DNA of 64,000 bases from Pseudoalteromonas sp. GCY (lineage in GTDB: Bacteria; Pseudomonadota; Gammaproteobacteria; Enterobacterales; Alteromonadaceae). This document shows positions 1 to 64,000 of the stretch, piece by piece; position 1 is the stretch's first letter, and every line of letters starts with the position of its first letter. The stretch covers positions 730,001 through 794,000 of the forward strand of contig NZ_CP068022.1 in the NCBI RefSeq assembly GCF_016695175.1, given 5' to 3'. Under the pieces are notes generated by a model. The model had not been told where the DNA came from and made no database searches. It saw only the letters and a program-made list of their open reading frames with translations. The position numbers and the translations under genes are program-made.

Positions 1-1
1 T

Positions 2-112
2 ATCTTACTCGCCACCATTTTTGTAGAAAATCAACGGCCCGAACAGGAAGACGATGATGAAGATGACAGCGATGAGGTAATACATAAAACAGATCAACAA
101 CAAAAGCCGTAA
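2..112 (+). CDS. C-terminal end of an unrecognised protein (partial)
   Basis: An open frame enters from the left edge and ends at TAA 110-112, giving 36 residues. It starts with a hydrophobic run (ILLATIFV) and continues into a strongly acidic stretch (EDDDEDDSDE) and a polar Gln-rich tail. This could be the end of a last membrane helix followed by a charged cytoplasmic tail. The stop codon lies in the loop of a strong terminator hairpin, which supports this being the true 3' end of a gene. No family can be named from so little sequence. Confidence 0.5.
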   Translation: MLLATIFVENQRPEQEDDDEDDSDEVIHKTDQQQKP

Positions 113-126
113 TGGCTTTTGTTGTT
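96..126. terminator. Intrinsic terminator hairpin
   Basis: A perfect 13-bp inverted repeat (96-108 paired with 114-126) has a 5-base loop. The upstream arm carries AAAA and the downstream arm TTTT, so it could work in either direction. It ends the partial gene entering from the left and overlaps its last codons. Confidence 0.75.
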
Positions 127-146
127 AGGTATCTAGTTATCATCTA

Positions 147-533
147 TTGCCAGCGTTAAGCCCAAACCCCTCATTCACCGTTACAACGGAGCATGGCGAA
201 CTCATTTTTCAGTTACAAACGGCTGAGAATATTACCGGTGGTCTACATAGCAAGTATGAACTTGATCTTGCGTCTTATTTTATCGCATTGAAAAACAAAG
301 ATAAGCCAGCCATTGATTACAATATTGCCTATCAAGTCCATGAGCTTCTATCACCTAACGACATTGGCATATTTAACACTGGAGATTGGCTGGCCGTATC
401 GCTAACCAACAACACTCGTAGTTTTGATGAGCTTTTTATCTTTAACAAATCTAGCCAACACATACTGCATATTGGTGGGCAATTTGATAGTTTAGAAGCT
501 AAAACACTATTAGCTCAGTTCCGTTTACCATGA
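147..533 (+). CDS. Hypothetical protein, 128 aa
   Basis: I do not recognise this protein. The frame is open from an in-frame stop at 126-128 and has no ATG, so TTG at 147 is the only usable start I see, without a clear Shine-Dalgarno. The product looks soluble and mixed alpha/beta, with no signal peptide or membrane segment. Its spacing from the terminator upstream and the independent gene at 592 suggest a single-gene unit. The start choice and the reality of the gene are both moderately uncertain. Confidence 0.5.
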   Translation: MPALSPNPSFTVTTEHGELIFQLQTAENITGGLHSKYELDLASYFIALKNKDKPAIDYNIAYQVHELLSPNDIGIFNTGDWLAVSLTNNTRSFDELFIFNKSSQHILHIGGQFDSLEAKTLLAQFRLP

Positions 534-1019
534 CTGAACGATATAAAAAACTATTAAAAATATAATAATTAAAAATAAACAAGGATTTACTATGCGATAC
601 CTTACAGCAATAGGGACTATTTTATTAGCTGCTTACTCTATCTATCTGAATACGGTAATCTCAGACTTAGAGCTTGAGCGAGATAATTTGGAGGAGCGTA
701 TCGCAGCTCTCTCCAGCAACATTAAGGCTTCCGACAATGTAAAGCCACACCTCGAAGAAGTAGCTATCAGCAAGCCAAAGCCTACTGGTAAGTTTGCAGA
801 TGAGAATAGCACTAACCAATATACTGAAATTAAAACACCTAAAGAAAGTGACGAAAGAACAATCACGCCCTCAAAAGATAAAGGGTTTAACGAGCAATCT
901 GTAGACGAAACCTGGGCATTCGAATTTTCCGATCAAATTCATTATTTTTTCATGGAAAACGAAATCCTAAACAAGCTGCGCGTAACTAATATTGATTGCC
1001 GTGAAACGGCCTGTAGAGT

Positions 1020-2238
1020 CAGGGTGAGAGCATACTTCGTTAACGACCATTAACCGAAGATAAGCTCTGCCCTGAATTCATCGTCAAAGCTGGCCCGAAC
1101 ACACTTACCACGTATCGAATCTTTACGGCCTGTGTGCTGTTTTACCAGATTGCGAACGACCCGTCTGAACAGCGCCATATTCTCTGCGGAAATCGGCTCA
1201 CTGATCTGGCAAGCATCTTCCTTAAACACGACATCCAACACCCAATGCTGCTGGTTCTCGATGTGCCAATGGTGGCGGATAGCTTTTTGTAACATCTGTG
1301 CATCAGGCTCAACTGAAGTGACATAAAAGTGCGTGTCTATTTTTGTTATCGACTCGGATTTTTTGTGTCTTTCAACCGCGACTAGCGAAGTGAGTTCAGG
1401 CCATTTTTCTCTTATCTCTTCAGGCAGATTGTCGGCCTTCAGAACATAAGTGATGCGTGTTTCCTGACGTCCATGACCATTGCTGACTTGTACATCTTCA
1501 GGCAAATTCTTTTCTTCTTCAAAGGCTGTTTCAAAACATGAAGTGACTGCTTTATAGAGTGTTTTCTGATTTGCTTTGACCTGAACCAGATAGTCAGCCC
1601 CTCTTGAAATCAATGCTGAAAGTGTCGCTTTCTGACAATGTAGTGCGTCTAGTGTGACGATAGAATCTGAAATATCGAGCACATCTAATAAGGCCCTAAC
1701 TGCCGGTATCTCATTGGACTTATTTTCTACCGTTCGCTGATACAAAGTTAAACCAGACTCGCAATCAAAAGCAGACACCAAATGTAAGTTATCCTCACGC
1801 TTTTTACTGGCACCGCGCAGAGTTTTACCATCAAACGCAATAATTGGCTTACCAGACTGAGAGCGCTGTTCGTTGACCCAACTGAACAAGGCCAAAACCA
1901 GAGAGTCAGTTTCTACTGTTTTAAGAATACGTGCAATGCTATGTCGCGTTGGAATACCGTGCTTAAATGCTCTGAACTGCCTGAGCCAAGGCAGTTTACT
2001 GTGCCCGAACACCTCGATATCTTTCCAGCCTTCACAACCAGATAAAACCGCCGAGATGATAAGAAACAAAACATCAGCAAGATCATGATGTTGATTGATA
2101 GAAGAACGCTTATCTTCAACAAGTTCAAGGTGGCTAAATAACGACATAATTAACAAGTAGATAGTGATAATGTGGGCGTTATTAGATCAGAAAAAGACCG
2201 AGTGTTAAAGCCTTTTTACAAAGTGTGATCCCGCCGTG
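1020..2238 (-). mobile_element. Complete ISAs1-family insertion sequence, 1219 bp
   Basis: The element is bounded by a perfect 10-bp direct repeat, CCTGTAGAGT, at 1010-1019 and 2239-2248. Its left end begins CAGGGTGAGA and its right end reads, on the other strand, CACGGCGGGATCAC: imperfect inverted repeats in the style of ISAs1-family ends. It carries one transposase gene on the minus strand. The same outer ends bound a deleted copy at 25344-25837, which confirms the boundaries independently. Confidence 0.9.
1050..2147 (-). CDS. ISAs1-family DDE transposase
   Basis: This is the transposase of the surrounding insertion sequence, catalysing cut-and-paste movement. The N-terminal part has the family's DUF4338-like/H-repeat region (FSHLELVEDKR, then SAVLSGCEGWKDI). 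The DDE triad is visible as Asp in IAFDGKTLRG, Asp in VTLDALHCQ and Glu in HWHIENQQHW. At about 365 residues it is full length for the family. I start at ATG 2147; an upstream TTG at 2156 is possible. The reading frame is intact, so the copy may be active and could mobilise the deleted derivative at 25.3 kb in trans. Confidence 0.93.
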   Translation of the reverse strand: MSLFSHLELVEDKRSSINQHHDLADVLFLIISAVLSGCEGWKDIEVFGHSKLPWLRQFRAFKHGIPTRHSIARILKTVETDSLVLALFSWVNEQRSQSGKPIIAFDGKTLRGASKKREDNLHLVSAFDCESGLTLYQRTVENKSNEIPAVRALLDVLDISDSIVTLDALHCQKATLSALISRGADYLVQVKANQKTLYKAVTSCFETAFEEEKNLPEDVQVSNGHGRQETRITYVLKADNLPEEIREKWPELTSLVAVERHKKSESITKIDTHFYVTSVEPDAQMLQKAIRHHWHIENQQHWVLDVVFKEDACQISEPISAENMALFRRVVRNLVKQHTGRKDSIRGKCVRASFDDEFRAELIFG

Positions 2239-2402
2239 CCTGTAGAGTGGATATATATATCAATAAAGACGAACCAATCGAAACCGCAGCAGCTGTTGGT
2301 GAAATATTTGGGAGTGATGAACGCTGGCAAGACCACCCCTTCTATTTTAATTCAACGCCCGAAGATGGGGTGATCCGAGTCGAGATCAACAGATACAAGT
2401 AG

Positions 2403-2815
2403 TTAAAAGTTTGGAAGCGTTATATCTCAGCGCTTCCGAGCAAATATGTATTCACTCAAATACCGCTAAGTGAAGTCTTATACAACAGTAGCTTTTAAAC
2501 ACACAAGACTAGAAAACACATGTTTCAAATTCGTCCATCCCGATCAAAGTTACACCAATAAATCCACTCAAAATCTATTTTTGCTCACTTTTTAAACAAA
2601 AAGTTGCAAACTTCATTGGACATCGCCGTCAGAACGCTATACTATATGCAGGCTTTAGATACTTAGAGCACTTACTACTGCTGCACTGTTTTTTCTTGAT
2701 ACTCTTTTTTTTAAAAAGTCGTTTATAGATATACCAATGCGTTACTAGCTAAGTTTTATCTATCGCTTTATCGGTGATTTTCACCACCCAATTAATTTTT
2801 TAAAAAAGGTTTCAA
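2403..2815 (+). promoter_or_regulatory. Cold-shock gene promoter and long 5' leader
   Basis: This 415-bp gap holds no convincing gene. A good sigma-70 promoter is visible: TTGGAC (2616-2621), a 16-bp spacer and TATACT (2638-2643). It predicts a transcript start near 2650 and a leader of about 165 nt before the cold-shock ATG at 2818. Long leaders of this size are typical of cspA-type genes, where they act as RNA thermosensors. The leader ends in a T-rich stretch and a weak AAAGG ribosome site. The upstream part (2403-2600) shows no other feature. Confidence 0.6.
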
Positions 2816-2817
2816 TT

Positions 2818-3030
2818 ATGTCTAACACAGTAAACGGCACAGTTAAGTGGTTCAACGAAGAGAAAGGTTTTGGTTTCATCACTCAAGAAAACGGCGGTAA
2901 AGACGTATTCGTACACTTCCGCGCTATCGTTTCTGACGGTTTCAAAACTTTAACTGAAGGCCAATCAGTGTCTTTCACAGTTGAAGAAGGCCAGAAAGGT
3001 CCTCAAGCAAGCAACGTAGTAGTTAACTAA
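2818..3030 (+). CDS. Cold-shock protein (CspA family)
   Basis: A 70-residue single cold-shock domain, an OB-fold RNA and single-stranded DNA chaperone that melts mRNA structure at low temperature. Both nucleic-acid-binding motifs are visible: RNP1 as KGFGFIT (residues 16-22) and RNP2 as VFVHF (about 30-34). The length matches the CspA family exactly. It is preceded by a long transcribed leader, which suggests post-transcriptional cold induction. It is transcribed alone, with a hairpin downstream. Which csp paralogue it is cannot be decided from one copy. Confidence 0.95.
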
Positions 3031-3042
3031 TACGTATTGCTC

Positions 3043-3066
3043 AGAGCTAGTGCCTGCACTAGCTCT
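3043..3066 (+). terminator. Hairpin after the cold-shock gene
   Basis: A perfect 10-bp stem (3043-3052 with 3057-3066) with a 4-base loop lies 13 bases past the stop codon. No U-tract follows, so it may protect the mRNA 3' end or terminate inefficiently rather than act as a classic intrinsic terminator. It lies between convergent genes. Confidence 0.55.
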
Positions 3067-3086
3067 ACGAATTCCCCACTCCTCAC

Positions 3087-4421
3087 TTAGCCTTTCGGCA
3101 ACATATCTGACAGTAACAACGCAATCCCCAAAAATGACATAAAACCCGCTATATCAGTAATTGTCGTAAGTACAATTGATGAAGATTGCGCAGGATCGAG
3201 TCCAAATTTTTTCAATGCTATTGGTACAATGGCACCTGAGCTTCCCGCAATGACAAGAGACGATATCATCGCCAGCGCAATAACAAGTGCAAGACCGAGT
3301 GATTGACTCCACAAATATACGCCAATGCCACAAGTAACCGCTATTGCTATACCATTTAACAGACCAACCATCATTTCTTTTAGCATCACCTGATACCAGT
3401 GTCGCGTTGAAATTTCTCGTAGCGTTAAGCCTCGCATCGTTACAGCCAAAGCTTGAGCCCCCGCGTTTCCCGACTGCCCAGCAGCTACTGGCAGTAAAAT
3501 AGCTAAAGCGGTAACTTGAGCAATTAAGCCCTCAAATGCACCCACAACGGCAGCGGCTGCAAATGCTGTTAATAAGTTAATTTGTAACCATGGAAGCCGT
3601 TTCTTTACCGCAAACCAACTACTTGATAGGGCCTTTTCGTCTTTACTCGCACCCACCATGGTCTGCATATCACTCGCTAAATCTTCTTTGGTTGACTGAT
3701 AGGCATCAAAAAATCGGATCTGCCCAACTAGCTGTTGCTGAGCATCTAGTACTGGAATTGCTCGCACTTTGTGTCCTTCAAACGCTTCCACTACCTGATC
3801 TTTATGATCCATCACATTTAGCGTGACTCGGATCGGTGTCGCAACTTGCATTAGGGTTTTACTTGAGGAGCTTCCTACTAACACATTGAGTGTTGTTTCT
3901 CCCACAAGGTCCTGCTGTTCGTTTAAAACATAGATGACATCCGGCACTTTACCGTCTAATCGCTTCAGCTGCGCGAGTACTTCACGCAGTGTGGTGTCTC
4001 CATAAAACGCTTGAACCTTTTTGTTCATCATTCTCGCAGCGGTATTTTCAGGAAAAATCAACAACTCACTGAGCTCATCCGCTATGGTGGAATACTGCTC
4101 TTTTAATTTAGCAAGTAGTGCCTGCTGCGCTTCCTGTGACTGTTTATTTAATAGCCCAACAGCAATATGGCTATCAAGGCTCGCGATAAACGGCGCTTGA
4201 TAATCCACAGGGAATTGCAGGAAAATTTGTTCAGCGGCTCCCGGCGGCAAATATTTCCATAAACGATAAATGATATGCTGCGCCTGCTGTCGTAATAATT
4301 CAGCGGCTTCGTCTGGAGGTAAAGTGCCAAGGAGCTGCGCACTTTTGAGCGGAAACTTACTTAAAAACTCATCGCTGAGCTGCTCTACCGCTGAATCTAA
4401 TGTATCTTTTGCTACGCTCAT
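3087..4421 (-). CDS. mgtE: Magnesium transporter MgtE
   Basis: A 444-residue MgtE-family Mg2+ channel of the inner membrane. In order: an N-terminal helical MgtE-N domain (to about residue 130), a CBS pair (about 135-255, with DVIYVLNEQQDLVG and AIPVLDAQQQLVG), then about five membrane helices (280-440). The membrane part includes the characteristic PVAAGQSGNAGAQALAVTMR and the conserved ending with TDIAGFMSFLGIALLL. In known MgtE the N and CBS domains bind Mg2+ and gate the pore. It is the last gene of a minus-strand operon and starts 3 bp after a shorter MgtE-like gene. That paired arrangement is unusual. Confidence 0.92.
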   Translation of the reverse strand: MSVAKDTLDSAVEQLSDEFLSKFPLKSAQLLGTLPPDEAAELLRQQAQHIIYRLWKYLPPGAAEQIFLQFPVDYQAPFIASLDSHIAVGLLNKQSQEAQQALLAKLKEQYSTIADELSELLIFPENTAARMMNKKVQAFYGDTTLREVLAQLKRLDGKVPDVIYVLNEQQDLVGETTLNVLVGSSSSKTLMQVATPIRVTLNVMDHKDQVVEAFEGHKVRAIPVLDAQQQLVGQIRFFDAYQSTKEDLASDMQTMVGASKDEKALSSSWFAVKKRLPWLQINLLTAFAAAAVVGAFEGLIAQVTALAILLPVAAGQSGNAGAQALAVTMRGLTLREISTRHWYQVMLKEMMVGLLNGIAIAVTCGIGVYLWSQSLGLALVIALAMISSLVIAGSSGAIVPIALKKFGLDPAQSSSIVLTTITDIAGFMSFLGIALLLSDMLPKG

Positions 4422-4424
4422 CGC

Positions 4425-5246
4425 TTATTTCCCCTTGACCTTAACTGGCACCAATGTATCTAACATGCTGGCAAACGAACTGGTGTAGGCATCTAATAAA
4501 TCTAAAGATTCGCTTGGCTTATCTTGTGTTTCATCCATTCTGCCAAGTGCACTTCTCACTCTGTGATGTGGTAACACCCCAATAAAATCGCCACTTCGAT
4601 TAGCAACCGCAACCTGATCTTGTTGCGCCCAAACGGGCGATTTCAATGCACTATGCAACTCGGTATAACCACTTAGAGAAACGACGTGAATATCCATCAA
4701 ATCTGCAATTTTCTGCTGCGGCGCTTTTCGAAGCAGATGGTATAGCGACAACTGGCCAACCACATGGCGATGTTGATTTACCACATAAACTAGCGCAAAC
4801 CCGATATAGTCACGTTTTTTTAAGCGCAGCAGTGACTCCTCGACTGTCATTGTTTCTTCAAGAATTAATACGTCCGTTTCAACCCATGCTCCCACAGTAT
4901 AATCAGGGTAGCTAATCAACATCTTACAGAGTGTTTGTCGTCTTACTGAGATGAGGTTAAGAAAACGTGCAAGTTCTTCGTCCTGTAAATGCCTAAAGAT
5001 AGCAGCAATATCAGCCAACTTCATTTTGCCAAGCCACCTAGCAATATCAACATCCGTTTGCGTTATCAGAATTTCTGCCGCACTGCGGGGCTGCATTACT
5101 TTAAGCACGTTTAAAGCAACTTCATTTGATAAGGTTTTTAGCAACTCGGCAGCTACATCTGGCGTTTGCAAAGAAAGCAAACGCGCGGCGCCAGCTGGCT
5201 CTTCTTGTAAAAAGTGTTGCGCAATTTTGAGGTTTAACGCTGACAT
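4425..5246 (-). CDS. Soluble MgtE-like protein (MgtE-N plus CBS, no channel domain)
   Basis: A 273-residue protein with the MgtE-N helical repeat region (ALNVLKVMQPRSAAEIL, MKLADIAAIFRHL) and a degenerate CBS pair (FALVYVVNQHRHVVGQL, VAVANRSGDFIGVLP), and no membrane helix. It resembles the cytosolic half of the MgtE encoded immediately downstream (3-bp gap). I infer either a second Mg2+-sensing subunit that co-assembles with the full MgtE, or a paralogue that has lost its channel domain. The stop is not a frameshift: the downstream gene has its own complete MgtE-N and CBS domains. It is co-transcribed behind an MscS-like gene. Confidence 0.8.
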   Translation of the reverse strand: MSALNLKIAQHFLQEEPAGAARLLSLQTPDVAAELLKTLSNEVALNVLKVMQPRSAAEILITQTDVDIARWLGKMKLADIAAIFRHLQDEELARFLNLISVRRQTLCKMLISYPDYTVGAWVETDVLILEETMTVEESLLRLKKRDYIGFALVYVVNQHRHVVGQLSLYHLLRKAPQQKIADLMDIHVVSLSGYTELHSALKSPVWAQQDQVAVANRSGDFIGVLPHHRVRSALGRMDETQDKPSESLDLLDAYTSSFASMLDTLVPVKVKGK

Positions 5247-5255
5247 AGAGCCTCC

Positions 5256-6113
5256 CTACTGCTTACTTGAATGGCTGTGTGTCGCGGTAATATGTGCCGA
5301 GTCCTTTAAAAATTGCCTTGCCGGTATTAGGGTTCTACCTTTTTGGGTTTCAATCACTAACATCGTTGCCGTGATTTCGGTGAGCGTGCCTGAAACGCCT
5401 GCAATTTCAATTTGATCGTTAATTCGACAGTGACGCAGCGCTTGTTTTGCCGCAACAGTATTTGCGATTAGCTCTCGACTCCCAAGACCAAAGGCCAATG
5501 CAACTCCCGCACACAATACGCCTGTCAGCACCACCACCATATTGGTTACAAATTGAATATTGATCCCTAATTGCTCAATACCTATTACCGTTGCGGTAAA
5601 TAGAATCGCGAGCTTGGCTATGTTACCCGCGACTTCGACTCGCGCAAACCCAACGGACTGCGCACCGGCTCTTGCCATGGCACTGGCCAAATTGCCAAGC
5701 AGATAACCACCAACAATAATAAATATCCCAGCTAGAAGGTTTGGTAAGTAACTGAGTAGCGAGGAGATCCAATCACTGAAAAAGTTTAAGCCAAGGCTGG
5801 ATGTGGCTGCCGCGATAAAAAACATCATCGTAACCCAAAACACGGTTCTCCCTATTAATCGAGCGTGTTTTAGATTTAGCTGAAGCGTTTGTTCGGTTTG
5901 CACTCGTTGACTCAAGCCCGCCAATGCACGATTGCAAAGCTTAAATAACGAAATAGTCAGCTTGCTCAATAGCCAAGCCACCACCCAACCGACAAGCAGC
6001 ATAAGTGCCGCGCCCAATAGTTGCGGCGTATGAGTCACAAGTTGATTGATTAATTGCTCGTAACTGGCAGATAAGGCGTGTTGCCAATTATCAAAGGTAT
6101 CCTCGGTGGCCAT
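5256..6113 (-). CDS. Small-conductance mechanosensitive channel (MscS family)
   Basis: A 285-residue inner-membrane protein with about five predicted helices (near 25-55, 85-105, 115-145, 160-180, 185-210). The last pore-lining segment, rich in Gly and Ala (GVLCAGVALAFGLGSRELIAN), is followed by the short beta domain (INDQIEIAGVSGTLTEI) typical of MscS-like channels. The C-terminus is short. It is the first gene of an operon with the two MgtE-type genes, spaced 9 bp from the next one. This suggests coupling of ion or osmotic gating with Mg2+ homeostasis; family members with five helices often lack a proven mechanosensitive role. Confidence 0.85.
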   Translation of the reverse strand: MATEDTFDNWQHALSASYEQLINQLVTHTPQLLGAALMLLVGWVVAWLLSKLTISLFKLCNRALAGLSQRVQTEQTLQLNLKHARLIGRTVFWVTMMFFIAAATSSLGLNFFSDWISSLLSYLPNLLAGIFIIVGGYLLGNLASAMARAGAQSVGFARVEVAGNIAKLAILFTATVIGIEQLGINIQFVTNMVVVLTGVLCAGVALAFGLGSRELIANTVAAKQALRHCRINDQIEIAGVSGTLTEITATMLVIETQKGRTLIPARQFLKDSAHITATHSHSSKQ

Positions 6114-6263
6114 GTAAACTCCTGAATTCGCTGAAACAGCTTACTTTTAAATCAATACATTCATTGTTATCACAGTGTTAGCCGTTGTCCAGAGAATTCC
6201 CCGAAGTCCTAAATATTTAAACTACTAACAATACGTTTGGGAACATTTTTGTGTGAATAGAAG

Positions 6264-6313
6264 CAACTAAGGCGCAAAAACAAGTACCGCCATTGCGCCC
6301 TAGTTGTTTTTTT
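6264..6313. terminator. Long-stem terminator-like hairpin
   Basis: A 14-bp stem with one G-T pair (6264-6277 with 6293-6306) is followed by seven T residues on the plus strand (6307-6313). By orientation it is a plus-strand intrinsic terminator, but both flanking genes are on the minus strand. It lies downstream of the gene ending at 6330 and probably acts at its 3' end, where the T side is weaker. Confidence 0.55.
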
Positions 6314-6329
6314 ACATTAGGTGATATAG

Positions 6330-6794
6330 CTACCTGAAGCGGATGGTCTCTCGCTCACCCATTTCTTCCGGTTCCACATTTTTGCCCACGGCTAGTTTTA
6401 ATAAGCTGCTCAAGTCAGGGCTAACATGCCAAATTTCAGCATCATCCAGTTCAAAACGGAGCATGATAAGCTCGGGGTCATCTTTACCCTTTTCAAACCA
6501 GCTCTCTGCCTGCCTTGACCAATGGGCATCAAGTACGTCTTGTCGTGTTTCTTCAATTAAGTGTCCGCGAATGCAAGCGAATACATTATGCCCTTTACTG
6601 GAAAATTGAGCAGTCGCTTTGCCACACTTGGCAATACGATTTGTTTTACTAGTAAAAAACCAAAACTCGCCGTTGGCGTCTTTATCCAACTGTGCTCGCA
6701 TTGGCTCATGGTGATTATTATCATCACTCAAACCAATCATCACATTGGGGCTGCTGTCTAGCGCTTCCCAAAAAGTTTTCTTTATATCTGACAT
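6330..6794 (-). CDS. Pyridoxamine 5'-phosphate oxidase-fold, general stress protein 26 type
   Basis: A soluble 154-residue FMN-binding split-barrel protein. The opening FWEALDSSPNVMIGL and the central GEFWFFTSKTNRIAKCGKATAQF match the general stress protein 26-like branch of this fold, proteins that bind FMN or related cofactors and are often stress-induced; their substrate is usually unknown. I start at ATG 6794 because a strong GAGGAG lies just upstream; the longer frame to 6848 has no such support. The PfpI-type stress gene ends 60 bp upstream on the same strand, so the two may be co-transcribed. Confidence 0.85.
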   Translation of the reverse strand: MSDIKKTFWEALDSSPNVMIGLSDDNNHHEPMRAQLDKDANGEFWFFTSKTNRIAKCGKATAQFSSKGHNVFACIRGHLIEETRQDVLDAHWSRQAESWFEKGKDDPELIMLRFELDDAEIWHVSPDLSSLLKLAVGKNVEPEEMGERETIRFR

Positions 6795-6856
6795 TATCTT
6801 CTCCTCATTTATACCAATTAGTGTCTGTTTGAAACGGCACAAACCCACTCTTTCGA

Positions 6857-7411
6857 TTAATTGATAGTATCTTGTTGCAGAGCCTCAATAATTGCTTCAT
6901 TAAAAGCATCAAGATCATTTGGATTGCGACTTGTGATCAAGTTGTCGTCTACCGCAACTTTAAGGTCAATCCAGTCTGCGCCGGCATTCTTAAGGTCAGT
7001 TTTGATACTGGGGAAAGAGGTAAGCGTTTTGCCCTCTACCAGCTGCGCTTCGATTAGCAGCCAAGGGCCGTGGCATATCGCCGCGATTGGACGCTTATTC
7101 CCAAACTGTGAAAAGGCCTGAATAAATTTAACCGCCGATTTTTCCTGCCTTAGTTTGTCGGGGTTAAACAACCCGCCTGGTAAAACGAGCCCCGCATATT
7201 TACTGGGTATGGCTTCATCCAAGGTTAAATCAACGGCGACTTTCTCACCCCAATTGTCTTCATCCCACGCAGTAATATCACCCTTTTTTAATGAAATGAT
7301 ATCAACATTAAATCCCGCGCTTTCAAGCGCCTGCTTGGGTTTAATCAGTTCACTTTGTTCGAATCCGTCAGTGGCTAAGATCGCGACTGAAATATTGTCT
7401 GACTCCGTCAT
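6857..7411 (-). CDS. DJ-1/PfpI family protein (YhbO/YraA-like)
   Basis: A 184-residue class I glutamine-amidotransferase-like protein of the DJ-1/PfpI family (PfpI/YhbO/YraA branch), which includes proteases, deglycases and stress chaperones. The nucleophile elbow is visible as AAICHGPWLL (Cys near residue 115), with the preceding acidic residue in DGFEQSEL and the GLVLPGG turn. The start is set at ATG 7411, six bases after GGAG; another ATG lies one codon upstream. The next gene is a stress-type flavin protein, consistent with a role in oxidative or carbonyl stress. Confidence 0.87.
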   Translation of the reverse strand: MTESDNISVAILATDGFEQSELIKPKQALESAGFNVDIISLKKGDITAWDEDNWGEKVAVDLTLDEAIPSKYAGLVLPGGLFNPDKLRQEKSAVKFIQAFSQFGNKRPIAAICHGPWLLIEAQLVEGKTLTSFPSIKTDLKNAGADWIDLKVAVDDNLITSRNPNDLDAFNEAIIEALQQDTIN

Positions 7412-7561
7412 CATTCTCTCCTTCAATACGTTGCTGGTGTAGAGGTAGATGCGGATACTTATGCAGAATCAATACCATCATATAACCTTATGAAATATAT
7501 AAATATTAAAGACTAATATATTGATTGGGTGTAATCTTTACAGAACTGAGGAATGTAAATC

Positions 7562-7584
7562 TGGACTAGGTTAACCCTAGTCCA
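7562..7584 (-). terminator. Terminator hairpin after the amylase gene
   Basis: A perfect 9-bp stem (7562-7570 with 7576-7584) with loop TTAAC lies just past the amylase stop codon. On the minus strand it is followed by only a short T-containing stretch (AGATTTAC), so termination may be partial. Confidence 0.6.
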
Positions 7585-7590
7585 TCTTTG

Positions 7591-9594
7591 TTATAATGAA
7601 GAAATAGAGGCTGAGTTTGTGCCAAACTCAAACACATTCAACTTTCCGCATTGAGCAAAATGATTATTGCTCGTATATGGCGTGCCTTGTTGGTTAATAT
7701 CCCCTTCCCAACCTTGACCATTTTTCACGAATGCTTTTACTTCAAACCAACCGTTGAATGCTTTGCTACAATCCATTTCTACTTCCAGCAACCAGTAATG
7801 TGCTCCCCATTGGTTGAGTGACATGACGCCAAAACCATCGCTGTCGTAACGCTTTTCCGCGCCCCAGTTAGCAGGCCACATATTGGTTGTCCAATCCAGC
7901 GGACTCCCTTCGGCGTCACTAGACTGCCCAGCTTCAGCCGCTAGCCAATCCAATCTGGTATCAGCCACTTTCCAAGAAGCAGTTGTCATGTTTCGCATGT
8001 TCAAATGTTTGATAGGTAAAGAGCAAAGAGTAGGTTCGGCGCTACAATCAATCCCTCGCTGCAATGCTGCAGCATGATCAAGACCACCTCGGACGAACAT
8101 ATCCTGACCAGATTGAGTCTCTGCTTTAATAAAGACCAATGTGCGTTGCCAATCACCGGTCTCTGGTGGTGTTGCCAGTTTACTTTGATGATGAATGGCT
8201 ACGGCATCCATAGCAGCTAAATTAATTTGAGCGTAACCATTGGTATCGACTTCGATGCTTCGGCCAGCGCAACTTTCTTGGCCGATACCTCCACTCAGCA
8301 CATCACAATAGGTTCCGACAGGGAGCCCCGTCTTCAGGCTTTGGACCATACTAGAAGATTCGCGGTTAATGGCGACAAAGCCTAACTCACCTCGAGAAAA
8401 TGCAATTTGGTTATTACCATTGTCCCACCAATTTGCCACTGTCCAATTGCCATTAGTATGATTTCTAAACTGCATTGCACCTGCAATCATTGAGCGACGA
8501 TGCTCACACTGCCATAGTTGACTAGTGCAATTAAGGTTACCATTTTGATGAACAGAAACCGAAGGACCACCAGCATCAGTGTCGCCATTAAATTCATAAC
8601 TAGACATCACTTTAGGATAACCATAAGGGTATGCCAGCATAAATACATTCGCAAGATCATACAGTTTACCATCATGAAAGGTAACGATAGACCCTGCACC
8701 ACCATGGCCGCGCTGGTTGTCATGATTGTCTGTAAATACCACGGCTTTATAACTTGGCATCATACCCCAAGCTTCGCCAAAGCTTTTTAACCAAGCCAAC
8801 TTGCCTTGCTTAAATGTCTCGCTCAGTTTAATGCTGTATTTAAACTCGGTGACTAAACCATTTTGATGATATTCAGAAGCAGAAACCGCCTCGCCTCCTT
8901 GATCAATCACCTCTTGGAAAACGACCGCTGGTTGATTTAGCTTGGCTAACACATCGCCAATATCACTTGCGGGCATGTGCTTGCTTGCGTCCAACCTAAA
9001 CCCTGCCACGCCCAGAGACTGTAAATCGTTCAAAAAGCCCGCTAGGGTATTTTGTACGTAGCTCGCATCGGTGTCTAAATCATGTAGTCCTACGAGTTCG
9101 CAGTGCTGTACTCTCCATGCATTATTACCGTAGTCTTCAGGGTTTATTGCGCAGGTCTCATGGAAATCTTGTGGACTATAGATAGGATATTGTTTGTCGC
9201 CAAAAGTGTTACCCGCAACTCCGGTGCCGCTGCCATGAGCCATGTGGTTTATAACCGCATCAACATAGATATCTACTCCGGCAGATTTACATCTCGCGAC
9301 CATATCGGCAAATTCGGCTCGACTACCACTACGACTCACAATCTCATAACTGACTGGCTGATAACGAGTCCACCATTGATCCCCTGTAATATGCTCATTG
9401 GGTGGTGATACTTGCACAGCCGCGTAGCCATTTGGCCCCAAAAACGTTTCACACTCCACCGCAACATCAGCCCAAGACCATTCGAATAAATGAACGAATG
9501 TGGTTGGATCGCCTTCAGCGGCATATGCAGGTGTAACGCAACTGGATGCTAACAACACTCCCGCTGCAATTTGGTTTAGTTTTATATTTTTCAT
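7591..9594 (-). CDS. amy: Secreted chloride-dependent alpha-amylase (GH13) with C-terminal extension
   Basis: A 667-residue starch-degrading enzyme. It has a cleavable signal peptide (to about residue 25, ending AYAA), the GH13 barrel (about 26-475) and a roughly 190-residue C-terminal extension. The catalytic residues are visible: Asp in GFRLDASKH, Glu in VVFQEVID and Asp in [10 protein letters not shown]. Residues matching the chloride site of animal-type amylases are also there: Arg in FRLDAS, Asn in DNHDNQ and Lys in GYPKVMSSY. Length and layout match the Pseudoalteromonas haloplanktis amylase as I remember it, whose C-terminal part aids outer-membrane passage. It is a single-gene unit. 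Confidence 0.95.
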
Positions 9595-9863
9595 TATTGC
9601 GCCTCTTATTCACACAAGATTAACAATATAGAATTCCTAGCTAAACAATCTATTGAATACGTATGCATAAGTTCATTGATGATTGACTGCTGAACGATGA
9701 TTTGAGGCTTTAAAAAGCAAATTAATGAGGTGACACGCTTGCTTACACTTTAAGCAGCGTAAGCGCTTGAACTGATTTTGGAGAAAATGTTAGTTTCGAT
9801 TGGGCCTTTGAAGTGAACAGCTTCAAGTACAGATATAAATAAGAATAAAAGTATGGATAAACT
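9595..9863. promoter_or_regulatory. Divergent promoter region, amylase / MBL-fold gene
   Basis: This 269-bp spacer separates two divergent genes for secreted proteins. I see no gene in it. A palindrome AAGCGCTT at 9761-9768, inside GCGTAAGCGCTTGA, could be a LacI-family (maltose-type) operator, which would fit starch-responsive control of the amylase. This is a weak single-site observation. Confidence 0.3.
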
Positions 9864-10814
9864 ATGCTAAATCGAATCAAATCAGGGCTTATAATTGTAG
9901 GGCTCTTCTGTGCTCACGTCAGTGCACAATCTCAATCACTTGAGTTAGAAGCCGTTTCAGTCTCAAAGAATGTCTATAGCGTAATCTCTCCTTTTTATGG
10001 CAGACCAACAGTTGAGAATAAAGGGTGGAATTCAAACAGTCATTTTATTATTACGACTCAAGGTGTGTTAGTGTTCGACTCTGGTTCATCCGAGCACATT
10101 GGTAACGCTATTATCGCGGCAGTTAAACGTGTAACTGAACAGCCAATTCGCTGGGTAGTCAACTCTCATAGCCATGCCGATCATTGGCTTGGCAATGCTG
10201 CTTTTGCAAAGCTCGGTGCAGAGCTTATCTCCACCTCTTTGTCCGCTGAGACGATGAAAAGCGATGGACCGGTTGATGTTAAGGCGTTTTTTAATATGAC
10301 TAAAGGCGCAACTGGTGAGAGCACACTCGCCATACCTACCTCAACCATTTCACATCAACAAGCTCGTACTTTTGGTGATACTGAAGTTGAATTTGTACTC
10401 GCCAACGATGGCCATTCGCCAGGTGATGTTATGCTTTGGCTGCCCAAACAACGCATTCTAATTGGAGGTGACGTAGTAAACTCCAACTTTATGCCCATCA
10501 TGACACCTAGAGGTAACATTACCCAGCTCATTTCTATACTCAAAGAAGTGGAACAATTAAGCCCTCTCCTCGTACTAAACGGACACGGGGAAAATACCTC
10601 GGTGAAATCAGTTTCTAGAGATATTCAATTTTTAACCTTTGCCTGGAATGCAGTACATGAGGCACTAGCAAAAGGTACAACGCCAGCGAGGATACAAGCA
10701 TCATTACAAGCTACATTGCGTAAAAAGTTCGGCAAAGCGTATCAAGATTTTGATACCAGTATTTCGTACCTATTGGAAATGATGATAGACAAGCAGCGCC
10801 TACCGACCCCTTAG
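9864..10814 (+). CDS. Secreted metallo-beta-lactamase-fold hydrolase
   Basis: A 316-residue protein with an N-terminal signal peptide (to about residue 21, VSAQS) and a complete MBL-fold zinc site: HSHADH (about residue 107 on), the third-ligand His in NDGHSPGD, Asp in IGGDVV and His in NGHGE. The layout recalls the quinoprotein-relay/SoxH-like and subclass B-like periplasmic hydrolases. The sequence does not show beta-lactamase activity, and I would not call it a resistance gene. It is divergent from the amylase gene and appears monocistronic. Confidence 0.85.
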   Translation: MLNRIKSGLIIVGLFCAHVSAQSQSLELEAVSVSKNVYSVISPFYGRPTVENKGWNSNSHFIITTQGVLVFDSGSSEHIGNAIIAAVKRVTEQPIRWVVNSHSHADHWLGNAAFAKLGAELISTSLSAETMKSDGPVDVKAFFNMTKGATGESTLAIPTSTISHQQARTFGDTEVEFVLANDGHSPGDVMLWLPKQRILIGGDVVNSNFMPIMTPRGNITQLISILKEVEQLSPLLVLNGHGENTSVKSVSRDIQFLTFAWNAVHEALAKGTTPARIQASLQATLRKKFGKAYQDFDTSISYLLEMMIDKQRLPTP

Positions 10815-11010
10815 CTAACAACAAGTCCTGAGGCCGAGTATTATTGTGGTTGCTATTATTTGGCCTAGTGCTTGTGGTGGTTCGCTGCTGGCAAGCGCTA
10901 GCGAGTTAGCAACCTTAATCGGTTAAAAGACACTCTATTAAAGGGGGGGGGTGAAGTGAGATTTCATTATCTATTCTTTTTTGCGATAAAGTGCAGTAAA
11001 GGCTGGTTGC

Positions 11011-11745
11011 TCACTCATCTAATTGATACTTTTTAAGTATTGCCTGATAAATACCATTCATCTTAAGTTGTATCAAACCCTTATTGAATAACTCAATTAT
11101 TTCTACTGCATTCGGATGAGTTTTACTAACGCCAATATGAAGCGGCCATTGTGCTATGGTCGGTTGATGTACTTTGAAGCTGTGAAATTCAGCGTGCTGA
11201 GATTGTAAATACACAAAAGCAAGCTCATCGCTAACGACAGCATCTACTCGCGCTTTATTGAGAAGCGACAAACAGGAAGTCAGGTTTGTGAGCTTTTCTA
11301 GGCGAATTTGTGGGATCTGCGCGAGCGCAATTTCAGAACGAAAGCCCCGAATAGCACATACACTTAGTCCTTTAAGATCGTCCAACTCTTTAAAATGAAT
11401 GGTAGGCTCTGTACGTGAAATAAGTACCAGCCTATTACTGTAATAAGCTTTGCTAAAAATAAAGCGTTCATCGCGACTTTCAGAACGCCATAAAGCGGGG
11501 ATCATATCGACCTGCCCTTTCTCCACCATTCGCATGGCACGACTGAATGGCATAATGAGCATTTCAAAATCTTGATTCTCGGCCTTAAATGCCGCGCGAA
11601 CTAAATCAACGGTAAAACCTGAATATTCGTTAATGACGTAGGGAGGCCAAACATTATGCGCTCCCACTATGGCATCATTTGCAGATGATGTGCATGACAG
11701 GGCAATAAACAGAAGGCATGACTGTTTTAAACTCTTTATCGCCAT
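11011..11745 (-). CDS. Periplasmic solute-binding protein, family 3 (orphan)
   Basis: A 244-residue family-3 extracellular solute-binding protein (SBP_bac_3 fold), the kind used by polar amino-acid ABC importers. It has a signal peptide (to about residue 22) and family features: WPPYVINEYSGFTVDLVRAAF near the start, GQVDMIPALWRSESRDERF and LKGLSVCAIRGFRSE. No permease or ATPase gene lies nearby, so it is an orphan. In Alteromonadales such orphans are abundant and many may not serve transport. The ligand is unknown. Expressed alone on the minus strand, diverging from the nuclease gene. Confidence 0.8.
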   Translation of the reverse strand: MAIKSLKQSCLLFIALSCTSSANDAIVGAHNVWPPYVINEYSGFTVDLVRAAFKAENQDFEMLIMPFSRAMRMVEKGQVDMIPALWRSESRDERFIFSKAYYSNRLVLISRTEPTIHFKELDDLKGLSVCAIRGFRSEIALAQIPQIRLEKLTNLTSCLSLLNKARVDAVVSDELAFVYLQSQHAEFHSFKVHQPTIAQWPLHIGVSKTHPNAVEIIELFNKGLIQLKMNGIYQAILKKYQLDE

Positions 11746-12042
11746 GTTTACGCACTCCCGCCTTCACTTTCAAACTAAGTTGACTGGCAACTTTGCTACA
11801 AATATTTGCTCCGATCCTAATTGAGTATAGCGCAACCGTTGCATCTCGAAATATACACATAATTTCTCACTGGCAACGTTTGAATATGGCATAAAATTCA
11901 ACGACTTTTGTCCTTCAACACACAATTTAGTGTAAACCAATGTAAACAAACAGTGAAGTTTAATTGAATTGTCATCAATAGCGCTTAAAATACTGCGTCC
12001 GAATAAAAATTCGGATAATTCTAATACACGGGAAAATAAAAA

Positions 12043-14649
12043 ATGATTAAAAAATCTATCCTAACTTCAGCTATTGCATTAGCTTGCCTAAATGCACAAG
12101 CAGAGGTGATTATCTCTGAGTATGTTGAAGGTAGCAGTTATAACAAAGCCATTGAGCTCTACAATGGTAGTGACGAAGCTGTTAGTCTAAGTGGTTACTC
12201 CGTCAATTTCTTCTTTAATGGCGCAACAGAAGCTCGCACTAACATAGAACTAAGTGGTGAACTTGCAGCTAAATCAACTTATGTTATTGCTCATGCTGAC
12301 TCCGCAGCAGAGATCATCGCAAAGGCACAGTTAACAAACACAAGTAGCTGGTTTAATGGTGATGACGCCGTTACGCTTACGCTCAATGGTGCAGTTGTTG
12401 ATAGCCTAGGTCAGGTTGGTGTCGACCCAGGTAGTGAATGGATTGATGGCGATATTAGAACAAAAGATAAAACGCTTGTCAGAGATCCTGCAATAACAAC
12501 CGGCCGCACCGATGCAACTTCTGCATTTGTTGGCGCTGGACAATGGCTTGCACTTGCTAAAGACGATTTTAGTAACCTAGGTATCCACATTAGTGGCGGT
12601 GACATACCTGAGCCAGAGCCTGTTATCTGTGGCGAAAATAACACCTTGATCAGTGCCATTCAGGGCGCAGGCGATGCAAGTCCATTAGCTGGAGAAACGG
12701 TTGAAGTTCAAGCTGTTGTCACTGCAAGCCTACAATCAGATGCAGGGCTTGGCGGCTTCTTCATTCAAGAAGAAAGCACTGACTATGATGCTGATAGTAA
12801 TACTTCCGAAGGTATTTTTGTCGTATATACCGCAACACCAGTAAGCACAGGAGATGTGGTTAAACTACGTGGTAAAGTTGAAGAGAAGTACGGCCAAACT
12901 CAACTTATTAACGTCGACGCAATCGAGCTATGCGGTTCTGCAACGGCTTCAGCTACTATCGTTACTTTACCTGCAGAGAATGGTCTTGAAGCCTACGAAG
13001 GCATGTTGGTTTCGATTTCAAATGAGTTGGTCGTTAACGATACATACGGACTTGCACGTTACGGCGAAGTACGCTTAGGTACTGAACGTTTGTACCAAAG
13101 CACTCAAGTAGCAACTCCTGGTGATGCAGCAAACCAGCTAGAAGCTGAGAACAAGCGCAAAGAAATTTTACTTGATGATGGTTCATCAGTACAAAACCCT
13201 GACGTTATTCCTTACCCATCACCCACGCTAGATGCCTATAACACCTTACGACTGGGCGATTCTGTGACAGGCCTTGAGGGTGTAATGGGATATGGTTATA
13301 GCCAATACCGTATTCACCCAACGACAACACCAAACTTCGTTCATACTAATCTACGTACAGAAGCGCCTCAAGTAGAAGTGCGTGGAGATTTACGTATTGC
13401 TAGCTTCAACGTATTAAACTACTTCAATGGTGACGGTCAAGGTGCAGGTTTCCCAACTTCACGAGGAGCTGACAATCTAGAAGAGTTTGAACGCCAAAAA
13501 GCAAAAACGGTTGCTGCAATTTCAGCGCTTGATGCAGATATTATTGGTCTACTTGAAGTAGAAAACGACGGCTTTGGTGAGTTTAGTGCGATTGCCGACC
13601 TCGTTAACGCTTTAAATGCAGCAGATTCTGCTAATACCTATGCCTTTGTAAACCTAAATGTTGACCAAGTGGGCGGGGATGCAATTACATCAGGTATTAT
13701 CTATCGTAGTAACAAAGTAGCTGAAGTAGGCACGCCAGCATTTACCGAAACAGTACCATTTGATTACGGTAACCGTCCTCCTGTAGTACAAACTTTCAAA
13801 GAGGCAAACGGTGAAGAAATCTTCACGGTAGTAATGGCTCATTTACGCTCTAAAGGCAGTTGTTCAAAAGCTGAGGGCTTAGATCAAGACCAAAATGATG
13901 GTCAAGGTTGTTGGAACCAAACTCGAGTCACTGCAGTTAATACCCTAGCGACTTGGCTTGGCACAAATCCGACAGGAGTTGCAGAAGATGATGTGATTAT
14001 TCTGGGTGACATGAATGCTTACGCTCAGGAAGATCCAATCAACACCTATGTCGAGAATGGTTACGCCAACATCAAGCAAACGCTTCATGGCAATAGCTTA
14101 GATTATTCATACGTGTATCAAGGACGTATCGGTAGCCTAGATCACGCCTTTGCTTCAAACACGATGATGGAGAAAGTAAAGTCAGTAACGGATTGGCATA
14201 TCAATGCTGACGAACCCGTTGCGCTAGATTACAACACTGAGTACAAGTCAGATACTCACAAAGCAAGTCTTTACGCAACACACGCTTATCGCGCATCGGA
14301 TCATGACCCAGTGGTTATCGACCTTAACCTTGCTAAAGAGCCAACGATTATCGAAGGCGAGTTTACAGGCCTTGCAGGTTGGTTTTGGTGGCAACATCGC
14401 TCAATCGAGCTACCAGCGGGCTTTGATAAACTAGAAGTATCAATCACAGGTCAAGGCGAAGCTGACCTGTATGTGCGCCATAAGAAAATGCCAAACTTCT
14501 TCAAGTACGACTGTCGTCCATACCTTTGGGGTAGTGAAGAAAGCTGTGTATTTGACGAGCCTGCAGAAGGTAAATGGAATTTCCGCCTGCGCGGCCTATT
14601 CCCTTACTACAATGTAACTATCAAATATAAAGCGACAAAAGCGAATTAA
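12043..14649 (+). CDS. ExeM/NucH-family extracellular endonuclease
   Basis: An 868-residue secreted nuclease. In order: signal peptide (to about residue 20), lamin-tail-like domain (about 20-130, ISEYVEGSSYNKAIELYN), a beta-rich OB-like region (about 200-440) and an endonuclease/exonuclease/phosphatase catalytic domain (about 447-770). The catalytic motifs are visible: RIASFNVLNY, LLEVENDGFGE, MAHLRSKGS, LGDMNAYAQEDP, SLDHAFAS and ASDHDPVV. A C-terminal PPC-type beta domain follows (about 785-865, LPAGFDKLEVSITGQGEADLYV). Relatives degrade extracellular DNA for phosphate or nutrients and in biofilm dispersal. A strong terminator follows; it is monocistronic. Confidence 0.93.
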   Translation: MIKKSILTSAIALACLNAQAEVIISEYVEGSSYNKAIELYNGSDEAVSLSGYSVNFFFNGATEARTNIELSGELAAKSTYVIAHADSAAEIIAKAQLTNTSSWFNGDDAVTLTLNGAVVDSLGQVGVDPGSEWIDGDIRTKDKTLVRDPAITTGRTDATSAFVGAGQWLALAKDDFSNLGIHISGGDIPEPEPVICGENNTLISAIQGAGDASPLAGETVEVQAVVTASLQSDAGLGGFFIQEESTDYDADSNTSEGIFVVYTATPVSTGDVVKLRGKVEEKYGQTQLINVDAIELCGSATASATIVTLPAENGLEAYEGMLVSISNELVVNDTYGLARYGEVRLGTERLYQSTQVATPGDAANQLEAENKRKEILLDDGSSVQNPDVIPYPSPTLDAYNTLRLGDSVTGLEGVMGYGYSQYRIHPTTTPNFVHTNLRTEAPQVEVRGDLRIASFNVLNYFNGDGQGAGFPTSRGADNLEEFERQKAKTVAAISALDADIIGLLEVENDGFGEFSAIADLVNALNAADSANTYAFVNLNVDQVGGDAITSGIIYRSNKVAEVGTPAFTETVPFDYGNRPPVVQTFKEANGEEIFTVVMAHLRSKGSCSKAEGLDQDQNDGQGCWNQTRVTAVNTLATWLGTNPTGVAEDDVIILGDMNAYAQEDPINTYVENGYANIKQTLHGNSLDYSYVYQGRIGSLDHAFASNTMMEKVKSVTDWHINADEPVALDYNTEYKSDTHKASLYATHAYRASDHDPVVIDLNLAKEPTIIEGEFTGLAGWFWWQHRSIELPAGFDKLEVSITGQGEADLYVRHKKMPNFFKYDCRPYLWGSEESCVFDEPAEGKWNFRLRGLFPYYNVTIKYKATKAN

Positions 14650-14665
14650 TTGCAGCTTTAACGTA

Positions 14666-14693
14666 AAACCCAAGAGCCAAGTCTCTTGGGTTT
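14666..14693 (+). terminator. Intrinsic terminator after the nuclease gene
   Basis: An 11-bp stem (14666-14676 with 14683-14693) with a 6-base loop, followed by more T residues. The A-rich left arm lets it work for the convergent SDR gene as well. Confidence 0.85.
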
Positions 14694-14715
14694 TTCTTGG
14701 CATTATAGGTCAACC

Positions 14716-15387
14716 CTAAACGAGCATAGCCCCACCATCACTCACTATCGTTGCGCCCGTTATATAACTGTCATTCATCAAAAACAAATATGAGTTGGAA
14801 ATTTGAGAATCACTTCCAAGGCCTAGAGGAATTTTTTCCTCCAACTCTTTCAATGTTTTAAATCCTGGTGAAACGGTATTGACCCTAATAGGAGCAAGTT
14901 CAATTGCCAAAGCCTTCCCAAGTGATTCAACTGCACCGCTTATCGTACTTAATGTTGAGTACCCATTGTAAGGCCGTTTACCTAATGTTCCCGACGAAAA
15001 CACAATACTCCCGCCATCGTTAATATATTCGTGAGCCAATTTAGCAAAGCTATACTGCCCCCAAAACTTAGTATCGAAAGCATGACGAACCTCTTTGAGA
15101 TCGAGTTCTAAAAATGGAGAAACAATGAGTGGAGACTTAACAGTAAAAATTAGATGATCAATTTTTCCTATTTTCTCAAGTAGGTTTTTAATCTCACTTT
15201 CAACTGTGATATCAACCGAATAACAAGTACAACTTTCAAGATATGGCTGACTTTTAATGCTAGCTTGTTTGTCAAATGCAGATCTCGAGGCTATTAATAC
15301 CTCACCTCCATCTTCACTTACGCGTTTTGCCAATGCGAGGCCAATACCTGTACTCCCACCAACAATTAATATCTTTTTTCCTTTCAT
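14716..15387 (-). CDS. Short-chain dehydrogenase/reductase lacking the canonical YxxxK
   Basis: A 223-residue Rossmann-fold SDR. The cofactor motif GGSTGIG (about residues 10-16) and the acidic or basic switch ASRS are clear, as is the NTVSPG loop. The usual catalytic Tyr-x-x-x-Lys is not: the position reads GYSTLSTISGAVES, so Lys is replaced by Ser. The NNAG motif is also altered (FTVKSP). A branch of SDRs with this ending (GAVESLGKALAIELAPIRVN) exists and is poorly characterised. It may use altered catalysis or bind without turnover. It ends close to a bidirectional terminator. Confidence 0.82.
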   Translation of the reverse strand: MKGKKILIVGGSTGIGLALAKRVSEDGGEVLIASRSAFDKQASIKSQPYLESCTCYSVDITVESEIKNLLEKIGKIDHLIFTVKSPLIVSPFLELDLKEVRHAFDTKFWGQYSFAKLAHEYINDGGSIVFSSGTLGKRPYNGYSTLSTISGAVESLGKALAIELAPIRVNTVSPGFKTLKELEEKIPLGLGSDSQISNSYLFLMNDSYITGATIVSDGGAMLV

Positions 15388-15504
15388 TCCTTTTCTTCAA
15401 CTCCTCTAACGTAAAAATCACAGCAGAGCCAAGCCTCATCTATTTAATACTCGACTACTGCTTTACGTTATATTGGGCTTAGAACCAAAAAAATCAACAT
15501 TAAA

Positions 15505-16005
15505 TTAACAACCCAATACCCGTTTAATAAACGGCCATTTTTGTTGAGTATATTGCTCTCGGTCATCTTTGTATTCTTGTACTAACGCCTGCTTTAACGC
15601 GCAGTACTCTGCTCTTAAATCTGATGATGCTCTTAATTTTTCCCTAAAAGAAATACGCTCTTGCCAAAGTAGGCTGTTGAAAGGAACAAGGTGTAAGTGA
15701 TGGGTTCTAAACTCAGGCGTTGGTTTGCAAAACCAGTGCATTACGTCAGCTTTATAGGGGTAATAACAATAACCGTGCTGAGTGAGAACTTTGATGGCTT
15801 CTTTTGACGCCACTAGTGACTTAACACCCACCATAATATCTATCACAGGCTTAGCAACCATACCAACCACAGCTGTACTACCCACATGTTCAATATCACC
15901 TTCAATCCAAGGGCATAGCAAAGGCGCTAACCTTAGCTTTTCATCTTGGAACATCCGTGGCCAATCTTGATTATATTTAGAGAGTGAAATCGCTTGGTCT
16001 GCCAT
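15505..16005 (-). CDS. GrpB/UPF0157 family protein
   Basis: A 166-residue soluble protein of the GrpB (UPF0157) family, which has a nucleotidyltransferase-like fold. Family signatures visible are EHVGSTAVVGMVAKPVIDIMVGV (quoted in two parts: EHVGSTAVVGMVAKP, then VIDIMVGV), HHLHLVPF and a C-terminal Tyr/Lys-rich helix. The conserved GS and DIMV pattern resembles the active site of nucleotidyltransferases, but the biological role is unknown; the family is often found on its own or fused to CoA-synthesis enzymes. Monocistronic, just upstream of a GNAT gene on the same strand. Confidence 0.88.
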   Translation of the reverse strand: MADQAISLSKYNQDWPRMFQDEKLRLAPLLCPWIEGDIEHVGSTAVVGMVAKPVIDIMVGVKSLVASKEAIKVLTQHGYCYYPYKADVMHWFCKPTPEFRTHHLHLVPFNSLLWQERISFREKLRASSDLRAEYCALKQALVQEYKDDREQYTQQKWPFIKRVLGC

Positions 16006-16056
16006 TGAAAGGAAGGTCCTGTAGTTGCTTTCGGTTTGGTTTGGAACAGTATATAG

Positions 16057-16527
16057 CTAAAGCAAAGCTTTGCTCATCACTACCACATCAACGCCTCGGT
16101 AATTGACGTTTTCGAGCGGTTGCCAGCCGAGTTTTCGATAAAGTCCACCTTCTGGGTGTTCCGTTTGTAAATATAACGTTTTGACACCGAATTTAATGGC
16201 TAGTCGCTCCGCTTCTTTGACTAAGCGTGGCGCTAGTTTATTTCCACGATAAGGCTTGTCCACATAGACACCACCAATCCAGTGCTCTTTATCTGTGTAG
16301 ATACTCATTTCATGAAATTTAAGCTGCACGACTCCTGCGATTGTGTCGCCATCCAGCGCGACGATTACACAAGGAATGGCTGACTCGTTAAGATAGTCTA
16401 AAAGCTTTTGCTCAAAACGCTCTACAGAGGCCTCTTCAACAATGCTCCCCCATTCGTCAAAGTACCACTTAGCAATAATTGGTATCAGCGCTTTGTGCTG
16501 CACTAAAAGTTCAAATTCCATTTTCAT
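16057..16527 (-). CDS. GNAT family N-acetyltransferase
   Basis: A 156-residue single-domain GNAT acetyltransferase that uses acetyl-CoA on an unknown substrate. The acetyl-CoA-binding motif A is visible as GGVYVDKPYRGNKLAPRLV (V-x-x-x-x-R-x-x-x-x-x). The C-terminal part (TLYLQTEHPEGGLYRKLGWQ) is the usual beta-strand and Tyr-containing helix. I start at ATG 16527; a second ATG two codons later is possible. The family gives no clue to the acceptor. It stands alone between GrpB-like and TonB-C genes with separate gaps. Confidence 0.85.
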   Translation of the reverse strand: MKMEFELLVQHKALIPIIAKWYFDEWGSIVEEASVERFEQKLLDYLNESAIPCVIVALDGDTIAGVVQLKFHEMSIYTDKEHWIGGVYVDKPYRGNKLAPRLVKEAERLAIKFGVKTLYLQTEHPEGGLYRKLGWQPLENVNYRGVDVVVMSKALL

Positions 16528-16584
16528 TGCCTCAAATCATAAAAGCGCGGATACGTTCGCGCGCTATGCAGTAAAACGCTACAC

Positions 16585-17055
16585 TTAACGCCCCGGAATG
16601 GAGGTAAATTCACAGTTTCGTTTTGCTTCATCCAAATTTTTTTGCCCTTGAATTACAAAATAATCAAGCTTCGCATCGATTAATATAGCCTGACGCGCAA
16701 GGTTATTATCATCGGGGTTCCAACGCCACTTTCTTATAGCCTGAAGTGCGCTGATATCAAAAACGCCCTCGGGATAACTGCTGGTGATTTTATAGCTTCC
16801 CACTCTCCCATCAGGGGTTATACCTAACGTCAAAGAAACACATCCCGATATCCCACCTTTGGCCGCCTCTATTGGATATATGGGTTCTATCCGGCGTTTT
16901 TGAATCCAATAACCATCCGCTTGAGTTTTGATGGGTAAATGTCGCATATCTACATAGCGAATATGTTTTAGCTCTTCAGCTGTTAACGGTACAGAAGTGT
17001 TACTTGTTTGACATCCAGAGAGTAGCAGCAACGCCAGAATGGTTATTCTTTTCAT
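16585..17055 (-). CDS. Lipoprotein with a TonB C-terminal domain
   Basis: A 156-residue predicted lipoprotein: signal peptide ending in lipobox LLSGC (Cys near 15), a linker, then a TonB C-terminal domain (about 50-125) with IEPIYPIEAAKGGISG and the GCVSLTLGITPDGRVG beta hairpin. Real TonB is anchored by a transmembrane helix and has a Pro-rich spanner; both are missing here. It cannot transduce energy in the usual way and may bind TonB-box partners or act in the envelope. No receptor or ExbB/ExbD gene lies nearby. Monocistronic. Confidence 0.8.
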   Translation of the reverse strand: MKRITILALLLLSGCQTSNTSVPLTAEELKHIRYVDMRHLPIKTQADGYWIQKRRIEPIYPIEAAKGGISGCVSLTLGITPDGRVGSYKITSSYPEGVFDISALQAIRKWRWNPDDNNLARQAILIDAKLDYFVIQGQKNLDEAKRNCEFTSIPGR

Positions 17056-17197
17056 GTCACATTTAATCCTTTAAAATCAAGCACTGTAATTAGTTCCCTT
17101 TTATAGGTCAAGCTTCATAAACTCAAGTTAATTTCTATTTAACTGGAAGTTTAGAGCTAACTCATTGTTTTAAAATCACCTTAAATTATTTCCTTAT

Positions 17198-17725
17198 CTA
17201 GCAACTCAGGTTATTTAATTGATAGATATAGATATCGTGCTTTTCACCGCCTATATCCAAAAAGGCTTTTAAATGAGTTTCGCGTTTCATCCCTAACTTC
17301 AGCATCAACCGCTGCGACTGCAGATTCTCAACGGCGCATATGGCCTGAATTGTATCTACAGAGAGACTTTGAAAAGCCTCCTTCATCAGTGCTGTTGCGG
17401 CTTCTTCCCCATAACCCTTACCAATCTCGACCTCAGCTAACCGGAAGCCAATCTCACCGACCCGTTTTCCTGCATCGACATATTTAAAAACGAGTTCACC
17501 AATAAGTTGAGCTTGTGGTTTTTTAACGATCGCAAGGATCAAACGCTCATCGACCCCACCTTTCCAAGGTTGGCAAGCTTGAATTAGCCTCTCTTTTGCC
17601 GATTCAAACGTGGCAGGCGCACCGATATATTTTGACGTATTTGGGTTTTTCCGATGGCTGTAAACCGCATCTAAGTCATCCATTGTCATTCGTCTTATGG
17701 ATAAACGTTCTGTTTCAAACTGCAT
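17198..17725 (-). CDS. GNAT acetyltransferase, RimJ/RimL-like
   Basis: A 175-residue GNAT of the RimJ/RimL/YjcK type, related to ribosomal-protein N-terminal acetyltransferases and antibiotic or amino-acid acetyltransferases. It opens with the typical FETERLSIRRMTMDDL and has the acetyl-CoA loop EVEIGKGYGEEAATALM, followed by ENLQSQRLMLKLGMKRE. I choose ATG 17725 because it gives the family's usual start; the longer frame to 17773 adds a hydrophobic stretch unlike the family. The substrate is unknown. Confidence 0.82.
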   Translation of the reverse strand: MQFETERLSIRRMTMDDLDAVYSHRKNPNTSKYIGAPATFESAKERLIQACQPWKGGVDERLILAIVKKPQAQLIGELVFKYVDAGKRVGEIGFRLAEVEIGKGYGEEAATALMKEAFQSLSVDTIQAICAVENLQSQRLMLKLGMKRETHLKAFLDIGGEKHDIYIYQLNNLSC

Positions 17726-17810
17726 TGTTATTTTTCCCAAACATAAGATCACATACATAGCCATCAGTCTCATAGATAAACGCTATGTAGCAGAAACCAC
17801 ATGCATTCTA

Positions 17811-18977
17811 TTACTCTTTACAAACCGGCATAAGGACAGTGCGTAAATGCCGCCAGGTCATAAACAGTAACAGCGCACAACCAAAAACGAGTGCCGCAAG
17901 TGACTCAAGGCCACTCAGTAGCCATCGGTTGACTAACCACGCCACGCAAGAGAAAAATAACAGCTCAACCGCGCCGACTAGCGCATTTGCTGTTCCTGCT
18001 TTCTCTGGATGTAAAACGCCAATAAGATGCATATAACTTGGAAAATAAGCGCCAAATACAAACATAATCGCAGCATAAGCAAGCAAAACAGCAAGCGCAC
18101 TACCACTTGCAAATAGCAGCAATAACACGCTGACAACGAGCGCAGGCCAAGTCCAAATTACGATATCCAAATAAGCGCGCTTACGCTGCAATACCTTAGT
18201 TAATATTGATCCTATGAGTAAGCCAAACATGGGGATCATCATCGCCTGACCTATTGCATTGGCTTCCAAGCCAAACTGCCGTGCCAATAAAAACGGCAGA
18301 TACAGTTGAATGGTGAGATACAAAAAAGTAGGCAACCACTTGAGCGACGCGAGGGAAATAAACGAGCGGTTTAACAATAGACTTTGATATTCATTAAAGA
18401 GCGCTTTTGGCCGTAATGACATGGTAATTTTACTGCTCTGCTGCATAGTTTTATAGCCATAAATCAGTATCAAAATATAGTAAGCGAATGCAAACCATGA
18501 CATCCCCTGCCACCCTACCCAGCCAGATAACACTCCAGCCAAGAATGGACTACAAATAGCAGTAACACTCACCGACATTGATAACGTCGCCATTGCACTT
18601 TTAAGTTCACTACCTGATAATCTTGCAGCAAGAAGCGTTCTACCAATTAACACCGGCGACGCAGCACCAATACCTTGCAACACCCGACCGATAAAAAATA
18701 CCTCGGCGCTAGATGCAACTGAACAAAAAACTGTGCCTAGCAGTAAAATACCCAGCCCACTAAAAAATAACGGCCTATCACCAAACTTATCTCGTAGCGG
18801 CCCAACCAGCAGTTGCGCAGCTCCTAGTGTAGTGAAATAGCTAATTACTGCTGCCTGTCCTTGACTAGGCGTAAGCTGTAAGGAATCCGTGATATTAGGT
18901 AAAACAGGGATGTAGATTTGGCTTGCGATTTGAGAGCAAGACATCAGCAAAACAGCTAAAAACACAACTTGAAACAC
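17811..18977 (-). CDS. MFS multidrug efflux transporter, Bcr/CflA-like
   Basis: A 388-residue major-facilitator protein with about 12 predicted inner-membrane helices. The family A-like loop between helices 2 and 3 (GPLRDKFGDRPLF) and helix 5 motif (SVTAICSPFLAGVLSG) fit drug:H+ antiporters of the Bcr/CflA type. Charge and length are normal. It is divergently placed from a LysR gene (100-bp spacer), the common arrangement for a LysR-controlled efflux pump. The substrate cannot be read from the sequence. Confidence 0.87.
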   Translation of the reverse strand: MFQVVFLAVLLMSCSQIASQIYIPVLPNITDSLQLTPSQGQAAVISYFTTLGAAQLLVGPLRDKFGDRPLFFSGLGILLLGTVFCSVASSAEVFFIGRVLQGIGAASPVLIGRTLLAARLSGSELKSAMATLSMSVSVTAICSPFLAGVLSGWVGWQGMSWFAFAYYILILIYGYKTMQQSSKITMSLRPKALFNEYQSLLLNRSFISLASLKWLPTFLYLTIQLYLPFLLARQFGLEANAIGQAMMIPMFGLLIGSILTKVLQRKRAYLDIVIWTWPALVVSVLLLLFASGSALAVLLAYAAIMFVFGAYFPSYMHLIGVLHPEKAGTANALVGAVELLFFSCVAWLVNRWLLSGLESLAALVFGCALLLFMTWRHLRTVLMPVCKE

Positions 18978-19077
18978 GTCAACCCCCTTGAATTTACTGA
19001 GGATGATTTTATCGAGCTTTTAATATCCAAAAAACAAGGTAATAATAAAAACACTTATTCTTGCTAGGAAACAATTA

Positions 19078-19965
19078 ATGGATTGGCTAACCGGAGTGCG
19101 GAGTTTTAGCAAAGTTGTAGAGTTTGGCAGTTTTACGCGTGCCGCAGATGAAGAGGGTGTTTCAGCATCTGCGGTGAGCAAACGAATTGACTGGTTAGAA
19201 CAGCAGCTTGGCTTAACGCTATTTATTCGTACGACTCGCCAAGTCAATCTCACTGAGGCTGGGGAGCACTTTTTACCGAAGGCTTCTCTATGGCTAGCGC
19301 AATTTGAATGTTTAACTGATCACGGACAAGCACTGAATCAAGCGCCATCTGGTAGCTTAAAAATCGCTTCAACACTCGCGGTAGGCAGCACCATTTTAAT
19401 GCCAAATATCGCCTCATTTTTAGCCAAATATCCCAAATTAAAAATTCATCTTAATGTCATCGCCCCGGGCGCACACCCAGATCTTACTCACGATTTAGTG
19501 ATCACACGCTACTATGAAGCTTTTGACTCAGCCTCTCATAAAGGCAGCCGACTCATTGATTATCAAATGCAGATCTTTGGTGCTCCTCACTATCTCAAAC
19601 AACATGAGCCTATCAAGTCCCTTAATGATCTGCGCCAACATAAAATGTTGTTAAGCAGTTATTACCACAAACTAGGCGGGATTATTTTAGAAAATGGCGA
19701 TGTCTTCCAGTTTGACAACTATAACTTCGTCTCTGATCAACTTGACGCTATGCTGACAGCAGCAGTACAAGGTTTGGGACTGGTATTTATTGCGCCTAGC
19801 TATGTGAAAAGAGAACTCGACCAAGGTTTACTTATACCTGTATTACCTGAAGTAAAATCTGAAACAAAACAATTATGGGCGTATTATCCCAAGACAAACT
19901 ACACCCCATATAAAACCCAACTTTTTATCGAACATCTTAAAAATCACCTTAACTCAACAAAGTAG
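19078..19965 (+). CDS. LysR-family transcriptional regulator
   Basis: A 295-residue LysR regulator: N-terminal winged helix-turn-helix (residues 1-60, FGSFTRAADEEGVSASAVSKRIDWLE) and a periplasmic-binding-protein-like effector domain (about 90-290). The effector part (GLGLVFIAPSYVKREL) is typical of the CrgA/DmlR-type subgroup. It reads away from the MFS efflux gene across a 100-bp spacer, so it probably controls that gene and itself. The ligand is unknown. A TTAAAT/TTATTC-rich spacer holds plausible promoters but no clear T-N11-A site was verified. Confidence 0.88.
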   Translation: MDWLTGVRSFSKVVEFGSFTRAADEEGVSASAVSKRIDWLEQQLGLTLFIRTTRQVNLTEAGEHFLPKASLWLAQFECLTDHGQALNQAPSGSLKIASTLAVGSTILMPNIASFLAKYPKLKIHLNVIAPGAHPDLTHDLVITRYYEAFDSASHKGSRLIDYQMQIFGAPHYLKQHEPIKSLNDLRQHKMLLSSYYHKLGGIILENGDVFQFDNYNFVSDQLDAMLTAAVQGLGLVFIAPSYVKRELDQGLLIPVLPEVKSETKQLWAYYPKTNYTPYKTQLFIEHLKNHLNSTK

Positions 19966-20132
19966 ATAAGATTGGCTTTCACATTTGTTCACAATTTAAG
20001 TACAAAAAATCCTCTAAAGATATAGAACTACATGGTAATTTAGGATGTTTACTCAATTTTGTAGTTATAAGCGGTACTAACCGAGTATTTCGCTAATATC
20101 GTGCTACACATAATCACTTTAAAGGACTAACT

Positions 20133-20786
20133 ATGAGTTTTAATCTCTTTAAGAAAACCACACTGGCAACGCTAGTCTCTGGGCTAGCAGCAATGAATGT
20201 ACAAGCAAGCCAACCGCTTAGTTTAGATACCATCACTAACCCAAAAATAAACTGTGACACAAAAACTGAATTATTGATGGCAAATGCTGAAAATGGCGCA
20301 AGTGACAATTTATTGTCCGCCGAGTCTATGTTGGATTTACTCAATACCCACTGCTACCAAGAACAAAAAACTACAACTGAAACCGAACGAAATCCACCAG
20401 AGTTAAGATCAATCCAGTTGAGCTCCAACTCAGTTAATGTCAATAACGGTGACAAAACCGTTGATATTACATTAAGATTTTACGATGAAAGCGGTGTAAA
20501 AGCTGCACGCGTTTATTTATCACCACCAACAGGCTTCAGTTGGGGTGGCAATAAATCTGCAGCCGCTGCTAATTGGCAGAAAACGAACGAACCGGGGGTT
20601 TACGAAAGTAAGGTTAGTTTCACTTTCACGGATGCTGACATCAATGGTAAATGGTTTTTAACCCTAGGCCATATACCAACGCTGTTCGCTTTTGGCTGCG
20701 CGAGAGTGAAATTGAAGCAGCGGGATTTAACCCAAATATCGTTGTCACAAATGATAAGGTTACCGAGGGCGTTAACCCTGAAATAA
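20133..20786 (+). pseudogene. N-terminal part of a frameshifted surface protein
   Basis: 217 residues, starting at ATG 20133 behind AAAGGA, with a signal peptide (to about residue 25, VQASQP). After it comes one immunoglobulin-like beta repeat (about 88-175: LRSIQLSSNSVNVNNGDKT ... VYESKVSFTFTDADINGKWF). The second frame, at 20651-22414, carries the same repeat again and continues the protein. The frames switch near 20.66-20.69 kb: gene sense is lost in this frame after GKWFLTLGHI and is good in the other from NAVRFWLRESEIEAAG. A single lost base, for example one A after CATATA, would restore one protein of about 760 residues. It could be a real mutation or a sequence error. Confidence 0.75.
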
Positions 20787-22414
20787 AATCTATTACGATT
20801 TCTGACACTGAAGTTGATGTCAACACAGGTGATAAAACGGTAAATATAGCCATAGAAGCTTATGACCACTCAACGATGTCTAAAGGTGTAATTAGGGTTT
20901 CACCACCTAGCCAGTATAAGTCACTTGCGATAAAACAGGCTGAGTCATCTGATTGGCAAGAAACAGACGTCGAAGGGGTATATCGTTCGAATTACTCTTT
21001 TACCTTTACTGATAAAGATCTACCAGGTGAGTGGTTTGTTGCCTCTGCGATGCTAACTGATAGCAATGGAAATATGGGGGCTTACAATCGAGGTCACTTT
21101 AACCAACTCGGTCTACCTTCCGTTATTACGGTTAAAAATCAAACTGAACTAGATATTGTGCCACCAAGCATTGACAATATCGCTTTTTCATCAAATCAAT
21201 TGACCTCAACGAATGGTGAGCAAAACGTTACTTTAACCGTCACTGCGTCAGATATATCTGGTATGGCCAAAGGCTACTACTCTCTCAGGGCACCGGAAGG
21301 CTCCGAGGCAAAAGATAAACTATTTACCATAGAACAGTGGCAACAAGGTAGTGATCAAAATACGTCTGTTGGCACTACAAGCCTAAATTTCAGCACAGAT
21401 GACTTGCAAAAAGGTCAAGGTGTTTGGCAGTTAGATGCCAACATTCAAATAGATTCTGCTGGCATTTATAGCCAAGGTGCAAAAGCACGAGAATTAACAA
21501 CGTTAGGTGCCACGCCTTATATCTTTGTTGATGAAGAACAGATCAGTAAAATCTCAGTAAAAGATATAACGGGAGCAAAACAGGTAAAAACGGGAGCAAG
21601 CAATCGAGTTACGCTGGAAATAACTGAAAACACATTGTCCAGTTTACCGCGCCGATTTGATCTCTACCTCGATGCTGACGCCGCAGTCAAATTTGATTTC
21701 CATTCTATAGATCAAGGATATACAGTTAACTGCATCGACCTGAGTAACAGTCGCTTCTGTAGTTTTTCTGGCGCGTCTGATATTAAATCTGTTCAAGTTT
21801 CATTTACTGTAACGCCAGGCGAAGCTGGCGTGTTTGCACCCACTGTTCGCTTTTCATCAGAAGCCCCTGAATTAGACTACACAGACAACAAAGTCGCATT
21901 TCAGGTAACAAGCTATGAACCACAGCAATTTAGTGTCGTGTTTAAGAACTGGGATGGAAGCGTGCTTTCTACTCAAACTATTGAAGAAAATAGTGCTGCA
22001 ACGGCTCCTCAAGTTCCGCCCCGGGAAGGTTATACATTTACTGGCTGGAATACCGACTTTAATGATGTCAATCAAGATCTTACCATTACGGCACAATTTG
22101 AGATTGATAAGTATCAAGTGAAGTTTGTGGATTGGAATGACACCGTCATCAAAGCAGCAGAAGTTGCTCATGGACAAGCAGCAACGCCGCCCACTGAGCC
22201 AAAACGAGATGGTTATACATTTACCGGTTGGGATCTAGCTTTTGACCAAGTCACCAGTGAGCTGGTTGTAAAAGCACAGTACAAAGCGAACTCAACGCCA
22301 ACGACGACCGATAAGGAAGATAAAGGCAGCTCAGGTGGTGCGTTAGGTTACTTGTTTATTCTATTGAGTAGCGTCATGGTGGCAATTAGACGCAGAACAT
22401 TACGCTCGCGCTAA
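20651..22414 (+). pseudogene. C-terminal part: Ig-like and InlB-type repeats, GlyGly-CTERM-like anchor
   Basis: 587 codons continue the secreted protein begun at 20133. At least two further Ig-like repeats are seen (EIKSITISDTEVDVNTGDKT and SIDNIAFSSNQLTSTNGEQN), then a central beta region. Two Listeria-Bacteroides/InlB B-type repeats (REGYTFTGWNTDFNDVNQDL, RDGYTFTGWDLAFDQVTSEL) follow. The protein ends in a GlyGly-CTERM-like tail: SSGGALGYLFILLSSVMV then Arg-rich RRRTLRSR, a signal processed by rhombosortase in gammaproteobacteria. So it is probably an envelope-anchored or secreted adhesin-like protein. As it stands, the signal peptide is in a different frame, so this half cannot be exported alone. 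Confidence 0.75.
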
Positions 22415-22434
22415 CTGGAAAACATCTTAAGGGA

Positions 22435-22472
22435 AGAATAGACTCAACCGAGTAACCGATTGAGTCTATTCT
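22435..22472 (+). terminator. Intrinsic terminator
   Basis: A perfect 13-bp stem (22435-22447 with 22460-22472) with a 12-base loop lies about 20 bases after the stop codon of the surface-protein gene, followed by ATTT. Confidence 0.75.
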
Positions 22473-22822
22473 ATTTAGCTGTAGTAGTGTGATTGCCAAG
22501 GGATGCTGACAGTATAAGTACTAAGCGATTTTGACGTAATAACACTATCAATGTTACTTTTATTCTACAAAGCGGCCGTTCAGCCAACTCATTTCTGCCC
22601 CATTTCTTTTTAGTTAAATCTATCAGTAAAATGAGTCAAGTAGTGTAATGGCTTACTTTTTCTAACCTTGGAGTATCGCACAAGTCTTTGTCTGGCTTAG
22701 GTTAACATTTAGAGTTGCAAAAAACTGAACTAAGCGATTGAAAAGAGAAAGTTATGAATCTCTTCCCCATATCGTCATCTATAGTGTATTTAGTTCTCTC
22801 TTTTCCATCTATTTCAACTTTG
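22473..22822. other. Intergenic, 350 bp, up to the IS66 end
   Basis: No convincing gene is visible. At 22754 an ATG behind an AGAGAAAG ribosome-like site opens a hydrophobic frame (MNLFPISSSIVYLVLSF) that is cut by the IS66 end at 22823. It could be the broken start of a membrane or exported protein, but it is too short to call. Confidence 0.3.
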
Positions 22823-22823
22823 T

Positions 22824-23950
22824 GTAAGCGTGCAGCGAACTACACCTTACACCTAGAGGCTAACATGCCAGGGCAGTAAACTGTCGATATCGCACTGTGG
22901 CTGGGCTAATTTGTTTAAGCAATGCATCACATAGTCGAATGGGGTGTGGCCGTTTGCTCTGGCTGTTTCGATCACGCTGTAGAGGATTGCACTACTCTCT
23001 GCACCACTTGTGGTGAAGCTAAACAGCCAGTTCTTTCGGCCTATGACGAACGGTTTAATGGCACGCTCAGCACGATTGTTATCCATGCTTAACTGGCCGT
23101 TTTCAAGGTAGCGAATGAGTTTCGGCCATTGTCTTAGCGTGTAATGGACGGCTTCACCTAGCTTCGATTTTGGTACCACCGTTTGTGCTGATTTATCTAA
23201 CCAGGTTTTAAACTGGGCCAGCAGCGGTGCGCTTTGTTGTGCCCGTGCAATCTGCCGCACTTCAGCGCTTGCTGTTTTGTGCGCAGTTTCAACTCGATAT
23301 AGTTTTTGAATATGGTTAAGTGCCCAATCGGCTTTACCGGCTTTACCGGTTTTGCCTTTGGCTTGTGCATCTGCTGCTTCTTTGAACTTGCGTCTTGCAT
23401 GTGCCCAACAGCCAACAAGGGTCGCCTGTGTTTGCTCGTAGCCTGCATAACCATCTACTTGTAAGTAGCCATCATATCCTTGTAAAAATTCCACAGGACA
23501 GCGACCCCACGACTATTCTGATAGTCGAACAGTGCGATATTGGGGATTTTTGACTCAGCCACAGCCGAGTCCGTGCCGCTACAATACAGCCACATGTAAC
23601 TGGTCTGTTTGTCTTCTTTTACCACCTTAACCGTGGTTTCGTCGGCATGCAGTACCGGTTGCTGTAACAACACTTCGTGCAACCTGTCGTAGAGCGGTTT
23701 GAATAAGCTGGCGCAGCGTATCACCCAATCCGCCATAGTTCGCCTTCCCAGCGCGATACCATATTGCTTGAACAAGTTTTCCTGTCGATACAGCGGTAAG
23801 CCATACTGATATTTACTGGTGATGATTTGGCTCAGCAAGCTCGCCGTGGCAATGCCTTTCGGGATTGGGCTCGGTGGTACTGGAGCTTGTTTTATCTCAA
23901 CTTGAGTGTGCGTTTTTTCACAGTGTCGGCAGCTATATTTAGGTCTGACA
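22824..23950 (-). mobile_element. Remnant of an IS66-family element
   Basis: The right end begins GTAAGCGTGCAGCGAAC at 22824, the typical GTAAGCG start of IS66-family terminal repeats. The element carries only the C-terminal two-thirds of tnpC. The left end, tnpA, tnpB and the N-terminal third of tnpC are missing. The sequence breaks near 23950 at a set of short direct repeats in front of a different transposase gene. No target duplication can be paired. Confidence 0.8.
22853..23950 (-). pseudogene. IS66 transposase (TnpC), truncated and frameshifted
   Basis: Two adjacent minus-strand frames together give about 360 residues of an IS66 TnpC. The first part has RPKYSCRHCEK (the zinc-finger CxxC) and HADETTVKV (first catalytic Asp). 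The second has VDGYAGYEQ (second Asp), NNRAERAIKPFVIGRKNWLFS (quoted here as NNRAERAIKPFV and GRKNWLFS, with the Glu) and a C-terminal tail. The frames switch near 23507, between SRG and CPVEFLQGY, through a one-base change. The N-terminal third is absent. Non-functional. Confidence 0.85.
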
Positions 23951-23951
23951 C

Positions 23952-23992
23952 GAAACAAATCGCGAAACAAATCGCATAACGAAACAAATCGC
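23952..23992. repeat. Three direct copies of GAAACAAATCGC
   Basis: Exact 12-base copies lie at 23952-23963, 23964-23975 and 23981-23992; the first two are contiguous. They sit exactly where the IS66 remnant stops and about 80 bp before the Y1 transposase start. They could mark an insertion boundary or a binding site for that protein. Confidence 0.65.
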
Positions 23993-24073
23993 AGACACCC
24001 ATCACTAATTTGCACCTTCCAAAGATACCGCCTAAGCTTTAATTCTGCACTCAAAGGATTGAGGAAACCAACT

Positions 24074-25045
24074 ATGGCTACTGCCCGTAAAAGACAAATC
24101 AGTCTAACCGACACCAAATACTACCACTGTATCTCCCGTTGCGTAAGGCGCGCCTTTCTCTGCGGTGAAGATAAACTTACTGGCAAATCATACGAGCACC
24201 GCCGGGGTTGGGTTGAAGAAAAGCTCTTGATGTTGGGGTCTGTGTTTTGTATTAATGTCTGTGCTTATGCCGTGATGAGTAATCATACTCACATTGTTTT
24301 ATATGTTGATGATAAAAAGGCTAAGCGCCTGTCGGATAAAGCGATTGTGATACGATGGCACAAGCTGTTTAAAGGTAATTGGGTAAGCCAAAAATTTATT
24401 GAAGATGAGCCACTCAATGAATCGGAGCAATTGATACTCGATGAGCTGGTTGATGAGTACAGAGAAAGGCTCGCAGATATTAGCTGGTTTATGCGAGTAC
24501 TCAACGAAGATATCGCCCGCCGAGCAAATAAAGAAGATAATTGTACAGGTCGGTTTTGGGAAGGACGATTCAAATCCCAAGCATTACTGGACGAGGCTGC
24601 ACTGGCTGCTTGTCTCGCTTACGTATACCTAAACCCCATTAGAGCCAAAATCGCAGCAACGCCCGAGACCTCAGACTACACCAGCATCAAAAAGCGCATC
24701 GACCACGCTAAACTGGGTAATCAACCAAAAAGTCTACTACGTTTTGCTGGCAGCCCACGAAAACATATGCCTAAAGGCCTGCCCTTTGATCTCAAATCCT
24801 ATATTGAATTAGTTGAACTCACAGGCCAATGTATTCGCGCCGATAAACGCGGTTATATCTTTGAGTCTCAGCCTATACTCACTCGGTTAAATATAGAGCC
24901 TGAGAACTGGATAAAACTCACCACGCAATTTTCTCGGGTATTCCACGGTGCAGTTGGTCGAGAGCGGACAATAACCGCTTACTGTGAAACACTGCAAAAA
25001 CGACGACGGACAAACCTAACAAACTGCGAGCGCTTGTTGGCTTAG
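24074..25045 (+). CDS. REP-associated/IS200-like tyrosine (Y1, HUH) transposase
   Basis: A 323-residue Y1-type HUH transposase. The metal-binding HUH motif is visible as MSNHTHIVLYV (about residue 72), and the likely nucleophile Tyr is in SDYTSIKKR. The core (GRFWEGRFKSQAL, AACLAYVYLNPIRA) matches the REP-associated tyrosine transposase group (RAYT, TnpA-REP), which handle GTAG-flanked hairpins. I start at ATG 24074 after GAGGAAA; the longer frame runs back into the IS66 remnant. At 323 residues it is longer than compact RAYTs. A REP/BIME-type array of just this hairpin design is at 42.8-43.7 kb; the link is inferred. Confidence 0.82.
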   Translation: MATARKRQISLTDTKYYHCISRCVRRAFLCGEDKLTGKSYEHRRGWVEEKLLMLGSVFCINVCAYAVMSNHTHIVLYVDDKKAKRLSDKAIVIRWHKLFKGNWVSQKFIEDEPLNESEQLILDELVDEYRERLADISWFMRVLNEDIARRANKEDNCTGRFWEGRFKSQALLDEAALAACLAYVYLNPIRAKIAATPETSDYTSIKKRIDHAKLGNQPKSLLRFAGSPRKHMPKGLPFDLKSYIELVELTGQCIRADKRGYIFESQPILTRLNIEPENWIKLTTQFSRVFHGAVGRERTITAYCETLQKRRRTNLTNCERLLA

Positions 25046-25270
25046 CAAAACTCACATTCTCAATTCTAGAATTTCTTACTGTTGTATTAGCAGCGCGTTG
25101 TCGGGCGCGATAACTCAGTTTTGGTGTAGAGATATGCTTTGGCGCTAAAAATTAGCCTATCGATAACCGTTTTTTTACCTAGTGATTTAAGTATTTTATA
25201 CTTTTCAAGCTAAATTTCTCAGCTTTGATGTTAATAGTGATGGGAGTCACTTATTTTACTCCTTATTTTA

Positions 25271-25896
25271 CTTAATCAGAAAAGGTAATCATATCTGAAG
25301 AGTTAAACACACAACGAGAGTTTGGAACAATTCGTATAGAGTGCAGGGTGAGAGCATACTTCGTTAACGACCATTAACCGAAGATAAGCTCTGCTCTGAA
25401 TTCATCGTCAAAGCTGGCCCGAACACACTTGCCACGTATCGAATCTTTACGTCCTGTGTGCTGTTTTACCAAGTTGCGAACAACCCGTCTGAACAGCGCC
25501 ATATTCTCTGCCGAAACCGGCTCACTGATCTGGCAAGCGTCTTCTTTAAACACGACATCCAACACCCAATGCTGTTGGTTCTCGATGTGCCAATGGTGGC
25601 GGATAGCTTTTTGTAACATCTGTGCATCAGGCTCAACTGAAGTGACATAAAAGTGCGTGTCTATTTTTGTTATCAGCAAGATCATGATGTTGATTGATAG
25701 AAGAACGCTTATCTTCAACAAGTTCAAGGTGGCTAAATAACGACATAATTAACAAGTAGATAGTGATAATGTGGGCGTTATTAGATCAGAAAAGGACCGG
25801 GTGTTAAAGCCTTTTTACAAAGTGTGATCCCGCCGTGGTATAGAGTGGGTTGATGGCTGTTATTCAGAGTTTTGGTGCTCCAAAGCTGAGTTGTAA
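25271..25896 (+). pseudogene. ORF remnant split by the deleted ISAs1 copy
   Basis: If the 494-bp element and one 10-bp target copy are removed, an uninterrupted frame reads SEELNTQREFGTIRIE then WVDGCYSEFWCSKAEL and stops at TAA 25894-25896. Upstream it runs back to a TAA near 25274 without a good start codon, so the N-terminal part is missing. The stop lies directly before an attC site, the normal place for the ORF of an integron cassette. The protein is not recognised. Confidence 0.45.
25344..25837 (-). mobile_element. Internally deleted ISAs1 copy, 494 bp (non-autonomous)
   Basis: It has the same left and right ends as the complete element at 1020-2238 and is flanked by its own 10-bp direct repeat, GTATAGAGTG (25334-25343 and 25838-25847). 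It lacks exactly 725 bp (matching 1351-2075 of the full copy), with the junction at a shared ATC. The remaining transposase codes only for the C-terminal part including the HWHIENQQHW Glu region; 725 is not a multiple of three, so no fused transposase is made. Because the target duplication is intact, this short form may itself have moved using transposase in trans, or deleted after insertion. Confidence 0.9.
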
Positions 25897-26017
25897 ACAT
25901 AACTGTTCAAGAATGATTCGCAGCGCGTGGCATTTTTACTGTGCGTTGCGTTTAGTGTTTAAGGTGGTCTGCGGCGGCTTCGGTATTGCGTTGCTCACAC
26001 CTTAACAGGGCGCACAA
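25897..26017 (+). other. Integron attC-like (VCR-type) recombination site
   Basis: About 120 bp with attC architecture. It opens with ATAACTGTTCAAG and closes with CTTAACAGGGCGC; CTGTTCAAG pairs with CTTAACAG except for one extra base, the extrahelical-base pattern used by integrases. Next come GCAGCGC and GCGTTGC, which pair with one G-U. The middle (GCGCGTGGCATTTTT, GTGTTTAAGGTGG, GTTGCTCACACC) resembles the VCR-type attC sites of Vibrio-like chromosomal integrons as I remember them. The final GTT core is degenerate (GCGCACAAC). A stop codon lies just upstream and a toxin-antitoxin cassette just downstream. No integrase gene is in the window. Confidence 0.7.
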
Positions 26018-26032
26018 CACAGAATCAACTCC

Positions 26033-26079
26033 TTGCTCTAAACGGTTAGTTGAACTATTATCTGTACGTTATTTTGTAC
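26033..26079 (+). promoter_or_regulatory. Promoter and likely operator of the toxin-antitoxin pair
   Basis: TTGCTC (26033-26038), a 17-bp spacer and TATTAT (26056-26061) form a good sigma-70 promoter. Just downstream, two GTAC tetramers (26064-26067 and 26076-26079) 12 bp apart (first base to first base) sit where the antitoxin or its complex would block transcription, as in Phd/YefM autoregulation. A GGAG ribosome site precedes ATG 26095. Confidence 0.6.
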
Positions 26080-26094
26080 CATTTGGAGTTCAAT

Positions 26095-26376
26095 ATGAGT
26101 CGTATTCATTTCGATCAAGATATTCAGCCGTTATCTGAATTTCGTGCTGGTGTAGCTTCTTACATCAAACAAATCAATGAGACTCGCCGTCCATTGGTAA
26201 TCACACAACATGGTAAAGGTGTAGCTGTTGTTCTCGATGTTGCAGAGTATGAAGCAATGCAAGAGAAAATAGAATTACTAGAAGAAATGCGCACCGCTGA
26301 AGCTCAATTAGCTTCAGGCCTTGGTGTTTCCAATGATGATGCTCGTACTCAAGTACTGGGGCGCATTAAGAAATGA
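26095..26376 (+). CDS. Antitoxin, Phd/YefM family
   Basis: A 93-residue antitoxin with the Phd/YefM DNA-binding fold: DIQPLSEFRAGVASYIKQI near the start and the family pattern RRPLVITQHGKGVAVVLDVAEYEAM (here given as RRPLVITQHGKG and VAVVLDVAEYEAM). The disordered C-terminal tail (from about residue 65) should wrap the toxin. ATG 26095 is chosen, behind TTGGAGTT. The stop overlaps the toxin start by four bases (ATGA), so they are translationally coupled. It represses its own promoter in known systems. Confidence 0.92.
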   Translation: MSRIHFDQDIQPLSEFRAGVASYIKQINETRRPLVITQHGKGVAVVLDVAEYEAMQEKIELLEEMRTAEAQLASGLGVSNDDARTQVLGRIKK

Positions 26377-26660
26377 AAGTGGTTTGGTCTCCATTAGCGC
26401 TTCAGAAGCTAGGCGATGCAGCTGAATTTATTTCTTTGGATAATCCATCTGCCGCAGAAAAGTGGGTGAACGAAGTTTTTGATAAAACTGAACTACTTGG
26501 AAGTATGCCTGAAATGGGGCGCTTTGTTCCTGAAATGCCCCATACAAATTATCGCGAAATCATTTTTGGTCACTATCGTATTATCTATAGCTTAAGTCAT
26601 GAGATCCGCGTACTAACAGTGCGTAATTGTCGTCAAATGTTGTCGGAAGATGACCTGTAG
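26373..26660 (+). CDS. Toxin, RelE/ParE superfamily
   Basis: A 95-residue RelE/ParE-fold toxin. The family layout is visible: VVWSPLALQKLGDAAEFI, a central helix (SAAEKWVNEVF) with the PEMGRFVPEM loop, then NYREIIFGHYRIIYSL and VLTVRNCRQML. The closest style is ParE/plasmid stabilisation proteins (gyrase poisons) rather than ribosome-dependent RelE, but the sequence does not prove which target. It is co-translated with the antitoxin and lies just after an attC-like site, so the pair was probably captured as an integron cassette that stabilises the array. Confidence 0.9.
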   Translation: MKVVWSPLALQKLGDAAEFISLDNPSAAEKWVNEVFDKTELLGSMPEMGRFVPEMPHTNYREIIFGHYRIIYSLSHEIRVLTVRNCRQMLSEDDL

Positions 26661-26669
26661 AACTGTGTT

Positions 26670-26686
26670 ATAACGCGACGTTATAT
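26670..26686 (+). other. Short inverted repeat after the toxin, possible attC relic
   Basis: TATAACG, loop CGA, CGTTATA is a perfect 7-bp hairpin ten bases after the toxin stop. Its arms contain the attC core-like GTTATAAC and GTTATA. It could be a collapsed cassette attC with the central part lost, or a short terminator. The evidence is thin. Confidence 0.35.
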
Positions 26687-26746
26687 TGAACTGCCGAGTT
26701 TGGCACTTATACCGTCAATATCCCTAGGTGATCACACTTATTCATA

Positions 26747-29227
26747 TTAGCTTTGCCTTAACCCTTCACAAGGTTCCTGCTTAACCATTTTATTACTAGG
26801 ATAATAGGTCGCCCATAGTACGATTAAACTTATGAAAATTGGTATTCCTACCAAACCAATCACATAGCTATTACCGTCGATAATCATTGATTTCGTGATC
26901 TGACTTATAACCCATAAAGACATAAGAATACCGAAAGCCAGCCCAGCGCCTAATTGAAGAGAAGCTTCTTTAAGAAACAGTTTAATTACGTCTGAATTTT
27001 TGGCTCCTAACGCACGCCTCGTAGCAATTTCTTGCGTACGGATAATGATACTGTTTGAGGAAACGGCATAGATGCCACTTGCGGCTAGCATTAATGCGAC
27101 AACGCCACACCAAAGAAAAATCGTATTTACTGCATTCACTAATAGCATCGGCTGTTTGATTAAACTTTGATAGCTTTGCACATGATATAGCGTCACCTCA
27201 TTATCCATGCCATTTACAGCTTGCCTGAGAGCCGATTCTGCAGCATTAAGTGAGCCACTGTAGTGAATCACAATTTCCATGGTCCACCCTCTTAGATCCA
27301 TTAATCCATAGCCAGTATGCCAAGCACTCGTCGATTGCATTGTTGGTCCATGAACACTATCAGACACAATTCCAACAATTGTTCGCCATTCTGTATGCCA
27401 GCCACCTTCATCAACCGTTCTTACTTTTTGACCAAGCGCATCATTGTTTGGAAATAACGCCTCTGCCATTGAAGCATTTATAATTGTTGGAGATTCTCCA
27501 CTATCAACATCTCTCAGCTCGAAGCTTCTGCCTTCAATAATGTTCATACCAACGACTTGCCAAGCATCTCGGCTAACAACTTCAAAGTTCCACATTGGAT
27601 TTTCATTATAAACAAGCGCTTCTCTACCTTGGATTTCAAAATGTGAACTCCCTCCGCCAGTGCCAGGTAAACTGGTAAAATATCCTACACCGTTGATGTT
27701 TGGCTGCTGTTCCAGTTTATCTTTGAGCTGATAATAAAAATCGTTTCTTTTTTTAAGCTCCGATGTTGGATAGCTAGTGCTGGGTAATTGAATAGTGGCA
27801 GTCAATCGCTGCTCCGTTTTTACCCCATAGTCTGCATTTTGAGCCGCATAGCCAGTGCTTAGAAGAAGCGTCGCAACGACTAACACAACTGAGGATAAGA
27901 TGACTTCTGATATGACAAGCAACTTGTTCATTCTGCCAGCCTTTTTCCCAAGAGCACCTCTTGTTCCATCTCTTAGCACGGCATTAACATCTTGTGCCAA
28001 TGCTCTCATTGCGGGAATAAAGCCGGTTACAAAAACCATAAAGATCACTGACAGTAATAGAACCAAAATTGCGTCCATTTCTAGTGACAACACCCACCAA
28101 AAAGGACGTTCTCCATTGACTGAAAATATCTCGTCTAACACATCATTTGTAATGCTTGTACCGAAAGATGCGAATATAAAGGCGAGGATCGCACCCAAAC
28201 CACAAATGAATAAGCTTTCCCACAGCATTTGTAAGATCAATCTCTTTCTAGGGATCCCAAGAGAAATTCGAATTGCAACTTCTTTTGCCCTTTCATTCAC
28301 TCGAGCCAAAAGCAAATTGCCAATGTTAATACAACTCAAGAATAATATCAGAACAACAACACAGGACATGGCGATAAATATGGGGTAATGATGCGCAACA
28401 CCGTCATCAGTCATTTTAAAGTTAAAAACTCTGATATAGCCACCTGGAGAATCTGCTCGCCAACTAAACTCTTGCGGTAAGGCGAGGAATTGGCGTGTAA
28501 CTAAGTTACCTACTTCTTTTTCAAACTGACTCAAAGAGACATCAGGCTTTAATCGAGCCACACCATTAAGCGAGTCTCGAAAGGCATCAGAAGGGTGAGT
28601 AGGCTCGAACTGGTTAACAGCTAATGGTTGCCAAACTTGAGCAAAGGCCGGAAATGAAAACCCAGCAGGCATCACGCCAATGACTTGTTTAGAAATGCCA
28701 TTAACCTTAAGGTTCATGTTTAAAATATCATTACTTCGAGCAAAGTATTGGTCCCACAATTCGAAACTTATTACAACCACAGGCTCTGCGCCTATCTCAT
28801 GATCTTCAGGGCTAAAACCTCTACCCAAAACTGGTTGAGTTTTCGCAACTTCAAAAAGATTCCAGTCACTATGGCTAGAGTGAACTTTTATTGAACCTTG
28901 CCCATTGTTAATATTACTAATGGTTGATGTTCCCGTCCTATACAAGCTCATATTATCAATGAGTTTTGACTCTTGACTAATATAGTTCAAATGGAAAGGA
29001 TCCGTTCTCTGCCCTCGCCCATGCGCTTCTCTATATTCACCTTCAATTGCAACGATTGGAGTGTCGCCATTTAACGTTAAAGGTTTAAATATTAACTGTG
29101 ATAGAAGCGTATATGTATAAATAGAAAGCCCCAATCCTATCGCGACTATGAGTATCGACATTGATGAAAATAGTGGCTTTTTCAACAACCCCCTGAATAC
29201 GTACTTTATATCAATCCAATAGTTCAT
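26747..29227 (-). CDS. MacB/FtsX-type ABC transporter permease, 826 aa
   Basis: An inner-membrane permease with MacB-type periplasmic core domains and two FtsX-type halves. One N-terminal helix (LFSSMSILIVAIGLGLSIYTYTLL, about residues 19-42; quoted as SILIVAIGLGLSIYTYTLL) precedes a large periplasmic part. Three helices follow at about 280-430 (CVVVLILFLSCINIGNLLLARV, quoted as LILFLSCINIGNLLLA; RAKEVAIRISLGIPRKRLI coupling loop). The second half repeats this near 690-815 (RTQEIATRRALGAKNSDVIK). It belongs to the duplicated-permease group linked to efflux or lipoprotein export. It overlaps the ATPase gene by 17 bases and is last in a three-gene operon. Confidence 0.88.
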   Translation of the reverse strand: MNYWIDIKYVFRGLLKKPLFSSMSILIVAIGLGLSIYTYTLLSQLIFKPLTLNGDTPIVAIEGEYREAHGRGQRTDPFHLNYISQESKLIDNMSLYRTGTSTISNINNGQGSIKVHSSHSDWNLFEVAKTQPVLGRGFSPEDHEIGAEPVVVISFELWDQYFARSNDILNMNLKVNGISKQVIGVMPAGFSFPAFAQVWQPLAVNQFEPTHPSDAFRDSLNGVARLKPDVSLSQFEKEVGNLVTRQFLALPQEFSWRADSPGGYIRVFNFKMTDDGVAHHYPIFIAMSCVVVLILFLSCINIGNLLLARVNERAKEVAIRISLGIPRKRLILQMLWESLFICGLGAILAFIFASFGTSITNDVLDEIFSVNGERPFWWVLSLEMDAILVLLLSVIFMVFVTGFIPAMRALAQDVNAVLRDGTRGALGKKAGRMNKLLVISEVILSSVVLVVATLLLSTGYAAQNADYGVKTEQRLTATIQLPSTSYPTSELKKRNDFYYQLKDKLEQQPNINGVGYFTSLPGTGGGSSHFEIQGREALVYNENPMWNFEVVSRDAWQVVGMNIIEGRSFELRDVDSGESPTIINASMAEALFPNNDALGQKVRTVDEGGWHTEWRTIVGIVSDSVHGPTMQSTSAWHTGYGLMDLRGWTMEIVIHYSGSLNAAESALRQAVNGMDNEVTLYHVQSYQSLIKQPMLLVNAVNTIFLWCGVVALMLAASGIYAVSSNSIIIRTQEIATRRALGAKNSDVIKLFLKEASLQLGAGLAFGILMSLWVISQITKSMIIDGNSYVIGLVGIPIFISLIVLWATYYPSNKMVKQEPCEGLRQS

Positions 29228-29966
29228 ATTCCGATCCCTTTAACGCATGAGTCCCCATTGATCTGATGTTATTTGATATGTCCCCTACAATTTCACCATC
29301 AAACACTTCTATAATACGTTGTGTTCTTTTCGCTGATGCAGGATCGTGAGTAACCATACATATAGTCGCGCCCTCTTTATTTAAAACCTCCAACAATTTC
29401 ATCACCATTTCAGCGTTTTTCGAGTCCAAATTACCAGTAGGCTCATCAGCTAAGATAATAGAGGGATTACCTGCAATCGCTCTCGCGACTGCTACTCGTT
29501 GCTGCTGTCCTCCCGATAATTGAGATGGGTAGTGTTTTGCTCGGTGCGCCATATCTACTTTTTCTAACGCGGATACTACTGACTGTCTTCGCTGGTCAGC
29601 GGTCAAGTCTGTTCGGTATGTTAATGGTAGCTCTACATTTTCTTCAATTGTCAAATCGCTAATAAGATTAAATGATTGAAAGACAAAACCAATTTCTTTA
29701 TTTCTAATTCTAGCTCGCTCATCAGTATCAATATCAGATGCGTCATGACCTGCTAATTGGTACATTCCTTTCGTTGGCGTATCTAACAAACCAAGCAGAG
29801 AAAGTAATGTGGATTTTCCGCAACCAGAAGGTCCCGTAATGGCAATATACTCTCCAGAATATATTGTTAAGTTAATGTTTTTTAACGCATGGGTTTCTAC
29901 TTCATCGGTATAAAAAACTTTGTCTAAAGATTCTAGTTTAACTAGAGTTTTATTATTCTTACTCAT
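29211..29966 (-). CDS. ABC transporter ATP-binding protein, MacB/LolD type
   Basis: A 251-residue ABC ATPase. Walker A is GPSGCGKSTLL (about residue 43), the signature is LSGGQQQRVAVARA, Walker B is IILADEPTGNLD and the switch His is in VTHDPAS. The DEPTGNLDS and LSGGQQQRVA forms are typical of the MacB/LolD/HrtA branch. It pairs with the FtsX-type permease (overlapping) and the HlyD adaptor just upstream (8-bp gap). This is a tripartite efflux machine that would need a TolC-like outer-membrane partner, absent here. Confidence 0.93.
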   Translation of the reverse strand: MSKNNKTLVKLESLDKVFYTDEVETHALKNINLTIYSGEYIAITGPSGCGKSTLLSLLGLLDTPTKGMYQLAGHDASDIDTDERARIRNKEIGFVFQSFNLISDLTIEENVELPLTYRTDLTADQRRQSVVSALEKVDMAHRAKHYPSQLSGGQQQRVAVARAIAGNPSIILADEPTGNLDSKNAEMVMKLLEVLNKEGATICMVTHDPASAKRTQRIIEVFDGEIVGDISNNIRSMGTHALKGSEYELLD

Positions 29967-29974
29967 TGGCTTTC

Positions 29975-31231
29975 CTAATTAATTTGAATACGTTCGTGTT
30001 GTTTCCAACCCGAGGCGTCTGAAACGATGACTTGGTCTCCTTCCTTCAAACCACCTTCTATTTGAATATACTGACTCGACATAAAACCAAAGTTCACTGG
30101 ATGCTTTACCGCAAAATCTCCCGATGTTTCCAAAACATAAATTTCCATCTGACTAAAGCTATTAGCAAACATTGGCCTTCTAACAAACAAAGTATTGGGA
30201 ATGGTATTAATCTCTATCACCCCATCAACTGATAACTCAGGGCGAGCTTCTTTAGGTAATGCGCTCGTGAGTTCAATATCTACTTGAACGGACCCATTTG
30301 ATACGATGGGGTCAATACGAAGTACACTACCTTCAATTTTACTGCTTCGTGTATCGAGAATAGTGCGTTGGCCTACAACAACATCTTTTATCTGTTTTTC
30401 AGGAATTCTAAGTTCAGCAATAAAGATGTCACTTCTAGCCAGCAATGCCAAGTTGGTCCCTGCATTTACCTCCTGCCCAAGCTCAATAGGTACTTCTTGA
30501 ATTATACTATCCATCGTTGCTGTCACTTTTAGACTATCTACTTGTTGAGCGTATCTATCTACAGCCTTTTGCATCATAGTTAATCGCGCTTCACTAGCTT
30601 CAATCTGTGCCGCTAAATTCTCTTTACGTTTCTCTAAACGCTGCTTTTCCAACATCCATTGTTGTTCATACTGCATCACATCCATTTTGACTTCCTCGAA
30701 GTCTATTTTCGAAATTGCATCGAACCCCTTTTCCAACAGTTCTTGTTGCGCATTTAAGGTAAGCTTACTGCGTTCAAAACCAAGCTTCTCATTCATTACT
30801 CTGATCTCTTGATCGAGTAACTCAGATTCCAACGCAACCTTTCTTGCTTGTACTTCTGATTGCAACGCTTGTAGTTCCCATTTAGCCTCTTCCATTTGTT
30901 GCGATAAATGAGGGTTACTAAGTTCCAAAATAAGCTCACCTTGCTTCACTACTGCTCCAGGCTTTTTAAGTATTCTTTCTACTCGTCCTGAAACACTCAC
31001 CGCCATCCAACGCTTTTCCTTTGGTACCAGTACGCCTGTTCCCCTCACATTGATGTTCAGCTCACCTCTTTTTACACCATCAATTAACAAACTTTCCTTC
31101 TTAGCTAAGTAGGAGGCATTACTTGTATTTAACATAAATATGGTCGCTAAAGTGAGGCAGGTAACCGTAACAAGGCCCCACTTAACTCGTCTGCTAACCC
31201 CTTTCTTGTTATCTTTTCGAACTATATCCAT
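29975..31231 (-). CDS. HlyD-family periplasmic adaptor of the ABC efflux system
   Basis: A 418-residue membrane-fusion protein: one N-terminal membrane anchor (about residues 18-36), the first half of the lipoyl/barrel-sandwich domain (VSVSGRVERILKKPGAVVKQGE), a long coiled-coil hairpin (about 110-240, Glu/Gln/Arg-rich heptads), the second lipoyl half (TMDSIIQEVPIELGQEVNAG), then a beta barrel and a membrane-proximal domain. It bridges the inner-membrane permease and an outer-membrane channel. It is first in the operon, and its promoter faces the response-regulator promoter across a 180-bp spacer. Confidence 0.9.
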   Translation of the reverse strand: MDIVRKDNKKGVSRRVKWGLVTVTCLTLATIFMLNTSNASYLAKKESLLIDGVKRGELNINVRGTGVLVPKEKRWMAVSVSGRVERILKKPGAVVKQGELILELSNPHLSQQMEEAKWELQALQSEVQARKVALESELLDQEIRVMNEKLGFERSKLTLNAQQELLEKGFDAISKIDFEEVKMDVMQYEQQWMLEKQRLEKRKENLAAQIEASEARLTMMQKAVDRYAQQVDSLKVTATMDSIIQEVPIELGQEVNAGTNLALLARSDIFIAELRIPEKQIKDVVVGQRTILDTRSSKIEGSVLRIDPIVSNGSVQVDIELTSALPKEARPELSVDGVIEINTIPNTLFVRRPMFANSFSQMEIYVLETSGDFAVKHPVNFGFMSSQYIQIEGGLKEGDQVIVSDASGWKQHERIQIN

Positions 31232-31330
31232 TACTTATCCTAAAAATTTGGAAATCATCGACCTTTAACATCCAATGTAGGTCTTTCAATGAATTTTAAT
31301 AAGACAAGAAAGGTAAAATAAACCGCGCTA

Positions 31331-31378
31331 AAAGTTTACAAAAGTTTGCATTTAACTCAGCGAGTTAACAGGTATAAT
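31331..31378 (+). promoter_or_regulatory. Tandem direct repeat, palindrome and TATAAT in the divergent control region
   Basis: AAAGTTTACA (31331-31340) is followed directly by AAAGTTTGCA (31341-31350), a 10-bp-spaced tandem repeat of the kind OmpR-family regulators bind. Immediately downstream is a perfect 7-bp palindrome, TTAACTC-AGC-GAGTTAA (31352-31368), then TATAAT at 31373-31378. A GGGAGG ribosome site (31397-31402) precedes the TTG start of the regulator. The region also serves the divergent efflux operon, so it is the likely site for two-component control of both. Confidence 0.6.
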
Positions 31379-31411
31379 GAGGATTAGGACTATCTAGGGA
31401 GGATGCTGTAG

Positions 31412-32107
31412 TTGAATATCAAACCCAAATTACTCATTATTGAAGACGAACCAGCTATTTTACGCGGATTAACCGACCTTTTCGTTTTTCACGGCTATGA
31501 TGTACATAGTGAATCTGATGGTGTATTAGGGTTAAAATGCGCAATTCACGAAAATTATGCCTGCGTTATCCTTGATGTAATGCTTCCATCCATGAATGGT
31601 TTCGATATCTGTAATAATTTAAGGCAGTCGTCTCCTTCACAACCTATTTTAATGTTGACAGCTAAAAATAGTGAAGAAGACATCATCAACGGTCTTTCTT
31701 TAGGCGCTGATGACTATGTTGCAAAGCCATTTTCCACATCAGAGCTGGTATTGAGAGTTAATGCCCTTGTTCGTCGTTCGGGTTGGACAGGAGCAGAGCA
31801 AACGCTTGTATTAAGCCCTGATATCACAATCAACACGCAAACTTTAACGGGCAAGTTAGGAAACAATGAAACAAAATTTACACGTAGAGAAGTCGAGGTA
31901 CTGTGTTACCTACATCGTCAAAAGCACCCTGTTTCTCGCGACGAACTGCTTAAAGAAGTGTGGGGTTATAAAGAGACTCGCGATATAGACACTCGTACGA
32001 TTGATATACACATCGCAAAACTTCGAAAGAAAATTGAACATGATGCCAAATCTCCTCAATATTTAGTGACCCATCGTGGAGAAGGATACCAACTTCATGC
32101 TGATTAA
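31412..32107 (+). CDS. OmpR-family response regulator
   Basis: A 231-residue two-component regulator. The receiver domain (1-120) has IIEDE (acidic pair), the phospho-acceptor Asp in CVILDVMLPSMNG (about residue 53), LTAK and the Lys in DDYVAKPFS. A winged-helix DNA-binding domain follows (about 135-230, FTRREVEVLCYLHRQK ... DTRTIDIHIAKLRKKI). The start is TTG 31412, nine bases behind GGGAGG; an upstream ATG is closed by TAG. It overlaps the kinase gene by 11 bases and is divergent from the efflux operon it likely controls. Confidence 0.92.
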   Translation: MNIKPKLLIIEDEPAILRGLTDLFVFHGYDVHSESDGVLGLKCAIHENYACVILDVMLPSMNGFDICNNLRQSSPSQPILMLTAKNSEEDIINGLSLGADDYVAKPFSTSELVLRVNALVRRSGWTGAEQTLVLSPDITINTQTLTGKLGNNETKFTRREVEVLCYLHRQKHPVSRDELLKEVWGYKETRDIDTRTIDIHIAKLRKKIEHDAKSPQYLVTHRGEGYQLHAD

Positions 32108-33860
32108 GTGGCTAACCTCTAGTCGTGAGCCAACATATACGCCTTTGAACTATCTTCAAGGTGTTAAAAAGCTTCGGGTGCTAACTAGCTTAATCACGCT
32201 GTTAATTATGATTCTTATGGCTCTGTTATTGTACTTTAGCTATCAATCTGCTCGAGAGTCTCAGCTAGATAGTTATCGCCAAGAAGCCCGTAATTTGATT
32301 CAAGTTACAAACACAAAACTGTTTCGAAAGCTCATAGCGCATGACTCTATTCCCGCTACTGCGTTCGACTATTACAGTTACTCATATAACTCACAGACTA
32401 ATCAAACGGATAAATTACGTTCACCGTTAGTATCTCCAGCGACTCAACCAAACATTCCCGGGTTGGTTGGCTTTTTTCAAATAAATGCAGATCACCAATT
32501 TAGTAGCCCGATTTGGATCAAAGAAATTAATTTCTATGCTGGGATGGAACAACAAATAAATTCCACATCACCGTTTGAAAAAAAAGCCTTCGAAATACTG
32601 CAATTGGTTTCTCAATCATCGCGCATCAATGCATTATTGGGTAATAGCCTAAATCTCAAAAAGCAGCATTGGAATATCACATTTGATGTGCCTGATAACT
32701 TACTATTTTACAGAATAATAACCAACTCTGAGAGCGCCAAAATACAAGGTTTCTTAGTCGAAAGAACACTCTACTTACAACGACACATTAATGATATTTT
32801 GGCGCTACGCAGCTTTTCTGACTCTGTGCTCGTGAAACTCACAGATAATGAGGGGAATGCCGGCGATGAATATTTCCTCTATCAAAAAACTGAAACGAAT
32901 GAAGTCATCGTAAGTAATCCGGAACAAACAAATATCAACCTTCAGCAACAAATAATTGACTCGAGTACGCTAAAGTGGCCTTATTCGAATTACGATATAT
33001 CAATTTCGACAAAAGCACTGCCTTTCTCGAAGAATATGTTTTTAGGAGGTGCTTTTCTTGCTGTACTCTTTAGCGCCTTACTTATTGGCTGCTTTGGTTT
33101 CTATAGACTTGGCCTTGAGCAACTGCAACTTGCTGAACAACGGTTAAACTTTGTTTCTTCTATTAGTCATGAGTTAAAAACACCACTGACATCCATAAAA
33201 ATGTACAGTGAGATGCTACAGGCTGGTATCGTACAATCGCCAACACATCAAGCTGAATACTATGACTTTATACACAGCGAAAGCGAACGGTTAAGTAGAT
33301 TGATAGATAATATTTTACAACTTACAAAGTTGCATCACCAAAAGCAAACAGTTAAACCACAACCAGTTAGCGTTGCTGTTTTAATGGATATCATCCATTC
33401 AAAAGCATCCTCTTTGATGCTGAAACACAACTTTAAACAACATATAAGTACAGAGCTTGTTGCGCCTGAAGAAACCATGTTAAACATGGATTTAGATGCT
33501 TTTTCACAAATAATAATAAATATCACAGACAATGCGATTAAATTTTATGACCAAGCTAAGATTAACGACATAGAAAGACAAAAAGTCGATTTTATATTCC
33601 GTCGCCAATCCGGCCAAATAAATATGCTAGAACTAGAGATCCGCGATTATGGTGCAGGTATTACGGAATCCCAAGAAAAACGAATTTTCGAACTTTTCTA
33701 CCGTGCTGGTAACGAGCTCACAAGAGCGACTCAAGGAACCGGAATTGGTCTGGCGCTTGTTCACGAGCTTGTCCATGCACATCGTGGGGAAGTCTTAGCG
33801 GTTCGAAGAAACCCTGGCTTAGCAATCAATATCACTTTTCCAATCAACCCCATTCATTAA
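32097..33860 (+). CDS. Sensor histidine kinase
   Basis: A 587-residue membrane kinase: TM1 (about 30-50), a large periplasmic sensor region (about 55-310), TM2 (about 312-335), then the catalytic core. The H box is SSISHELKTPLTSIKMYSEM (about 357), the N box NITDNAIKFYDQ, G1 RDYGAGI and G2 GTGIGLALVHELV. The sensor domain is not recognised. I start at ATG 32097, behind GAGAAGG; a GTG at 32076 is an alternative. Together with the regulator and the divergent efflux genes it suggests sensing of an envelope or antimicrobial stress. Confidence 0.92.
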   Translation: MLIKWLTSSREPTYTPLNYLQGVKKLRVLTSLITLLIMILMALLLYFSYQSARESQLDSYRQEARNLIQVTNTKLFRKLIAHDSIPATAFDYYSYSYNSQTNQTDKLRSPLVSPATQPNIPGLVGFFQINADHQFSSPIWIKEINFYAGMEQQINSTSPFEKKAFEILQLVSQSSRINALLGNSLNLKKQHWNITFDVPDNLLFYRIITNSESAKIQGFLVERTLYLQRHINDILALRSFSDSVLVKLTDNEGNAGDEYFLYQKTETNEVIVSNPEQTNINLQQQIIDSSTLKWPYSNYDISISTKALPFSKNMFLGGAFLAVLFSALLIGCFGFYRLGLEQLQLAEQRLNFVSSISHELKTPLTSIKMYSEMLQAGIVQSPTHQAEYYDFIHSESERLSRLIDNILQLTKLHHQKQTVKPQPVSVAVLMDIIHSKASSLMLKHNFKQHISTELVAPEETMLNMDLDAFSQIIINITDNAIKFYDQAKINDIERQKVDFIFRRQSGQINMLELEIRDYGAGITESQEKRIFELFYRAGNELTRATQGTGIGLALVHELVHAHRGEVLAVRRNPGLAINITFPINPIH

Positions 33861-34200
33861 TGTATCAAGTAATCTGAGCTGCGGGTGATTAAGGCAAATT
33901 TTAAATACAATAAGTTTGCTCGTTCTTTATCCAACCTCAGGTTAAATACTAGAAAGCAGCTCAATACTTAATACTTAACACTTAATACTTAATACTTACA
34001 ACACACCCACTCCAATATAGCGCATAAACTCAACTTGATTTGATAAGTTAAAATAAAAATACTACTCATTTATGCACCTAAATAGGAAAAAGTAGATATT
34101 TTTTTCATTCCACCTTTGACAATTATTAATATACAGCTAACTTTGTTACCAACCTGTTTCAAAGGTTAATTTTAAAATAATTATAAATAGGAACAATAAG
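33861..34200. other. Intergenic, 340 bp, with a small tandem repeat
   Basis: AT-rich spacer between the kinase gene and the subtilase gene. It contains the 7-bp tandem repeat at 33963-33997 and probably the subtilase promoter; I see no confident -35/-10 pair and no gene. Confidence 0.4.
33963..33997. repeat. Five 7-bp tandem copies of AATACTT
   Basis: Copies start at 33963, 33970, 33977 (variant AACACTT), 33984 and 33991. It is a short tandem repeat of slippage type, not part of a larger element. Confidence 0.8.
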
Positions 34201-35340
34201 ATGAAAAAAACACTACTTACTTTGTCTATCATGTCGACGTTTGGTGCTACTACAGTTTTTGCACAAGATGCAACGTATCAAGGCGCAGCCGTGGATGCAG
34301 AAATTGCGAATACCTGCATCGTGCGTTTTAAAGATGATGTTTCAAAGTTTGATGTTGAAGGTAAAGCGCGTGGCATGGTCGCAAAAGCGAATGCACAAGC
34401 GAAACATGTCTATAAAAATACCATCAAAGGCATGGCTGTGAACATGAGCTGTGACAAAGCTAAATCTGCGTTTGCAGGAAATAGCGATGTGATGCGCTTT
34501 ACTCCCGATGGTAAAGTGTATGCAAGCCCGGCAAAGGCAAAGGGAAAACCAGGTGGTGGTAGTAACCCACAAACAACACCTTGGAGCGTAACGCGTGTTG
34601 GCGGTCCTGTGAATGGTAACGGTTATACCGCTTGGGTTATTGATACCGGTATCGACTTAGATCATCAAGATTTAAACGTTGACGCAAGCCGCGGTTTCTC
34701 AGCATTTTCTAGCGGTAGAAATGCAGGTATGGACGACGGCAACGGCCACGGCACACACGTAGCGGGTACGATTGGCGCGCTCGATAACGATATTGATGTA
34801 GTGGGAGTTGCAGCTGGCACCACTGTAGTTCCAGTAAAAGTGTTAGATGCTCGCGGCTCAGGCAGCTGGTCAGGTGTTTTAGCTGGTGTTGATCATGTTG
34901 CGGTCAATGCAAGTCCTGGCGACTGCGCAAATATGAGCTTGGGTGGCGGCTTCAACCAAGAGCTAAATGATGCCGTTGAAAGCGCAGCTCAACAATCTGG
35001 TGCTTTCTTTGTGGTAGCCGCTGGTAACGAAAGCCAGCACGCAGCAAATGTGTCTCCAGCTAGTGCTTCACACAACCGTGTATTCACTATTTCAGCGACC
35101 GACTCAAATGACCGTTTTGCAAGCTTCTCAAACTATGGCAATCCACCTGTAGACTATGCAGCTCCTGGTGTTGGCATTTTATCACTTAAAAATGGTGGCG
35201 GAACAACGACGATGTCAGGCACTTCAATGGCTTCACCTGCCGCCTGTGCTGTGATCATGATGCGAAATGGTAACCCAGGTACTGATGGTATAGCATCAAA
35301 CGATCCTGATGGCAATGCAGATAGCATCGTTCATCTTTAA
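34201..35340 (+). CDS. Secreted subtilisin-like serine protease (S8)
   Basis: A 379-residue secreted subtilase: signal peptide (to about residue 21, VFAQD), a short I9-type inhibitory propeptide (about 35-105), a Lys/Gly-rich linker (AKAKGKPGGGS) and the S8 catalytic domain (about 122-360). The triad is visible: Asp in VIDTGIDL, His in GHGTHVAGT and Ser in GTSMASPAACAV. The usual SMASPHVAG is altered to SMASPAACAV, so the region just after the nucleophile differs from most family members. There is no C-terminal PPC or pro-domain, so it is on the short side. Monocistronic with a terminator. Confidence 0.9.
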   Translation: MKKTLLTLSIMSTFGATTVFAQDATYQGAAVDAEIANTCIVRFKDDVSKFDVEGKARGMVAKANAQAKHVYKNTIKGMAVNMSCDKAKSAFAGNSDVMRFTPDGKVYASPAKAKGKPGGGSNPQTTPWSVTRVGGPVNGNGYTAWVIDTGIDLDHQDLNVDASRGFSAFSSGRNAGMDDGNGHGTHVAGTIGALDNDIDVVGVAAGTTVVPVKVLDARGSGSWSGVLAGVDHVAVNASPGDCANMSLGGGFNQELNDAVESAAQQSGAFFVVAAGNESQHAANVSPASASHNRVFTISATDSNDRFASFSNYGNPPVDYAAPGVGILSLKNGGGTTTMSGTSMASPAACAVIMMRNGNPGTDGIASNDPDGNADSIVHL

Positions 35341-35348
35341 TATGGCTT

Positions 35349-35370
35349 AAGAGCACCTAAAGGTGCTCTT
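35349..35370 (+). terminator. Terminator hairpin after the subtilase gene
   Basis: A perfect 9-bp stem (35349-35357 with 35362-35370) with loop TAAA, eight bases past the stop codon; the last arm ends in TT followed by CTCCC. Confidence 0.7.
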
Positions 35371-35499
35371 CTCCCTCCCAAACCCCCTTCCCTGCTCAAT
35401 AAACTATTGTTACAAATAAACACGCCCTATTCTGGAGCTGATGCTTAATATGTTGCTAAACTGAGCACAACAATAACAATCAAATTAACTGGAATCACT

Positions 35500-36189
35500 A
35501 TGTCATTACAAAAATGGGGAGGTGTCGCAGCACTCACAGAAGCCGCGACTTATTTGTTTGGCTTTGTATTATTTTTTGGGGTTTTGGACTCAAGTGAGCA
35601 CAATACGCCAGCGCTTTATCTAGATTTCTTTGTGCAAAATCGCGATACCTTTTTTCTTGGTTATATCGTGATTGGGATTATTTTCAGTTTTGCCCTGATT
35701 GTGTTGGTGCAAGCAATTCATCAACGCTTTAACACAGTGTCACCTGAGTTTATGAAGTTTACTAGTGTAGTGGGGTATATTTGGGCTGCGATTGTCCTTG
35801 CCAGTACCATGATTTTTTTAACCAGCATTGAAGCGATTGCAAAATTTTATGATACAGATCCGGCGCTTGCACTAACAATAAACCGTACTATCTCGATAGT
35901 GGTAGATGCACTAGGGGGCGGCATTGAACTAGTAGGCGCGATTTGGGTGCTGGCAATCAGTTACGCCGGTCTCAAACATAAAATATTTAGCCCACTACTT
36001 CATTATTGGGGCTTGCTTGTGAGTCTAGCTGGGATTTTAACTTTATTTTCAGGTGTATCTTTCCTTGCCGAGAACCCATTTTTTGAGGTTACCACGGCTA
36101 TATTTGGTCTCGGACAAATCCTATGGTTTATTGGATTAGGCGTGATGCTATTGAGGAATAAGACATCATCAGAGGTTGTTCCCGACTAA
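35500..36189 (+). CDS. DUF4386-type membrane protein
   Basis: A 229-residue protein with six predicted inner-membrane helices (near 10-30, 50-75, 88-110, 128-155, 165-185, 195-215) and no large soluble part. The pattern (two helices, a loop with QNRDTFFLGYIVIGI, then four helices) fits the DUF4386 family. The function is unknown and no catalytic motif can be seen. It stands alone between the subtilase and the convergent LprI-like gene. Confidence 0.75.
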   Translation: MSLQKWGGVAALTEAATYLFGFVLFFGVLDSSEHNTPALYLDFFVQNRDTFFLGYIVIGIIFSFALIVLVQAIHQRFNTVSPEFMKFTSVVGYIWAAIVLASTMIFLTSIEAIAKFYDTDPALALTINRTISIVVDALGGGIELVGAIWVLAISYAGLKHKIFSPLLHYWGLLVSLAGILTLFSGVSFLAENPFFEVTTAIFGLGQILWFIGLGVMLLRNKTSSEVVPD

Positions 36190-36261
36190 GTTAAGGTAGA
36201 TAGCCTAAGCTCAGAATAGTACTCACAGTGGATATTGTGAGGTAATTACCAGAACCACATT

Positions 36262-36666
36262 TTACTCAGGTTCTGGTAATACTGGGGGCGTACTATCCAT
36301 ATAAGTCAAAAAGTTAGCCCAAAGAGTATGGGTTCTGGTTTTAACTAATTCCTTACGACATTCTATTGCCATCACACCGCGAATAGTGCCTTCTCGCCAT
36401 TGGGTATATACCGCGTCACAGTGAGCATCGAGATAGCTTTGCCACGCCAACTGCGAGGCTTTAATCGCTTCTACCAGTTGCTCATCAAAAGCATTATGTT
36501 CAAGGCTTTTTTGGTAGTAACGTTCAAGTGTTTCAGTTCTCGCGTTAAGCTCACTCATTGCACACTCGTTGATGTCTATGGTTGAGATAGGGTTTTCACA
36601 CACATCTCCTCCCGCCAACGCAATTTGGCAATTTAATAAAAACAATGCGGCCGCTATTAGTCTCAT
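36262..36666 (-). CDS. LprI-like (DUF1311) periplasmic protein
   Basis: A 134-residue protein with a signal peptide (to about residue 18) and a DUF1311/LprI domain: CENPISTIDINECAMSELNA, SQLAWQSYLDAHCDAVY and GTIRGVMAIECRKEL, with four conserved Cys likely forming disulfides. DUF1311 members include the mycobacterial lysozyme inhibitor LprI, but here there is no lipobox, so I only infer a periplasmic role. The gene is on the minus strand, 17 bp after a short unknown gene. Confidence 0.85.
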   Translation of the reverse strand: MRLIAAALFLLNCQIALAGGDVCENPISTIDINECAMSELNARTETLERYYQKSLEHNAFDEQLVEAIKASQLAWQSYLDAHCDAVYTQWREGTIRGVMAIECRKELVKTRTHTLWANFLTYMDSTPPVLPEPE

Positions 36667-36683
36667 GGTATTTCCTTTTGTGT

Positions 36684-37001
36684 TTAACCTTTAATGAGTT
36701 TCAACATATTACCGATGGAATCGAGGTTAATTCCACCCATCAGCTCTGGATTATTCAACGCGTAGAGGTAATCTTCTATCAAGGTGCAGTCAACCTCGTC
36801 ACGCAGTTCAACAAACCCAGCCCAATTTTCGAGCTCATCTTCGTCGATTTCACCACTGAGATATTTTGCTAATACCACACTTAACATCGCCTTGCTGATA
36901 GCAAGCGATACTGCGCTGTTATCGCTCAATAGTATATTTAACGCCTGCGCTTTGTGTGGGCCGAATGTAACAAATTCGGCCAGTGCTTGTTGCTTATTCA
37001 T
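36684..37001 (-). CDS. Hypothetical protein overlapping the MocR gene, 105 aa
   Basis: A small acidic, helical soluble protein that I do not recognise (MNKQQALAEFVTFGPHKAQ at the start; VDCTLIEDYLYALNNPEL near the end). I start at ATG 37001 behind GGAG; it overlaps the 3' end of the MocR gene (stop at 36994) by eight bases, so the two are translationally coupled. That points to co-regulation or interaction with the regulator. The longer frame to 37031 lacks a ribosome site. Confidence 0.65.
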   Translation of the reverse strand: MNKQQALAEFVTFGPHKAQALNILLSDNSAVSLAISKAMLSVVLAKYLSGEIDEDELENWAGFVELRDEVDCTLIEDYLYALNNPELMGGINLDSIGNMLKLIKG

Positions 37002-38451
37002 TATTTTTCTCCAGCTCTGCGACCAAAGCAAATAACTCTCTCAGCCCCGCTTGCTGTTGCTCGACTTCTTGCGCCGCAAAGCCTAAGCGAATATGACTTA
37101 AACTGCTAGCCTTATCGAGGGTAAATTCAGGCTCACATTGTACGTAAATCCCGTTTTCAAGAGCTTTTTCAGATAATCTCGAGACGTCGCGTTTGCTGTT
37201 TACCCAATACGCCATACCGCCTTGTGGCACTTCAAAGTCAATATCTAACTTGGCTTTAAGCTCGCTTAGGTGCTGAGCCATCGCGTGATGGCGTACTTGA
37301 TAGGCTTTGGTCATGCGCCGCAAATGGCGCTCAAACCCGCCCTCTTCCATCCAGTAAGCCACAGCCAACTGGGTAAGCGCATCATTTTTGTGATTAAGTA
37401 GCTGCTTACGAGCCACCAATTGCGCAAGCACATCTGCCCGCGCACTCATATAACCCACACGAGCACCGGCAAACATGATTTTTGAGAAGGTAGAAATATA
37501 AATCACAATACCACTTGGATCGCTTGCCGCCATAGGCTGTAACGGCGGGCAGAGATAATGAAACTCATGGTCGTAATCGTCTTCAATAATAAACACGCCG
37601 TACTGCTGGCACAGCTGATAAATCGCCATTCGCCTCGGTACGGACAATGTGACCGTTGTAGGATATTGATGCAGTGGTGTTAAATACAGCAGCTTCACCT
37701 TGTTTTGTTCAAGACAGCGCGCCAAAGCCTCCACTTTAATGCCTTCTGCGTCTTGTGCTAAAGCAAAAATTTCAGCACCTGCATTGGTAAAAGTATGCCG
37801 AGCAGGTGGATAACCAAGCATTTCGATGGCAACACCATCACCTGGATTAATAAATGCATTTGCCACCAAAGAAAGCGCTTCTTGGGAGCCATTACAAATC
37901 AGCAAGTCATCACATACTAGCCCCCTTGCTCGGCGCAAATACGCCTGAATTTGGGATTTCAGCAACTCGCACCCAGCAATGTCTGAATAGTGAAAATGAC
38001 TGACATTGGTTTTGCGACACGCCTTTACCAAAAACCGCTTAAATTCATCATAGGGAAAGGCATGAAGATCTGGTAAGCCCCCTGCAAAACTATAGCGGTA
38101 GGCCGTACGCTTAGTGCTGCTTACTGGAGTCAGTGTTTTAGCAAATTGCGGCACGATTTGTGGTGTAGAAGGCACTTTAGTGTCTATCTGTTGGCTACTG
38201 AAAATAGGTAGTTCAGTATTGACTCGATAGCCGCTACGCTCTTTAACCACTAGCCAGCCTTCAGCTACCAAGTTTTGTAGGGCATTCATCACCGTGTGCC
38301 GATTCATACCATGTAACTCTGCCAGCTTTCGAGCAGAAGGAAGTTTGTCACCGGGTGTGAGCTTACCTTCAGTAATGGCGCTGCGTAAAACATCCGCTAA
38401 GCGCTTATGTTTAGCATCTTGAGACTGTGTTTTTGGGCTAATAGAAATCAA
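36994..38451 (-). CDS. MocR/PdxR-type regulator (GntR-HTH fused to aminotransferase fold)
   Basis: A 485-residue MocR-family regulator. The N-terminal GntR winged helix (about 14-75, LADVLRSAITEGKLTPG then LPSARKLAELHGMNRHTV) is joined to a class I aminotransferase-like domain (about 115-475). The PLP Lys is visible in STFSKIMFAGARVGY, with AGGLPDLHAFP and IEDDYDHEF in place. Such proteins bind PLP as effector. It diverges from a GNAT/PaiB pair. A pair of direct repeats overlaps its own start, suggesting autoregulation. The start is TTG 38451, without a good ribosome site, so the exact N-terminus is uncertain. Confidence 0.9.
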   Translation of the reverse strand: MISISPKTQSQDAKHKRLADVLRSAITEGKLTPGDKLPSARKLAELHGMNRHTVMNALQNLVAEGWLVVKERSGYRVNTELPIFSSQQIDTKVPSTPQIVPQFAKTLTPVSSTKRTAYRYSFAGGLPDLHAFPYDEFKRFLVKACRKTNVSHFHYSDIAGCELLKSQIQAYLRRARGLVCDDLLICNGSQEALSLVANAFINPGDGVAIEMLGYPPARHTFTNAGAEIFALAQDAEGIKVEALARCLEQNKVKLLYLTPLHQYPTTVTLSVPRRMAIYQLCQQYGVFIIEDDYDHEFHYLCPPLQPMAASDPSGIVIYISTFSKIMFAGARVGYMSARADVLAQLVARKQLLNHKNDALTQLAVAYWMEEGGFERHLRRMTKAYQVRHHAMAQHLSELKAKLDIDFEVPQGGMAYWVNSKRDVSRLSEKALENGIYVQCEPEFTLDKASSLSHIRLGFAAQEVEQQQAGLRELFALVAELEKNNE

Positions 38452-38481
38452 ATCTGGTCTAATTAAATTAATAAATCTGGT
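38450..38481. promoter_or_regulatory. Direct repeats AAATCTGGT, likely MocR operator
   Basis: Exact copies of AAATCTGGT lie at 38450-38458 and 38473-38481, 23 bp apart (about two helical turns), between the divergent MocR and GNAT genes. MocR-type regulators characteristically bind direct repeats. One copy overlaps the MocR start codon. An inverted repeat (GGTTG and CAACC) follows at about 38479-38495. Confidence 0.55.
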
Positions 38482-38532
38482 TGTTTTATATCAACCAAAA
38501 TCAGCGCAATATGCAAGCATTAAAAACACAGA

Positions 38533-39123
38533 ATGAATGGAATATTGATGCTTTCAAAACAAACGCTAGAATCCAATCGTGTCAAGCTCACTCCTCTTGA
38601 AGCGGCGCATTTACCTGAGTTATTGGCTCGAGGCAAAAAAACTGAGATCTGGAAGTGGGTATTTAACAATTATTGTCGCGATCAAAAAACCATAGAGCAA
38701 TGGTTTTACGGTTCGGCACAGTTTGACGAAAGCGAACAACTTGTTGTTGCAATCATAGATAAAGACTCAGGTAAACTGGCTGGTAATAGCCGCTTGTTTA
38801 GACTTGATAAACTCAACCTAAGTGCCGAAATCGGCCACACTTTTATTGGTACTGAATTTCAACGCACGCATGTTAATACCCACGCCAAGTACCTGTTGCT
38901 CAAATATGCCTTTGAGGCGATTGGATTGGTACGTGTGCAATTTCAAACGCATGAATGTAATCATAAGTCTCGTAATGCCATCGCACGCCTCGGTGCCCAT
39001 TTTGAAGGCTTGTCGTTAAAAGATAGACGCCTGCCCGACGGAAGTTACCGTAATACAGCACGATTCGCCATCACCGACGAGATGTGGCCTGAAGTTAAAG
39101 CAAGGTTGGAGGAAAGATTATGA
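38533..39123 (+). CDS. GNAT acetyltransferase, RimJ/RimL-like
   Basis: A 196-residue GNAT with the RimJ/RimL-type layout: LESNRVKLTPLEAAHLPEL, FIGTEFQRTHVNTHAKYLLLKYAFEAIGL (quoted in parts: FIGTEFQRTHVNTHAKYLL and LKYAFEAIGL) and QTHECNHKSRNAIARLGAHFEG. The acetyl-CoA loop reads QRTHVNT rather than the common Q/RxxGxG/A, a variant seen in relatives. ATG 38548 is an alternative start. It overlaps the PaiB-like gene by four bases (ATGA) and lies opposite a MocR regulator, so it may belong to a MocR-controlled unit modifying an amine. Confidence 0.85.
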   Translation: MNGILMLSKQTLESNRVKLTPLEAAHLPELLARGKKTEIWKWVFNNYCRDQKTIEQWFYGSAQFDESEQLVVAIIDKDSGKLAGNSRLFRLDKLNLSAEIGHTFIGTEFQRTHVNTHAKYLLLKYAFEAIGLVRVQFQTHECNHKSRNAIARLGAHFEGLSLKDRRLPDGSYRNTARFAITDEMWPEVKARLEERL

Positions 39124-39701
39124 GCTACCCAAGAAACTACTACGTTGAAAGCAATCCAAACATACTCAGCTCTGTGATCACAAAACACCCGCTGGCCACG
39201 CTGACGGTGATACAGGAAGGCAAGATAAAGACGGTTTTTGTACCGCTAACATTAAGTGATGACCATGCTTATTTACTTGGACACGCTACAAAAGATAACC
39301 CAATTTTCCACGCGGACGGTGTTATTCAAGCAATTTTCCACTGTGAAGATCATTACCTCTCACCCGCAGCTATCCCTGACATTAAGCTCCCCACGTGGTT
39401 GTACGCAAATGTGATAGTTGAAGGTGAACTCGCGATTATTGCTACTGATGATGAAAAATACGCTTCAATGCAAGCCCAAATAACGCATTTTGAGCAGTTT
39501 TCAAATAGTGATTGGCAGCTTGATAGCGTGTCTGCTAATCAGCGCCAATCGCTGTTTAACGCCATTAACTTTTTCAAGATTAAAATCAATTCGATGCATG
39601 GCGCTTTTAAGTTAAGCCAAAACCAGTCGAGTGATATTCGCGAAAAAATCAAAATACATTTACAGCCGCTAAAACCTGCGATGCACAGCTTATTTGTATA
39701 A
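39120..39701 (+). CDS. PaiB-like FMN-binding protein
   Basis: A 193-residue PaiB-family protein (FMN-binding, split-barrel). Family features: a start like PRNYYVESNPNILSSVI, PLATLTVIQEGKIKTVFVPL, LLGHATKDNPIFH, YLSPAAIPDIKLPTWLYANV and the ending region KIKINSMHGAFKLSQN. In Bacillus, paiA (an acetyltransferase) and paiB form a pair; here the adjoining GNAT in the same operon (4-base overlap) mimics that pairing. The role is regulatory or polyamine-related by analogy only. Confidence 0.88.
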   Translation: MSYPRNYYVESNPNILSSVITKHPLATLTVIQEGKIKTVFVPLTLSDDHAYLLGHATKDNPIFHADGVIQAIFHCEDHYLSPAAIPDIKLPTWLYANVIVEGELAIIATDDEKYASMQAQITHFEQFSNSDWQLDSVSANQRQSLFNAINFFKIKINSMHGAFKLSQNQSSDIREKIKIHLQPLKPAMHSLFV

Positions 39702-39850
39702 ATATAGTGACAAAAGTTTAATTTTTAGTTACCTTTTCCTATAATGCAAATCTACACGTCACGTTATCTTTCATTAAATAAGCTTTGGACAAGAGCAAAT
39801 TATGGAAGGTTTTAACTACTTATTACTGACTTTATTTTAAGGAGAAAATA

Positions 39851-40315
39851 ATGAAAATATTACCTATTTTAGCATCATTGCTCATCCTCAGTGGTTGCGC
39901 AACAACAGATTATTCAAAAATAAAAATAAGCACTGCATCACTGTCCAATCTAGAAGTTGAAGAAGTTGGCAACTTACAGCAAAGAAAACATGAAATTAAG
40001 GTTTCTTTCGATTACGCTATTGAAAATTTCAGCCCAGAAAACAAGCTATATACTTGCTCAGTTTTGTTTGCCAATATTGATGGAACCTCCGTAACTAGCT
40101 TCAGAGGTACAAGCCACCCTTGCATTCTTAACAATACGACTGGAAGCGTTTCTATTACTTGGCCTACACCTGTAGATATAAGCCGCAACGCACCTAAAGT
40201 GGTACTATCAAAACTGAAGTATCCAATTGAATACTTTGTTGCAATTCATCAAAAAACAGGCAAAAACTCAAGCGAATTGATTGGCCAGTCTAAACCCTTA
40301 ACCAGCAAACTATAA
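39851..40315 (+). CDS. Putative lipoprotein, unknown function
   Basis: A 154-residue protein with a lipoprotein signal (lipobox ILSGC, Cys near 16), no other transmembrane part, and a single beta-rich domain rich in Ser, Thr and Lys. Two later Cys could form a disulfide. A good ribosome site (AAGGAG) precedes ATG 39851. I do not recognise the family. It is isolated, with a terminator-like hairpin after the stop. Confidence 0.7.
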   Translation: MKILPILASLLILSGCATTDYSKIKISTASLSNLEVEEVGNLQQRKHEIKVSFDYAIENFSPENKLYTCSVLFANIDGTSVTSFRGTSHPCILNNTTGSVSITWPTPVDISRNAPKVVLSKLKYPIEYFVAIHQKTGKNSSELIGQSKPLTSKL

Positions 40316-40324
40316 CCCTCTAGA

Positions 40325-40362
40325 CTGGAGTCAAAGCGCAACATGTCAACTTTGTGCTCCAG
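40325..40362 (+). terminator. Imperfect hairpin after the lipoprotein gene
   Basis: CTGGAG pairs with CTCCAG (40325-40330, 40357-40362) and CAAAG with CTTTG (40332-40336, 40350-40354), with a 13-base loop. No T-tract follows. It could be a weak terminator. Confidence 0.45.
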
Positions 40363-40561
40363 CCAATCACTTTTTGCATCAACGGAAAACACAGGTTGAT
40401 AGACTTTGTGATCACACTAAAAATCTCGCGCATCTAAAGTCAACAACTGAAAACCTCCCCTTGCGAATGCTAAACGTACAAATCTTTAAAGCATTCAAGC
40501 TCATATTGCATTCATGGTTAAGATGCTTCAATGGTAAAATCAGCAAGCAATTTCTATTTCA

Positions 40562-41575
40562 ATGCGTTATTTCAAAAACCTAATAACAAAATTTATTTTG
40601 ATGATGCAGAAGTGGCCGGGCCTGATGGCTGTGCTAGCTTTTTGTAGCGGTATAGCAAGCTTTATTTTGGTTGAACGGAAAGAGTCGTTTTCACAGATCA
40701 TCGCTCTACTATTACTCACCAGTTGGCTGTGGCTCATTATTGATAACTGGCTACGCGACCAAGTGGAGCAACGCTTTGGTATTGTGTTGTCACCCAACTT
40801 TATGCGCTTTGCCCTACAAATGGTGCAACAGGAAAGTCTATTCTTCGCACTGCCTTTTTTCTTGGCTGCCACGACATGGAATCATCCACAGGCTGCATTT
40901 ACCTGCTTAATTGCACTCTGCGCGTTTATCTCCGTTGTGGACCCGATATATTACAAAAAGCTAGCCCGGCACAATGTGCTGTTTATGGTATTCCACAATT
41001 TTGCCTTATTTGTTGTGATTTCAGTTACGCTTCCTATTTTGCTTCACCTGACAACTGACCAAAGTATACAAATAGTGCTAGTCACCGCCATTATTCTTAC
41101 CCTACCGAGTCTTGGTAATGTCATGCCACACGCAAGATGGTGGCGTTTTCCCTTATTGGCTCTGCTGCTAAGTGCGCTTAGCGCAGGTTTGTGGCAGCTA
41201 CGTAGCTGGGTCCCCCCTGCAGCCTTACGACTCACCGACATAGCACTGGCTTATGAGGTTGATAGGCAGCAACGAAAACCGATGAACAGTATCCAACACC
41301 TCGATACCCATTCGCTTCACGAACAAGGCTTATACAGTTGGAGCGCGGTAAAAGCACCTCGGGGACTAAACGAAAAGATCTTTCACGTGTGGGTACACAA
41401 CAAACAAGTAGTTGACCGAATTCCGTTAAACATTAGCGGTGGACGCGAGGAAGGCTATCGAGCTTGGAGCCATAAGACCAACTTTCCGGCCGACTCAACG
41501 GGTAAGTGGGAGGTGCACGTTGTCACCAGTTCAGGACAACTGATTGGCCTTACAAAATTTACTGTCTGTCCTTAG
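40562..41575 (+). CDS. Membrane protein with DUF5924 and DUF2914 domains
   Basis: A 337-residue protein with about seven helices in the N-terminal two-thirds (first near 20-35, then 45-65, 95-125, 140-165, 170-190, 198-215) matching DUF5924, and a soluble C-terminal DUF2914 domain (about 240-337; HLDTHSLHEQGLYSWSAVKAP, quoted as LHEQGLYSWSAVKAP, and the WEVHVVTSSGQLIG strand). The C-terminal part should be periplasmic. This combination is common in Alteromonadales, but the function is unknown. Single gene. Confidence 0.82.
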   Translation: MRYFKNLITKFILMMQKWPGLMAVLAFCSGIASFILVERKESFSQIIALLLLTSWLWLIIDNWLRDQVEQRFGIVLSPNFMRFALQMVQQESLFFALPFFLAATTWNHPQAAFTCLIALCAFISVVDPIYYKKLARHNVLFMVFHNFALFVVISVTLPILLHLTTDQSIQIVLVTAIILTLPSLGNVMPHARWWRFPLLALLLSALSAGLWQLRSWVPPAALRLTDIALAYEVDRQQRKPMNSIQHLDTHSLHEQGLYSWSAVKAPRGLNEKIFHVWVHNKQVVDRIPLNISGGREEGYRAWSHKTNFPADSTGKWEVHVVTSSGQLIGLTKFTVCP

Positions 41576-41673
41576 GAAGTTTTAGGAAATTACAATCAAT
41601 TACCGACACCGAGGCGCGGTGATAGTTTTATTATGATATGGTTTAGCGCCTCTTTTCTAACTCAAGGAAATCT

Positions 41674-42117
41674 ATGACTGATTTTACCGTTTTACCGGAC
41701 GAAAACTCAAAGCGATTTGTTGCTGTGCTCAATAAAAAAGTTGAACTTGGTCGGCTTTTTAATGCGCTTGGCCATATGACCGCTGGGCTCATTGACCAAA
41801 TAGGTAATACCGATGAGCTCTGCTTTTTACCGTATCAAGACAAAGATGGCGGCATTCACCCTTCTATTTCGCACTACCCTTTTATTGTGCTTAAAGCAGA
41901 TAACAGTAATAAAATCAGAAAAGTGCGAGCAGAGCTTGTGGCTCGTAACATCCCCTTTACTGATTTTACAAATACCATGATTGTTGGCACATCCGAACAG
42001 CAAGTAAGCGCCACCGCTGAAACACCAGAACAAGACTTAGAGTACTTTGGCATTTGCATGTTTGGCGATAGCGCAGAGCTTAAAGAATTTACTGGGAAAT
42101 TCAGCTTGTTTAAATAG
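41674..42117 (+). CDS. DUF2000 family protein
   Basis: A 147-residue soluble protein of the DUF2000 family. The signature is GRLFNALGHMTAGLIDQ near residue 26, DGGIHPSISHYPFIVLKADNSNKIRKV (quoted in parts: DGGIHPSISHYPFIVLK and NSNKIRKV) and a C-terminal FTDFTNTMIVGTSEQQ motif. Its structure resembles a peptidyl-tRNA hydrolase 2-type fold, but no activity has been established that I know of. A good AAGGA ribosome site precedes the ATG. Monocistronic. Confidence 0.85.
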   Translation: MTDFTVLPDENSKRFVAVLNKKVELGRLFNALGHMTAGLIDQIGNTDELCFLPYQDKDGGIHPSISHYPFIVLKADNSNKIRKVRAELVARNIPFTDFTNTMIVGTSEQQVSATAETPEQDLEYFGICMFGDSAELKEFTGKFSLFK

Positions 42118-42168
42118 TAATAGGCTTATTTTGGTATTACTGATTTTGTTGTAGTTTAGATTTAATTT

Positions 42169-42726
42169 ATGAAACGATTTTCAAGTATTGCGTTGGTAAT
42201 TGTTGTATTACTAGTCACCCTAAATATGAGTAATTTGCCTTGGGAATTAAGATTTGCGGCTCCTCAGCATAATTACCTTTTCGTTATGATACTGGCCATC
42301 ATCTTACCCGCTTCAGTGTTGTTGTGGTCGTTATGTCGACGCACCAAGTTACTCAAAGTGTCTGGCTTCTTAGTCGCTTTGGCAGCAGCTGTGCCGAGTT
42401 TCATCGTATTCATCTTTGCCGCTGGTGATTATTCCGAGATCAAACAAAGCGGCGTCGACCACTCCTTTGCCGAACTTAATCGACTGAATGTCAATGATGA
42501 TAACTATGTGCTTTACCGAACCGACCGCGGAGCCACCACCTCATATGGTTTAGTTTTACGCTTAGAGCGAGAAATCGGATTTGGTATTCATGCAGTAAAG
42601 GTCGTTCATAGCAAATACAAAGCTGCAGAAGGTCAGCTGGAGTTGCTTTCTGAGAGCCAAATAAAAATGCAGATCCAACCTTACGATACGCAAGACCAAA
42701 TGGAAGTGGTGGTGTTAGATATTTAA
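42169..42726 (+). CDS. Hypothetical membrane protein, 185 aa
   Basis: Three predicted N-terminal helices (about 5-24, 38-60, 68-88) are followed by a soluble C-terminal domain of about 90 residues with beta character (YVLYRTDRGATTSYGLVLRLEREI). There is no known motif and I do not recognise the family. The stop codon lies 45 bp before the REP array, whose hairpins could serve as its 3' boundary. Confidence 0.65.
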   Translation: MKRFSSIALVIVVLLVTLNMSNLPWELRFAAPQHNYLFVMILAIILPASVLLWSLCRRTKLLKVSGFLVALAAAVPSFIVFIFAAGDYSEIKQSGVDHSFAELNRLNVNDDNYVLYRTDRGATTSYGLVLRLEREIGFGIHAVKVVHSKYKAAEGQLELLSESQIKMQIQPYDTQDQMEVVVLDI

Positions 42727-42770
42727 ATGCTTTCTATCTCTGTAGCGTGAAATACATCATAAAAGCAACA

Positions 42771-43684
42771 AGATCGCTGTGTAAAACAGCTCCTACTCGG
42801 TAGTGAAGTCATGCTTGTAGGAGGCGATTCACTCGCCGAGCAGTTTATGTTTTTCAACGAATTTTCGATGAAGAAAGCGTCTCTTTTCACCAGCCAAAAA
42901 TTCAACATAAAAACAACAAGATCGCTGTGTAAAACAGCTCCTACTCGGTAGTGAAGTCATGCTTGTAGGAGGCGATTCACTCGCCGAGCAGTTTATGCTT
43001 TTCCAACGAATTTTTGACGAAGAAATCCCCTCATCTCACCAGCCTAAAATTCAATATAAAAACAACAAGATCGCTGTGTAAAACAGCTCCTACTCGATAG
43101 TGAAATCATGCTTGTAGGAGGCGATTCACTCGCCGAGCAGTTTATGTTTTCCAACGAATTTTTGACGAAGAAATCCCCTCATCTCACCAGCCTAAAATTC
43201 AATATAAAAACAACAAGATCGCTGTGTAAAACAGCTCCTACTCGGTAGTGAAGTCATGCTTGTAGGAGGCGATTCACTCGCCGAGGGTTTAAGTGTTTCG
43301 ACAGATACTCGTTGAAGAAACCCTCTCATCTCACCAGCGAAAAATACAATACAAAAACAACAAGATCGCTGTGTAAAACAGCTCCTACTCGATAGTGAAA
43401 TCATGCTTGTAGGAGGCGATTCACTCGCCGAGCAGTTTATGCTTTTCAACGAATTTTCGATGAAGAAAGCGTCTCTTTTCACCAGCCAAAAATTCAACAT
43501 AAAAACAACAAGATCGCTGTGTAAAACAGCTCCTACCCCGTAGCGTAAATACGCGTGTAGGAGGCGGTTTACCCGCCGAGGGTTTAAGTGTTTCGACAGA
43601 TACTCGTTGAAGAAACCCTCTCATCTCACCAGCGAAAAATACAATACAAAAACAACAAGATCGCTGTGTAAAACAGCTCCTACC
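42771..43684. repeat. REP/BIME tandem array, seven units, period about 148 bp
   Basis: Two inverted hairpins of one design repeat. Read towards their GTAG foot they are GTAGGA + GCTGT-TTTAC-ACAGC (minus strand, starting from 42771, 42919, 43068, 43216, 43363, 43511, 43658) and GTAGGA + GGCGA-TTCAC-TCGCC (plus, from 42817, 42965, 43114, 43262, 43409, 43557). The last unit lacks the second hairpin. In the sixth unit the stem is GGCGG...CCGCC, a compensatory change. The roughly 80-bp linkers are of three types in the order A B B C A C. Short frames in this block are not genes. GTAG-footed paired hairpins are the classic REP/BIME design handled by RAYT transposases. Confidence 0.88.
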
Positions 43685-43702
43685 TCAAGGTGAAACCAAG
43701 CT

Positions 43703-43722
43703 AAAAGCCGATACTGGCTTTT
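43703..43722. terminator. Terminator hairpin at the 3' end of the flavin-oxidase operon
   Basis: AAAAGCC (43703-43709) pairs with GGCTTTT (43716-43722) around a 6-base loop, about 20 bp after the flavin-oxidase stop. T-rich flanks on both sides suit it for either strand. Confidence 0.6.
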
Positions 43723-43743
43723 TGCTCTTCACATTTAATACTG

Positions 43744-45519
43744 TTAAATGATTGTCTTACGGGTTCTTAGGCGATTAAAGTTGACGTAAGCCTCTTCACC
43801 ACAGTCTAATTTAACTGTGAAACCCGAATACTCCTCTTTGATTTCAATGAGTTTTTCGTAATTCTCTTGGAAGTAGGTTTTTGTCGGTATGGATGCGTCT
43901 TTAAAGCTGATAAACGCGCCGTATGCCCCTTCTATGGCGGTGTCGCGGCTTACTTCAATCCAATCAAGTGCACGGTTTACGTAACGGTATACCGGATTTG
44001 CTTGACCAAGGCGTTTGCTATCGTAGCTGCCGTCGTATTGTAATTCGGTATTCCACCAAGTTTGATATTGAATGGTGTACTGCGCGGTAGTATACGGAAA
44101 GGCAACACGATCCTTAGCATCTTCACAAGTATCATTGGCGTAAAACTTACCCGCAATGGCACCTAGAGTGACATAACTAAATAGTCCAAGTGGGGCATTT
44201 TGTGCAAACAGTAAAGGCGATGTAAGTGAGCGTAACAGCTCCAACTTGCCTTGTTCGGTAAGACCTGAGTCACGCACTAGCTTTGAGGTAATTTTGTGTG
44301 GCGCTGGGGCATCGAAGTCTGGTGTGAATGGTTCACCATCAAGGCTTCTGGCAAGTGTCCCTTTTAACCCCAGTTTTTTGAGATTAGCCAAAGAGTTTCG
44401 TGACCAGTCAGACATCAATGCTTCGCTATAATTCTGCTTGGTGTCCGTACCCGTAACTCGCACCTTAGCGGCAGGGAAATACTGCTTTGCAAACTGAATC
44501 AGCGTTTTTTCGGAGCCTTGCCAATAACCATACATGGTGCTTGGGTGCTTTAACGTTTTTTCGTAACCAGATGACTTTTTACACTCGCTTATATCTGGGA
44601 TCGCGTTGATTTTTAGATTAGTACCAACTAAGTTCTCGGTATCCTTTCCCGTGTCGTTAATCGCATCTTCCCACTGGCCAAGCAGTTGCCAAGTTGCTAA
44701 GTCTGTAGAGCCAACCGCCCCATTATTCCAGTTAATTTCAAAGCGATGGATTTCTTCAGGTAGCTCAAAAGCTTTGACTCTAAACTCCGTCACTATTCCA
44801 TAACTTAACGCCCCGCCTCCGCGTAGCGCCCATAAGAGATCTTTGTTTTCAGTTTCAGAGACCTCAACCCTCGAGCCATCTTGCAAAATAACGGTCGCAC
44901 CAACGAGTGACTCACAACACATCCCTTTTGCTCGCGTCCACGGGCCCCAACCGCCGCCTTGAATATACCCAGCTAATCCGACTGTAGCGCAAGTGCCGTG
45001 CGGAATGGTTAACGGCGGAATATCTTTATAACCAGATTCCGCAAGCTTTGGGACTAATTGATAAAAGCGATAGCCCGAGCCAATGTGAGCAATATAGTCA
45101 TCGCCTTCTTTCTCAATAGAGAAGTCTTTTAAACCGCTTAAATCCAGTAGCACCACATCTGTGCCACTGCACTCCCCTTCATGATCATGGCCGCCAGAGC
45201 GCACCCGAATGGGTAAGTTAAACGCTATCGCTTCTTGATAGGCGCGCATTACATCATCGGTGTTATTACACATCACTATCACCGAGGGCGAAAACTGCAA
45301 TCTTGTGTTAAAGATAAGCGCTTTAGCTTGATATTCTCTAAAGCGCTCCATCGAGGTATCACCCGTTGGCAATAAAGTCAGTAGCTGCTTTGCAGAAAAG
45401 CCGTGTTTGCTTTCTAACGCGAGTATAAATCCTTGTGTCGCACGCCAGTAGCGGTCGATACGCTTTTGTGCTTCTTCTAACTGAGATTCAGGGATAGGTT
45501 TATTGGATTGTTTAGGCAT
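43744..45519 (-). CDS. FAD-linked oxidase, berberine-bridge-enzyme type
   Basis: A 591-residue flavin oxidase: FAD_binding_4 (PCMH) domain (about 85-265) and a C-terminal BBE motif (EEAYVNFNRLR). Bicovalent FAD attachment is likely: His in RVRSGGHDHEG and Cys in HGTCATVGL, followed by the GGGWGPWTRAKG loop. This branch oxidises alcohols, aldehydes or C-N bonds, often in biosynthetic pathways. I start at ATG 45519 (AAGGAAAC upstream); the longer frame lies inside the next gene. It overlaps the TPP-enzyme gene by eight bases, so the two are translationally coupled. Third gene of the minus-strand arm. Confidence 0.88.
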   Translation of the reverse strand: MPKQSNKPIPESQLEEAQKRIDRYWRATQGFILALESKHGFSAKQLLTLLPTGDTSMERFREYQAKALIFNTRLQFSPSVIVMCNNTDDVMRAYQEAIAFNLPIRVRSGGHDHEGECSGTDVVLLDLSGLKDFSIEKEGDDYIAHIGSGYRFYQLVPKLAESGYKDIPPLTIPHGTCATVGLAGYIQGGGWGPWTRAKGMCCESLVGATVILQDGSRVEVSETENKDLLWALRGGGALSYGIVTEFRVKAFELPEEIHRFEINWNNGAVGSTDLATWQLLGQWEDAINDTGKDTENLVGTNLKINAIPDISECKKSSGYEKTLKHPSTMYGYWQGSEKTLIQFAKQYFPAAKVRVTGTDTKQNYSEALMSDWSRNSLANLKKLGLKGTLARSLDGEPFTPDFDAPAPHKITSKLVRDSGLTEQGKLELLRSLTSPLLFAQNAPLGLFSYVTLGAIAGKFYANDTCEDAKDRVAFPYTTAQYTIQYQTWWNTELQYDGSYDSKRLGQANPVYRYVNRALDWIEVSRDTAIEGAYGAFISFKDASIPTKTYFQENYEKLIEIKEEYSGFTVKLDCGEEAYVNFNRLRTRKTII

Positions 45520-47275
45520 TATTGTTTCCTTGCGCTGTGCTATTTCCACATGGACAGTCGTCCACTTTGTTACCCGTAATGGCTTCGGCGAGATCTTGTA
45601 TCGCCGGTGCGAGATCTTTTTTATCAATATTGACTTTAATGAGGTACGGCTTACATGGGTTTTCATGAAGCGTAGCAAAAACCCCATTTAGATCCGCGAC
45701 GGTCTCTACATTCAAATATTCGACAGAATACGCACTCGCTAATGATTTATAGTCCCAACGATGAAGATCATCAAATGGTGCAAATGCGCCCGCAGGAGTA
45801 AACGCACAGATATCAACAAACGACTGCTCAATTGCATACACTTGGTTGCTCATTACAAACACTGCAGTATTGAGTTTGTTATGGCTAATCGTAGACAGTG
45901 TTTGGCACATCATCATAAACCCGCCGTCGCCTGCAACCACAACACTACGTCGATTGTCAGCCAAGGCTATGCCAAGTGAACAACCGGTTTCATGACCTAA
46001 CGACCCCCAAGCAGCGTCACTAATAAAGTGACTTTCTTCAATGCCAGTTAAACGAGCCGCCATATAAAGCGATGAGCTCTCACCTAAAATAAGGTTGAAG
46101 TCACGTACCTTTTGGCATTGGGCTAGCTGCTTTTGGTATGTGCAAAAGAAGTTTTCGTAGGTGATGGCATCGCAATCTTGTACGGGACTGTTCAAATAGG
46201 GGTTTTCCGGCACCGAGCAAAGCGCACGATGCTGCATCGGGTAATGCTCAATATACACCGTTAAATCATCAATAAACTGTGCTAAATCAATACCACTAAA
46301 ACGCTCGCAGTTACCAATTCTTGCTTCTCCCATATTCACGCGGATCAATTCGTTACCTTGCGTTTTTAACATGGTCAGGTAATCGTCGGTGAATATCGCT
46401 CCCAACGCTAAAATACAATCTCGTTTACTAACAAAATCAAACGTTTCAGGCCATGACGCTTCACCCGCATAGGTGCCAACAAACAGTTCCTTCCCAAGCC
46501 CTTGCGCCTCACTTAATACTGATTTGGCTAGCGTGGTCGTGGTATACGGAATATTGAGATTACAGAGCAAGTTCTCGACTTCCCTTTGAATACCGAGCCG
46601 CGCAATCTCAATGCCTAATAATACCAGTGGCTTCTCAGCCTCTTTGAGTCGGTTGATTACTTTATCGAGTAAACTTGCCATCATCGCAGGATTAGAAGCA
46701 GGTCTTGGGATCACTAAATGACCATCTGGTTTATCACAAGCCGCGCCCCACACATTTTGCCATGCTTCTAAATAAATGGGCCGCTTTTCACTCATGGCAA
46801 GGCGTAACGCATTATCAATAATCTCAGGAGCAGAAGCGGGATCCGAAAGAATTTCACTGGCGACAGTGACATTTTCAAACACCTTTTTATCAGCGCTATA
46901 GTCGCCGGTAGAGTGATGAAATAATACGCCTGTTTCTTCAATATCTACACGGTTTTCAGCCGACGGGCTTGCCGATATCACTACCACAGGATTGCGCTCG
47001 ACATAAGCGCCAGCTATCGCGTTTAATACACTGAACGTCCCAACGCCATATTGCACCGATACCGCGCCAATGCCTCGGTATCGTGCATATCCTTCTGCTG
47101 CATAACCTGCCCCCAGTTCGGTTACATCGCCTACCGCGTCAATACCAGGAAAGTTATCCAGGGCAGTCATAAAATCTTGCACATAGTCACCTGGCACTTG
47201 AAACACCTTATCTAGGCCCAACTGCTTTAGCCGCCACAGTAAATGATCGGCAACCGTAAAGTTAGCGGTACTCAT
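45512..47275 (-). CDS. Thiamine-diphosphate-dependent 2-oxo-acid decarboxylase (PDC/IPDC-like)
   Basis: A 587-residue ThDP enzyme of the pyruvate/indolepyruvate decarboxylase type. Visible are the activating Glu in DVTELGAGYAAEGYAR, the paired His of decarboxylases in VLFHHSTGDY, and the ThDP/Mg motif GDGGFMMMCQTLS...MSNQVYAIEQ (quoted with a gap). So it probably turns a 2-oxo acid into an aldehyde, or makes acyloins. It overlaps the amine-oxidase gene by 14 bases and the FAD-oxidase by eight. The C-terminal tail has an unusual CPCG followed by Ser/Asn-rich residues, outside the core fold. Confidence 0.88.
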   Translation of the reverse strand: MSTANFTVADHLLWRLKQLGLDKVFQVPGDYVQDFMTALDNFPGIDAVGDVTELGAGYAAEGYARYRGIGAVSVQYGVGTFSVLNAIAGAYVERNPVVVISASPSAENRVDIEETGVLFHHSTGDYSADKKVFENVTVASEILSDPASAPEIIDNALRLAMSEKRPIYLEAWQNVWGAACDKPDGHLVIPRPASNPAMMASLLDKVINRLKEAEKPLVLLGIEIARLGIQREVENLLCNLNIPYTTTTLAKSVLSEAQGLGKELFVGTYAGEASWPETFDFVSKRDCILALGAIFTDDYLTMLKTQGNELIRVNMGEARIGNCERFSGIDLAQFIDDLTVYIEHYPMQHRALCSVPENPYLNSPVQDCDAITYENFFCTYQKQLAQCQKVRDFNLILGESSSLYMAARLTGIEESHFISDAAWGSLGHETGCSLGIALADNRRSVVVAGDGGFMMMCQTLSTISHNKLNTAVFVMSNQVYAIEQSFVDICAFTPAGAFAPFDDLHRWDYKSLASAYSVEYLNVETVADLNGVFATLHENPCKPYLIKVNIDKKDLAPAIQDLAEAITGNKVDDCPCGNSTAQGNNNA

Positions 47276-49136
47276 GATTAATACCTCGATAAGCGAACTC
47301 AGTGACTTCGTCTAGCGTGTCTGAACTGGCATTTGGCTGTTGCGCTGAGTGCTGACACGAGCATCCACCTTTACGGCAATCTACTGGTAAGTAATTATGG
47401 TGTGACTCAAGCCACTGTTCATACTGGGCTTTGTCTTTAGATAACCAATTAGGTGTTGGTAAAGCAAAAAACTCAGCCAATGTCGATTCAGCCGTATTTA
47501 ACGCCCCTTCTACCCAGCCTTGTTCATAGGAGTACGCTTCGCCAACAATATAGATTTCTTCACTCGCAACAGGGTGGCGCATTCTGCACATGATCTCATC
47601 GAGACGATAATTAGCTTTCCACTCATGCCAGCCACCGCCATAAGGGTCATCTCCCCATTCTTGGTAGATTGCAGAATATGGCATTGGGAGCGCTTTTTGA
47701 TTATGTAACGCTTGAATTTGGCGATGTGCCGCTTCAACCATCCCAGTGGTAATTTGATACTGGTTTTTAGGTACTATCTCATTTTCGGTATAACCTTCTG
47801 CACCATAGGCTGGCATAAAGCCTTGGTAGTGCTCGCCTTTTTCTAAGCCTTTCCAGTAAGGGATGGTGCCAATATCATTGTAAGAAGCCATTAGCAGCGA
47901 GTTGGTATTAGACTCACCATAAGTGTGCTCTACTTTACACACCCGTTCGCCTTTTTCGTTGGTCTCGTATTCAAGGCATTCTTTTTGATCGCATTCCGTT
48001 CCCATGTAATAGGTTTGGCGGATCGGTAAGTCAGTGACAGAGCGACCAGCAACAAGGCCCAAACTGCGCCACCAAGGTTGCTCGTAAGCCATAAACATCT
48101 TAATCGCTTTTTGGATAAGCACAGACGGAATATTTTCTTTCAACCAAGGGTCGTCAAAGAACGGCGATTCAATTAGCTCAAGTGAGCGTCTTGGCATAGC
48201 CAAAATAAGCCGCTTCACTTTGACGCTATATGCTGGCGCATCTTTATCAACCACTTTCCCAATGCTATTTATTTCCGTTGGTTGAAAAGTGAGCTCATAA
48301 CGATACTCGCCACAATGATGCAGCTCAATTTTTGCAAGTCGATGCAACATGTTAACGCGCTTACAGCGGTCAAGGCAGCCTGGTGCCGCTGCAAACTCTT
48401 CACATAACTTCAGCGGTAATGCCTGAAAACCATCTTTGAGGGTTTTAAATACCGTATCATCGCTATATTCAGTGGCAGGTAACTGAGTAACCGCGCTGGC
48501 ATTCGCCACATTGGCATCGTAGCCGCCCGCTTCTTTCATAAAGAGATATGCTTCGTTACTCAGCACATGCTCAAGCAAGTTCCAAAAGCCAAAGCGCCAG
48601 ATTTCCTTGCCAAATACTTTGACTTTCATCTGCTCTGCGAGAGACATATCGGCAAAGCCCGGGCAGATAAGGTTCATGACTTTAACTTGAAGATCTTCCG
48701 GTCCATAGCCTCGCTCGGTTTCTTCAAGCTTGTATGGGATTTTGTCTGGACATTCGGCGAAATCACGATATCTAAAATATTGCCCTCGCAGATAAAAAAG
48801 GTTGTTTTCACTGCCCGCTTCAGGAGAGCTTTCTACATTTGAGGGGTATAACGGCAACTTTGAGCCCATTGGGAAGTCTTTGGTTTGGAGTTTTAGCTCA
48901 TCCACCAGCATACTCACCATCACATGATCATCAGGAATGAAGCGCATTCCGCCTAGCTCAGCCACAACGTTGGGCAACCCCGGAAGCGTGCGACTATACA
49001 AACGACCACCAATACGATCACTATATTCAAATAAGCCTATGCGATGAGTATCACCAAGTTCTTGTTGAAGACGCCATGCACTATACACACCTGATACACC
49101 GCCACCCACAATGGCAATATCTAGTTCTTTATTCAT
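47262..49136 (-). CDS. Putative L-amino-acid oxidase / flavin amine oxidase
   Basis: A 624-residue FAD enzyme. The N-terminal dinucleotide site is IVGGGVSGVYSAWRL with RIGGRL and AELGGMRF; the C-terminal FAD site is IYIVGEAYSYEQGWVEGALN. This fits L-amino-acid oxidases and related tryptophan monooxygenase-type enzymes, which give a 2-oxo acid, NH3 and H2O2. Its product could feed the decarboxylase encoded immediately downstream. After the fold there is a Cys-rich tail, DCRKGGCSCQHS, and a long polar end. ATG 49136 follows AAAGGAG. It is first in the minus-strand arm; secretion is not predicted. Marine Pseudoalteromonas amino-acid oxidases are known antibacterial H2O2 sources. Confidence 0.83.
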   Translation of the reverse strand: MNKELDIAIVGGGVSGVYSAWRLQQELGDTHRIGLFEYSDRIGGRLYSRTLPGLPNVVAELGGMRFIPDDHVMVSMLVDELKLQTKDFPMGSKLPLYPSNVESSPEAGSENNLFYLRGQYFRYRDFAECPDKIPYKLEETERGYGPEDLQVKVMNLICPGFADMSLAEQMKVKVFGKEIWRFGFWNLLEHVLSNEAYLFMKEAGGYDANVANASAVTQLPATEYSDDTVFKTLKDGFQALPLKLCEEFAAAPGCLDRCKRVNMLHRLAKIELHHCGEYRYELTFQPTEINSIGKVVDKDAPAYSVKVKRLILAMPRRSLELIESPFFDDPWLKENIPSVLIQKAIKMFMAYEQPWWRSLGLVAGRSVTDLPIRQTYYMGTECDQKECLEYETNEKGERVCKVEHTYGESNTNSLLMASYNDIGTIPYWKGLEKGEHYQGFMPAYGAEGYTENEIVPKNQYQITTGMVEAAHRQIQALHNQKALPMPYSAIYQEWGDDPYGGGWHEWKANYRLDEIMCRMRHPVASEEIYIVGEAYSYEQGWVEGALNTAESTLAEFFALPTPNWLSKDKAQYEQWLESHHNYLPVDCRKGGCSCQHSAQQPNASSDTLDEVTEFAYRGINHEYR

Positions 49137-49771
49137 TTTAATATGCTCCTTTAGGCAATTACTTTAAAAGCATATTTAAGGGTGATGATTTTATCTATTA
49201 CACCGAGTTACAACAGATTACAGAAACATTACGGCAACTACAAAAACCACTTTTCACTAAACACGTATAGATATGTAACTCAATGTTTTTAGCCAAAGCG
49301 CTTAGCTAATCGCATTTGTTTTGATTAACGCAAATGCCGTACAAACGGCCATGAATCAACTCGGTGAATAAATCGGCATAGTCCTATTTATTACTTATTT
49401 CGTCCAAAATATGTTTATTAATTAAACAAGTCACTTAGCATGTTCTTGCTTTTCCTTATCACCCGTTAACGCTGACTCAATTAAAACAATTGAAATGAAA
49501 GTTTCACAAAAAAACTTCTAAAAAACTCAATTTTTACGCAAACAAACATTGACCTTACCACCGTGGCAATCTTTACAGTTATTTAACTTGGTAGATTCAT
49601 CCTTAAGGTGAAGTTGACTTTTTATTAACCTCACTTTGTTAGTAGGGCATGGAAATTAATTACTTCGTGCGTTACCGGTTTGGCACATGCTTGTCGGTAA
49701 ACAAACTAATTAGGCCGTTACTCAAAGGTATTAAACACCTTTAACTCAACATATAGATAGAGACTAACGAA
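49137..49771. other. Divergent control region of the enzyme cluster, 635 bp
   Basis: A long AT-rich spacer with no credible gene. Its key element is the CueR-like promoter at 49549-49579 for the plus strand. The minus-strand promoter for the amine-oxidase gene is not clear; I saw no second TTGACC box on that side. The transcript from the CueR-like promoter would have a leader of about 185 nt, with an AAAGGT/ACCTTT hairpin near 49724-49742. Confidence 0.5.
49549..49579 (+). promoter_or_regulatory. CueR-like MerR-type promoter of the plus-strand enzyme arm
   Basis: TTGACC (49549-49554), a 19-bp spacer and TACAGT (49574-49579). Its first 11 bases (TTGACCTTACC) and its 19-bp spacing are identical in the promoters of the copA gene (56152-56182) and the copper-chaperone gene (56240-56270) in this window. 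The stretched 19-bp spacing is the hallmark of MerR-family activation. The right half of the dyad is weaker here (TGGCAATCT) than in the copA site. cueR itself lies 3.7 kb downstream. Confidence 0.75.
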
Positions 49772-50632
49772 ATGAAATTAAAAGAAAAAATAGTTGGAAA
49801 AGTAGAGCAAAAACTCCTAGAGATGATCCGTATGGATGTCGCTGAACACTACCCGACTGTCTCCGCCTTTTATCTAGAAGGTGGGCATTTTGATCCGCGT
49901 TATTCCGCTACCGAATTCTCAATAGATTCAATGGTAAAGGTGTTAAATGTCGCTAACAACGCGATTTTAGAGCACAAGAAAAAACTTAAAGTGGTGCTTG
50001 GCGTGTTGATAGACGATCTGGGCTTGCAGTGCGGTAGTGAGTCTTGTGATATTTCTGCATCCCCAGCAATGACCACCGACAGCCAAGGGCTTGCGCCATT
50101 ACCTGAGGAGTTAGAAGCCGTATTAAGTGATTACAGCATTGTAAAACGCGACCGCTTAGTACTTCAGGGTGAGCGCAATTGTAAAAACCGTGGGATCCAA
50201 TCTTTACGTAAAATCATCTCGCAAGATTTAGCAAGTTTCCCACAATTGTCACTTGCAACGAGCAACGGCATGACGAAAATTCTATTCGAAAACAGTAAGG
50301 GAGTAGACATCGTTTTAGCTGAATCAAAAGATAAGGATGTATGGACTGCAAAATGCCCGCTTATCATGGCGCAACACTATAAAGACACTTACCAAAAAGC
50401 ACTGAAAATGAACCCTCAGGCAGGGGTATTCCACATTATGGACTTCTCTGAAATGGATGATTTTCACAAAGTCGTGAACGGTACTGAAGTAGCGTTAGGA
50501 CTTTTCCTACAAGACGAAAGCCTTGGCGACAATATCGTTAAGATCTCCAATATCTTCTTGTCTGACTTTGATATGGAAGATTATTCCATTAACACCCAAA
50601 CCAGCACCCTAGCCGAAGCTTGCGAAGCGTAA
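49772..50632 (+). CDS. Unknown protein of the copper-linked cluster, 286 aa
   Basis: I do not recognise this protein. It is soluble, with no signal peptide or helix anchor, and mixed alpha/beta. It has eight Cys, including a CxxxxC pair (LQCGSESCDIS, about residue 91), a CK in ERNCKNRG and KCPL, and ends AEACEA, so it could bind a metal or carry a thiol. An N-terminal amphipathic helix, the ILEHKKKLKVVLGVLIDDL strand and the KILFENSKGVDIVLAESKDK region suggest a Rossmann-like core. It is first in the plus-strand arm, directly behind the CueR-like promoter, and precedes the cysteine desulfurase. I infer a scaffold or novel enzyme for the pathway. Confidence 0.75.
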   Translation: MKLKEKIVGKVEQKLLEMIRMDVAEHYPTVSAFYLEGGHFDPRYSATEFSIDSMVKVLNVANNAILEHKKKLKVVLGVLIDDLGLQCGSESCDISASPAMTTDSQGLAPLPEELEAVLSDYSIVKRDRLVLQGERNCKNRGIQSLRKIISQDLASFPQLSLATSNGMTKILFENSKGVDIVLAESKDKDVWTAKCPLIMAQHYKDTYQKALKMNPQAGVFHIMDFSEMDDFHKVVNGTEVALGLFLQDESLGDNIVKISNIFLSDFDMEDYSINTQTSTLAEACEA

Positions 50633-50690
50633 CGCATGCATTTATCCGCTTCAATTTGACTGTTGCCCCAATTTTATACGGAGATTTTTT

Positions 50691-51899
50691 ATGTCACTCA
50701 TTACAGCACTAGAGAGTAAGTCCACCACGGAAGCGTCGCTACGCTTTCCTATCTATTTAGACCATAACGCCACAACACCGTGCGACGAAGCAGTGTTACA
50801 AGCCATGTTACCTTACTTTTGTAACGACTTTGGTAATGCTGCGAGCATGTATGGTTTACATGGCTGGAACGCCCATAAAGCGGTCGAACAAGCGCGTGAA
50901 AAAATTGCAGATGCCCTTGGCGCACAACCTGAAAATTTTATCTTTACTTCTGGCGCGACTGAAAGCAACAACTTAGGGATCCGCGGCGTGTTTCGTGCTT
51001 GTAATCACAAAGGCAAGCACATTATTACTTCGTCGATTGAGCACCCAGCAACGCTTGCAACACTTAGAGATCTAGAACAGGAAGGCGCTAGCGTTTCTTA
51101 TCTTGAGCCGCTACCAGATGGCAGCTTTGATATCGATGCAATGAAGGCCGCAATCACGCCTGAAACAATTTTAATCACCGTGATGTACGCAAATAACGAA
51201 ATCGGCACCATTAATCCAATCGACGACATCGCCGTTATTGCAAAGCAACATGACATTCTATTTATGTCTGACGCCACACAAGCGCTTGGCAAGGTCGATA
51301 TCAATCTGACCACCTGCCCTATTGATATTTTAACTTGCTCGGCACACAAGATTTATGGCCCTAAAGGGGTTGGCGGCCTGTATTTAAGACATCAGCATGG
51401 CAACAGAGTGGTTGATATTAGACCGCAGATCACAGGTGGTGGAAGCGAGCAAGGGCTACGCGGTGGCACGCTAAATGTACCTGGCATTGTTGGTTTTGCT
51501 AAGGCAGTGGAACTTGCACAGCGAGAACTGAGCAATGGCGCAATTGACAAAGTAGAGCGGTTAAGAGACAAGCTAGAAGATGGTTTATTGGAGCTACAAC
51601 AGGTGCAAGTCAATGGCATGAGCGAAGAAAGACTTCCGCATGTTTGTAACGTCTCTTTTCATGACACCGACGGTAAAAAAATGCTGAGCTTATTAAAGAA
51701 AAGCATTTCAGTCAGTACCGGCTCAGCTTGTTCGTCAAGCAACCTATCGCCAAGCCACGTATTAACCGCACTTGGGCTATCGGATGAACTGGCGCAGGCA
51801 ACCATACGCTTTAGCCTAGGCAGGCATACTACAGAAGCCGAAATTGACTTCGCACTCAACAAGGTTAGAGAAGTCGCTGCGCTAACTTTACTCGTTTAA
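50691..51899 (+). CDS. Cysteine desulfurase (NifS/IscS-like)
   Basis: A 402-residue class V PLP enzyme that removes sulfur from cysteine. Seen: LDHNATTPCD at the start, ATESNN (PLP phosphate region), SSIEHPA, the PLP Lys in SAHKIYGPKG, RGGTLNVPGIVG, and the sulfur-accepting Cys in STGSACSSSNLSPSHVL. The family usually supplies sulfur to Fe-S clusters or thio-cofactors; the lack of isc/suf neighbours and its position behind a copper-type promoter suggest a dedicated sulfur donor for a metabolite. A good GGAG site (ACGGAGATT) precedes the ATG. Confidence 0.92.
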   Translation: MSLITALESKSTTEASLRFPIYLDHNATTPCDEAVLQAMLPYFCNDFGNAASMYGLHGWNAHKAVEQAREKIADALGAQPENFIFTSGATESNNLGIRGVFRACNHKGKHIITSSIEHPATLATLRDLEQEGASVSYLEPLPDGSFDIDAMKAAITPETILITVMYANNEIGTINPIDDIAVIAKQHDILFMSDATQALGKVDINLTTCPIDILTCSAHKIYGPKGVGGLYLRHQHGNRVVDIRPQITGGGSEQGLRGGTLNVPGIVGFAKAVELAQRELSNGAIDKVERLRDKLEDGLLELQQVQVNGMSEERLPHVCNVSFHDTDGKKMLSLLKKSISVSTGSACSSSNLSPSHVLTALGLSDELAQATIRFSLGRHTTEAEIDFALNKVREVAALTLLV

Positions 51900-51948
51900 A
51901 TAATACTAAATTATTCCCATTCAAATACTTAAGGAGAAAAATATAACA

Positions 51949-53244
51949 ATGGAAAACCTATCAAATTTAGCCAATGCACTTGATTACTCGGACATTATTC
52001 ACCTTGAGTTTTACGTGCAGGAGCAGCTTGCAAAGGGGAAAGAAATATGTGATTTGATCATTGGAGATTTTGACACGCAACAATTTCCGATGCCCGACTA
52101 CCTTACCGCACAGATCCAGCAAGCTTACGAGAATAAGCAAAATGATTATCCCCCGCTTGAGGGGGTGTTATCACTTCGCGATGAGGTAGCAAAACAAACT
52201 AAAAAGCGCTTTAACGTCAGCTACAATCCAGATACGGAGATGCTGATCTCTGGCGGTGCAAGGCCTTTGCTGTATTCTGCGATGCTCGCCACAGTGAGCG
52301 CAGAAGACAAGGTGATCTACCCTGTGCCTTCTTGGAATAACATGTTTTACACCACCATGTGTGGTGGCAAGCACGTGCCAATTGAAACCAGCGAAGCAAA
52401 TCAGTTTTTACCTACAGCGGAACAGATCCAAGCGCATATATCTGACGCGCGCCTTATCACCTTATGCTCACCGCAAAACCCTAACGGCTCCATGTTTTCA
52501 AAGCAACAGCTCAGTGAAATCTGCAATATGGCTGTGGCAGAAAACGCGCGCCGCAGAGCGATAAACGCCAAACCGCTCTACGTTATCTACGACCAAGTGT
52601 ACTGGATGCTGACAATGCAAGAGGTTGAGCATTATCATCCGGCGTCGCTTTGCCCTGATATCAAGCCTTACTTAATTGTGGTTGATGCCGGCACCAAAGC
52701 TTTTGCCGCAACAGGCATTCGAGTTGGGTGGGCGACAGGCCCACACGAAGTGATAGCAAAAATGCAGGTGATCCAAGAACATATAGGTGCAATGGCTCCG
52801 ACGGCAGAGCAACTTGCCACCGCGGTGTTATTTCAAAATGAAGCCTATCTACAAAGTTATTTAGCCGGCTTTAAAGAAAAAATACTAGCCTCAATGGCGG
52901 TACTGCATCAGGGTGTTCAAGATATGAAAGGCGCAGGCATGGCAATCGATTCATTTATACCAAACGCCGGCATTTATATGACCTTGAAGATCGACGCCAT
53001 CAATATGGAAACGCCCGATGGAAACGTGCTCGAAAATGCAGATCAAGTCAGTCGGTATTTAATTGATAGCGCAGGGTTAGCACTGGTGCCATTCGCCAGT
53101 TTCGGCTGTCGCTCTAAAGCGTCACAACTGTGGTATCGCGCTGCCGTTTGTACTATTTCGCCGAGTGAAATTGAAGCGGCGCTGCCAAGATTACAAAGTG
53201 CACTGCTCGCACTTACCCAGTCAAAACTATTACTTGAGGCTTAG
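51949..53244 (+). CDS. Aminotransferase class I/II (PLP-dependent)
   Basis: A 431-residue fold-type-I aminotransferase. Visible: YPPLEGVLSLRDEVA (substrate region), SGGARPLLYSAML, the PxNPNGS motif as SPQNPNGSMF, Tyr and Asp of YVIYDQVYW, the PLP Lys in DAGTKAFAATGIRVGW, and the C-terminal Arg in LWYRAAVCTI. It resembles aspartate/aromatic-type aminotransferases. With the amino-acid oxidase and decarboxylase it could interconvert an amino acid and its oxo acid. A strong AAGGAG site precedes ATG 51949, and a bidirectional terminator ends the arm. Confidence 0.9.
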   Translation: MENLSNLANALDYSDIIHLEFYVQEQLAKGKEICDLIIGDFDTQQFPMPDYLTAQIQQAYENKQNDYPPLEGVLSLRDEVAKQTKKRFNVSYNPDTEMLISGGARPLLYSAMLATVSAEDKVIYPVPSWNNMFYTTMCGGKHVPIETSEANQFLPTAEQIQAHISDARLITLCSPQNPNGSMFSKQQLSEICNMAVAENARRRAINAKPLYVIYDQVYWMLTMQEVEHYHPASLCPDIKPYLIVVDAGTKAFAATGIRVGWATGPHEVIAKMQVIQEHIGAMAPTAEQLATAVLFQNEAYLQSYLAGFKEKILASMAVLHQGVQDMKGAGMAIDSFIPNAGIYMTLKIDAINMETPDGNVLENADQVSRYLIDSAGLALVPFASFGCRSKASQLWYRAAVCTISPSEIEAALPRLQSALLALTQSKLLLEA

Positions 53245-53258
53245 CGCTATTCTTTACA

Positions 53259-53296
53259 AAAAAAGCCAGTCTTCATAATTGAAGACTGGCTTTTTT
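53259..53296. terminator. Strong bidirectional terminator
   Basis: AAAAAA plus an 11-bp stem (53265-53275 with 53280-53290) and TTTTTT, loop TAAT. It separates the aminotransferase gene from the convergent cueR gene. Confidence 0.9.
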
Positions 53297-53320
53297 ACGT
53301 TTAATTGTTCTAGCCCTCGG

Positions 53321-53731
53321 CTACTTTAAACTATTTTGGCAAAGCCCATCTAAGATTGGACAGTTTGCATTTTCGTCACCGCTACAGTTATCCGACAACT
53401 GCTTTAAGGTTTCACGCATCTGTTGTAGTTCATTGATTTTATGTTCAATCTCATTCAAGTGATGCTGCGCTATCGATTTGACTTCACGACTAGTGCGGTC
53501 TGGGTTTTGTAACAAATCGAGTAAAGACTGGATCTGCGCAATAGGAAACCCCAGTTTTCGTGCTTGTTTTATCACACCTAGCAATTGTAATTGTTGCGAG
53601 TCGTACAGCCGGTAACCCGCTTCACTTCGTTTGCTGCACTTTAGTAGCCCGCTTGCTTCATAATGGCGGATCATCTTTGCAGAGAGTCCAGTACGCTGCG
53701 CGGCTTCGCCGATTGTGATCAGTTTTTCCAT
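53321..53731 (-). CDS. cueR: Copper-responsive MerR-family regulator CueR
   Basis: A 136-residue MerR-type activator. The helix-turn-helix is ITIGEAAQRTGLSAKMIRHYEASGLL (given as ITIGEAAQRTGLSAKMIRHY, residues 4-23, then EASGLL). A dimer helix follows, and the C-terminal metal loop reads NCSGDENANCPILDGLC, matching the CueR Cys-x7-Cys (CSGDENANC) that binds a single Cu(I) linearly. Start ATG 53731, behind AAAGGAG; the longer frame lacks support. It follows copA by 5 bp in one transcript, so CueR is produced under its own control. Its likely targets are the three TTGACCTTACC promoters in this window. Confidence 0.93.
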   Translation of the reverse strand: MEKLITIGEAAQRTGLSAKMIRHYEASGLLKCSKRSEAGYRLYDSQQLQLLGVIKQARKLGFPIAQIQSLLDLLQNPDRTSREVKSIAQHHLNEIEHKINELQQMRETLKQLSDNCSGDENANCPILDGLCQNSLK

Positions 53732-53736
53732 GACGT

Positions 53737-56115
53737 TTACTCCTTTGGTTGCCAACGTTGCAATAACAACGCATTGCTAATGACTAGTAAACTACTGGCC
53801 GCCATCGCCGCACCTGCAAAAATAGGGTTAAGGTAACCCAGTGCTGCCAATGGAATGCCAATGACATTAAAGATAAATGCCCAAAATAGATTTTGCTTGA
53901 TTTTGCGATAGGTTAATTTTGCCATCGCTAAAGCAGATGCCACTAAGCTTGGCTCGCCACGCATCAGCGTCATTGCCGACGCGCTTACCGCCACTTCCGT
54001 ACCGGTAGCCATTGCGATACCCAGATCAGCCTGTGCAAGCGCAGGGGCGTCATTTATCCCATCGCCTACCATTGCTACACAGTAACCTTGCTGTTGGGCA
54101 TTAGCAATATACTCAGCTTTGTGCTCTGGCAGTACTTGCGCCTTATAATCGTCCAGTTCCAGCAATTTAGCATTGTACTGTGCACTACTTTGGCTGTCTC
54201 CGGTCAACATTGCAACTTTAATTCCCTGCTGCTTAAGCTGTTTGACCGCCGTAAAGGCATGAGCTTTAAGCTCGTCAGTAAAGTAGAATAGCGCCAAAAA
54301 CTCGCAGCTCAGTTCACTATTTTGGCTCACTAACCAAGATAAAGAAGCGCCCGGTATTTCTTCTGGTAGCGCAGACAAGGTTAAGCCTAACTCCTGCATC
54401 CAAAAACCGCTCCCCAAATAGACTGTTTTATCTTGGTATTGTGCCTTGACGCCTCTACCCGCAACCACTTTAAAGTCGCTTACAGGAAGTAACGACAATT
54501 GCTTTTCTTGTGCTTTATTGACCACAGCCTTGGCAAGCGGATGTTCACTATATTGCTGTAACGATGCTGCAAGCTGTAATACATCATCTTGATGATACGT
54601 AAAGGTGTGCATATTGCTAAGCTCTGGTTTGCCCACCGTAAGCGTGCCCGTTTTATCAAAAATGACCATATTGATGGCGGTTGCTTGCTCCAATGCACCA
54701 GCATCTTTTACTAAGATCCCATAGCGCGCGGCAGTGCCAGTACCTGCCATAATCGCGGCAGGTGTTGCTAAACCAAGCGCACACGGGCAAGCAATAACGA
54801 GAACAGCCACCGCATTAAGAATACCAGTTGGCCAATCTCCAGTGCTGAGCCCCCATGCAAAAAACGTAAAGAGCGCAATCACCAATACCGCTGGTACAAA
54901 TACCGCACTCACTTTATCCACCAACGCTTGTACTGGTGCTTTCGCGCCTTGTGCTTGTTCTACCAAACGAATAATTTTGGCCAAAGTTGATTCCGCGCCA
55001 ACACTGGTTGCATCCACTTCAAGCACGCCATCAAGATTCACCGAACCACCAGTAACTTTATCTGTTTGTGCTTTATAAACAGGCACGCTTTCACCGCTAA
55101 TAAGCGCTTCATCTACCTGTGAGTGACCCTCAACTACAACGCCGTCAACCGGTATACGCTCACCAGGTTTGATCAGTAGTCGTTCGCCGCTTTTTACTGC
55201 CGCAGCTGGGACTTCTTGCCAACTGTTATCACGCCAGACCATAGCCGATGTTGGCCTTAAGCTTTCAAGCGCTTTAAGAGCGCTGGTTGTACGCCGCTTG
55301 GCTCGGTGTTCAAGATACTTACCCAACAGTACCAAACTCAACACGGCACTGCTGCTTTCAAAGTATAAATGTGGAGCGCCATGCTCACCGCTGAATGTCC
55401 ACCACAAATAAAGCGACAGGCCATACGCTGCACTGGTGCCGATGGCCACCAGTAAATCCATATTCCCCGTCCCCGCTTTTATTGCTCCCCATCCGGCACG
55501 ATAAAAGCGCGCACCAAAATAAAACTGAACAGGCGTGGCCAGTGCCCATTGCATCCACGCCGGGAGCATCCAGTTTTGGTTAAACAGCATGGCAAACATG
55601 GGTAACACCATAGGTAGAGTGAGCGTCAGTGACGCCACTGCTGGGAACCAATCGGCGCGATAAAAGGGAGTTGCTGCCACTTGTTCGTTTGACTCATCCG
55701 AGTCTGCTTGTGGCTGTACCACAGTGTAACCAGCATCATTGAGCTTGGCTTCTATTTCAGCGAACGGTAACTCTGCCACTAAAGTTAAGGTTAGCTTTTC
55801 GGTCGCTAAATTGACCTCAGCCTTAATTACCTGAGGTAATGCTTGCGCCGCCTTTTCAACTCGGCTCACACAAGACGCGCAAGTCATGCCTTTAACTTGA
55901 TATTGCACTTCACTGGTATTGATCTTATAGCCGGCATCTTTTACCGCATTCACCAACGCCGACACTTCCGCACTGCCCTCTACCGTCACAGCTTCCAATG
56001 CTAAGTTAACACTGGCGCTGACAACGCCAGACACTTTCTCTAAGGCTTTCTCAACTCGGCCAACGCACGAGGCGCATGTCATGCCCGAAACATTAAATTT
56101 TATTACCTTGTCCAT
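53737..56115 (-). CDS. copA: Copper-exporting P1B-type ATPase CopA
   Basis: A 792-residue Cu+ efflux ATPase of the inner membrane. Two N-terminal heavy-metal domains (about 5-70 and 72-138) each carry GMTCASC. About eight helices follow, with the ion-binding CPC in VIACPCALGLATPAA. The phosphorylation Asp is in IFDKTGTLT, the nucleotide-domain His in YSEHPLAKAVV, and the hinge GDGINDAPALAQADLG is present. I start at ATG 56115, behind GGAG and 30 bp after the predicted transcript start; the longer frame is leaderless. It shares a transcript with cueR and has a CueR-type promoter. Confidence 0.95.
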   Translation of the reverse strand: MDKVIKFNVSGMTCASCVGRVEKALEKVSGVVSASVNLALEAVTVEGSAEVSALVNAVKDAGYKINTSEVQYQVKGMTCASCVSRVEKAAQALPQVIKAEVNLATEKLTLTLVAELPFAEIEAKLNDAGYTVVQPQADSDESNEQVAATPFYRADWFPAVASLTLTLPMVLPMFAMLFNQNWMLPAWMQWALATPVQFYFGARFYRAGWGAIKAGTGNMDLLVAIGTSAAYGLSLYLWWTFSGEHGAPHLYFESSSAVLSLVLLGKYLEHRAKRRTTSALKALESLRPTSAMVWRDNSWQEVPAAAVKSGERLLIKPGERIPVDGVVVEGHSQVDEALISGESVPVYKAQTDKVTGGSVNLDGVLEVDATSVGAESTLAKIIRLVEQAQGAKAPVQALVDKVSAVFVPAVLVIALFTFFAWGLSTGDWPTGILNAVAVLVIACPCALGLATPAAIMAGTGTAARYGILVKDAGALEQATAINMVIFDKTGTLTVGKPELSNMHTFTYHQDDVLQLAASLQQYSEHPLAKAVVNKAQEKQLSLLPVSDFKVVAGRGVKAQYQDKTVYLGSGFWMQELGLTLSALPEEIPGASLSWLVSQNSELSCEFLALFYFTDELKAHAFTAVKQLKQQGIKVAMLTGDSQSSAQYNAKLLELDDYKAQVLPEHKAEYIANAQQQGYCVAMVGDGINDAPALAQADLGIAMATGTEVAVSASAMTLMRGEPSLVASALAMAKLTYRKIKQNLFWAFIFNVIGIPLAALGYLNPIFAGAAMAASSLLVISNALLLQRWQPKE

Positions 56116-56151
56116 TTCTATCTCCGCAAACGCGTTCATTCTCATTGTTGG

Positions 56152-56182
56152 ACACTAACCCTTACCCTCATGGTAAGGTCAA
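56152..56182 (-). promoter_or_regulatory. CueR-type promoter of copA-cueR
   Basis: On the minus strand: TTGACC (56177-56182), 19 bp, TAGTGT (56152-56157). The spacer holds a near-perfect dyad, ACCTTACC and GGTAAGGGT, the classic CueR operator. Predicted transcript start about 56145. Confidence 0.85.
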
Positions 56183-56239
56183 ACAAAATTGTTCATTCAT
56201 CTAACAGAAGAAAAAGGAGTTTTCATAGTTAAATAGTAG

Positions 56240-56270
56240 TTGACCTTACCATCAAGGGAAGCTTCACAGT
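56240..56270 (+). promoter_or_regulatory. CueR-type promoter of the copper-chaperone gene
   Basis: TTGACC (56240-56245), 19 bp, CACAGT (56265-56270), with ACCTTACC and a weaker right half GGGAAGCT. It shares its first 11 bases and spacing with the copA promoter and the enzyme-cluster promoter. Confidence 0.8.
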
Positions 56271-56298
56271 GCAAACTCTTTAATTCACAAAGGAAATA

Positions 56299-56514
56299 AT
56301 GATGTTAAGACTAAGAGTAGAAAAAATGGTCTGTGGTCACTGTGTAAAAGCAATCACAGAAGCGATGCAGGCGGCTGATAGCCAAGCGCAAGTGAATGTC
56401 CGCCTAGATGATAAAATCGTTGAAATTTCAAGCACCAAAGGAGAAGGCGACGTTATCGCTATTATTCGTAATGCAGGCTATAGCGCAGAACTCATCAACG
56501 AAAGCTTTGCCTAA
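56299..56514 (+). CDS. Heavy-metal-associated copper chaperone (CopZ-like)
   Basis: A 71-residue single HMA (ferredoxin-like) domain: LRVEKMVCGHCVKAITEAM with the Cu(I)-binding CGHC (CxxC), and the usual DVIAIIRNAGYSAE ending. The length is that of CopZ-type chaperones, which hand Cu(I) to CopA and to CueR. It has its own CueR-type promoter and an AAAGGA ribosome site, divergent from copA. Which partner it serves is inferred from context. Confidence 0.88.
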   Translation: MMLRLRVEKMVCGHCVKAITEAMQAADSQAQVNVRLDDKIVEISSTKGEGDVIAIIRNAGYSAELINESFA

Positions 56515-56544
56515 CTCCCAGAAGTTATCAATCCAAGTCGACCC

Positions 56545-56572
56545 AAACCACTTTGCCCTAGTAAGGTGGTTT
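56545..56572 (+). terminator. Hairpin after the copper-chaperone gene
   Basis: AAACCAC (56545-56551) pairs with GTGGTTT (56566-56572); inner CTT/AAG pairing extends it with a bulge. It lies 30 bases past the stop codon. No long T-tract follows. Confidence 0.5.
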
Positions 56573-56747
56573 ATCCACTCACTTCCACCTTCATTGCCTC
56601 TCGCACTTGTTTTATACAGCTCACGTTAATAAACGCTCACAATAATTCACACTTTGACAAAGCGCAGACAATGCGGAACAATTACGCCGTTTGTATTAGA
56701 TAAAATCAATACAACTGCGACTAAAGGAATAATTTAAGGACAACACA

Positions 56748-57773
56748 ATGAGCTTTATCGGCGCCGGTGCAGGCAACGAAGCCCAGAGCGTGCAATACAA
56801 TGTCGACGCGCAAACTGCCAAATTACGAACCTCAGGTTCTGCTTCTTGGCGACACAACAATCCAGCCTTACTGCCATTAAATATTAGTGCAAAGCGAAAT
56901 CAAGCGCTTGGACAAGCCTATCGTATTGCAATATTTCCCGACCGTGCTGCGGGAGAGCAAGCCTTTTTAGAAGAAATCGAAAGAGCCAAATACGGCGATT
57001 TTACCTTAGGCCAAATGGTCAATGCGTTTATTCCTGACTACATCATCGACCCACCACAATGGGATGAACAAAACCAAACGGCTGTTCTACCGCATCTTGA
57101 GCCAATAACGGGAATGGATGTTAACCTGCCAATTAGCGACCCACAAGCATTTTTAGACTTGGTAACCCTTAAACTGGGTTGGCAAGTAGGAACTGAGAGT
57201 GATGTTGCCAGAGATTTTGAAGCCGAAGCCAGACAAGCGTCTATCGTGTCAAACGCGAACGTTCTCATTAACGGTAGAACCGCTGTGCATAGCGGCAGCG
57301 GCGGTGTGTTAAGCACAGTAGACGTTTGTTTGACTAAGATAGGCAAAGTGGTTGTGCCTATTCCTTATGGCAACATCGCCCGCTCATCAGACGCCGCAAG
57401 CGTTGCCAGCTCCGTAAAAATTCAAGGTAACGGTGCGGCCAATATCAAGTCTAACTTTTCAAAAAGTACGGGAGATCAACCCGGTAATAAAAAAGGTATC
57501 GCTAGTCGAACATTGGGTAAAAAAGCGGAGTTTCTGCAAGGCAGCTTTGATGTTTACATCGAGGGAAAACCGGCGGTTAGACAAGGAGATTTAATGGTAT
57601 CTAATAATAAAAATACGCCCCCCGCACCATTGAACCAGCCCGGTGGTGCGACTCCTGCAGGCCTTGATGTTGTGCTTGGCGCAGAGCCACTAAGCCAAGC
57701 CGGTACGAATAAGATCAATATAAAAGTGTCGGGCAGTAGTAAACCTAGCGATGAAGAGGTGAAGATAGGATGA
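56748..57773 (+). CDS. PAAR-like (DUF4150) type VI secretion carrier protein
   Basis: A 341-residue protein. The N-terminal part (about 30-140) resembles phage P5-like/lysozyme-associated domains (SWRHNNPALLPL, then YRIAIFPDRAAGEQAFLEEI and YGDFTLGQMVNAFIPDY). The C-terminal DUF4150 PAAR-like domain (about 165-290) has VDVCLTKIGKVVVPIPYGNI, NIKSNFSKSTGDQPGNKKG and VYIEGKPAVRQGDLM. PAAR proteins sharpen the type VI spike and bind effectors. Its stop overlaps the toxin gene by four bases (ATGA), so it is the probable loader for the large protein that follows. A signal peptide is absent, as expected. Confidence 0.85.
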   Translation: MSFIGAGAGNEAQSVQYNVDAQTAKLRTSGSASWRHNNPALLPLNISAKRNQALGQAYRIAIFPDRAAGEQAFLEEIERAKYGDFTLGQMVNAFIPDYIIDPPQWDEQNQTAVLPHLEPITGMDVNLPISDPQAFLDLVTLKLGWQVGTESDVARDFEAEARQASIVSNANVLINGRTAVHSGSGGVLSTVDVCLTKIGKVVVPIPYGNIARSSDAASVASSVKIQGNGAANIKSNFSKSTGDQPGNKKGIASRTLGKKAEFLQGSFDVYIEGKPAVRQGDLMVSNNKNTPPAPLNQPGGATPAGLDVVLGAEPLSQAGTNKINIKVSGSSKPSDEEVKIG

Positions 57774-60700
57774 GCCACACTTTACCAACCAAAACCAATG
57801 CTAACGGTAATTTTAGAGAACTTGTTTTTGAGGGCTATGCAAGCGACAAAGAAGTGGTGTCTTTGATGCTCAAAGACACCTCGGTTGATGGCACAAAAGA
57901 AGGCTATTATAAGGTCCCCCTTTACACTTCAAACACGGTAGACCAACAAAGCAGCGATGCCGACATTGAGCTGGTGCACATTTATCCATTTTTATACGAC
58001 ACGCCAGAGCAGCAACTACAATCGGCCTCTCCGGTAACCAGTGGATTTATCTATATTTATGTCGATGGCTTTTTATGGCGTGAACTACAAGTTATCGAAC
58101 CTGAAGACTTTGACGCTCCGGCGCTATTCTCAGATGTGAATTTGTATTGGCAAAAAGGTTTTTTAAGTTGGAAAAAGTCGGCCAATAAACCTAACTCACG
58201 ACCGCAAGGCACGCGTGCAGCAACCTGTAAGCCAACCAGCAGCATTCTCGTCCCGCATAAACTAAATGGCAACGAAGTAAGCGTAGAAATCGCATGGTCT
58301 GAAGTGCAGTGGTCATGGGAGCAGATCTTGTTGTTTGGCGGGTTTAATGAACAGGATCCGCGCTTAAATACCGGCACACCACTCGCTGACGAAGAAAGAC
58401 ATTGCCCCGCCCCAGGAGATGCAGCAGCGCTCAGAGCACAGCGCATGACTAAGCTGGATAACTTAGGGCAATTTGCCACAGGCTATAACGACCAAGGCAA
58501 AGTAGTTAACACCCCGACACTTCATCAAAAACTGCACCTTCCAGAGCGCGATAAAATCGCCCAAGTGCCGATTTTTGACGGGATCCATATGGCTCGATAT
58601 TTCATGTCACAAATTCAAGATCTCACCACGGATATTCAGCACTTACTCAATAAATTATCAGGGTTAGATAGTGCAACCGGTGAAATTGATCTGCAACAAC
58701 AAGCTAAATATGAGCTCGCCAGCTTTATGGTACAGGTTTTTTACCATCAAGCCGATTCGATTTTAGATAAAGACATTGAAATTCAAAGCAGTGGAGAGAA
58801 GCTTGTAGAGTCAGATGAAGACGCGGTCGATTTTGCCAATAAATTAAAAGACTGGCGCACTTCTCATTTAGAGGAAGATAAATTCTTTAAGTTTTTGGAA
58901 GAAAAGGCCTTCCAAAAACTTGCTCGCCGCATTGCAGAAATCTCTGACGAACTAGTCGAGTTCTTAAACCAAGAATCTCTTAGTGCAGGTTTTACTGAAT
59001 GCTTCAAAGACTATGCCTACCAATCAGATCTGAGGTTCTTTGAAGCATACGACTTGGTCACCGATGTATTTCTCGCGTTAAAGCCTCACCCAGCCGCACC
59101 GCTTGCACACCTTAATACAGACAAAGAGTTTTGGCATGAGTTAAGTTCAGGCTATCAGGGGCAAGATTTTATCCTGCAATGTCTGGGTCAACACCCAACA
59201 AAACCAGCTAAGCAAATCACCCAATTTTTGTTTCCAAAGCCCACAGGCGACAAACTACACGACTACGAAAAAGCGGAATATGATCGCTTTGCATTGCCTT
59301 TAACTAGCGCCAAAATACAAAAGATCCATGATCAAGAAGCCGTTTTGCCACAAGAAGAGAGTGAGCAAATGGGGCGCCGCCTCTCCCAAGTGATTATGGG
59401 TTTAGCAGGCAGTTTATTCGAAATTCCAGAGGCCGCTTATAACCTCTCTACACATCCGGGGACGCTTGGGGAACAAAAGGCCCAAACTCGTGAGGCAATG
59501 GATGCAACACAACATGAGATAGCGCAGTCAGAACAAGCCCTTATCAACGCTGAAAGAGAAAAAGCAAAAGCATTTAAAGAGTTACAAGAAAAGCGTGCTG
59601 AATATGAGTATAAGAAGAGTGTGCTTGAAAACTTAACAGAGCAAGAACGTGGAATGAGCAAAGCGCAGCTTGATCAACAATTAGAGCTGGAGCGTGCGCG
59701 TCTACGAGAGTTAGAGGCTAAATTTGCTAAAGCAAAAGTTGCCGTCAGTCGCTCTAGAAAACAGGTCAACTCTTTTGTGAAGGTAAATAATGCTTGGAAG
59801 AAGTATCCGTTTGCAAAGCTCATTGATGCAAAAGCGGATGTGTTGCAACCTTTGATGCGCTTGGTCGATATCTCAGCACCGGGGTACTTAGTTGAAGTAG
59901 AAATGAGAGTGCAGGATTACCTCAACGGGAATTTTCCTGAAGGGTATATGCCACTTGATCCTCAGTCTCGAAAATTGGCTGCAGAGAAGCAAATTAAAGA
60001 ACTCAACCAAATTATTCGCGGCAGTAATAAACGCAAAATAGACGTTGGATATAGAGGCTCTAAGCTCAAACTATCGTTAGAAGACGTACTAAATTTAAAC
60101 AAACGACTTGAATTTCTAACCCAGTCTCTCAATCAAGCGGAAACCATCACAACGATAGAAAGTAAAAACAAAACCATTGCATATTTGATAAAAATTACGG
60201 GTGCTGATGTCTCAGCCAAGTCAGCAGAATCAACAGCCCAAGCAATATATGATACGGCTGTAGAAGAGGCAAAACAGTATGCAACAGAGTTAGATAATCA
60301 ACATGCAACACTTAAAAAGTTATCTGATAGGCTCGCAAACTTACAAAAATGGCAAAATGCGGCTGTTACGGAGTCTGTATCTGGGCAGTCATTAAAGGGA
60401 GGAATGGCGGGTATACTCGGTATTGTATATATCTTTGAAGTCGCTAACTTTCGACAAGCCTTTTTGAATTGGGATATTAGTGGAGATAGAAAACTTGTTG
60501 ACTTCATGGGTAGTATTGCTGATCTAGCAGCGATTCATTTCTCTACTCTCTCAATGGTCACAGAGATGAAAGTTGGGTTACCTAGCCTGCGCCAATATCA
60601 AGAATTTCAACAGTACAAAATGGCGAAAGGAAATCTCAGCGCCGTTCGTAAGTTTGGTCCTGAGTTTGCAAAAAAAGCAAACATCATTACATGGACAGCT

Positions 60701-61678
60701 AGATTAAACCTCCTAGCATCTGCATATAGTGCCGGGTTGTCAGGCTTTGATGCCTATTACGCGTTTAAGCGCGGAGATTCTGGTGCCGCTGCAGGCCTTA
60801 GTATTGCAACTGCAGGCTTTGTCGCGCTAGCAGTTGAAACCGCGCCAACCATACTTGCCACGATTACCAGAGGCGTTATTTTAAACCCCATGAGTAAACT
60901 GGGCTATGTAGGACTCATTCTGGTAGTACTTGGATACGGTATTTATTATCTATTACGCGATGAACCACTAGAAGCTTGGATTAAAGCGTGCCCTTGGGGC
61001 AGTGACGCATATGGTGGTGGCGAGCGTGATTGGTTTGGTGACAACCCCTATTACTGCTGGAAGACAAACCCTGAATATGCACTTCATAGTCTCTATGATC
61101 AGTTATTTTCTCCAAAAATATTTAGTGACGTATCTGTTGTACAATTACACACTCCCTCTCGGATATATGACAAGGTAACGTCCAAAGGCAAGTTCCAAGT
61201 TGCAAAGTTTAATGTGCAAATTCCAGGTCATATTCCAGAATCAGAGCTTGGTTACTTAGACATTCAGCTAGACATTCGCCCACTATTAGCTGGAAAACCT
61301 TGGAGCTCGTTAATTGCTGTTGCACCCACGGGACAAGCTCAAACAACATTGGATTACTTTTGGAAAAATACCAATATCATCGTTAATCCTAGTTTAACGG
61401 GTTTAATTATTGAATTTGAAGAAAGTGCACTTTATCCCTATTTTGATAAATTCAATCATTCTAAAATTCAAATCAGAATGCGGTGTCGAAAATATCCTAG
61501 AGGCAAAGGAGCAACAATATACTCAGGTTCATCTCAAGAGTTAAGGTTACCTGCGTCAGAAAGAGACGAAGAAGGAAAGGTAGAAAAGCCAGATCTTTGG
61601 GCTGAGCAAGTCATTAACGTCGAAATCGAAGATTATGGCATGAGCCCTGCGGGCGTGTTGCAGCGAATCCTAAATTAA
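57770..61678 (+). CDS. VasX/BTH_I2691-like type VI secretion effector, 1302 aa
   Basis: A large soluble-to-membrane effector. The N-terminal VasX-like region (about 60-120; VHIYPFLYDTPEQQLQ, VTSGFIYIYVDGFLWRELQV) precedes a helical body. A long coiled coil lies at about 572-670 (Glu/Lys/Ala-rich heptads). Three to four hydrophobic segments follow near 875-893, 979-1000, 1007-1038 and 1043-1062, the usual place for pore formation in VasX-type toxins. The last 240 residues are beta-rich. Pore formation is inferred from the layout. It is translated with the PAAR-like gene and followed by likely immunity genes. Confidence 0.82.
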   Translation: MSHTLPTKTNANGNFRELVFEGYASDKEVVSLMLKDTSVDGTKEGYYKVPLYTSNTVDQQSSDADIELVHIYPFLYDTPEQQLQSASPVTSGFIYIYVDGFLWRELQVIEPEDFDAPALFSDVNLYWQKGFLSWKKSANKPNSRPQGTRAATCKPTSSILVPHKLNGNEVSVEIAWSEVQWSWEQILLFGGFNEQDPRLNTGTPLADEERHCPAPGDAAALRAQRMTKLDNLGQFATGYNDQGKVVNTPTLHQKLHLPERDKIAQVPIFDGIHMARYFMSQIQDLTTDIQHLLNKLSGLDSATGEIDLQQQAKYELASFMVQVFYHQADSILDKDIEIQSSGEKLVESDEDAVDFANKLKDWRTSHLEEDKFFKFLEEKAFQKLARRIAEISDELVEFLNQESLSAGFTECFKDYAYQSDLRFFEAYDLVTDVFLALKPHPAAPLAHLNTDKEFWHELSSGYQGQDFILQCLGQHPTKPAKQITQFLFPKPTGDKLHDYEKAEYDRFALPLTSAKIQKIHDQEAVLPQEESEQMGRRLSQVIMGLAGSLFEIPEAAYNLSTHPGTLGEQKAQTREAMDATQHEIAQSEQALINAEREKAKAFKELQEKRAEYEYKKSVLENLTEQERGMSKAQLDQQLELERARLRELEAKFAKAKVAVSRSRKQVNSFVKVNNAWKKYPFAKLIDAKADVLQPLMRLVDISAPGYLVEVEMRVQDYLNGNFPEGYMPLDPQSRKLAAEKQIKELNQIIRGSNKRKIDVGYRGSKLKLSLEDVLNLNKRLEFLTQSLNQAETITTIESKNKTIAYLIKITGADVSAKSAESTAQAIYDTAVEEAKQYATELDNQHATLKKLSDRLANLQKWQNAAVTESVSGQSLKGGMAGILGIVYIFEVANFRQAFLNWDISGDRKLVDFMGSIADLAAIHFSTLSMVTEMKVGLPSLRQYQEFQQYKMAKGNLSAVRKFGPEFAKKANIITWTARLNLLASAYSAGLSGFDAYYAFKRGDSGAAAGLSIATAGFVALAVETAPTILATITRGVILNPMSKLGYVGLILVVLGYGIYYLLRDEPLEAWIKACPWGSDAYGGGERDWFGDNPYYCWKTNPEYALHSLYDQLFSPKIFSDVSVVQLHTPSRIYDKVTSKGKFQVAKFNVQIPGHIPESELGYLDIQLDIRPLLAGKPWSSLIAVAPTGQAQTTLDYFWKNTNIIVNPSLTGLIIEFEESALYPYFDKFNHSKIQIRMRCRKYPRGKGATIYSGSSQELRLPASERDEEGKVEKPDLWAEQVINVEIEDYGMSPAGVLQRILN

Positions 61679-61691
61679 CTAAAGGCTACCC

Positions 61692-62633
61692 ATGAGAGAC
61701 AAGTTAAAATCTAATCAATCAGCTCTTGCTTTTATAGCAATTTTGGTAAAAAAAATTGTTGAAAAGGTGATGGAAACTGAGGGTAAAAAGGAGACGCAAA
61801 CGTTAACTCCTCAAGCGCCTGTAGATAAGGTAGTGCATGATCGGCCAATAGAAGAAACACCGCTGCTAAAAATAGAGGACTCGATACCACGAGACTTTAA
61901 AATTAGTAAAGGCATGCAAAAAGTGGCTGTAAATAGTAAAGCAGACTTTGTCTTGCAAGATAATAACGTGCTCTCATCGAACCAACGTATCGCATTAGGC
62001 GGAGCTGAATTTGCGCGAGCTGGGAAACTTGCGAATGTCGTTTTTGCTTATATGGCCTCAATATTTGCGCTTGTTTGTCTCCCCGTATACCTGAAAGAGT
62101 CTGAGCCTCATATCCTTTACCTTATGATTGGGTTAGTGGTGTTTGCAAGCTTCGTTTTTTATCGAGTTCATAGAATTAAACACCATACATCTGAAGTGCT
62201 ACGGGTCGACTTCTTCCGAAATACAGGCCTTGTCACTTTTCCCATTGGCAATAACGAAGGAAGCTTCTCGTTAACACTTGATGAAGTTGAACTATATATT
62301 GTAAAGGTCTCATCGGGTAAAGGTGTGAGGCATAACCTAGCGTTTTTAGCCCCACTGCGATACCCAAAAACACTTAAGCGCCAGACACTTTATTCAACCG
62401 ATTGGGAGCCAAAGGATATGGACAGCAGCGTGCAGCTGTGGAGTGAAATACACCGTTTTATGGATACCACTCAGCCCATACCAAGTTCGTTTTATAGAGG
62501 TTGGCAAGAAACGATAGAAAGCCCCTATCTTGACCACGAAGACCATATTCAAATATTAGGTGAAGATTTAGTAAAGCAAGCCCCCTTTTATGACCTAAAA
62601 AATAACCGTCCGTTAGATAAAGTGTTTTGGTAG
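61692..62633 (+). CDS. Two-helix membrane protein, likely immunity protein (DUF6708-like)
   Basis: 313 residues, with a Lys-rich N-terminus (KKIVEKVMETEG), a motif RPIEETPLLKIEDSIPR, two adjacent helices (about 118-133 and 140-157) and a C-terminal cytoplasmic domain (RVDFFRNTGLVTFPIGNNEG, SEIHRFMDTTQPIPSSFY, ending LDKVFW). The arrangement (14 bp after the toxin, a second paralogue directly behind) fits an immunity protein that neutralises a membrane-active toxin. The family name is from recall and not verified. The 3' end of the gene is nearly identical to that of the next gene. Confidence 0.75.
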   Translation: MRDKLKSNQSALAFIAILVKKIVEKVMETEGKKETQTLTPQAPVDKVVHDRPIEETPLLKIEDSIPRDFKISKGMQKVAVNSKADFVLQDNNVLSSNQRIALGGAEFARAGKLANVVFAYMASIFALVCLPVYLKESEPHILYLMIGLVVFASFVFYRVHRIKHHTSEVLRVDFFRNTGLVTFPIGNNEGSFSLTLDEVELYIVKVSSGKGVRHNLAFLAPLRYPKTLKRQTLYSTDWEPKDMDSSVQLWSEIHRFMDTTQPIPSSFYRGWQETIESPYLDHEDHIQILGEDLVKQAPFYDLKNNRPLDKVFW

Positions 62634-62643
62634 CAATAACATA

Positions 62644-63618
62644 ATGAAAGCACGCCATAAGGAAGTCAGCCCTACCCATAACCGCACTCGGAAAAAAGTG
62701 GTGGCCTTACTCGCTTTAGGTCTGCAAAAAATAGTAAGTAAGGTAATGGAAACCGAGGTAGCGCCCAAAGCACCTAAAGAGATAAAAGAGCATACAGAGG
62801 ACAATTTACCACCGATTGATTTTGGTCGACCGGTGGAAGAGACTCCTCTACTACCAATAGCAGACTCAGTACCAAGACGTAAAAAAGTAAAGGGAGGATT
62901 TGAACGAGTGCCTATACAGTTAAACAGCCGCTTCTTACTCGCGCAAAATAACCTAATGGCCTCCAGCAGAGATATAAAATTGATGAGTGTTGACCTTGAT
63001 CGTATTGATAAGTTAGCTAACGCATTCTTTGCCTATATGGCAACAATATGTGCATTTATCACCTTATATTTTTATCTTGCTACCAGAGAAGTCGTTTACA
63101 TCAAGGTCATTGCTGTATTGCTGAGTATCGCCATCCCGATCTTCATTCATGTTGGCTACGTAAAACGCACTTCAGCTGAAGTACTCCGTGTTGATTTCTT
63201 TCGCCATAGTGGCCTTGTTACCTTTCCCGTTGGTAACAATGTTAGTACCTTTTCGTTAGCGTTAGATGAGGTTGATTTGTATATCGGTAAAGTTTCCGCA
63301 GGTCGAGGGGTGCAGTTTAACATGGCCTATTTGGTACCAAAGCGCTACCCCAAACACCTTCGCCATCAACCTATGTACCCTGTCGACTGGGAGCCAAGAG
63401 ACTTAGAAGATAGCATGGAGCTGTGGAGTGAAATCCATCGTTTTATGGATAACACTCAACCTATACCTGCATCCTTTTACAAAGGCTGGCAAGAGGTAAT
63501 CGAAAGCAGTGACTTTACGGAGCAAGATAAAATAATCATATTAGGTGAAGATTTAGTAAAACAAGCCCCCTTTTATGACCTAAAAAATAACCGTCCGTTA
63601 GACAAAGTGATTTGGTGA
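62644..63618 (+). CDS. Paralogue of the preceding membrane protein (DUF6708-like)
   Basis: 324 residues with the same layout: KIVSKVMETEVAPK, RPVEETPLLPIADSVPR, two helices (about 134-150 and 155-173), RVDFFRHSGLVTFPVGNN, SEIHRFMDNTQPIPASFY, and the closing GEDLVKQAPFYDLKNNRPLD. It is clearly a tandem duplicate, moderately diverged along most of its length but almost identical in the last 25 codons. It starts 10 bp after the previous stop, in the same operon. Duplicated immunity genes are common behind polymorphic type VI effectors. Confidence 0.77.
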   Translation: MKARHKEVSPTHNRTRKKVVALLALGLQKIVSKVMETEVAPKAPKEIKEHTEDNLPPIDFGRPVEETPLLPIADSVPRRKKVKGGFERVPIQLNSRFLLAQNNLMASSRDIKLMSVDLDRIDKLANAFFAYMATICAFITLYFYLATREVVYIKVIAVLLSIAIPIFIHVGYVKRTSAEVLRVDFFRHSGLVTFPVGNNVSTFSLALDEVDLYIGKVSAGRGVQFNMAYLVPKRYPKHLRHQPMYPVDWEPRDLEDSMELWSEIHRFMDNTQPIPASFYKGWQEVIESSDFTEQDKIIILGEDLVKQAPFYDLKNNRPLDKVIW

Positions 63619-63651
63619 TACTCGAATTAATCTCTATAACAAGGAGCTTTT

Positions 63652-64000
63652 ATGACAATAAAAAAGTTAATTAAGAAATGCGTTGAGCATATTCTAGATG
63701 AAGGAACGCCCACTCGTGCAATCAGTGATGTGAGTGTGCAAAATCAACAACCCAAATATGGTCAAGCTTATCAACAACAGCCGCAACAAGTAATACGGAA
63801 TGGTCAGCAAGTTACGATAACAAGATCTCAAGTTTCAACAAAGCGAGAGCCCAACCCAGTCGCTGAATTTTTGATTAAAGCCATTGTTATTTTGATAGGC
63901 ACCTTTGCAGTTGGTGCTTTATGTTTCGATGCATATTATTTAAATAAACGAGGCGACAATGCAGCTGTCGGCTTAATGATGGCAGCCGTTGGTGTGATGT
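63652..64000 (+). CDS. Possible third member of the membrane-protein set (partial)
   Basis: The frame starts at ATG 63652 behind AAGGAGC and is open to the window edge (116 codons). The N-terminus, TIKKLIKKCVEHILDEGT, echoes the KKIVEKVMETEG start of the two preceding proteins. A Gln-rich linker (YQQQPQQVI) follows, then two hydrophobic stretches (about 76-90 and beyond 105). It is probably in the same operon. Whether it belongs to the same family cannot be settled without the C-terminal part. Confidence 0.65.
   Translation, partial: MTIKKLIKKCVEHILDEGTPTRAISDVSVQNQQPKYGQAYQQQPQQVIRNGQQVTITRSQVSTKREPNPVAEFLIKAIVILIGTFAVGALCFDAYYLNKRGDNAAVGLMMAAVGVM

Follow-up and report, generated by a model that had tools for sequence, protein, structure and literature searches.

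A candidate CueR-controlled gene trio, possibly making a sulfur compound, beside the copper genes of Pseudoalteromonas sp. GCY

Copper excess is usually viewed as being answered by pumps, chaperones and oxidases. In the marine Pseudoalteromonas sp. GCY, three genes with a biosynthetic appearance lie next to the genes for copper export, which raises the question of whether they share the copper switch and, if so, what they make. The window analyzed here is a stretch of 64,000 nucleotides from contig NZ_CP068022.1. Pfam and NCBIfam scans bore out the gene identities that an initial annotation had proposed from the sequence: cueR beside copA, a chaperone gene, and a trio at 49772-53244(+). The trio encodes an orphan protein (UNK), a cysteine desulfurase and an aminotransferase, all on one strand with gaps of 58 and 49 bp. 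It is followed by cueR-copA on the opposite strand and then by the CopZ-like gene on the forward strand (Table 1). CueR may really begin at the internal ATG of MEKLITIG, like the CueR of the related locus L010 described below. Farther along the forward strand, 56748-63618 encodes a Tox-PAAR-like protein, another of 1302 aa and a similar pair of 313 and 324 aa that has no Pfam match; together they suggest effectors and immunity proteins of type VI secretion.

Table 1. Coordinates of genes and CueR-type boxes at the copper locus (window numbering)
Feature	Position	Strand	Details
Operon for VioA-like amine oxidase, indolepyruvate-decarboxylase-like ThDP enzyme and BBE-type FAD oxidase	43744-49136	-	Pfam/NCBIfam
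Box ahead of trio	49549..49579	+	TTGACC-19-TACAGT; -10 end 192 bp 5' of UNK start codon
UNK	49772..50632	+	286 aa; orphan; predicted class I aminoacyl-tRNA-synthetase-like Rossmann domain
NifS/IscS-like cysteine desulfurase	50691..51899	+	Aminotran_5 E 2.5e-81
Fold type I aminotransferase	51949..53244	+	Nearest aspartate aminotransferases; PLP-lysine motif DAGTKAF kept
CueR	53321-53755	-	NCBIfam TIGR02044 154.4 bits, cut-off 147.4
CopA copper-exporting P-type ATPase, two HMA domains	53737-56145	-	Pfam/NCBIfam
copA CueR-type box	56152..56182	-	TTGACC-19-TAGTGT
CopZ-like gene CueR-type box	56240..56270	+	TTGACC-19-CACAGT
CopZ-like HMA copper chaperone	56299-56514	+	71 aa; Pfam HMA E 1.8e-07; under NCBIfam CopZ cut-offs

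The sequence TTGACCTTACC occurs without mismatch at three places in the window, 49549-49559(+), 56172-56182(-) and 56240-56250(+), and with one mismatch at a fourth, position 4435. Across 100 dinucleotide-shuffled versions of the window, this 11-mer was found 0.02 times on average and once at most. At each exact site a 19-bp spacer separates TTGACC from a -10-like hexamer, and the three near-identical CueR-type promoters claimed by the initial annotation are therefore borne out. Genome-wide, the bare 11-mer is ordinary (5 copies versus 4 for the reversed control), and neither of the two copies elsewhere has this promoter layout when read by eye. The pattern TTGACCTTRCCN5GG, picked once the sites were known, has exactly three matches in the 5.47 Mb genome, all of them the window boxes; with one mismatch allowed it gives 12 matches versus 10 for the reversed control, which is background. 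The box ahead of the trio has both the 19-bp gap between -35 and -10 and the CCTTNCC/GGNAAGG dyad in the spacer by which CueR targets are recognized. Its right half is the weakest of the three, with 4/6 consensus bases (6/6 at 56182 and 5/6 at 56240). This weak half-site would fit a box that is incidental or serves another MerR-type activator, leaving the trio outside copper control. Independent recurrence of the box in four lineages with identical spacing, together with its phylogenetic footprint, makes such an explanation scarcely probable.

That recurrence emerged from a scan of genome contigs, which yielded seven relative loci from Pseudoalteromonas (L006-L009), an uncultured Saccharospirillaceae bacterium (L010), Deefgea salmonis (L011) and Serratia oryzae (L012). 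These relatives suggest that GCY falls in the Pseudoalteromonas piscicida/flavipulchra group. The whole trio is accompanied by copA and cueR within the fetched stretch of all seven loci, and in GCY itself cueR is present and adjoins a target gene. The layout varies. The trio is followed by cueR-copA on the opposite strand in the window and in L006-L010; in L011 a divergent cueR-copA lies upstream of the trio, and in L012 the trio is followed by copA-cueR on the same strand. In L011 and L012, CopZ-like genes were seen by eye close to the trio. Compared with the window proteins, identities in L010, L011 and L012, respectively, are 69%, 63% and 51% for UNK, 76%, 71% and 66% for the desulfurase, 65%, 61% and 54% for the aminotransferase, 84%, 46% and 46% for CueR, and 73%, 49% and 42% for CopA. 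Because the trio proteins of L011 and L012 (51-71%) are nearer to those of the window than are CueR and CopA (42-49%), the copper link is not merely riding on one conserved block.

A 31-bp matrix was trained only on five copA/copZ boxes, two from the window and one each from L010-L012. In each of the four sources, the box preceding UNK is the best match other than the training boxes, with a score of 27.2 in the window (next best 16.9), 25.2 in L010 (16.9), 23.3 in L011 (15.2) and 21.9 in L012 (12.7). A stricter test removed each locus's own copper boxes from training and used 500 dinucleotide shuffles; the UNK upstream regions of the window, L010, L011 and L012 scored 20.0, 22.6, 23.2 and 19.2, and 0/500 shuffles reached these values. 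Across eight distinct Pseudoalteromonas genomes, 30 of the 31 box columns are invariant versus 78 of 193 in the leader, and the -10 element ends 88-199 bp from the UNK start in eight loci. At the level of sequence, these results support the CueR-type control of the trio that the initial annotation had proposed, and we consider such control very probable. The same annotation had named loss of the pattern in close relatives that keep the enzymes as grounds for rejecting its reading. None of the seven relatives shows such a loss; the box is lacking in a much more distant, copper-unlinked locus (L022), where 443/500 shuffles score at least as high as the best match upstream of UNK. A leader ORF at ~49650-49745, noticed by eye, was considered as a RiPP precursor and rejected, since its ATG is lost in 4/8 Pseudoalteromonas rows.

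The divergent operon at 43744-49136 had also been put forward as an arm of the copper system, and this part of the claim did not hold. Neither the box layout nor the matrix scan revealed a CueR-type box for it. Among 99 Pseudoalteromonas genomes the UNK marker occurs in 7 and the amine oxidase in 13, with both in 6 (two counts intersected by hand); one genome (G822) has UNK without the oxidase, and 7 have the oxidase without UNK. Furthermore, the flavoenzyme arm is absent from the fetched stretch of L008. The operon is probably a separate biosynthetic cluster. Its products carry cysteine-rich C-terminal tails (CRKGGCSC, DDCPCGN). A ~148-bp direct repeat is present in seven tandem copies at 42695-43702, between 42726 and the BBE gene.

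The arrangement of the window is also seen in three more Pseudoalteromonas genomes (L025, L026 and L028); L023, L024 and L027 are repeats of L008, L009 and L007. UNK relatives are also found in Serratia rubidaea, Pantoea coffeiphila, Acinetobacter pittii and metagenome contigs, and a search of Serratia kin (80 candidates) turned up no CopA with more than 64% identity. The family is very rare, with 38 clusters reported and 8000 candidates scored. Counting the genome studied here, UNK was found in 1/369 genomes sampled from the class, 1/398 from the phylum and 2/394 from the order. For each of four queries the plasmid search returned one record, Pseudoalteromonas sp. NC201, and an UNK relative is encoded in 0/20 candidate stretches of viral contigs. 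No literature on the trio was found by title or abstract start among the open-access papers listed.

The desulfurase carries the PLP lysine and the mobile-loop catalytic cysteine of group I cysteine desulfurases (NifS/IscS). Both motifs, SAHK[IV]YGPKG (SAHKIYGPKG in the window) and STGSACSSS, are kept in 5/5 aligned rows, and the nearest solved sequence is the IscS-type 3lvj. It is not an IscS equivalog (435.5 bits versus an NCBIfam cut-off of 643.2); the housekeeping IscS is a separate gene of the genome, scoring 740.4 bits.

UNK is more difficult to place. It has no convincing Pfam or NCBIfam match, and a PDB sequence search with the UNK profile returned nothing up to E 1; a single UNK sequence gave one chance match only (E 1.5). 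In 33 sequences C87, C92, C195 and H202 are invariant, and the basic residues K125, R126, R135 and R140 are kept in 31-32. In the structure models, C87 and C92 fall in a loop predicted to be mobile, and C195 lies beside H202. The models also give UNK a predicted class I Rossmann catalytic fold: the best 50 matches listed for each of two models are all class I synthetases or MshC, with 6-11% identity to the best-Z ArgRS. Foldseek TM-scores for the models are below 0.5, and Argonautes and ferredoxin-NADP reductases are also among the top Foldseek matches. Sequence kinship to CysRS and ArgRS was looked for and not found; hhalign probabilities were 0.3% and 0.2% versus 0.2% and 0.1% for controls (27/30 and 29/30 fetched loci passed the length filter). 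No HIGH or KMSKS motif is conserved among the 33 sequences; look-alikes (HxAH/HxAN in 2, KI[SA]K in 5) fall at differing places. ATP-dependent activation is thus unsupported by motif. UNK could act as an MshC-like or synthetase-like ligase that couples an amino acid with a partner and so yields a low-molecular-weight thiol for buffering copper; we judge this rather improbable.

Cyclodipeptide synthases share the class I synthetase fold, lack HIGH and KMSKS, and take their amino acid from charged tRNA. UNK, predicted to be a stand-alone class I-like domain of 286 aa that likewise lacks both motifs, might draw an amino acid in the same fashion, with the desulfurase modifying the product. Against this, a Pfam scan of 33 UNK sequences that admitted E values up to 1 matched no such family. 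No cyclodipeptide synthase is among the best 50 fold matches listed per model, although such a fold might appear beyond the end of these lists. This reading is, in our estimate, very improbable. The PP-loop sulfurtransferase motif SGGxDS (TgsB/TtuA type), searched as [SG]GGxDS, is absent from 33/33 UNK sequences.

In the copper-unlinked L022, from a genome of the same order (G1159), UNK (35% identity), the desulfurase (37%) and an EamA transporter lie in a row at 7911-10803, and the transporter gene begins directly after the desulfurase stop codon. Within the 19.9 kb examined, nothing matched the aminotransferase, copA or cueR, and the UNK locus occurs in 1/44 genomes of that family. The adjacency of UNK and desulfurase is thus kept, and its pairing with an EamA exporter argues for an exported small molecule. 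This suggests that UNK and the desulfurase form the core and that the product is a small molecule. That the two proteins work together we regard as likely. At the copper-linked loci there is no exporter inside the trio, which counts against the scheme proposed below.

The sequences support the promoter architecture, the conservation of the box, the trio, the desulfurase and aminotransferase motifs, and the predicted fold. The same trio with the same type of switch stands beside a copper pump in three other bacterial groups, so its product is probably a sulfur compound for dealing with copper. We propose that, as cytoplasmic Cu(I) rises, CueR would untwist the 19-bp spacer at 49549, so that trio, pump and chaperone would be made together. 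The desulfurase would take sulfur from cysteine as a persulfide and pass it to UNK, whose invariant cysteines (C87, C92 and C195) may receive it. UNK would then place the sulfur on an amino-acid-derived substrate made or finished by the aminotransferase. The product would be a small sulfur compound, such as a thioacid, thiol or thioamide, and would make Cu(I) less toxic by binding it or in some other way. What we infer in this scheme is that sulfur passes to UNK, that the product is a small molecule and that it binds copper. The balance leans slightly towards a sulfur-containing small molecule as the product, and we suggest more tentatively that it binds copper. To the whole proposal, a Cu(I)-CueR-activated trio that forms one regulon with copA and copZ and makes a copper-protective sulfur compound, we assign a probability of roughly 0.5.

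The same genes can be read without a metabolite. Iron-sulfur enzymes are attacked by copper, and the trio could be a sulfur supply for copper stress, backing up Cu(I)-damaged iron-sulfur or tRNA-thiolation chemistry, with UNK as a sulfur carrier or tRNA-modifying enzyme. Having an additional NifS/IscS-like desulfurase behind a copper promoter would suit such a role, as would the lack of an exporter at copper-linked trio loci, and K125, R126, R135 and R140 of UNK could bind RNA. However, the aminotransferase would then have no evident role, the pairing of UNK and desulfurase with an EamA exporter in L022 would be unexplained, and so rare a family would be odd for housekeeping repair. We therefore think a back-up supply unlikely and prefer synthesis of a sulfur compound. 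If this is correct, the conserved CueR-switched trio would represent sulfur-compound synthesis as a recurrent second answer to copper excess. UNK is a ready target for study: its family is unstudied, its predicted fold resembles that of synthetases and it is tied to a sulfur donor. In the most far-reaching version, which we regard as doubtful, UNK would be a new enzyme family in which a class I synthetase-like Rossmann domain without HIGH/KMSKS has gained a three-cysteine site, takes sulfur from a dedicated desulfurase and builds a copper-binding thio-metabolite, switched on via CueR in several bacterial groups, as a second invention beside fluopsin C.

The trio can be compared with four known systems. 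Its box has the same spacer and dyad geometry as those of the CueR regulon (copA, copZ), and cueR is adjacent; the targets here differ in including enzymes besides transport and chaperone proteins. UNK resembles class I synthetases (ArgRS) and MshC in predicted fold, yet is a single domain with no match to them at the sequence level. Fluopsin C is a thiohydroxamate, and the enzymes of its biosynthesis include heme-oxygenase-like oxidases. None of the fluopsin enzymes was found by Pfam or NCBIfam among the nine proteins of 43744-56514, in agreement with the initial annotation, which held that the enzymes differ. Fluopsin C is reported as a secreted copper-containing molecule from a five-gene operon, with a link to copper stress (PMC11419262). 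The likeness to this dedicated Pseudomonas aeruginosa operon for a sulfur-containing copper complex would be that copper stress can go with synthesis of a copper-containing small molecule (PMC11419262); the trio, in contrast, combines a desulfurase and an aminotransferase with an orphan protein. The 6-thioguanine operons, tgs of Staphylococcus chromogenes and ycf of Erwinia amylovora, are reported to combine a cysteine desulfurase with a nucleotide alpha hydrolase and an EmrE-like efflux protein (PMC7994395). The TgsA desulfurase, the Rossmann-type sulfur-transfer protein TgsB and the efflux protein TgsD (PMC7994395) parallel the desulfurase, UNK and EamA of L022. The trio differs in that UNK lacks SGGxDS, there is no NUDIX or HAD partner, and the promoter is a copper promoter instead. 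The trio thus shares its logic with the fluopsin C and 6-thioguanine systems and, where tested, has no enzyme in common with them save the desulfurase.
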